A DNA stretch of 25,040 nt from contig WELB01000014.1 of NCBI GenBank assembly GCA_009602725.1, positions 1,282,632-1,307,671 of the forward strand. Direction: 5' to 3'. The stretch is from Spirogloea muscicola (taxonomy: Eukaryota; Streptophyta; Zygnematophyceae; Spirogloeales; Spirogloeaceae). The translations under genes were made by a program, and so were the position numbers. Positions 1 to 25,040 of this stretch are shown here, piece after piece (position 1 is the stretch's first letter; each line of letters begins with the position of its first letter). The notes below the pieces were generated by a model. The model did no database searches. It saw only the letters and a list, made by a program, of their open reading frames with translations, and was not told the origin of the DNA.

Positions 1-62
1 CGGCGGCGTCGGCGGCGGCGGCGGCGACGGCGGAGGCGGCGGCGGCGGCGGCGGCGGCGAAG
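1..62. repeat. CGG-rich trinucleotide tract at window edge
   Basis: An almost uninterrupted run of CGG/CGA triplets from the first base. It may be the 5' UTR or the first exon of a gene lying to the left, or plain low-complexity DNA. Open frames that cross it on both strands (to about 480) are compositionally biased Arg/Pro/Ala strings with no recognisable domain, so I do not call a gene. Confidence 0.8.
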
Positions 63-708
63 GCTCAGCTGAGGCCGGGGTGGCAGCGGCAGATGTTTGG
101 GCACGGAAGTGATGAGCACACAAGGGGGGGCCCGTGCGACGCGCGACGCGCGGGCGACGCCTCTGGACGGCGGAGATGGCGCCTCGGTGGCAGAGGCGAC
201 GGCGGTGCGCGATCGAGAGGATCGCCGGGGCTGCGCCGAACGTTCCGGCCGCTTCCGTGCGGCGCAGGGATCCGACGAATCGGACGGCCCCAGCGAGCCG
301 GGCGAGGTCGCCAGGCGACCAGCACTGTCGCCCGGCGGCCGCCCGGCCTCACCGAGATGTGGGCGCTCGCGTACCGTCCGATGATAAATCCATGGACGGC
401 AGCGTGAGGCCCACGCCGCCGCTTGGAGAAGGTGCCATCGGGACCCGCTCGTGGGGGCGGCACCGCCACCCGCGTTGACCAATGGCCAGCGCGCTCCGGA
501 TCGCGCCACAGCGCTTTGCTGCCGTCCGATCCACTGGCGCGGGCGGTCCGATGGAGCGCCCGAGGAAGCGCCAGCTGACATGTCAGCCGCCGAAGGTAGC
601 GTCAGGCGGGTCTGCTGACGCTGTCAGATGACGCTAACCCTGCGCTAGGGGCCGTTCCTCTTGTGCTCCTTAGGCCGCGGCCAAGGCTAGGCCGCCGCCG
701 CCGCTTCC
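63..708 (+). promoter_or_regulatory. GC-rich intergenic region, probable promoter and 5' UTR of the AsnRS gene
   Basis: No convincing coding sequence. A CCAAT pentamer lies at 479-483. A perfect 14-bp palindrome GCTGACATGTCAGC lies at 574-587, followed by further TGACG/GTCAG half-sites near 600-632. These are candidate transcription-factor sites (TGAC-core elements); their use is inference. The start at 709 sits in a short GC-rich leader with ATG in the context CTTCCATGGCTG. Confidence 0.4.
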
Positions 709-3700
709 ATGGCTGGCGAGGGCGGCGCGGCCTCGGCGGCCATGGAGGCGGGCTCGGCAGAGGCGGAGGCCGGCCTGCGGGAGCTGCGTGTCGCCGACGG
801 CGGCGGCGGCAGCGCCGACCTTGGCGCGCAGGCGCGGTACTCGCGGCGGACGCTGGTGCGCGCGGTGCTGGCAGGCGGCGTGGCGCTGGCAGGGCGCAGC
901 CTCGTCGTCGGCGGCTGGGTGAAGACCGGGCGCGAGCAGGGCAAGGGCGCCTTCGCCTTCCTGGAGCTCAACGACGGGTCCTGCCCCGCCAACCTGCAGG
1001 TCCGCCGCCACCACCTAAACCCCAAACCCTAAGCCTTAAGCCCCTTGTTGCTTTCACGGAGCAGTGTTCGATTCGTGAGCTCGTCACCGGCGGCTGCTTG
1101 GGGCCAGGTGATCGTGGAGGCGGCGGTGGCGCCGCTGGAGCGGCTGACTGCCACCGGCACGGCGCTGCTGCTGGAGGGCCAGCTCATGCGCACGCCCGAG
1201 GGCACGCGGCAGCCTGTGGAGCTCCGCGCCGAGCGCGTCCTGGAGGTCGGCCCCTGCGACGCGTCCGCCTACCCCGTCGCCAAGACCAAGTTCCTCTCGC
1301 TCGAGTTCCTGCGCTCCATCCCGCACCTCCGCAGCCGGTCCAACACCGTGAGGACCGCCGCCCTCCAATTGCTTGCCTGTGCAGATGATAGTCGTCAGCC
1401 AGGAGTCAGTGCGCGTCAGGGAATTCAGTGCATGGGTCTGTGCTTACTCCTATCTTACAGTCGATTAAGCCTTCACTTTAGGATTTACCACGAGCTGTTT
1501 CCCAGTAGCAGAGGGCGTCAGGGTTTAGGGTTTAGGGGTATCAATGTTTGATATCGAGGCCTGTGGGAGGGCCATGGGTCTAGCTTGGGGCTGTCGCAAG
1601 CGCCACACCTCACGGCGAGTGATGCCACGTACTACCTGGCTCGCTCAGGACAGCCCCGGTACTGCTGGCATTTTTGCTGGCATCAAACAAGCCAATAGGG
1701 TTTAGGCTTAGGGTTAGCAGTAGGGTGAGGTTTAGGGCTGCCACAACACTCGCTTCTTTAAGCTCATGAGCTTCCAGCAACCGGAAGCGAATCTGAGCAC
1801 GTGAGGACACCGAGGCCAACGGCAGGCAGAAGGGCCAGGTCGAGCAGGGTCTGCGGTTGCTTCGCACCGGTGTGACTGCTGTGGAGGCTTGCTCAAGGAC
1901 CGTCCGACTGGCCTGCTGGGCAGTCGCCCAGCGGATGAAGCTTCTTCAGAGCAGCCTCTCCAGCATAGGAATTCACGAAGGACAGGCCCTCTGTCCTGCT
2001 ACATGGCCGTTACTCTTAGAAGTGCCGTGCCGATTGCTTTCGTGCAGATTGCGGCAGTGGCACGCGTGCGCAATGCGCTCGCGTATGCGACTCACCGCTT
2101 CTTCCAGGACAATGGGTTCCTGTACGTCCAGACGCCCATCATCACAACCAGCGACTGCGAGGGCGCTGGCGAGATGTTCCAGGTCTGTGGCTCCTTCGTT
2201 GCAGCCACCTCCTCTTGCCGAGCTATGCGAGCGGCACGCGGTGCTAGGGGCGCCTCAGTGCTTGTTGACCTACTCTACACTGAGTCTTTCCCACAGGTGA
2301 CGACTCTGCTGGGCGAGTGCGAGCGGCGGGACCGGGAGGACACGGCCAACCCGCCGCCGACTCTGGAGGATGTCGAGGCACTCCGTGCTGTGGTCGCTGG
2401 GAAAGGCGATGCTGTTAAGGAGCTCAAGGAGCGCAAAGCCGAGAAGGCCGAGGTGAAGGCTGCAGTGGAGGAGCTGAATGCAGCCAAGGACGAGCTCGGC
2501 AGGGTGGCAGACCGGGCACGACGGAAGCCCGGGCTACCCCGCTTGCACAATGGCAACTTTGACTACAGCGAGGACTTCTTTGCCCGCCAAGCCTTCCTCA
2601 CTGTCTCTGGTCAGCTCCAGGTCAATTTCAATCTTAGACTTGACATCTCTAGGACGTTTTAGCTGCAGTTTTAAGATTAGGGACCCCAGTTCAGAGTATG
2701 GTTGTGGCCGTAGCATGAAGTAAAAGTTGACCTCCTCGAATTCACAAATCACAAGAGTAAGGTGCAGTATCTGATTTATACTGCATACTCTGATTAATTG
2801 AAGGAGCATCAAGGAATTAAAAGTCTGCCAGAGAAGGCTGTGAGAACTTGGTGGCCCTGAGGCGCAAAGCTAGAGTCAATCACTCATTTGGGAAACACTG
2901 CCCCTGAATCTTGCTGCTATCACTGCGGACTCTGCGTGCAGGTGGAGACGTACGCGTGCGCATTGAGCAGCGTGTACACTTTTGGGCCGACATTTCGGGC
3001 CGAAAACTCACACACCACGCGGCACCTTGCTGAGTTTTGGATGATTGAGCCGGAGATTGCGTTCGCGGACCTCGAAGTGCGCTCGCAAGTCTGGCACGTG
3101 CTGAGACATGTTTGACGAAGGCCTGATTGTATGTCGTTCTCTATTCAGTCAAATGAAGAAGTCGTTTCTGAATCGTCATTGGGCAACTGCAGGATGACAT
3201 GAATTGCGCAGAGGATTATGTGAGGTACTTGTGCCAGTACCTCCTGGACCACTGCTTGGACGACATGCAGCTCTTTGCCGATAAGTTTGACAAGGAGGCA
3301 GTCACGAGGTTGGAGGCAGTCGCTGGCTCCCCATTCCGCAGAATAACCTACACGGAAGCAATTGAGCTCCTGAAGAAGGTTCTCTGCAGGATGCTGTTGC
3401 ACATGAAGACAAACTTCACCTTGCACATTGCGTCATGCTGCCTCATTCCTGAGCCGTGCTACGTTTGAGTCCTGCAGGAATATGTTTTGTTTGTACATCC
3501 CCTCAGGCTGCGAATTTTCTGCATGATCTTGGATTGTACCGCACACACTGACTGTGTTAGTATGGCTGGCTGCCTTGGTGTAGGTGACAAACAGAAAATT
3601 TGAGAACAAGGTTGAGTGGGGAATTGATCTTGCCTCCGAACATGAAAGGTCATGCGCGCCTCAGACTTGGGCGCCTTGTTGATCATTAGGGAGCTGGCTT

Positions 3701-4571
3701 CTTTGAATGTGTAGCCTCGTATGCTTGCATCCAGGTTTGCGCATGCACAATGCTCCCAGCAAATGTCCATTGGTTTCTTCACGGTAACAGGTACTTGGCA
3801 GAGGAGGTCTTCAAGCAGCCTTTGATTGTGTACAATTACCCCAAGGATATCAAGGCCTTCTACATGCGGCGCAACGACGATGGCAAGACGGTTGCAGCCA
3901 TGGACGTTCTCTGCCCAAAGGCAAGTTCTTACAGCCCTGTATCTTTGCATCTCAATCTGCATACCAAGCCCAAAGTTGCTAGACTTTCTTGCTTGTCACA
4001 CGGTGCGCTTGGGCACATCGTACTTTGCTTCATGAGTATCAGGAGCGACTGTACCTGATCATGCTGCACTACAGCCAATGCTGGCCTGGAGCTCGTCATT
4101 TCGACCGCCATCCCAGTGGGTGATCGAGCAATGTTGTTTGGCAGATTGGGGAGTTGATTGGTGGCAGTCAGCGTGAGGAGCGCTTGGAGGTCCTTGAACA
4201 AAGGTATTCCTGTACCATGAAAGGGTGCCCTGCGAGTGCTCGTGTGTACAGCTTATAAGAGGATGAACGCCCCGTGTCTTTTCAATAAGAGGACCAGTGT
4301 CATGATGATATTGAGGATCATAAATCAGCGAGCGTACCTTGCATTCCATCTTTCACAGAGCTGCTGTTGATCTTGTTCGCCCTGCAGGCTGGCGGAGATG
4401 GGCCTCCCCAAGGAGCCTTACGAATGGTACCTTGACACACGGCGTTTCGGGACAGTGAAGCACGGGGGCTTTGGCCTCGGCTTTGAGCGCATGGTCCTCT
4501 TTGTCACCGGCATCGAAAATATTCGGGACGTCATACCCTTTCCTCGCTACCCTGGCAAAGCGGACTTGTGA
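709..4571 (+). CDS. Asparaginyl-tRNA synthetase, cytosolic plant type (class IIb)
   Basis: It charges tRNA-Asn with asparagine in the cytosol. Ten exons: 709-999, 1108-1347, 2048-2182, 2297-2620, 2942-3076, 3193-3378, 3584-3648, 3791-3920, 4145-4203, 4388-4571. All phases agree and give 582 residues, close to the roughly 570 usual for plant AsnRS. The N-terminal OB-fold anticodon domain includes VGGWVKTGR and ends with [14 protein letters not shown]. Class II motif 1 lies in exon 3 (ends YVQTPII). Motif 2 has FRAEN at 348-352 and [14 protein letters not shown] after it. Motif 3 is GFGLGFERM at 549-557. A charged helical WHEP-like insert occupies about 244-292 ([23 protein letters not shown]), which is typical of the plant cytosolic SYNC proteins. 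Intron 8 has a GC donor. The next ATG, codon 12 at 742, is an alternative start. No clear organellar transit peptide is seen, although the first 30 residues are Ala/Gly-rich. Identity is very secure; individual splice sites are hand-inferred. Confidence 0.95.
1012..1036 (+). promoter_or_regulatory. Telo-box-like motif in AsnRS intron 1
   Basis: CCTAAACCCC followed by AAACCCTAA (1024-1032), just inside the 5' end of the first intron. AAACCCTAA is the plant telo-box, known from promoters and first introns of many translation-related genes. Function here is inference; it could simply be interstitial telomeric sequence like that in intron 2. Confidence 0.45.
1521..1737. repeat. Interstitial telomere-like tracts in AsnRS intron 2
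   Basis: GGGTTTAGGGTTTAGGGG at 1521-1538, and a degenerate TTTAGG/TTAGGG/TAGGG series at about 1697-1737. Both read in the TTTAGGG orientation, opposite to the CCCTAA orientation in intron 1. The rest of this 700-bp intron (1348-2047) shows no other feature I can name. Confidence 0.75.
3921..4144 (+). other. GC-AG intron (AsnRS intron 8)
   Basis: Exon 8 ends CCCAAAG and the intron begins GCAAGT, the strong consensus for a GC donor. It ends GGCAG before ATTGGGGAG. Joining here restores the conserved [15 protein letters not shown] segment. No nearby GT gives that frame. Confidence 0.85.
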
Positions 4572-5494
4572 AACGCATGGAAGTTGATTGGTGGAGTTGG
4601 ATGATTCTATCTGGCCTTTCCTCACATCAGAAGTGCACAGAAGGCTTCGTGCATCCTGATCTGCATCTAGCAACTTCAGCAATCTCTTGCACAACATAAA
4701 TCTGAGCTTCTCCAGCAGCCGCAGAGCCACTGGCTGCCAAAATGGCTGCCAAAAGCCTCAGGCTGCTCGTCCGCCACTTCTTGGCAGCCACCGTGAAGCG
4801 ACTATGAAGTTCCAAAACTAGCGTTCTTAGCCACATCACCGCACCTCCTTACTCGCTAAGAGTGGTGCACAAAGTCCTCAGCAGTAGGCAAGCAGTTGAA
4901 GGCCGCGCTCCTTTGTTCACTTGCAGGTATTTGAAAGCTCCACAGTGAGGCAAGCAACATGTGGTGCCGCAACCTCTGCTTCCACAAGTCTGGTGCTGCT
5001 GCTATATACTTTGAGGAGGACGCAATGATGGAGTCAACGAACAGGGTCTCTGCCTGGCCAACTCGCTCTCTAGCATCCGCTTCAATGGATGCAAAAGTGA
5101 CCCAAAGCTAGCTCAGCTGTAGGCGATTAGACGAGGTCACGAATGCCAATTGCACTGTAAAGGCCTGCCCGCTCACCATGAAAGCATGAAGTGGTTCACG
5201 AAGAACGTTACCATTCTCATCGCTGCAGACTGAATGCAAGTTGTCAGGCAGGCAGGTTTTGGTCAAGTCTATCTTAGTTATAAGGTAGATATACAATTTC
5301 ACAGCCATCTAGTAACACAGTATATCGCTTCAGTCAAAGCAGAAGCTAGGCCGGCTTCCTAGCTGAAGGCCTTTGAGAGCAGCGGTCAATGGCACGGGCA
5401 TTGCATCTGCGTACCGGTGGCTGCTTTGGCTGCAGCCTCTGGCTATAGACAGGAAGAAAGACAGGGGACACACCACCCTGGGACAAATTTCACT
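4572..5494. other. Intergenic region without recognisable gene
   Basis: AsnRS 3' UTR and intergenic DNA. The open frames here are short and lack domains. The only structure I see is a 12-bp perfect tandem duplication, TGGCTGCCAAAA, at about 4731-4754. No tRNA box A/B pair and no repeat-family copy were noticed. Confidence 0.5.
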
Positions 5495-5728
5495 GACCTG
5501 CGGCTGCTCAACAGGGGTTATTGAGCCGAGCTTTGGCGGCGGCCTCCGGCTTCCGTCAGGGCGACGTCTTTCCACCAGCTAGCTACTCGGATCTGCATCT
5601 CCTGTCTAGAGGTTACTGAGCGTTCCCTGGCTGATGTCTTAGTCCTAGTCGTTCGCACTCAAGCTCCCTCAGACCTTGTCCATTCTTTTGGGCTGGCCTT
5701 TCCCAGCCACCTGTCAATATTGAGCACC
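5495..5728 (+). repeat. Dispersed hairpin-repeat copy abutting the MITE
   Basis: Carries CTGCGGCTGCTCAACAGGGG (about 5500-5519), then a GAGGTTACTGAG variant. It ends with CCTTGTCCATTC, TTTTG and the hairpin GGCTGG-CCTTTC-CCAGCC at 5691-5708, followed by CAATATTGAGCACC (to 5728). The same order of blocks occurs at 14030-14246 and 17215-17495. The 3' edge matches the ...CAATGGGCGAGCAC edge of the other copies, so the MITE at 5731 inserted at or next to the end of this copy. Confidence 0.65.
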
Positions 5729-5730
5729 TA

Positions 5731-6198
5731 CAGTCATACCTTGTTATAGGCACCTCTTGATATAGGCACATTAGGGCAAAACCTCGATAGTGGCACCATT
5801 TTGCGGGAAGCACTTTTTTCCCCAGGCAAATGTGACTCGATATAGGAACGTGCCTGTATGTACAGGCACAGTTTTTCGGGGCAGATTTCCCCACTAGGAA
5901 GTGCCTATAGGAAAACAAATCAACATATCTCTCATATTCTCTACAGGGATTAGGGTTGAGGTTAGGGTTTAGGGTGTGGGGTTTGGGGTTTAGGTCTAGG
6001 GTTAGGGTCTAGGCTTTTTAACCCTAACCCTAACCCTAAATTCAAAAAGCCATTTTTCAATATAATCTGATATTTTGCTGATTGTCACGGTAGAAGCACA
6101 TTTGGGGGCAATAGTGCCTCTACAACGAACAAGCACACCTCGACATGGTCACATATTTTCGCCAATCCGGCGGACTTGCCTATAACAAGGTATGACTG
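5731..6198. mobile_element. pogo/Tigger-like MITE, 468 bp, with TA target-site duplication
   Basis: Perfect 22-bp terminal inverted repeats: the left end begins CAGTCATACCTTGTTATA, and the right end (6177-6198) is its exact reverse complement. It is flanked by TA at 5729-5730 and 6199-6200. TIRs starting CAG, rich in TACCTYGTTATA-like sequence, with a TA duplication fit the pogo/Tigger branch of Tc1/mariner (family knowledge). There is no transposase frame, so it is non-autonomous. Sub-terminal motif TATAGGCAC recurs (5745, 5761; inverted at 5901 and near the right end). A hairpin GTGCCTGTA-TG-TACAGGCAC lies at 5850-5869. The interior holds telomere-like repeats. Confidence 0.9.
5947..6051. 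repeat. Inverted telomere-like repeats inside the MITE
   Basis: A G-rich series of TTAGGG, TTTAGGG and variants (5947-6012) is followed by the complementary strand as three CCCTAA units (6021-6039). The C-rich units sit between an 8-bp inverted pair, GGCTTTTT (6012-6019) and AAAAAGCC (6044-6051). The whole block can fold back on itself. Confidence 0.85.
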
Positions 6199-6224
6199 TA
6201 GTAGCCACTTGAATTGCTGTGTGC

Positions 6225-6420
6225 TCTAGCGCTTTTCTGGCCCCTTCAAAACTCGTTCATCCTCAGGTCTCCGTATTATGTAGCATTGTTTAGTCTGCAC
6301 TCGACTCTGCCTGAACAATGTATTGGCTTGAATTGGCCTCCCTTTCAATTCATGCGCCCCGCGCGCCTTCTCTCTTCATCTGGGCTGGCCGATCACAGCC
6401 ATCGCCCTCTACTGCAAGAC
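6225..6420 (+). repeat. Dispersed hairpin-repeat copy upstream of the O-FucT-like gene
   Basis: Contains TAGCGCTTTTCTGGCCCCTT and then GAATTGGCCTCCCTTTCAAT plus an ATGCGC.CCGCGCGCCTTCTC block (about 6331-6380). This is nearly identical to 12138-12183 and, inverted, to 21012-21062. A hairpin TGGGCTGGCC-GATCA-CAGCC follows at 6381-6400. It lies in the probable promoter region of the gene starting at 6611. Confidence 0.65.
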
Positions 6421-6610
6421 CCTTCACACTTTTGCTGCGGCAAGGCCCGCGCTTGCAGCGCATTGAGGTGGGCTGCCGCCTGCCGAGCACAAGGCCGTCT
6501 ACGTGCGAAGTCGACGGCCTCCAGGGGGACCTGCATTGCCGGCTGCCTTCTTTTCGTCCATGGCTCTGCGGCGGTGATGACAACGTTGAAGGCGTGAGAC
6601 TGCGTCGAGC

Positions 6611-9140
6611 ATGGCGGCAGCGGTCGAGGGGCCCGCCGAGGAGCCTGCGGTGGGACCTGCGCCAACTGGGTCTGCGACGCGGAGCGACTCCTGGCTGCTG
6701 CGCAGCCGCTACGTGATAGTGCCGGCGGGGGCGCTGGCGCTCACGCTGGGCCTGGTCCTGGCGGACCTCCGCCGCCTGGCGGTGCTGAATCCCGGCCGCC
6801 TGCTCGCCTTCGACGGCATGGCCGGCCTCGGCGAGGTGGGCTCACGGCGAAACGTGACGTCTGGACCGAAAGCTGGTCGAGCCTTCTTAGCTGGTGGCAC
6901 ATGGGCTTGTTGAATGCCGTCCATTTTTGGGCATCAGTTAGTGATCTCTATGTGCTGACTCGCGGTTACCGAGCGGGTCAGCTTAGCAGCAGGTGATGTT
7001 CACCTGTTAATGTGCTTGCCTTTGTACTTCAACACTCAGGCCCACCATCACTCAATACACACTTCATTCGGAAAGTTGAGAGCTGGATAACACTTCAGCC
7101 TGACGCTTAGGTGTGCATTCCCACAATGCTTTGGGACTCCATGCTCAACCCCACTGCCGATGCACGCTGTCTACCTTCTGCAAGTAGGCTGGGGAGTTCT
7201 ACGGTGGTGAGAAGTTCCTGGTGTACCAGCGCGCTGACGACTGGTGCAAGGGCATCAAGCACTGGCAGTGGAGCTTCCTGTGCGGCGTCGCTGAGGCTGC
7301 GTATCTGAATCGCACGTGGGTCATGGACTACAGCTTCTGCCTATGGTGGGCCCACAATCCCGGGGCTGGCAGGTGATCGACCAGGACTACACTTCTAAGG
7401 CCAGACACAACCATCTGTACACTGTTCACACTTGCAAGAATTCTCTTTGCAGATATCATTAGGATTTTAGCACGCCATGATGGGCAGCAAGCCTGATGAT
7501 GACAGTCATGTGTGTTCTTGTTTTACAGTGACAATATCATCCTTATGTAACTTGCACAACAGGCCTGACACAGCAATGTCGTCTTTGCCCAATATGCCGG
7601 CCCAGAAACATCGAGAAGGACTTCCGGCTGTACTACAGCTCAGAGCACCTCGCGAAATACGTCAGGCTCGTCGAGTGGCATGCTTTCCACAAGGAGCTCC
7701 AGTCCCGCACCGATGCAGGCAGAGAGGTCACTGTGCTGGATGTTGACGAAAACCATGCTGCCTCAGAGCTCAAGCTGCTCGACGTCCCCATTGTGCGCAG
7801 GACCATAACTGACAAGAGGAACCCCTACTGGTACAGGGTAATTGGCCTTCTGCCATCTGGAGCTTGTCAAATGACAATCGGCCAATGCCATGGCTCATGG
7901 CTGATGCAACCTGCTGTCCACTTGCTTGTGTAATACAAGGGAGCCAAGAGTTGTGTTAAATAGTACGTTTCAAGGGTTGGGCTGTTCGCCGATCAAAGCG
8001 GTAGGCCACGAGAACGAATGTGGAGTAAGGACGTCATTAGACCTCAACTTCGATGTGCACAAAGTCACTGCTCTGACATCCTCAAGTGCTTCCGCATTGC
8101 AGGTCTGTGACAGGCCGATCAACAAGGCAGTGCTCATTCGCAACTTCAACATGTTGTGGCAGCAGCCGCATCTGCATGACATGGCGGAGGCGATTATTAA
8201 GCGGCTGGGGGGCGTTTACGACAGCGTACATATTCGACGTGGTGACAAGGTGTATCAGAAGAACTGGCGGGGCCGATGGCCACACCTGGACCGTGACACA
8301 CGGCCTCCCAAGCTCTACGGTACCTGAGACCACAGTCTTTTGGTAATTCTTTGTTGATGGTAGTCACGATTGTGACACTATGATTGTACGAATGGATATA
8401 AGGATTGTGAGTGAGGGCGTTGAGATAGTAGTTCAGCTTTGAGGTCTGGAGTGGGTGTTCTAGATACGATTCTGCAATAGGTCAGGCTGTATTTGTGTGC
8501 GAGTTCCCTAGCAAAACACGGGTGCAAGTCTAATTAATGGCAATATTGCAGAAACGCTGCTCAAGCTGGTGACTCCTGGGAGGCCGCTGTATGTGGCAAC
8601 AGACGAGACGCCTACATTTTTTGTTGCAATGGACAAGTTGTTCAATGTGTCGTTCCTCAGTTCTTACTCAGACCTTTGGCAGCCAGGCAGCGCCTGGTAC
8701 AAGACTGTGGAGACGATACTTGGTGGGCCAAGACCCGCAGACCTGCAGGCATCTACTGTGGCTTGTTTAGCAATTACAGTCATCATGATTTATACTTGTG
8801 AATTTGTCCAATCTTTTGTTTTTGTTGTGCAACAACACAATGTGTCATTGAACACGTTCGAAGCAACTGGCTCCAGAGGGTAAGATGTGAGTGTGTCGAA
8901 GGAGGCAGTCTTTGCGATTGGCCAGGATTGGCCCCTGCTATTGCCCACCACCTCAATATTCAGTCTGAAAAGTGTTCGCACTGCTCCTTCTTTATTGCAG
9001 GGCAGAGGCAGACTCCTGACTTTGATGGTTATATGAGGACATTGGTGGACTACGATGTGTTTGGCGCCGCCTCAAAGAAAATTGAGACTTTCAACAACTT
9101 GACTGACGACCCTAGGAGTGGCCGCTACCGACGGCGGTGA
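6611..9140 (+). CDS. O-fucosyltransferase-like type II membrane protein
   Basis: Probable Golgi glycosyltransferase of the plant O-fucosyltransferase-like superfamily (GDP-fucose fold); donor and acceptor are not provable from sequence. Six exons: 6611-6835, 7188-7372, 7606-7837, 8103-8319, 8552-8722, 9001-9140. Phases are consistent and give 389 residues. A short cytosolic N-terminus precedes one membrane anchor at about 34-52 (YVIVPAGALALTLGLVLAD). The lumenal part has WSFLCGVAEAAYLNRTWVMD, KDFRLYYSSEHL, then NPYWYR|VCDRP. The superfamily hallmark HIRRGDK is at 257-263, LYVATDE at 299-305, and DFDGYMRTLVDYDVF near the C-terminus. NRT, NVS and NLT sequons fit lumenal exposure. It resembles the plant subgroup once annotated as calcium-ion-binding protein. 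The exon 2 acceptor (7188 rather than 7197) is the least certain junction. Confidence 0.84.
6960..7090 (-). repeat. Dispersed repeat copy in O-FucT-like intron 1
   Basis: The reverse complement contains AGTACAAAGGCAAGCACATT and then CATCACCTGCTGCTAAGCTGACC. It matches 18540-18613 on the + strand (GGCAAGTACATTGACA, CACCTGCTGCTAAGCTGACC), and part of it matches 21340-21390. It is a different family from the GGCTGG hairpin units. Confidence 0.65.
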
Positions 9141-10113
9141 GATTGTATGTGTGGTCCTGAGTGTGCGGATGACAAAGCTGGCATTTATGTCCTGCTGCAC
9201 CAATGACAGACTTTTCATCAAGCCCTCAATTGTTGTGTATACTACAGTAAAGTGTCCCTTCAAGCAAAGCGGTTCGAGTGAACCACATTGATACTCTATG
9301 CTTACATAGAGCATTCGCCAGGCTGTCCTTGGCCTCATTGGAGATTGATTTGTACGGTATACATACATCATGCATCACTGGCAATCAACAATAGCTTCTA
9401 CATTAAACAAAATTACAAAGCAAGTCGTCACGTGCGGCTAGTCTAGACTGATTGATTTGCCATATACGAAAGAGGCATGAGCTTGTCTGATAAATGATTA
9501 CCCGGCAACAAAAGCGTGATCTTGCCCACTTCATGACCACTCTCGTGATATTGAGATCACTTAAGTCACATGCTAGATTCTACTAGTTGTCATGTATGTA
9601 CACCCAGCTTTTCAACGCTAGCATTGGCTCCCACAGACTGGCAGGCATTGTCTTACTGGATTGCCAAGTTACAGACAATCAAAGGTTGCACTGGACAGTG
9701 CCCTATAAGCACAAGTGACTGCAGCCTGCAGTTGAGTAGGAGCAAAGTGATATATCATCCTTGACAGTGTTATTAATGAATGTATGAGTCTACAAAGTAG
9801 CAGCAGTACCTCCTAAGCTCGCAAGTAAGAATCTCGGAACAAACATTGATGAGGCAAGTCCTCTGTACCTCTAACTTCAGCCTTGGTGCGTGGCTTGGTC
9901 ATCAAGATTTGGCAAAGTCAATAGAGGGCGAGCCCGCAGCCGGCTGCAGCATGCAGTCTTTCGGGGCGGGCAAGTGGTGTAGTATGATACTCGGCAGCGG
10001 CGGGCTGCGTCAAGAATCGTGCGAGTGCCAATGGGGCAGCTGCAGGGGGTTGTACAAGGGGAGCCGAGGGCAAAGCAGAGCAAGGTGGCATGGAGACGGC
10101 GCTTGGGCCATCG
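9141..10113. other. Intergenic region between convergent genes
   Basis: Holds the 3' ends of the O-FucT-like gene (+) and the universal stress gene (-). I see no coding sequence and no copy of the local repeat families. Minor palindromes only: GGTTCGAGTGAACC near 9270 and GCAGCCGGCTGC at 9936-9947. No TGTAA signal follows the 9140 stop. Confidence 0.5.
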
Positions 10114-11233
10114 TCAGCAGTGCACACGGATAGACCGGTCCTCGGCAGTGGGGGCGGCAAAGGAGGGCATGCTGAACAGGCACTGGCCCCCTGCCGCCGC
10201 GGGCTTGCTCGGTGCAGCAGTCGCCCCTTTGACGGCCGGTCGCACAACAATCACGGGGCTGGCGCAGTGATGCGCGCAGAAGTTGCTGGTGCTTCCAAAG
10301 GACGGCAACCTGCGATAGCGGAAGGGCTGCTGCCATCAGCTGTGTGATAGCAGCTGGCCCAACAAAACCCATTGCTTGCGACGGTGGTGACAATAAGAGA
10401 CGTGCAAGCCATGGCGAATGCGGACGGAGGAAGACGGGGCTTACAGCTGGGCAGCAGCGTTGAGCCCGCGGCTGCCGAGGATGAGGATGTCGGCGCAGAC
10501 GTGCATCACCTCCCGGCAGATCATGTCGCGCTCCTCGCCCACAACAATGCGGCCCTCGCACTTGATCTGCACCCCCATGTGCCGTCAACTCAGATGGTCG
10601 TCCCAGCTCTGGCCACGACGGCGGCGCCGGCAGCAGAGGCTTCCTAGAGGGAGCGGGCAAGCGGGCAGGGCCGCACCTTGGCCTGCCGCACGACGTTGCA
10701 GTACTTGTCGATGAGGTCGCCGGCCGCGACCACCACCTGGGCCTCCATCTCCACCACGCTGCCAGCCGCCGGCGGCGGCCGCGACGGCCGCTGGCACGCC
10801 GAGTCGGCGACTGCAGCGCATGGACAAGGCGCGTCATGGACAAGGCCCTTGCAGACGGCCACCGCCAGGCGGCAATGGGTTGCCGGAAGCATCGCAAGAA
10901 GGCTTGAGTCCTTGACGGAGTGCCGGAGCCAGGCGCTCACCTCCGAGGCTGCGACGGACGTGGACGAGGTGGACGTGGTCGTGGGCGCGGCAGTAGTTCC
11001 GGAGCGCCCAGTCGAACGCCAGCGCGGCGCCTGCAAGCGACGGCGGCGGCGGCGACGCCCGAGACGTCAGTCTAAATGTACGAACGTGACGGCCGGAGCG
11101 GCGTCCCGACGACGGGCCGTCGAGCCGCGTGAGCCGAGCAGGCGCGAGAGCCGAGTGGCGCCGCACCGTCGCTGCCGTCGATGGCGATGAGCACGCGCCG
11201 CGGCTCCGCGGCCAGCAGCGGTTCCATGGCCAT
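10114..11233 (-). CDS. Universal stress protein (UspA family)
   Basis: Small cytosolic alpha/beta nucleotide-binding protein of the UspA family, linked to stress responses. Five exons on the minus strand: 11233-11167, 11030-10941, 10810-10677, 10566-10445, 10309-10114. All junctions are phase-consistent and give 202 residues. Seen: beta-1 VLIAIDGSDGA (acidic residue of the nucleotide pocket), AFDWALRNYCRAHDHVHLVHV, an acidic/Gln helix VVEMEAQVVVAAGDLIDKY, GRIVVGEERDMICREV, ADILILGSRGL, and SNFCAHHCASPVIVV at the C-terminal strand. The glycine signature is G128-x2-G131-x11-G143-S; the usual spacing is x9. After VIVV comes a low-complexity tail of about 40 residues with no family counterpart. 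ATG at 11233 is chosen because it directly precedes the beta-1 strand; a second ATG is two codons later. Exon 4 lacks an ATG start of its own and is recognised only by frame and homology. Confidence 0.88.
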
Positions 11234-11911
11234 GGCGGNCCAGGCCCGAGCGGATAGGGCCCCCACCCCGGCCGGCCGGCCCCTCGGGGGCGCGGCGCCG
11301 CAGGGCCGCCCTCCCTCCTCCACCCCCCTCCCCGCCGGCCCCTCTTTCACCGGCGCCGCCCCTCGCTTTTGCCTCCCCCACCACGTGGCGGCTTTGCGGG
11401 GCCCGCTCCTGCCCCCCAGAAGCGCGAAACGCGTGGCAGCTCGATCGGGCCTCGCTGCCTGGGCGTCACGGACCGTCAGATTTTTTCAATCGTACTGCTG
11501 CAGGCAGGCCGCGTGGGCACCCTTCGAATGCGAGGCACGTGGCAAAGGCGGGCTGCGAAGCTGGCCGCCAGATGGCCCCATCGGACGGTGCTTGGGTGCT
11601 GCCTGGCTGGCCCCCCTGAACACGTGCGGCCGCCCTTTTTATCCACTGCGGATAGCGCCCTCGCCACACGTGACACGGCGGCTGACGCCCCTCCCACGCA
11701 GTGTACTCGCGGCCAGGCCGCGCTATGGCTGCTGCTTCTCGGTCTCGTCGGGGTGCCTTCTTTTCCTTCTTTGCCTTCTCACGGCTACCGCTGTAAATCT
11801 GGAAGCGCTGTTACCTTTTCCAGCGTACGAAGTGGTCTTCCCACCTCCATCGCCTGGCACTGCATGTCGATGCCCGCTGACGTAGTCGGGCAGGTAGCTT
11901 AGGGCACTCTA
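11234..11911 (-). promoter_or_regulatory. GC-rich upstream region of the universal stress gene
   Basis: Very GC-rich, C-tract-laden DNA with one undetermined base at 11239, six bases upstream of the start codon. Likely 5' UTR and promoter of the minus-strand gene. Plus-strand frames crossing it are Pro/Arg/Ala-rich shadows without a domain. Several CACGTG/CACGTGG-type cores (near 11380, 11620, 11665) are candidate bZIP/bHLH sites; this is inference. Confidence 0.35.
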
Positions 11912-12330
11912 GCGTCCCACAAGCCATCTTTGCATGCTATAGAATGCGGCTATCATTGAGTCTACAGCGCTCCCAGGCACCAGCGTGCTGGGCGTGCATT
12001 AGCCCAGGCTGATGGCTCCCATGGTGGTGTGGTGGCTCCTCAGCTTGGCTTGTCAGATACGGATGTGCTCACTCGGGGATATTTAGTGTCCCCCTTAGCC
12101 AGCTCATAACCCCGGTAACAGGACATTTGTAAGGCTAGAATTGGCCTCCCTTTCATTTTCATGCGCACCGCGCGCCTTCTCCAGCTGCATGTTACTCCGA
12201 TTTGCGGCTGCTGGCTTGGGTTACTGCGCTCCCACTCGCTGTAGTCTCTTACCTAGCCGTGATCTTGGCGCCTTTCGACCCTTTTCCTGGGCTGGCCATT
12301 CACAGCTCCCGTCCCCCTTGAAAGAGCTCA
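11912..12330 (+). repeat. Dispersed repeat copy, inverted partner of 21007-21300
   Basis: Starts near GCATGCTATAGAATGCGGCT. It continues through CCAGCGTGCTGG and TGCATTAGCCCAGGCT, TTGTCAGATACGGATGTGCT, GGACATTTGTAAGGCTAGAA and the TTGGCCTCCCTTTCA block. Every block has its reverse complement in the same order at 21007-21300. A further GATTTGCGGCTGCTGGCTTG / GGGTTACT block and the hairpin GGGCTGGCCATTCACAGC (12289-12306) follow. One frame reads HQRAGRALAQADG and LSDTDVLTRGY. Confidence 0.8.
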
Positions 12331-12599
12331 CTTCTTCCCAGAACAGAGTGATGAAAGAAAGTGGCTCTACTCAAATAACAGCTCTTCCAGTAGAAGGCAG
12401 GGGCTGCAAAAGCCTGCCCAAATAGAATATACAAGGGTCCAAAGTGCGTAAAGACGCCTACGCACACAGCAATGCAAGAGACTACAGCTGATGGCAGCCC
12501 CGACTAAGCAGCAGCAAGTCAGAGAAATTTGCAGCTGGTAAAGACGCACCCCGACGAGACCCAGAATCAGCAGCCAAGGCGCAGCCTGCCCGCTATGGC

Positions 12600-12860
12600 T
12601 GCCTCAGAGGTGGCGAAGGGTCGTGAACAGGCAGCCCCGAATGAGTTGACAAGGTCCGAAGGGGCCGAAATGTGCTGAAAGACATACACAAGCACCGACC
12701 ATGTAGGATGTTTGTGTTGTGGCTTGAACTGGCCATCCTTTCATGTCATAGCCTTCTCTCCTGTGTGCCTTCTCTCCCATTGTTCCTGGTCTTGCTTGCA
12801 CGGTCTCTTCCTCCCCACAGAGGCAGTAGTCCTCCAAAAAGACGAAGCAGCTCATTGGCT
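12600..12860. repeat. Degraded dispersed repeat segments
   Basis: The block AAGGTCCGAAGGGGCCGA, then GAAAGACAT, then GACCATGTAGGATG (12649-12712) recurs at 17063-17135. It contains the complement of the CCTTTNGGACCTT-GTC lead-in to the hairpin. The sequence after 12715 (TTGAACTGGCCATCCTTTCA) is a diverged copy of the 6331 block. No coding sequence is evident. Confidence 0.6.
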
Positions 12861-13330
12861 GGCTATGAATAGCGATCGGATGGATGGATGATGTCCTTCA
12901 TGACTGGCAGCTCTTGCCCGCACTTGGCAGCTGCCACAGCTGCCCTTCAATAGAGCTCACTTCTTTCGCCTTGGTGGGGCTCCCCCTTTCAGTTGGGGTC
13001 AAGTCTCTTGCCTGTTCAGAGCGAGTAAGCCGCTGCACCCTGTCGTGCTAAATCCCGTCGACTACTTATTTGTGTCGATCTGACTAGGACAGCTGACTTG
13101 GCTTGACACGTGGCCTCCTAGGCTGACTCATTCACTTATGTGTGTGATTCACGCTAAGGATGGAGGACCACTTCTCTCCCTTTCTCTCTTCCTTCCTCTC
13201 TCTCTCTGGCTTCCTAGGCTGGGTCATACATCTTTGGGTGTGATCAAGCTAACGATTCAAATCTTCAAGCTAAACATAAAGGAGAACCAAATCTTTCTCT
13301 CTCTCGGTAACCGCTCATCAAATGCGTATG
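12861..13330. other. Repeat-flanking sequence without recognisable gene
   Basis: No gene seen. It holds a short C/T-rich tract (about 13160-13210, CTCTCTCCCTTTCTCTCTTC-like) and AGAGCTCACTTCTTTC at about 12953, which echoes 12321-12336. A long frame that starts here and runs into the microsatellite is driven by low complexity. Confidence 0.4.
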
Positions 13331-13470
13331 TCGACAACGACGACAACGACGACAACAACGACGATGACGAGGACAACAACAACAACGACAACAACGACAA
13401 CAACAACGACGACAACAACAACAACAACAACAAAATGACAACGACGACGACGACGACGACGACAACAACG
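13331..13470. repeat. (AAC/GAC)n compound trinucleotide microsatellite
   Basis: About 140 bp of ACA/AAC and GAC/ACG triplets ending in a (GAC)n run. Long frames across it (Asn/Asp on plus, Ser/Leu/Cys on minus) come from the repeat and are not evidence of a protein. Confidence 0.95.
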
Positions 13471-13583
13471 GCGGAGCAACTACAAGGGCCAATACCAACG
13501 CACGACGCCAACCTGCCGAAGACCGTTCAAAGCGCAACGAGGGAAGCCCATCTACAGGTACCTCAACCACCAACAAGACCGTC

Positions 13584-13835
13584 AAGGTGGGCGCTACCGA
13601 AGCGGTGGAAAGGCGATCGTGGAACGGACGGCCGAAGACCACCAATTCGAGGTCAGGTTCGACCTCTGGGTCGGATGACCTTGTCCACTCCTTTGGGCTG
13701 GCCTTTTCCAGCCACCAGTCAATCTGGCCGCGCTTTCTTTCTTGTCGGACGAACGACCCTGATAGACAACCCTTCCGCCTAGCCAACCAGAGTAGCCAAC
13801 GGCGCACCTAGCCAATCAGGTAGTGCTAGGGTTTC
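13584..13835 (+). repeat. Dispersed repeat fragment with hairpin
   Basis: GACCTTGTCCACTCCTTTG leads into the hairpin GGCTGG-CCTTTT-CCAGCC at 13696-13713. A block CCACCAGTCAATCTGGCCGC follows, which reappears inverted and identical at 18355-18380. Downstream, TAGCCAACCAG and TAGCCAATCAGG form a short imperfect tandem (13780-13820). Confidence 0.6.
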
Positions 13836-13943
13836 ACCGTTTTCCGGCCCATGTATTTTTTGGAAATATTATTTCATTATTTTTTTATGTCGGAGCGAGC
13901 TAGCCCTGCCAAGCAGTTCACATGGCAGACCTCACCCTCCTGC

Positions 13944-13999
13944 CGCGCCTGCGCCCACCGCGCCTGCGCCGATCACGCCTGCGTCTATTCGCGCCTGCG
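13944..13999 (+). repeat. CGCGCCTGCG tandem motif, four units
   Basis: CGCGCCTGCG at 13944, 13959 and 13990, and CACGCCTGCG at 13974, with 15-16 bp period. It lies immediately 5' of the repeat copy at 14030-14246. Tandem GC decamers at a short period could be protein-binding sites; no function is shown. Confidence 0.8.
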
Positions 14000-14029
14000 T
14001 CCGCGAGAGCGTAGTAGAGCCCGGCGCTC

Positions 14030-14246
14030 ACGGCGCGCCCTCGCTGCTGCCTCTGGCTCTGGCCAGGGGACCCACTTCCAGGAGCCCAGCATCTCTGATC
14101 TGCGGCTGCTTAGCAGGGGTTACTGAGTGTCTCGTAGCAGCTTTGTTTCTGTTACTTAGCGCTTCCCCTGGCCCCCTTCTCGTACTCTGTTCATTCCTTT
14201 TCGGGCTGGTTGTTCCAGCCCCTATTCTCAATGGGCGAGCACTTTC
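14030..14246 (+). repeat. Best-preserved hairpin-repeat copy (A)
   Basis: From GCCCTCGCTGCTGCCTCTGG through CTGCGGCTGCTTAGCAGGGG and TTACTGAG, then CTTAGCGCTTCCCCTGGCCC. It ends in the hairpin GGCTGG-TTGTT-CCAGCC (14204-14220) and the terminus CTCAATGGGCGAGCACTTTC (14227-14246). It is nearly identical over most of its length to 17288-17490. Its last 33 bases are identical, inverted, to 18741-18773. One frame reads RALAAASGSGQGT, then SISDLRLLSRGY and a stop. Confidence 0.85.
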
Positions 14247-14757
14247 ATTCTTAGTGAGCGTTGCGCGAACCCGCTAGCGACTGCGAGAAGTCGTCCTTTC
14301 TCGTGGTGAGCAGCTGTCCTTTGCAAGTCGTACCTTCGGAGTGTTGTGCTCATTGCTTGAGCGCACGCCTTTGCATCGGTTGCATCGGTGTGCATGTATT
14401 GAAGCCATTGCTTGTTAGATCACGAAGACAGAAAAGGTCCGCCTTCCGGCCTTTTAAGAATTTTGGGGAAACAAGATAGGGCCGATCTTTGGACGGTCTC
14501 ATTACCAATCTAGATAGTACAATCTTCGGACGGTCTCGTGACTTGGATACTGGTGACGGAAACTCAATATACAGTGGCACGTCACATTTTGTTTGTCAAG
14601 CGAACTCTTGAGCTTGAGTTTATTGCATTGGACTGTTAGTACTTGCTTGAACTTTGCTAAAGGCCACAATTGCGACTATCATCTCTGAGTTGCATTGTTG
14701 CCGGTATTATAAATTAGCTGTTGATTGAGTTGTGATCTATTTCTCAGCTACTATTGC
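14247..14757. other. Possible retroelement leader, no gene recognised
   Basis: AT-richer than its surroundings. A near-duplication GATCTTTGGACGGTCTC / AATCTTCGGACGGTCTC lies at about 14483-14540. It precedes a plus-strand frame that looks like a gag N-terminus, so it could be LTR plus leader. I could not find a matching second LTR or a convincing primer-binding site. Confidence 0.3.
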
Positions 14758-14937
14758 ATGAGACTTAGGTCAGGCAGTATCGTCAATCTGGAGCCTGAAG
14801 GTGAAATTGCTTCGACAGACATAGATCTTGCCGCTGAGCCAACTGGTACTGCTGTTGTTGAATCACGTGTGGAATCAGGTAGCTCAAGCGAGATCTCCAC
14901 ATCAACACGCTTCAGAAATTTTTTTAACAAAGTCTAG
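14758..14937 (+). pseudogene. Short frame resembling a retroelement gag N-terminus
   Basis: 59 codons from ATG at 14758 (MRLRSGSIVNLEPEG at the start, then acidic and Ser/Thr-rich, ending at TAG 14937). An N-terminal M-x-RSG followed by an acidic stretch is common in Ty3/gypsy-type gag proteins; that is the only basis for the call. It points toward, and partly overlaps, the oppositely oriented gag remnant. This suggests a rearranged element. Confidence 0.3.
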
Positions 14938-15790
14938 GGCCAAGTCAGCCAGCTGTTGGGTTAACTGTTCAATCTGATTCTGTAACTTCTGCATTTTGTC
15001 GTCCTCAATACGTCCACTGTTTTAGATGAAGACTTCCCCATCTCCAATGCATTCTTATTACGGAATTGCACAGGCAGCTTATCAGGAGATTTTTTCCAAC
15101 ATTGAGATTCTACATGTCCTGTTCTGGCGCAGTGAGCACAAGTGGCTCCAGCAGTCTGATGTCGAGCAGCATAATTTTTGGAAGTACGTCCAACCTTACA
15201 ACAATCATGCCAAGTAACAGCAGGACGAGGTTTGTAGTGGTCCTGTTGAGTACCTCGTACCTGTGGTATGTCAGAAAATGCTACATATGCCTTTGAATTT
15301 CCTGTGAAAGGCTTTGTAACCACAGGAACAACAAACTTCTTATAAGTTCTGGTGAAGGGACCTGAAGCTTCTGGAAAGCGATCATCCAAGCTTCTCAAAG
15401 TAAACTTTGCAACCTCCCTCTCCAACATGACTTGATGAACATCCTGAATGTCGTAGTGCTTCTTATGAAGCTGTTGCCTGCGCACAGTCAATAGATCGAC
15501 TACATGCCACAGAGCTTTACCAGCTACGAAGCGTAAGAACTGTCCCGCTGAATCCTGTGGACTGATAGTAGTGACAATTCTCTATCAGCTGCACACATCG
15601 GAAATAGCAGACTGTTATGTTCTCATTAGGTTCACGCTGGAACCTTAAAGATCTCGTTTGTGTTGCAAGGTGTCTTCCGGGAACTGCTTAGTGAACTGAC
15701 GAAATACGCTCGGCCACAGGATCTATTAGTTGTGGACCTGCCAGCTTTTCGACGTAACTGGCAGACTCAGGAACTGGTTTCCTTATAGAC
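14890..15790 (-). pseudogene. Retrotransposon gag remnant (zinc-knuckle), frameshifted
   Basis: On the minus strand, one frame is open from about 15581 to a stop at 14961. It carries a CX2CX4HX4C zinc knuckle (CAHCARTGHVESQC, about 15125-15085) preceded by a decayed knuckle-like CCKVGRTSKN. Upstream, matching gag pieces lie in other frames with stops between them (QFTKQFPEDT near 15700; RFQREPNENITVCYF near 15640). Downstream, a shifted frame adds a coiled-coil-like MQKLQNQIEQLTQQLADL (15000-14930). There is no protease, reverse transcriptase or integrase. The arrangement suggests a Ty3/gypsy-like gag, but copia is not excluded. It is clearly non-functional as it stands. Confidence 0.8.
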
Positions 15791-16060
15791 AACCTCATCT
15801 TCCATCATCCGTGTATCCGGTGTTGACTGTTCTTGACTTGTCCACGGAGCTGGGATGTCTGGGACTGATAAGGATTGGTACTATTGGCCCCTCATCAGAT
15901 GGCTTTTCATGTCAGCCTGGTCAAAATAGCCAACATCCTTGTTTGTTTTGTGTAAAAGTAGAGTAGCAAGTCAGCATGTTCCTTATTTAAGACCTATCAA
16001 CGCCATCTCGCACAGACGCCCTCTCGCATGACAACCCCCTTGTTTGAGAAACTTCCATCC
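15791..16060. other. Flank of gag remnant, nothing recognised
   Basis: Probably more decayed retroelement sequence on its upstream side. No domain, hairpin repeat or host exon is visible. Confidence 0.35.
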
Positions 16061-16445
16061 CTGGCTCTTCATGGCTTTACAGCCCTTTCGGAGCTTGTTC
16101 ATTCCTCTTGGGCTGGCCTCTCACAGCCATTCCCTTACATGAAAGAGCCACTTTCTTCACATGGGACGCTGTTTCTTTCTACTCGCTCGCTCAGGTGTGC
16201 CGAATACGACCCGCCGCCGCTCCAGCTGTCCCAGGCGTTCGCCATGCATTTGCTGGCAAGCCGCGCCTTGGCTGCCGCCTCTGAATTTGGCGCGGCTGCT
16301 CTTGCTCAGCTTCTAGACACACAAATTTGGGCATAGGGGTTACTCAGTACCCACATCTGAGTAACCATTTGCGCAACTGCTTGTATTATTTAGCCCCTTT
16401 GGACCTTGTCCTCTTCTTTTGGGCTGGCAATTGACAGCCACTCAC
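16061..16445 (+). repeat. Dispersed hairpin-repeat copies, tandem pair
   Basis: Two hairpins: GGCTGG-CCTCTCA-CAGCC (16111-16128) and GGGCTGGCAATTGACAGCC (16421-16439), each preceded by a CTTGTYC-type lead-in. Between them the frame LQLSQAFAMH, SRALAAASEFG, LLDTQIWA is a diverged version of the peptide seen in the 21.1-21.3 kb copy (LQRSQALAIH, GRALAQASGF). AGGGGTTACTCAGTA (16336-16350) matches the post-frame block of other copies. Confidence 0.7.
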
Positions 16446-16570
16446 AGCCTCCTTGGATTGAGCGTCTCTCAATCTGTTTTCCTGGCTAGCACCGCCTTCG
16501 CAAGTGTGTGGTTATCCTTGTCTATTGTTCAGTCAAATCTTATCCTCAGCTCTACTAGCTAGCTTCGCAC

Positions 16571-16608
16571 ATCCACTGCCTTCTATGACGTCATAGAAGG
16601 CAGTGGAT
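16571..16608. repeat. 38-bp perfect palindrome centred on TGACGTCA
   Basis: Left arm ATCCACTGCCTTCTATGAC (16571-16589) is followed without spacer by its exact reverse complement (16590-16608). The centre is TGACGTCA, the palindromic CRE/bZIP core. It could extrude as a cruciform, be a bZIP operator, or be a scar of an inverted duplication. Confidence 0.95.
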
Positions 16609-16669
16609 TCATACTCGACTCCTCATCATAAGATTCATATGGAGAGCATGGAGATTCATACTCGACTCC
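16606..16669 (+). repeat. Direct repeats of GATTCATACTCGACTCCTC
   Basis: The 19-mer occurs at about 16605-16623 and again at 16651-16669. Between them, AAGATTCATATGGA also occurs at 17536. The core GATTCATACTCGACT recurs at about 17557. The repeat begins at the right edge of the 38-bp palindrome. Confidence 0.85.
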
Positions 16670-16672
16670 TCC

Positions 16673-17135
16673 ATGCCTTCGGCTGGCCAACCACAGCCAC
16701 TCGCCCTCTGCTGCAACTGTTCTCCCTCCTTTGGCTGTCAAGGCTCTCGGCTCCCCACCCTCCCATCTAGGCTTCTGCACGACGCGCAGATGTGCTTCCG
16801 GTTGAGATGGGCTTGTCAGCTGCTCATCTGTCATTCTGGTTGCTCCGTGTGTCCGCCTGTTTGCAGCGTGCTCAGGCTCATGCTGCTCGACCTCTAGTTG
16901 GTGGCAGAAGAAAGAAAGGCTTGAGAATCTCCATCCGGCATCCAGGCATCGATCAGCGACCATCTACGTGCCGACCCGTGGTCACTGAGCGGCTCATTTT
17001 GCTGTGGGTAATGGAGGGAAATGGCTCTCTCAAGGGGCGCGAGGGCTGTGAACAGCCAGCCCGGAAAGGTCCGAAGGGGCCGAGAAGCCCCTTGAGAGAC
17101 AGAAAGACATTACTAGGCAAGGACCATGTAGGATG
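16673..17135. repeat. Hairpin-repeat fragments in both orientations
   Basis: Plus-strand hairpin GGCTGGCCAACCACAGCC at 16681-16698. The inverted counterpart GGCTGTGAACAGCCAGCC (17044-17061) is followed by GGTCCGAAGGGGCCGAGAAG (17067-17086), the complement of the usual lead-in. The final GAAAGACATTACTAGGCAAG plus GACCATGTAGGATG matches 12676-12711. Confidence 0.65.
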
Positions 17136-17214
17136 ATCACTTAGAAGCCTCTAGTCAGTAGCCGCAGCCAGAAAGGCTAGCCGCCGGGAAGCAGTCCCCT
17201 TTGTCCCGGGTCAC

Positions 17215-17500
17215 TAGCGCAGGTATACTGCATGCGCTTGGCCGTCTCGCTGCAGAGGTCTATGGCCCGCGCGCTGCACCTGCGTGCTGGCAGAGCCCTC
17301 GCTGCTGCCTCTGGCTCTGGCCAGGGGACCCGCTTCCAGGAGCCTAGCTTCTCTGACCTGAGGCTGCTTAGCAGGGGTTGCTGAGTGCTTCGGAGCTGCT
17401 TGGTTTCTATTTGTGCTTGTTCTCCTTAGTGCTTCCCCTGGCCCCTTCTCGTCCTTTGTTCGTTCTGTTTCGGGCTGGCTTTTCCCAGCCCCTACCGTCA
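17215..17500 (+). repeat. Full-length-looking hairpin-repeat copy (B)
   Basis: Aligned with copy A from GCCCTCGCTGCTGCCTCTGG (17288) onward. It extends further 5' with CGCGCGCTGCACCTGCGTGC, which aligns with the CCAGCGTGCTGG block of 11912-12330. It holds the frame RALAAASGSGQGT, then SFSDLRLLSRG, and the hairpin GGCTGG-CTTTTC-CCAGCC (17473-17490). It differs from A at several third positions and several replacement sites. It ends in the 12-bp tandem that follows rather than in GGGCGAGCAC. Confidence 0.85.
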
Positions 17501-17536
17501 TGGATATGAAGATGGATATGAAGATGGATATGAAGA
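17501..17536 (+). repeat. Three tandem copies of TGGATATGAAGA
   Basis: Exact 12-bp units at 17501, 17513 and 17525, directly after the hairpin of copy B. Short tandem arrays at the 3' end of an element are typical of LINE/SINE tails in many genomes. Whether this is such a tail is inference. Confidence 0.9.
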
Positions 17537-18160
17537 TTCATATGGAATCTCCATAAGATTCATACTCGACTATTCGAGGATTCCTTAAATCCACTTAATT
17601 CTACAATAGCCCAACTATTCTACAAAGTTGCTGAATGGAAGCAAGCAACTCCTTTGCGGCGGCTGCTAGTCCTTGAAGACTGTCCTCCTTGACTGGCAAC
17701 TTTTGGCCGACTGTTATCAAATGCTTTGCGGCTTGATTGTGCGGACACTGACCTCATAGGACCTCAGATACCTCTTGTAAGAAGGCCCCACTTCTTCAGA
17801 GGGCGGACGGCGCCAGGTGCTTATCTGGCACGGCTTGTGTTTATTGTAGCTAAGAACTATGTAGCAGCTTCACGAGAGCCATGCCATAGTGGTCGCTTGT
17901 TGTGCTAGAGACTTACGCTCTCGTGTTGGGCTTCCTTCTACACCTTGTCCACCTTTGGGGCTCGCCATTCACAGAAGATTCTAAAATATGTTCTGCATGT
18001 CCTTGAAGCTGCTGCAATGCGGAGGACGCAGTAAGCTAAGGAGCCTTCTGAGAAGGTGGGTTTGGAAAATGATGAGGGACAAATAGGGGTGTTGGTCAGA
18101 AAAAGCGTCTGAGACTTTTTATCTGGGTGCGCTGGGGTTTCCCTGTGGACCTTGTCCATT
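17537..18160. other. Inter-repeat sequence without gene
   Basis: Contains AAGATTCATATGGA and GATTCATACTCGACT (17536-17572), shared with 16606-16671, and a degenerate hairpin lead-in TTGTCCACCTTTGGGGCT (17945-17962). No coding domain recognised. Confidence 0.4.
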
Positions 18161-18425
18161 CCTCTTTAAGCTGGCTCTCGACAGCCTGAGAGTGCTGGAA
18201 GAGCCATTTCTCTGCTGGCCTCTTACAGCCACCGCCCTCTTCTGGCAGCGTCTTTTCTTCATTTCTCCAACATCCATCGCCTCTTCTGGAGGAGCTTCTT
18301 CTCTCCCCTTTCCTCGAAGTAATCAAAGAAGAAGCAGCTCTTCCAAAGAAGGAAGCGCGGCCAGATTGACTGGTGGCTGGGAACAAAGAAGAAGCAGCTC
18401 TTCCAAAGGGGACGAGGGCGGTGGA
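18160..18425. repeat. Nested hairpin-repeat fragments and direct duplication
   Basis: Plus-oriented pieces: AAGCTGGCTCTCGACAGCC (18168-18186) and CTGGCCTCTTACAGCC. Minus-oriented pieces: GCGCGGCCAGATTGACTGGT, the inverse of 13704-13728. CAAAGAAGAAGCAGCTCTTC is present twice, at about 18327 and 18384, about 57 bp apart. The result looks like repeated insertions and local duplication. Confidence 0.65.
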
Positions 18426-18499
18426 GACTACTTGTTAAAGTGCTTCTGTGAGCTCCAATGAACCCTGAAAACCTTTGCCCGCTTTGTACGAACCGGCCC

Positions 18500-18615
18500 T
18501 TTTCTGTACGCATCAAGAATGCGTGTGTAATAAGATTTGGTAAGGCCATGTGTGGCCAAGTTCAAAGGCAAGTACATTGACAAATGTACGTCACCTGCTG
18601 CTAAGCTGACCATCT
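18500..18615 (+). repeat. Second dispersed repeat family, plus copy
   Basis: AATGCGTGTGTAATAAGATT, GGCCATGTGTGGCCAAGTTC, AAAGGCAAGTACATTGACA and CACCTGCTGCTAAGCTGACC. Homologous to 6960-7090 (inverted) and, for the first half, to 21325-21390 (AATGCGTGTGTATCAAGAGA, GGCCATGAGTGGCCGAGTAC). Confidence 0.7.
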
Positions 18616-18740
18616 GACAGCTGCTCCGGGCTTCGTTTGCGTGACGCCGTACTTCATCTTCGTCAGGTGACGCCTCGACGCCTTCGACGGTGGATGGTAA
18701 ATGGACGGACGATAGCGGCCCCCGGGTCGCGACAAAAGGA

Positions 18741-19117
18741 GAAAGTGCTCGCCCATTGAGAATAGGGGCTGGAAAAGCCAGCCCAGAAGAGAATCAACAA
18801 AGGACGAGAAGGGGGGCCAGGGGAAGCGCTAAGAAAACAAAGCACACAAAGAAACAAAGCAGCTACGGATCACTCAGTAACCCCTGTATGGCTGCTGCTT
18901 CCGGGTCTCGGCAGAGTGCCACTTCTCCTGCTCCGAGTTACTCTGATCTGCTGTTGCTCACATGTGGATACTGAGCAGCCATCTGCATCTCCCTCTGCAC
19001 CGTCTTGCACTTTGTAATGTAGTCCTTTTTCGGCACTTCTTTCTTTGGCTTTGAACATTGTCCATTCATTTTGGGTTGGCTTTGCCAGCCCCTCTTCTCA
19101 ATGGGCGAGCACCTTCT
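18741..19117. mobile_element. Foldback element: two head-to-head repeat copies
   Basis: The ends are inverted repeats of roughly 40 bp with few mismatches: GTGCTCGCCCATTGAGAATA (18746 on) against the reverse complement of the right end GTGCTCGCCCATTGAGAAGA (read from 19112). Hairpins GGCTGG-AAAA-GCCAGCC (left, inverted) and TTGGCTTTGCCAGCC (right) sit just inside. Each arm is a diverged copy of the hairpin-repeat. The left arm on minus has AGGGGTTACTGAG and CTTAGCGCTTCCCCTGGCCC; the right arm on plus has the frame AAASGSRQSATSP, SYSDLLLLTCGY and a stop. No transposase. Confidence 0.8.
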
Positions 19118-19756
19118 TCCTGCTAAGCAGCCTTAGGTCAGAAACGCACAAAAGCCCGCTCGGCTCTGGACCCCGAAACGGCAGGAGCCGCTTGGCCGAC
19201 TGCCGGATCGGCTGCGCATCGGACGGTGTAGAATGACGCGCTTTGTCCACCGTCGCCTGACGAGGGGCTGGAAACTATGCAAAGATTTGGGATTATGCAA
19301 AACCGTTATGTTGAAGGCGTCGACCGGCGAATGCGTTTGTCGACCACTCCACAACTTCATATGGTTGAGGATGACAGCGCTGCAGAAGGAGCTTGTATCT
19401 GTTCCTTCTGATTTGGCCTTTCACAGCCCTCGCCACCTTTGGATGAGCTTACTTCTATCGCAGCCACCGGCTTCCTTCCAGAAAGAGGGATCGCTATTCA
19501 CAGAAAGGGCGCACAGTGCGCTTGCATTGAGTCCGAGGCCAAGCCGAGCGATATCATCGTACAAGCCAAAAGCAATGGTGTTACGAAGAGCAGGACTACA
19601 CAAAACGAAGCCTTGGCTGAAGAAGGGCCGAGGAAGCAGGGCAAGGCTGAAGCGGGCTTCAATTTCCACGACTGAATATATGCAACAGCTGGCTAACTTG
19701 GGAATTTGAAGTACTGCCACTGAAATTGGGTGGCCTGGCGTAGGGCGCCTGAATAC
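19118..19756. other. Inter-repeat sequence; long frame probably not a gene
   Basis: A plus frame of 158 codons (19233-19709) spans a decayed hairpin motif (TTGGCCTTTCACAGCCCTCG, about 19410) and has no domain I recognise. Its codon use and content look like the surrounding repeats. No other feature seen. Confidence 0.4.
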
Positions 19757-19870
19757 TGATGAAGAGCCAGGGCCTGCGAGCACTGCAGCTCAGCAAGAGC
19801 CGCATTCTGTAGCACGCTAATATTGCCTGCAAGGCGACAAGGCTAGAAGGCTGCATGGCCCACTTGCTTG
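19757..19870 (-). repeat. Diverged copy of the dispersed repeat
   Basis: On the minus strand a frame reads QAILACYRMRLLLS, matching QAIVACYRVRLSLS of the 21.0-21.3 kb copy. DNA blocks GCCGCATTCTGTAGCACGCT and CCTGCAAGGCGACA align with GCCGCACTCTATAGCATGCA and GCTTGCGGGACA there. After this the frames diverge by indels. Confidence 0.6.
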
Positions 19871-21006
19871 ACAAGCCAAGGGCCTCCAGCCTACTGAATT
19901 GGGCCCACTTAAGTACCTCATCAACTCGCTTTCTTGGGGTTATTTACCAACATTGTGGGGCCGATAAGGGTCGTCAAGGTGGCCTCCTCAAGACAAGAAG
20001 CCTTGTTGTGTGGTCATCCTCTTTTATCATGTCCGTTCTGGCCAATGAACATGTAATATGTCACTGCATGGCTGACATGCATGACGGGTCAAAATCTAGA
20101 CACAGATTAGTTACAGTCAGCTACCTCGTTGAGACATCTTGTTCGACACCCCAGTGCAGAATAAGTAGCCCGCAAATGAATTTTCGTGCCATATGATGTC
20201 GGCTGCCAGATAATGTCGAATTGAATCAGCATGAAAACCGCCGAAATCAGCCTCCAGGTGATGGGCACTCGAGAAAATGAGGTGAATAGTAGGTCACCGT
20301 GTAACGAACGGTGTTGCATCAACATTGAATAAGACTAGAGATGGTAAATGCGCTTATCTGATTGCAAACCACAGCTGGTAAATATGACGGCTCCAAGTAA
20401 AGATGTGCAAGCAACAAGATGTACACCCAAGCATCCAATGTAAGTCCTGAGAAACATCGTCAGGTCCGAATGGGTACGAAAATAATGGATAGTGACTCAG
20501 TCCGAAACCGACTGATAGTAACGCGAACGGAACAGGGGCCAAGCCCAGCCTATCTACTTCGGATCCGGGCCAAGCCCAGCTTCGGATCGTGTTCCCAGAC
20601 AAAGTATACAATCTTGCAGGAAAGCGGGAAAATGCTTGATGTGAGCAGCAACGTCAGAGCAACGCAAGGCAACGCTTGTCAGTCCACAACATACACGGTC
20701 ACACTTTTTGTGGCTTACCGAGTACGGTCCGGTCTCACGCGCCCGGCGAAGGAAGCTTCCGCTTCCCCGAGGGTGAGGCTTTCTAGCGGCGGTTTTGCCT
20801 ACAGGCTATGCCCACGCCCTCTTAGCGAGGCACTGCACGCGCGAGCTATGCCTACTGTTGTTAGAAGTAGTGGCGGCAGCGGCAGTAGTGGCGGCAGCCG
20901 GCGGCGACGGCGGCAACAGCCGAAGTCACTGGGACCCGGGAACCCAGTGCACATCCACGGCCAGGGGCGAACTCGTCGATAGCTGGGTGGTCCGCGTGTT
21001 CAGCCG
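19871..21006. other. Region without recognised gene
   Basis: No exon of a known family is seen. Two copies of GGGCCAAGCCCAGC lie at 20535 and 20567. A GGC/AGT-rich tract (about 20865-20925) would encode Ser/Gly or Ala/Val strings depending on frame. The tail of the stretch (20940-21006) runs into the next repeat copy. Confidence 0.4.
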
Positions 21007-21300
21007 CCCGAAGAGAGAGAAGGCGCGCGGTACGCATGCCATTGAAAGGGAGGTCAATTCTAGCCTTACAGATGTCCTGTTAACTGGGCAATGAGCTGGC
21101 TAGGGGGGACACTGTTATCCCCAAGTGAGCACATGCATATCTGACAAGCTACTCTGAGGAGCCAAACCACCACCACGGAAGCCACTAGCCTGGGCTAATG
21201 CACGACCAGCACGCTGGTGAATCGCGAGTGCCTGGGAGCGCTGCAAACTCAATGATAGCCGCACTCTATAGCATGCAACAATGGCTTGCGGGACACTAGA
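21007..21300 (-). repeat. Dispersed repeat copy, inverted partner of 11912-12330
   Basis: On the minus strand the order is TGCATGCTATAGAGTGCGGC, CTCCCAGGCACTCG, ACCAGCGTGCTGGTCGTGCA, TTAGCCCAGGCT, CTTGTCAGATATGCATGTGC, AACAGGACATCTGTAAGGCT, then GAATTGACCTCCCTTTCA with CCGCGCGCCTTCTCTCT. The frame LQRSQALAIHQRAGRALAQA, then LSDMHVLTWG, is the longest intact version of the recurrent peptide. Confidence 0.85.
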
Positions 21301-21309
21301 ATGGCCGAA

Positions 21310-21395
21310 AGTACTCTCTTGGGGAAATGCGTGTGTATCAAGAGATGGGGGGGCCATGAGTGGCCGAGTACAAAGGCAAGCACTCTTGAGAGGGT
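21310..21395 (+). repeat. Second dispersed repeat family, partial copy
   Basis: GGGAAATGCGTGTGTATCAA, GGCCATGAGTGGCCGAGTAC and AAAGGCAAGCACTCTTGA align with 18515-18580. It directly adjoins the inverted hairpin-repeat copy. Confidence 0.6.
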
Positions 21396-21566
21396 ACTTT
21401 TTTCTAGGAAGTGCCCCTTCCCTTCTTTCTCGGTCTATGGTTGAGGGGCTTTCCTCGTGTGGCGTAGGTGGCAAAAAAGCAAGCACACTGCGCCGGTGTC
21501 AGAAGTTGACGTGGTCGGCAAAACCATGCCTGCACACTGTGGCAATAGCCTGCCACGGCTAGTTAA

Positions 21567-21636
21567 ATTGGGTTGTGCGCCCGCGTCAGGCAGGACCTGA
21601 GCAGCTGATTGGGTTGTGCCCCCGCGTCAGGCAGGA
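21567..21636 (+). repeat. Two 29-bp direct repeats, 41-bp period
   Basis: ATTGGGTTGTGCGCCCGCGT... at 21567-21595 and ATTGGGTTGTGCCCCCGCGT... at 21608-21636, with one mismatch over 29 bases. The separating 12 bases are CCTGAGCAGCTG. Confidence 0.9.
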
Positions 21637-22406
21637 GTTGGGCGGTGATGGTACTTCGAGCGCCACTGTGAAGCGAGACTTGGGCAGCAAACTGGGCATC
21701 TTCTTTTTCCATGACCCATCCGGGTTGGAGGTCCCGCGCTTCCGACTCCTCTTCACACTAAGCTGATGGATGACGTGCCTCAGATATCCACGTGTGCAGC
21801 CACCTCCGTATCCTTGTCAGCACCGACACACTTTGACCACGGATGGAACGTTGCATGACAACGTATCTACCATGGCAGGATGCTCAGTGAACACCAATCT
21901 CAAACAAGTCTTTAAGATCCCTTCAGCAGTTGCTACGCCTGTATCTATGCACGATGCGTAGCTTATGGTAGCAACATTCTAGCTGCCAGGACACCCTCGC
22001 TAGGACACCTGAGTAAGCAACTGAGTTGCAACTGAATGTCTAATGCAAGGCGGCAAGCTTTGCATCGGTGCCGTGCCACGTCCACCTAGTGGATGAAGTG
22101 CGAAATGGCCAGTGCTTTGTGCTTCAAACTACTGTGCTTAAGTGGAAGCCTATCATAGGCCTGAGACCAAGCCTCTAACTCTGAAGCCTTATTAGGCAAT
22201 CAGTTATGGCCCTGCGGAACATTAAAGTACCCTCCATGAAGAGGATGCCTTCCAAACGCATTGTGACGGGAGATTGAAGCAGGTCATAGGCATTGCACTC
22301 AATGCGAGAATTCTGGCTCCTACTCGACGACCTTGTGACACATACTATTTGAGAACCAAATTGCTGTGTGTCTCAACCAATTGTACAGTGGACCGCAAGA
22401 GCTTCT
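21637..22406. other. Downstream of the translocator gene, no gene recognised
   Basis: 3' flank of the minus-strand translocator. No domain, no repeat-family copy and no TGTAA on the minus strand were found in the roughly 400 bases after its stop. Confidence 0.45.
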
Positions 22407-24737
22407 TTAGTTGCGGGGACTTTTAATGGGCAAATCGCGGGGACTTTTAGTGGCCAGGTCATCGTGCTTGCTCAGTAGGAGTCCCCTCTCCTCATCGCTC
22501 ACCACTTGCTTTGGAGTAGTCACTGGCTCCTTCTTCATCTCCTGCACCAGCAGAATTCATGTTAAGCCAAGACAGCCCCCTTTGAGACACATCTCTGACA
22601 CAGACATCCGTCTCAAAGCACCGGGCAGCAAGTCTCACTCCACGCCAATGATAAATGGAATCAATCACAGATCAGTCAGAATTGTAAATGACACAGGGTG
22701 GCAACCTTGAGCTTGAGGTGATTGTAATAGCAAACGCCGAGGAACGCAAGGCCATACCCCACCAGGTTGATGGTTGTTATCTGCACATAACGCTTGACAG
22801 AGCTGCTCAGTCCCCCCAATGACACTTGGTCCTAAACATGAACGTAAGTTCCGTTGCAAAGCTTGCATCTAATCTGGTTTCTGAATGTAGACCTGTAAAG
22901 CACGCAAATACAGAGGCTTGACACACCTTGTCTGCGATGACCGACCAAGAGAATGCAATCAGCAGCCAGTCCTTGACAACTCCTGCATTTCAAAACCCCA
23001 GATGGTGACGCGTCAATTATACCACTGCTTTCAGACGTATCGGTGAAAACCACAGAGTATGCCAGGCACCATGCCAACCAACAGTGGCATCAACGTATAG
23101 GTCGTTTGAAGAAGCTGGCTGGTCCCAGGACTCTGCACGTACCTAAGAGGACCTTGGCTACCAGACAATCTAATGCACACAACAATGCAGACTGACCCTC
23201 TTTAGACTCAATTCACCTACGACCGACTAGCACATCTCATATGAAGCACTTCTACAACAAGTAGCACAGGTAGGCATACCTGCAACGTTCATTGTGAGAG
23301 CGGAGGTTTTGCCAATGAGGAGGAAGACGGCTATATTGAGGCCGAAGGCTACAGAGGCATTGGTCCCAAAAGTGAGGAAGTCGGGCTTAAAGGAACCGGC
23401 GGCAAGGAGCCGGGGCAGCTCCACATAAAGCCAGGGGAATGTCAAGAAGAAGAGGCAGCAGGGAGCAACGTAGTACAAGCTCAAGATGGGATTCAGCTTG
23501 ATGCCCTGTAAACCGTCAGCGAAATGGAAGAATGAGTTTACTATCAACATCGCCATCCAGGGTGCTTAGCATGCTTAGCAACTACTGGACGTGGTCGCAA
23601 GTCCGTAACAAGTTAGGTGCAAGTCCAACAAGGCAAGGGGCTGCCAGCAAGCAAGTGGGTGTAAATCAGCACCTTGGATGTCAAAAGTATCTGGATGAGG
23701 ACAAGCCGGAAAGCCTCGAATGCAACCGCCCCTAGCTGGAACAGGGCAGCACAATGTCAAGCTCTTGAAGCTGACTTCGTACCCAGTACAAGGTGCATCC
23801 AATATAAGTTCAAGTTTGCCAGCTGCTGAGAGACAACTACCTGTGCTTCTGATTGCTCCCAGTACAAAGCTGACACATATGCTAGCTAGTGTGCCCTCAG
23901 ACATCTAGCATGACTGTCAGAATCTGCCAGCAGTAAAATGGCCAGCTACATTCATATTGCACTTGTACTCAACAGCTCTGCTCTTCTTGAAGGGATGGTG
24001 GTGGGTTACCTGGAGCAACACGCCCACGATATTGAAGTTTGCCTCGCCATACGCGGCAATACCAACACCAACAGAAATACCAATCATGTTGAGCATTGTT
24101 TCGTTGCTGTAGAATTCCTTCTGGAACCCCACCCCTATGATGTACACTGTGACCGGCATCAAGGCCTTCAGCATCTGCAGGTACCAGAGATAGGGAGTCC
24201 TGCTAGTGAGAAACAGCCTGCTGCCAAATGCTTGAGAAGCAAGGCAACTGACAGCAACAGTAGTACATGCTGTCCTTGACAGAAATGTCTCTTAAGTCCT
24301 TCAAGTGGACGGCAGCTGAGTGCCGGGCTTGGCAAGGCCAACCTTGCACCTGCTAATCTTCTATTGCAATCCTCACAAGAACAAGTGCACAATAACATCG
24401 TTATGAGCATCTGGCATTTCCAGACAGTGAAATTATCAGCAAAAACGTAAGCTTTGGTGCTAGCTGCACACGGCGACCGCCTGCACCGCTTATGGCATAC
24501 CTGAATGAAAGAGACGGAGAGATAAATGTAGGCGGAATTGGACAACCAGAGGCTGACAGCGTAGAGGGCGCCAATGGGGACGACCGAGGAGATGTAGACA
24601 TTCCAGGACATCTCGATGGGCTCGACCCACCGCAGGACCTTGAGCACGAGGAAGGCGAGCGTGGAGCAGAAGGCCATGTGGATCATGGTGAGGCTGATGG
24701 GGAACGGCCAATTGTACATCTTCTTATCCAGGATATA
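22407..24737 (-). CDS. Sugar-phosphate/phosphate translocator (TPT/DMT family), 5' end not resolved
   Basis: Multi-pass antiporter of the plastidic-phosphate-translocator-like family, probably in an endomembrane; substrate unknown. Seven minus-strand exons: 24737-24501, 24174-24010, 23735-23673, 23505-23280, 22982-22927, 22780-22706, 22541-22407. All are in phase and give 318 residues plus stop. Diagnostic segments: [141 protein letters not shown]. It is closest to plant probable translocators of the At3g14410 type. A family member begins with TM1 about 30 residues before YILDKK. That segment is absent; the upstream frame has only a TTG. The first exon probably lies beyond 25040. The acidic/basic tail ends in a duplicated octapeptide ([16 protein letters not shown]). 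An alternative last-exon start of 22828, after TTTAG, is less likely. Confidence 0.92.
22413..22460 (-). repeat. 24-bp tandem duplication in the translocator's last exon
   Basis: GCGGGGACTTTTAATGGGCA... (22413-22436) and GCGGGGACTTTTAGTGGCCA... (22437-22460). It is in frame and doubles an eight-residue Lys/Ser/Pro/Arg unit just before the stop. Confidence 0.9.
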
Positions 24738-25040
24738 CTGCGAGCGCCACCACAGCTCACCGTGAGGAACGTCAGACAAAGCTCGCCGACGGCCAGAGGA
24801 GACGTCTTGAGAGGGCCGGCGGCAGCCGCTCTGGGCTTCTGTCTAGGGCTAGAAGCCGCAATGGTGCTGCCTGAGCGACTGGCGGCGGCGAATCCACAAG
24901 TTGGCCCACATTGCACTGCCCCACATTCGGCGGCGATCGCAGCCATTCTGGCGCGCGGCGGCGATCCACAAGCTTGCTCATGGACCTCAGTCCATGGCTC
25001 CTCACTGCTAGATACTACCCCCCCATCCCGATCCTCCCCC
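24738..25040 (-). other. Intron or upstream region of the translocator gene
   Basis: On the minus strand an ATG at 24946 opens 62 codons ending at ACG 24761. There a GT begins a 23-base GT...AG interval (24760-24738), and joining would be in phase 0 with YILDKK. The 62 residues (Ala-rich start, GELCLTFLT end) do not resemble TM1, and 23 bases is far below normal plant intron size. I therefore treat the stretch as intron or 5' region. GGCGGCGAATCCACAAG / GGCGGCGATCCACAAG is a near-duplicate at about 24893 and 24958. Confidence 0.35.

Follow-up and report, generated by a model that had tools for sequence, protein, structure and literature searches.

What are the short repeats that recur along this stretch of the Spirogloea muscicola genome, and how did they come to be there? 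In the 25,040-nt window (the whole stretch of DNA analysed), an earlier note had described a dispersed repeat carrying a GGCTGG/CCAGCC hairpin. We found this repeat to be real, with counts above controls both in the window and genome-wide. All eleven sites named in that note hold GGCTGG-loop-CCAGCC or CAGCC, or else differ from it at one or two bases of the stem, and their loops are 5 or 6 nt long; the 5' arm at 19074 reads GGTTGG, and 18770 is an inverted copy. The lead-in, the variable loop and the kept stem all match the account given there. With up to three mismatches, GGCTGGN6CCAGCC occurred 42 times in the window versus 21.0 ± 4.5 times in shuffled sequences, none of 100 of which reached 42, and a 23-nt motif made of the lead-in and the 5' stem arm (up to two mismatches) had 7,183 matches in the 153-Mb genome, versus none genome-wide for the reversed control motif. 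We derived a tail profile from 40 genomic copies, spanning their last ∼74 nt; at E 0.01 it detected 18 tails in the 25-kb window (13 on the plus and five on the minus strand), versus six, at the same threshold, in 20 comparison pieces of 2.5 kb placed arbitrarily (40.0 kb of non-N bases). Copies, mostly shortened, fill this green plant-lineage genome in their thousands. The genome also gave 68 chlorophyll-binding matches, and an LHCII exon had mostly chains of land plants as its best PDB matches.

We consider it highly probable (roughly 0.9) that what recurs is the 3' end of autonomous LINEs, which form a diverse group and are present mostly as 5'-truncated copies, with a tail that is likely recognised as RNA for target-primed reverse transcription. 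A common 3' boundary, whose absence would have spoken against the proposal in the earlier note, is present and sharp, about 40 nt past the hairpin. In 40 copies chosen by the motif (40 of the 100 listed among the 7,183 genomic matches), it lies near position 660–668 of the fetched loci, while 5' extents vary; the sampled copies thus show the shared 3' end and variable 5' truncation by which LINEs are recognised. Compared with six reference elements, 26 of the 40 matches begin within the 3' UTR, 11 copies have a LINE ORF at most 110 nt upstream (in L034, the ORF beside the tail is that of a LINE harbouring the tail), two have longer DNA matches and one (L021) has none, and given that the references lack families E and G, the starts of E and G copies are underestimated. 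The fetched DNA contains 68 ends of LINE ORFs, and a hairpin tail follows 51 of these within 300 nt on the same strand (48 of them within 130 nt), a count inflated by the many ORF ends from loci fetched for their tail (L001–L048). Fifteen of the 68 were followed by a tail of different build, that of family B, which belongs to the same LINE group; 63 were followed by either tail and five by neither.

Intact LINEs also carry the tail. Three pairs of elements, each nearly identical in sequence but set in different flanking DNA, L115/L116 (99.93% identity over 4,307 nt), L117/L118 (99.8% over 4,116 nt) and L113/L114 (99.6% over 3,904 nt), suggest recent LINE activity, and in all six the GGCTGG hairpin stands at the end of the element, behind an intact ORF. 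LINEs sharing the same 3' end, which the earlier note had proposed to look for, are thus present in the genome. The note's model of a 3' hairpin served by a partner LINE reverse transcriptase was borne out in the connection to LINEs, but a separate partner is unneeded, because these same LINEs, truncated at the 5' side with differing starts, are what the dispersed copies resemble.

Within the window, some of these pieces abut or interrupt one another. On the plus strand, a C-terminal ORF fragment at 5423..5524 (tblastn, 56% to LINE aa 1485–1514) is broken by the next copy, a 5'-truncated LINE of subfamily A1 at 5525..5727 (93.5% over 31 aa to an intact LINE), with its ORF end at 5527–5619 and inner hairpin at 5691–5708; it diverges from its subfamily past 5718 and has at least 40 more genomic copies at 97–99% over 119 nt. 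A family-B-type LINE is represented by its 3' UTR and tail (6265..6372; GAATTG..CAATTC, terminating in GCGCGCCTTCTC), with the same sequence found behind the LINE ORF end in L048 and L057, and directly adjoins a hairpin tail at 6373..6411 (hairpin 6383–6400; tail profile 13.6 bits). A 5'-truncated family-B copy at 11827..12185, identified by tblastn (ORF 11827–12082, tail to ∼12181), has an 85–89% inverted match to a minus-strand family-B copy at 21017..21314 (tblastn, 59% to aa 1457–1512), beyond the range of the earlier note; in a genome-wide search for copies like the latter, the best 150 of 14,595 first-look candidates were scored. Next to the former lies a LINE 3' end at 12186..12333 (hairpin at 12290; 19.7 bits at 12288–12333), followed on the minus strand by a tail at 12378..12440 (19.8 bits), a C-terminal ORF fragment at 12497..12592 (tblastn, 59% to aa 1481–1512) and a further tail at 12611..12662 (18.3 bits).

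Downstream, the plus strand carries an A-type tail at 13675..13739 (site 13696; 48.7 bits) with no adjoining LINE ORF match by tblastn, and a D-family copy at 14037..14246, recognised by its ORF stop and tail (ORF end 14126, hairpin 14204–14220, terminus CAATGGGCGAGCAC), whose tail is the same as that of the intact D elements L113 and L114. These are followed by a tail at 16087..16153 (site 16111; 43.6 bits) with the outer-stem variant TTCAT/ATGAA, a LINE 3' end at 16396..16446 (hairpin 16422; 22.6 bits), and an isolated hairpin at 16681..16698, a pattern match with one mismatch that falls below the tail-profile cut-off of E 0.01. Beyond a minus-strand tail at 17019..17067 (16.5 bits), a plus-strand D-type copy at 17208..17501 (tblastn 72%; stop and 3' UTR) has its ORF to 17384 and its hairpin at 17473–17490. 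Plus-strand partial tails lie at 17940..17974 and 19414..19454 (16.8 bits each), and two adjoining tails at 18142..18253 (18.8 and 11.2 bits). On the minus strand are a partial A-type tail at 18344..18383 (16.0 bits; inverted match to 13705–13744) and the D-family 3' end at 18741..18886 that holds site 18770 (28.6 bits; inverted matches to 14114–14246 and 17372–17485), next to a plus-strand LINE 3' end at 18888..19117 (ORF end 18974 by tblastn, hairpin 19074; 43.5 bits).

The LINEs encode one protein, with a proline-rich N-terminus containing Cys/His fingers, a reverse transcriptase and then a CxC...HxxxC finger that precedes a putative R2-type restriction-like endonuclease (RLE); among LINEs that bear the hairpin tail, protein identity falls to 52%. 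Pfam RVT_1 was found in all five near-full-length ORFs scanned and was absent from the 557-aa partial frame of family B, and no APE was detected by Pfam in the five ORFs, with PF14529 also lacking any match genome-wide. Against PDB sequences, the comparison set here, the reverse transcriptase appears closest to R2 (E 4.5e-11, 6e-11 and 1.8e-7; outside R2, a prokaryotic-type RNA-directed DNA polymerase at 0.014 and L1 ORF2 at 0.016). Modelled with AlphaFold as a whole, the protein gave a poor result (pLDDT 42). The model of the C-terminal 294 aa (pLDDT 64.8, pTM 0.64) has a helix-strand-strand-strand-helix-strand order, and seven R2 chains were its top structural matches (Z 13.1–15.4, next 7.9; Foldseek E 1.8e-7 to 2.8e-4). 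An invariant D-X14-D and the CxC...HxxxC finger occur in 12 sequences. On this modelled fold, the domain is a predicted R2-type PD-(D/E)XK-type endonuclease with a Cys/His finger; by sequence, its profile picked up nothing in PDB at E 10 or better except a transaminase (E 2). A genome search with RVT_1 was discarded as a route to the LINEs; match lengths among the best 150 of 985 candidates scored resemble LTR elements.

The tail consists of the inner GGCTGG hairpin, an outer stem in several families, and then G[CA]GC with a short pyrimidine run. In an alignment of 37 tails, 99.1% of inner-stem cells are paired, a value that holds for recognisable hairpins, since tails without one were left out. 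The 37 were drawn from 47 ORF-linked tails, leaving out near-duplicates (L043, L044, L046, L047:774), tails without a 3' arm (L005, L060) or a proper hairpin (L049:1937, L082), one with a long loop (L033:99) and, though intact, window:5665; nine of the 37 had been pre-selected for a perfect 5' arm (L002, L009, L018, L019:591, L020, L024, L033:591, L035, L040). The compensatory stem changes anticipated in the earlier note did not appear in the inner stem, where none of the 37 tails changed on both sides, an outcome which that note would have counted against its proposal. An outer stem can form from the lead-in; of nine tails, four had z between −3.6 and −4.7, and the stem was not significant in the other five (A1, A2, G, H and 16111). 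Swapping its arms weakened pairing (p 0.006), a sign of co-adaptation, in a test whose 26 groups are not independent, as several are formed by G-family copies, and column-by-column covariation counts for this stem were no better than shuffles. A second alignment was drawn from 18 motif-selected rows, of which L023 and L004:597 were left out, and its eight G-family rows are off by one column. We also rejected a second hairpin past the first (CCAG..CTGG, CCCTAC..GTGGGG), which seemed to covary by eye and is absent from the RNAalifold consensus, and an HDV-like ribozyme at two element 5' ends, where none was found and the Rfam matches were chance ones to a single palindrome.

Such a structure would place the inner hairpin, and in several families the outer stem, at the end of the LINE RNA, where the LINE protein most probably recognises it. 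The protein would then nick DNA and prime cDNA from the nick, that is, by target-primed reverse transcription, and copying would often halt early, leaving short tail-bearing copies. Tails behind LINE ORFs, intact LINEs carrying the tail and the R2-like reverse transcriptase and predicted endonuclease fold point to mostly 5'-truncated LINEs rather than SINEs or foldback DNA. If most short copies were instead a SINE family with its own Pol III head and a borrowed LINE tail, one would understand why 26 of the 40 sampled copies match LINE DNA just from within the 3' UTR on, and why copies of one subfamily are nearly identical. However, 5' starts are widely spread among the 40 copies (those of E and G copies being underestimated, as these families are missing from the six references), near-identical copies of the 5691 subfamily reach, at their longest, upstream into the LINE ORF (L045, L046), and the window contains no tRNA or Rfam match, so that we regard this reading as quite improbable. 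A foldback DNA element, as offered in the earlier note, or a MITE-like one whose hairpin would be a terminal inverted repeat mobilised by a transposase, is hardly credible: the hairpin shape and adjacent inverted copies such as L009 recall it, but the hairpin stands at a single end and adjoins upstream LINE coding sequence, the 5' end is variable with only the 3' boundary common among copies, and intact LINEs terminate in the hairpin.

Where the LINEs insert raises a further question. Copies are dispersed in the genome with differing 3' flanks, which together with the lack of rRNA in the window by Rfam speaks against a 28S rDNA site, and no U2 snRNA match was found beside L115 or L117 or within the window. 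Likely TSDs, picked out visually from several short repeats with no shuffled sequences for comparison, were seen in three of 48 loci (L041, 20 bp; L043 and L046, 8 bp each) and in one of ten (L113, 8 bp). LINE copies often lie close to or within one another's tails, and 21 of 78 3' flanks carry another tail at most 110 bp away. This could mean that the tail acts as a DNA target, with insertions picking pyrimidine tracts in existing tails and thereby seeding more, which we hold as a tentative possibility. Eight of the 78 flanks re-enter a same-orientation tail within 16 nt, five of them in the T-run directly 5' of the hairpin, and three more enter a half-tail (in the 40 kb of random pieces, the motif occurs four times on the plus strand), while opposite-orientation re-entry was found in just three (L009, L021, L076) and the family-B profile had no matches in the 78 flanks. 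Tail density is 3.3/kb within 50 bp of the 3' end, versus six tails in the 40 kb of random pieces. However, density is still 1.3/kb at 150–250 bp and 2.1/kb upstream, indicating that general clustering accounts for much of the excess, the orientation bias amounts to 11 versus 3 cases, and the pyrimidine run behind the tail may be element-derived. It is doubtful, though conceivable, that R2-type LINEs of a green-lineage clade are no longer targeted to a single site and prefer pyrimidine tracts of their own tails, the tail being both RNA signal and DNA landing site; if so, every insertion would add targets and lead to runaway nested growth.

The LINEs described here share their single ORF with reverse transcriptase, Cys/His finger and C-terminal RLE with R2, CRE, R4, NeSL, HERO and Utopia, and R2 is the best PDB match of the protein by sequence and by modelled fold. 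Most RLE LINEs are reported as bound to one repeated site (PMC4640811). Unlike elements confined to one rDNA, SL-exon or U2 site, the Spirogloea copies are dispersed, at very high copy number. Dispersal is not new by itself, since HERO is described as including non-specific elements (PMC4640811). The Utopia domain order given in that source, ZF-RT-ZF-RLE, matches our LINEs, but its listed hosts are Amoebozoa, SAR and Opisthokonta, outside the green lineage (PMC4640811). Dualen/RandI of Chlamydomonas relatives is likewise reported to carry an RLE (PMC8226300, PMC3636483), but Dualen is credited with an APE as well (PMC3636483), unlike the five near-full-length ORFs here. A literature search on RLE LINEs in green algae led only to work on oomycetes and plants. 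While RLE-type LINEs are already known, the dispersed green-lineage group looks new within them. As in accounts of Zepp and ZeppL of green algae, 5'-truncated copies are heaped into existing ones, but Zepp is classed there as an L1-type LINE (PMC8226300), in contrast to the predicted R2-type endonuclease fold and absence of a Pfam APE in ours. ZfL2, a stringent-type LINE, has a 3' stem-loop expected to bind the LINE protein (PMC4176376), similar to the putative recognition of the Spirogloea tail, though ZfL2 is placed in the L2 clade (PMC4176376). A genome-wide, many-family LINE group that has kept a short hairpin tail forms a natural series for RNA recognition tests and for studying the loss of site specificity, and the tail is a useful masking signature for the S. 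muscicola genome.

Sequences past the hairpin differed among copies. The CAAT...GAGCAC terminus proposed in the earlier note holds for some LINE subfamilies (14204, 19074) but not for 5691, which belongs to a different subfamily whose other fetched copies terminate in CCAGTCAATCTGGCCGCGCTT. The short tandem tail mentioned there was observed behind one copy, as GGATATGAAGAT repeats after 17490.

LINE elements that share the 3′ end of the hairpin copies do exist, as the earlier note had proposed when it considered a partner LINE: intact elements of subfamilies A (loci L049 and L050), C (L115 and L116), D (L113, L114 and L119) and H (L117 and L118) carry the GGCTGG hairpin after their stop codon. 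Eight near-identical copies of the subfamily represented at window position 5691 were found, the longer of which (L045 and L046) continue upstream into an open frame with the C-terminus ...RALAAASGFRxGxxFPPASYSxLHLLSRGY*. Protein searches with this C-terminus and with window family B, a LINE family with a differently built tail, returned 18,924 and 14,595 first-look candidates, respectively, 150 of which were scored in each case, and these totals represent candidates only. Three long-frame loci had ORFs of 1,513, 1,498, and 1,195 aa, and an RT search added ten copies, eight of them long and two shorter (L120 and L121, with broken frames, where the DNA read ends before the tails), some pairs being 99.6–99.9% identical. 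Given that the 5′ start coincides to the base in L115 and L116, and also in L117 and L118, both pairs look full-length at 4.1–4.3 kb. Protein identity to L049 was 83% for L050, 70% for C, 69% for L114, 66% for L119, and 52% for H. Across the fetched DNA and the window, a set in which many loci were chosen for having the tail, the tail followed within 300 nt of 51 of 68 ORF ends, a family-B tail followed 15, and either type followed 63. Locus L112 combines a D-type LINE ORF with a C-type tail after it, which resembles the outcome of a C-tail insertion or exchange within the 3′ UTR.

Pfam detected RVT_1 in all five near-full-length ORFs and no APE endonuclease in the same five, and N-terminal CxxC...HxxxxC fingers were judged by eye. 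A nine-sequence profile had R2 proteins as its best PDB matches (E 4.5e-11, 6e-11, and 1.8e-7), while L1 ORF2 was a weak match (E 0.016). The model of the C-terminal 294 aa, built from 12 sequences that included family B, had an alpha-beta-beta-beta-alpha-beta core (pLDDT 64.8, pTM 0.64); a model of the whole 983-aa protein was too low in quality for use. Given that seven R2 chains ranked top in the structure comparison (Z 13.1–15.4), followed by a spliceosome chain that we take to be Prp8 (Z 7.9), and that Foldseek agreed with the R2 ranking, the model supports an R2-type fold for this putative endonuclease domain.

All eleven hairpin sites from the earlier note that we checked were present in the window. 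A relaxed hairpin pattern had 42 matches there versus 21.0 ± 4.5 in shuffles, and the tail profile had 18 copies versus six in a control made up of 20 genome pieces placed arbitrarily (40.0 kb excluding Ns). A search of the whole genome (471 contigs, 153 Mb) for the lead-in joined to the 5′ arm, allowing at most two mismatches, gave 7,183 matches, compared with none for the reversed motif; scaling from the random pieces gives ∼23,000 tails, a loose estimate resting on six matches. The copies share a common 3′ end and are truncated. In 40 copies sampled with flanks among the 100 perfect motif matches listed, similarity stopped ∼40 nt beyond the hairpin, in agreement with the boundary anticipated in the earlier note, while upstream reach was very unequal. 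Compared with six reference elements, the match started inside the 3′ UTR in 26 of the 40, LINE ORF sequence lay within 110 nt upstream in 11, longer DNA matches occurred in two, and one had none; since two subfamilies were absent from these references, some copies are longer than scored. In a few, a nested tail separated the hairpin from the ORF. Subfamily 3′ ends were ...CCAGTCAATCTGGCCGCGCTT (A), ...TATGGGCGAGC (C), ...CAATGGGCGAGCAC (D), and ...GTGGGCGAGCAATT (E), each followed by a pyrimidine run and then unrelated DNA.

The inner stem is conserved, given that its six pairs were formed in 99.1% of cells across 37 ORF-linked tails and that changes were one-sided, to G-U. A perfect 5′ arm was a selection criterion for nine of these tails, and ten others were left out of the alignment, among them four that lack a proper hairpin. 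The compensatory changes expected in the earlier note did not appear, with zero two-sided changes in the inner stem of the 37 tails, and the pattern fits structure and sequence constraint alike. Folding of single tails placed the inner hairpin inside a second helix, formed by the lead-in CTTGTCCAT and the distal ATGGGCGAG. Folding z was −3.6 for C, −4.7 for D, −4.0 for L119, and −4.1 for E, and between −1.4 and 0.1 for A1, A2, G, H, and the copy at window position 16111; an outer stem is likely present in C, D, and E. The candidate outer arms were CAAT/ATTG in G versus CCAT/ATGG in C, TTCAT/ATGAA in the 16111 copy, and CTGTATG/CATATCAG in H. Own arms paired better than swapped ones, both among nine representatives (−9.2 vs. 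−7.6 kcal/mol, p 0.006) and among 26 partly dependent groups (−9.4 vs. −8.3, p 0.0002), and 82.3% of cells in the outer-stem columns paired versus 31–53% with slid partners. Counted column by column, the outer stem gives no support for covariation: the covariation score was reached by 119 of 500 shuffles, and two-sided change occurred in only two cells.

Another tail lay within 110 bp downstream in 21 of 78 3′ flanks (motif-selected, 12/38; DNA-selected, 2/8; protein-selected, 2/13 and 5/19), while the family-B tail was absent from all 78, though the random pieces hold six of each type. Tail density was 3.3/kb within 50 bp of the 3′ end, 1.3/kb at 150–250 bp, and 2.1/kb upstream, versus six in 40 kb of random pieces. 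In eight flanks, a same-orientation tail was re-entered within 16 nt, and for five of these the entry point was the T-run immediately 5′ of the hairpin. Three more flanks entered a half-tail, and three (L009, L021, and L076) re-entered a tail in opposite orientation. By eye, likely TSDs of L041, L043, and L046 sit within target tails. These re-entries, densities, and likely TSDs therefore indicate that copies cluster strongly, and suggest an insertion preference for tail pyrimidine tracts.

Target-primed insertion by the LINE's own protein is the best-supported mechanism. The LINE would be transcribed, its protein would bind the tail of the LINE RNA, the R2-type endonuclease would nick the DNA, and priming would occur at the pyrimidine end, with frequent early stops. 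The shared end, the truncation, the intact ORFs, and the predicted fold are results of the present analysis; we infer binding, nicking, and priming from R2 and from stringent-type LINEs, as treated in part of PMC4176376. Restriction-like endonuclease (RLE) LINEs are described in a portion of PMC4640811 as mostly site-specific, with HERO as the main exception. Nested 5′-truncated copies, as found here, are also described for Zepp in a portion of PMC8226300, but Zepp is an L1-type LINE. Given that RLE LINEs are known, as are nested truncated copies, and that no fitting report on green algae was found in the literature covered, with Repbase and most subscription journals outside it, the present green-lineage group looks new in form. 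The host genome carries chlorophyll a/b-binding genes.

Other features were observed alongside these elements. An AAC/GAC-type triplet run lies within an open frame at window 13334–13480, upstream of an A-type tail, and L115 has a palindromic stretch (6926–7052) with sub-threshold miRNA matches on both strands. An ORF at window 14961–15491 (−) has a zinc-knuckle-like CxxCxxxGHxxxxC, retrotransposon-gag-like by eye, with no Pfam match at E 0.01. The window also contains a class II tRNA synthetase exon (1889–2659) with a WHEP match just under the cut-off, a region of weak O-fucosyltransferase likeness (7926–8324; E 0.0044, below cut-off), and a spacerless perfect palindrome of 38 bp (16571–16608). 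Finally, a 474-bp element at 5728–6201, presumably non-autonomous and of Tc1/mariner or pogo type, has perfect 25-bp terminal inverted repeats (CTACAGTCATACCTTGTTATAGGCA), TA at each end, and TTTAGGG-like repeats inside.
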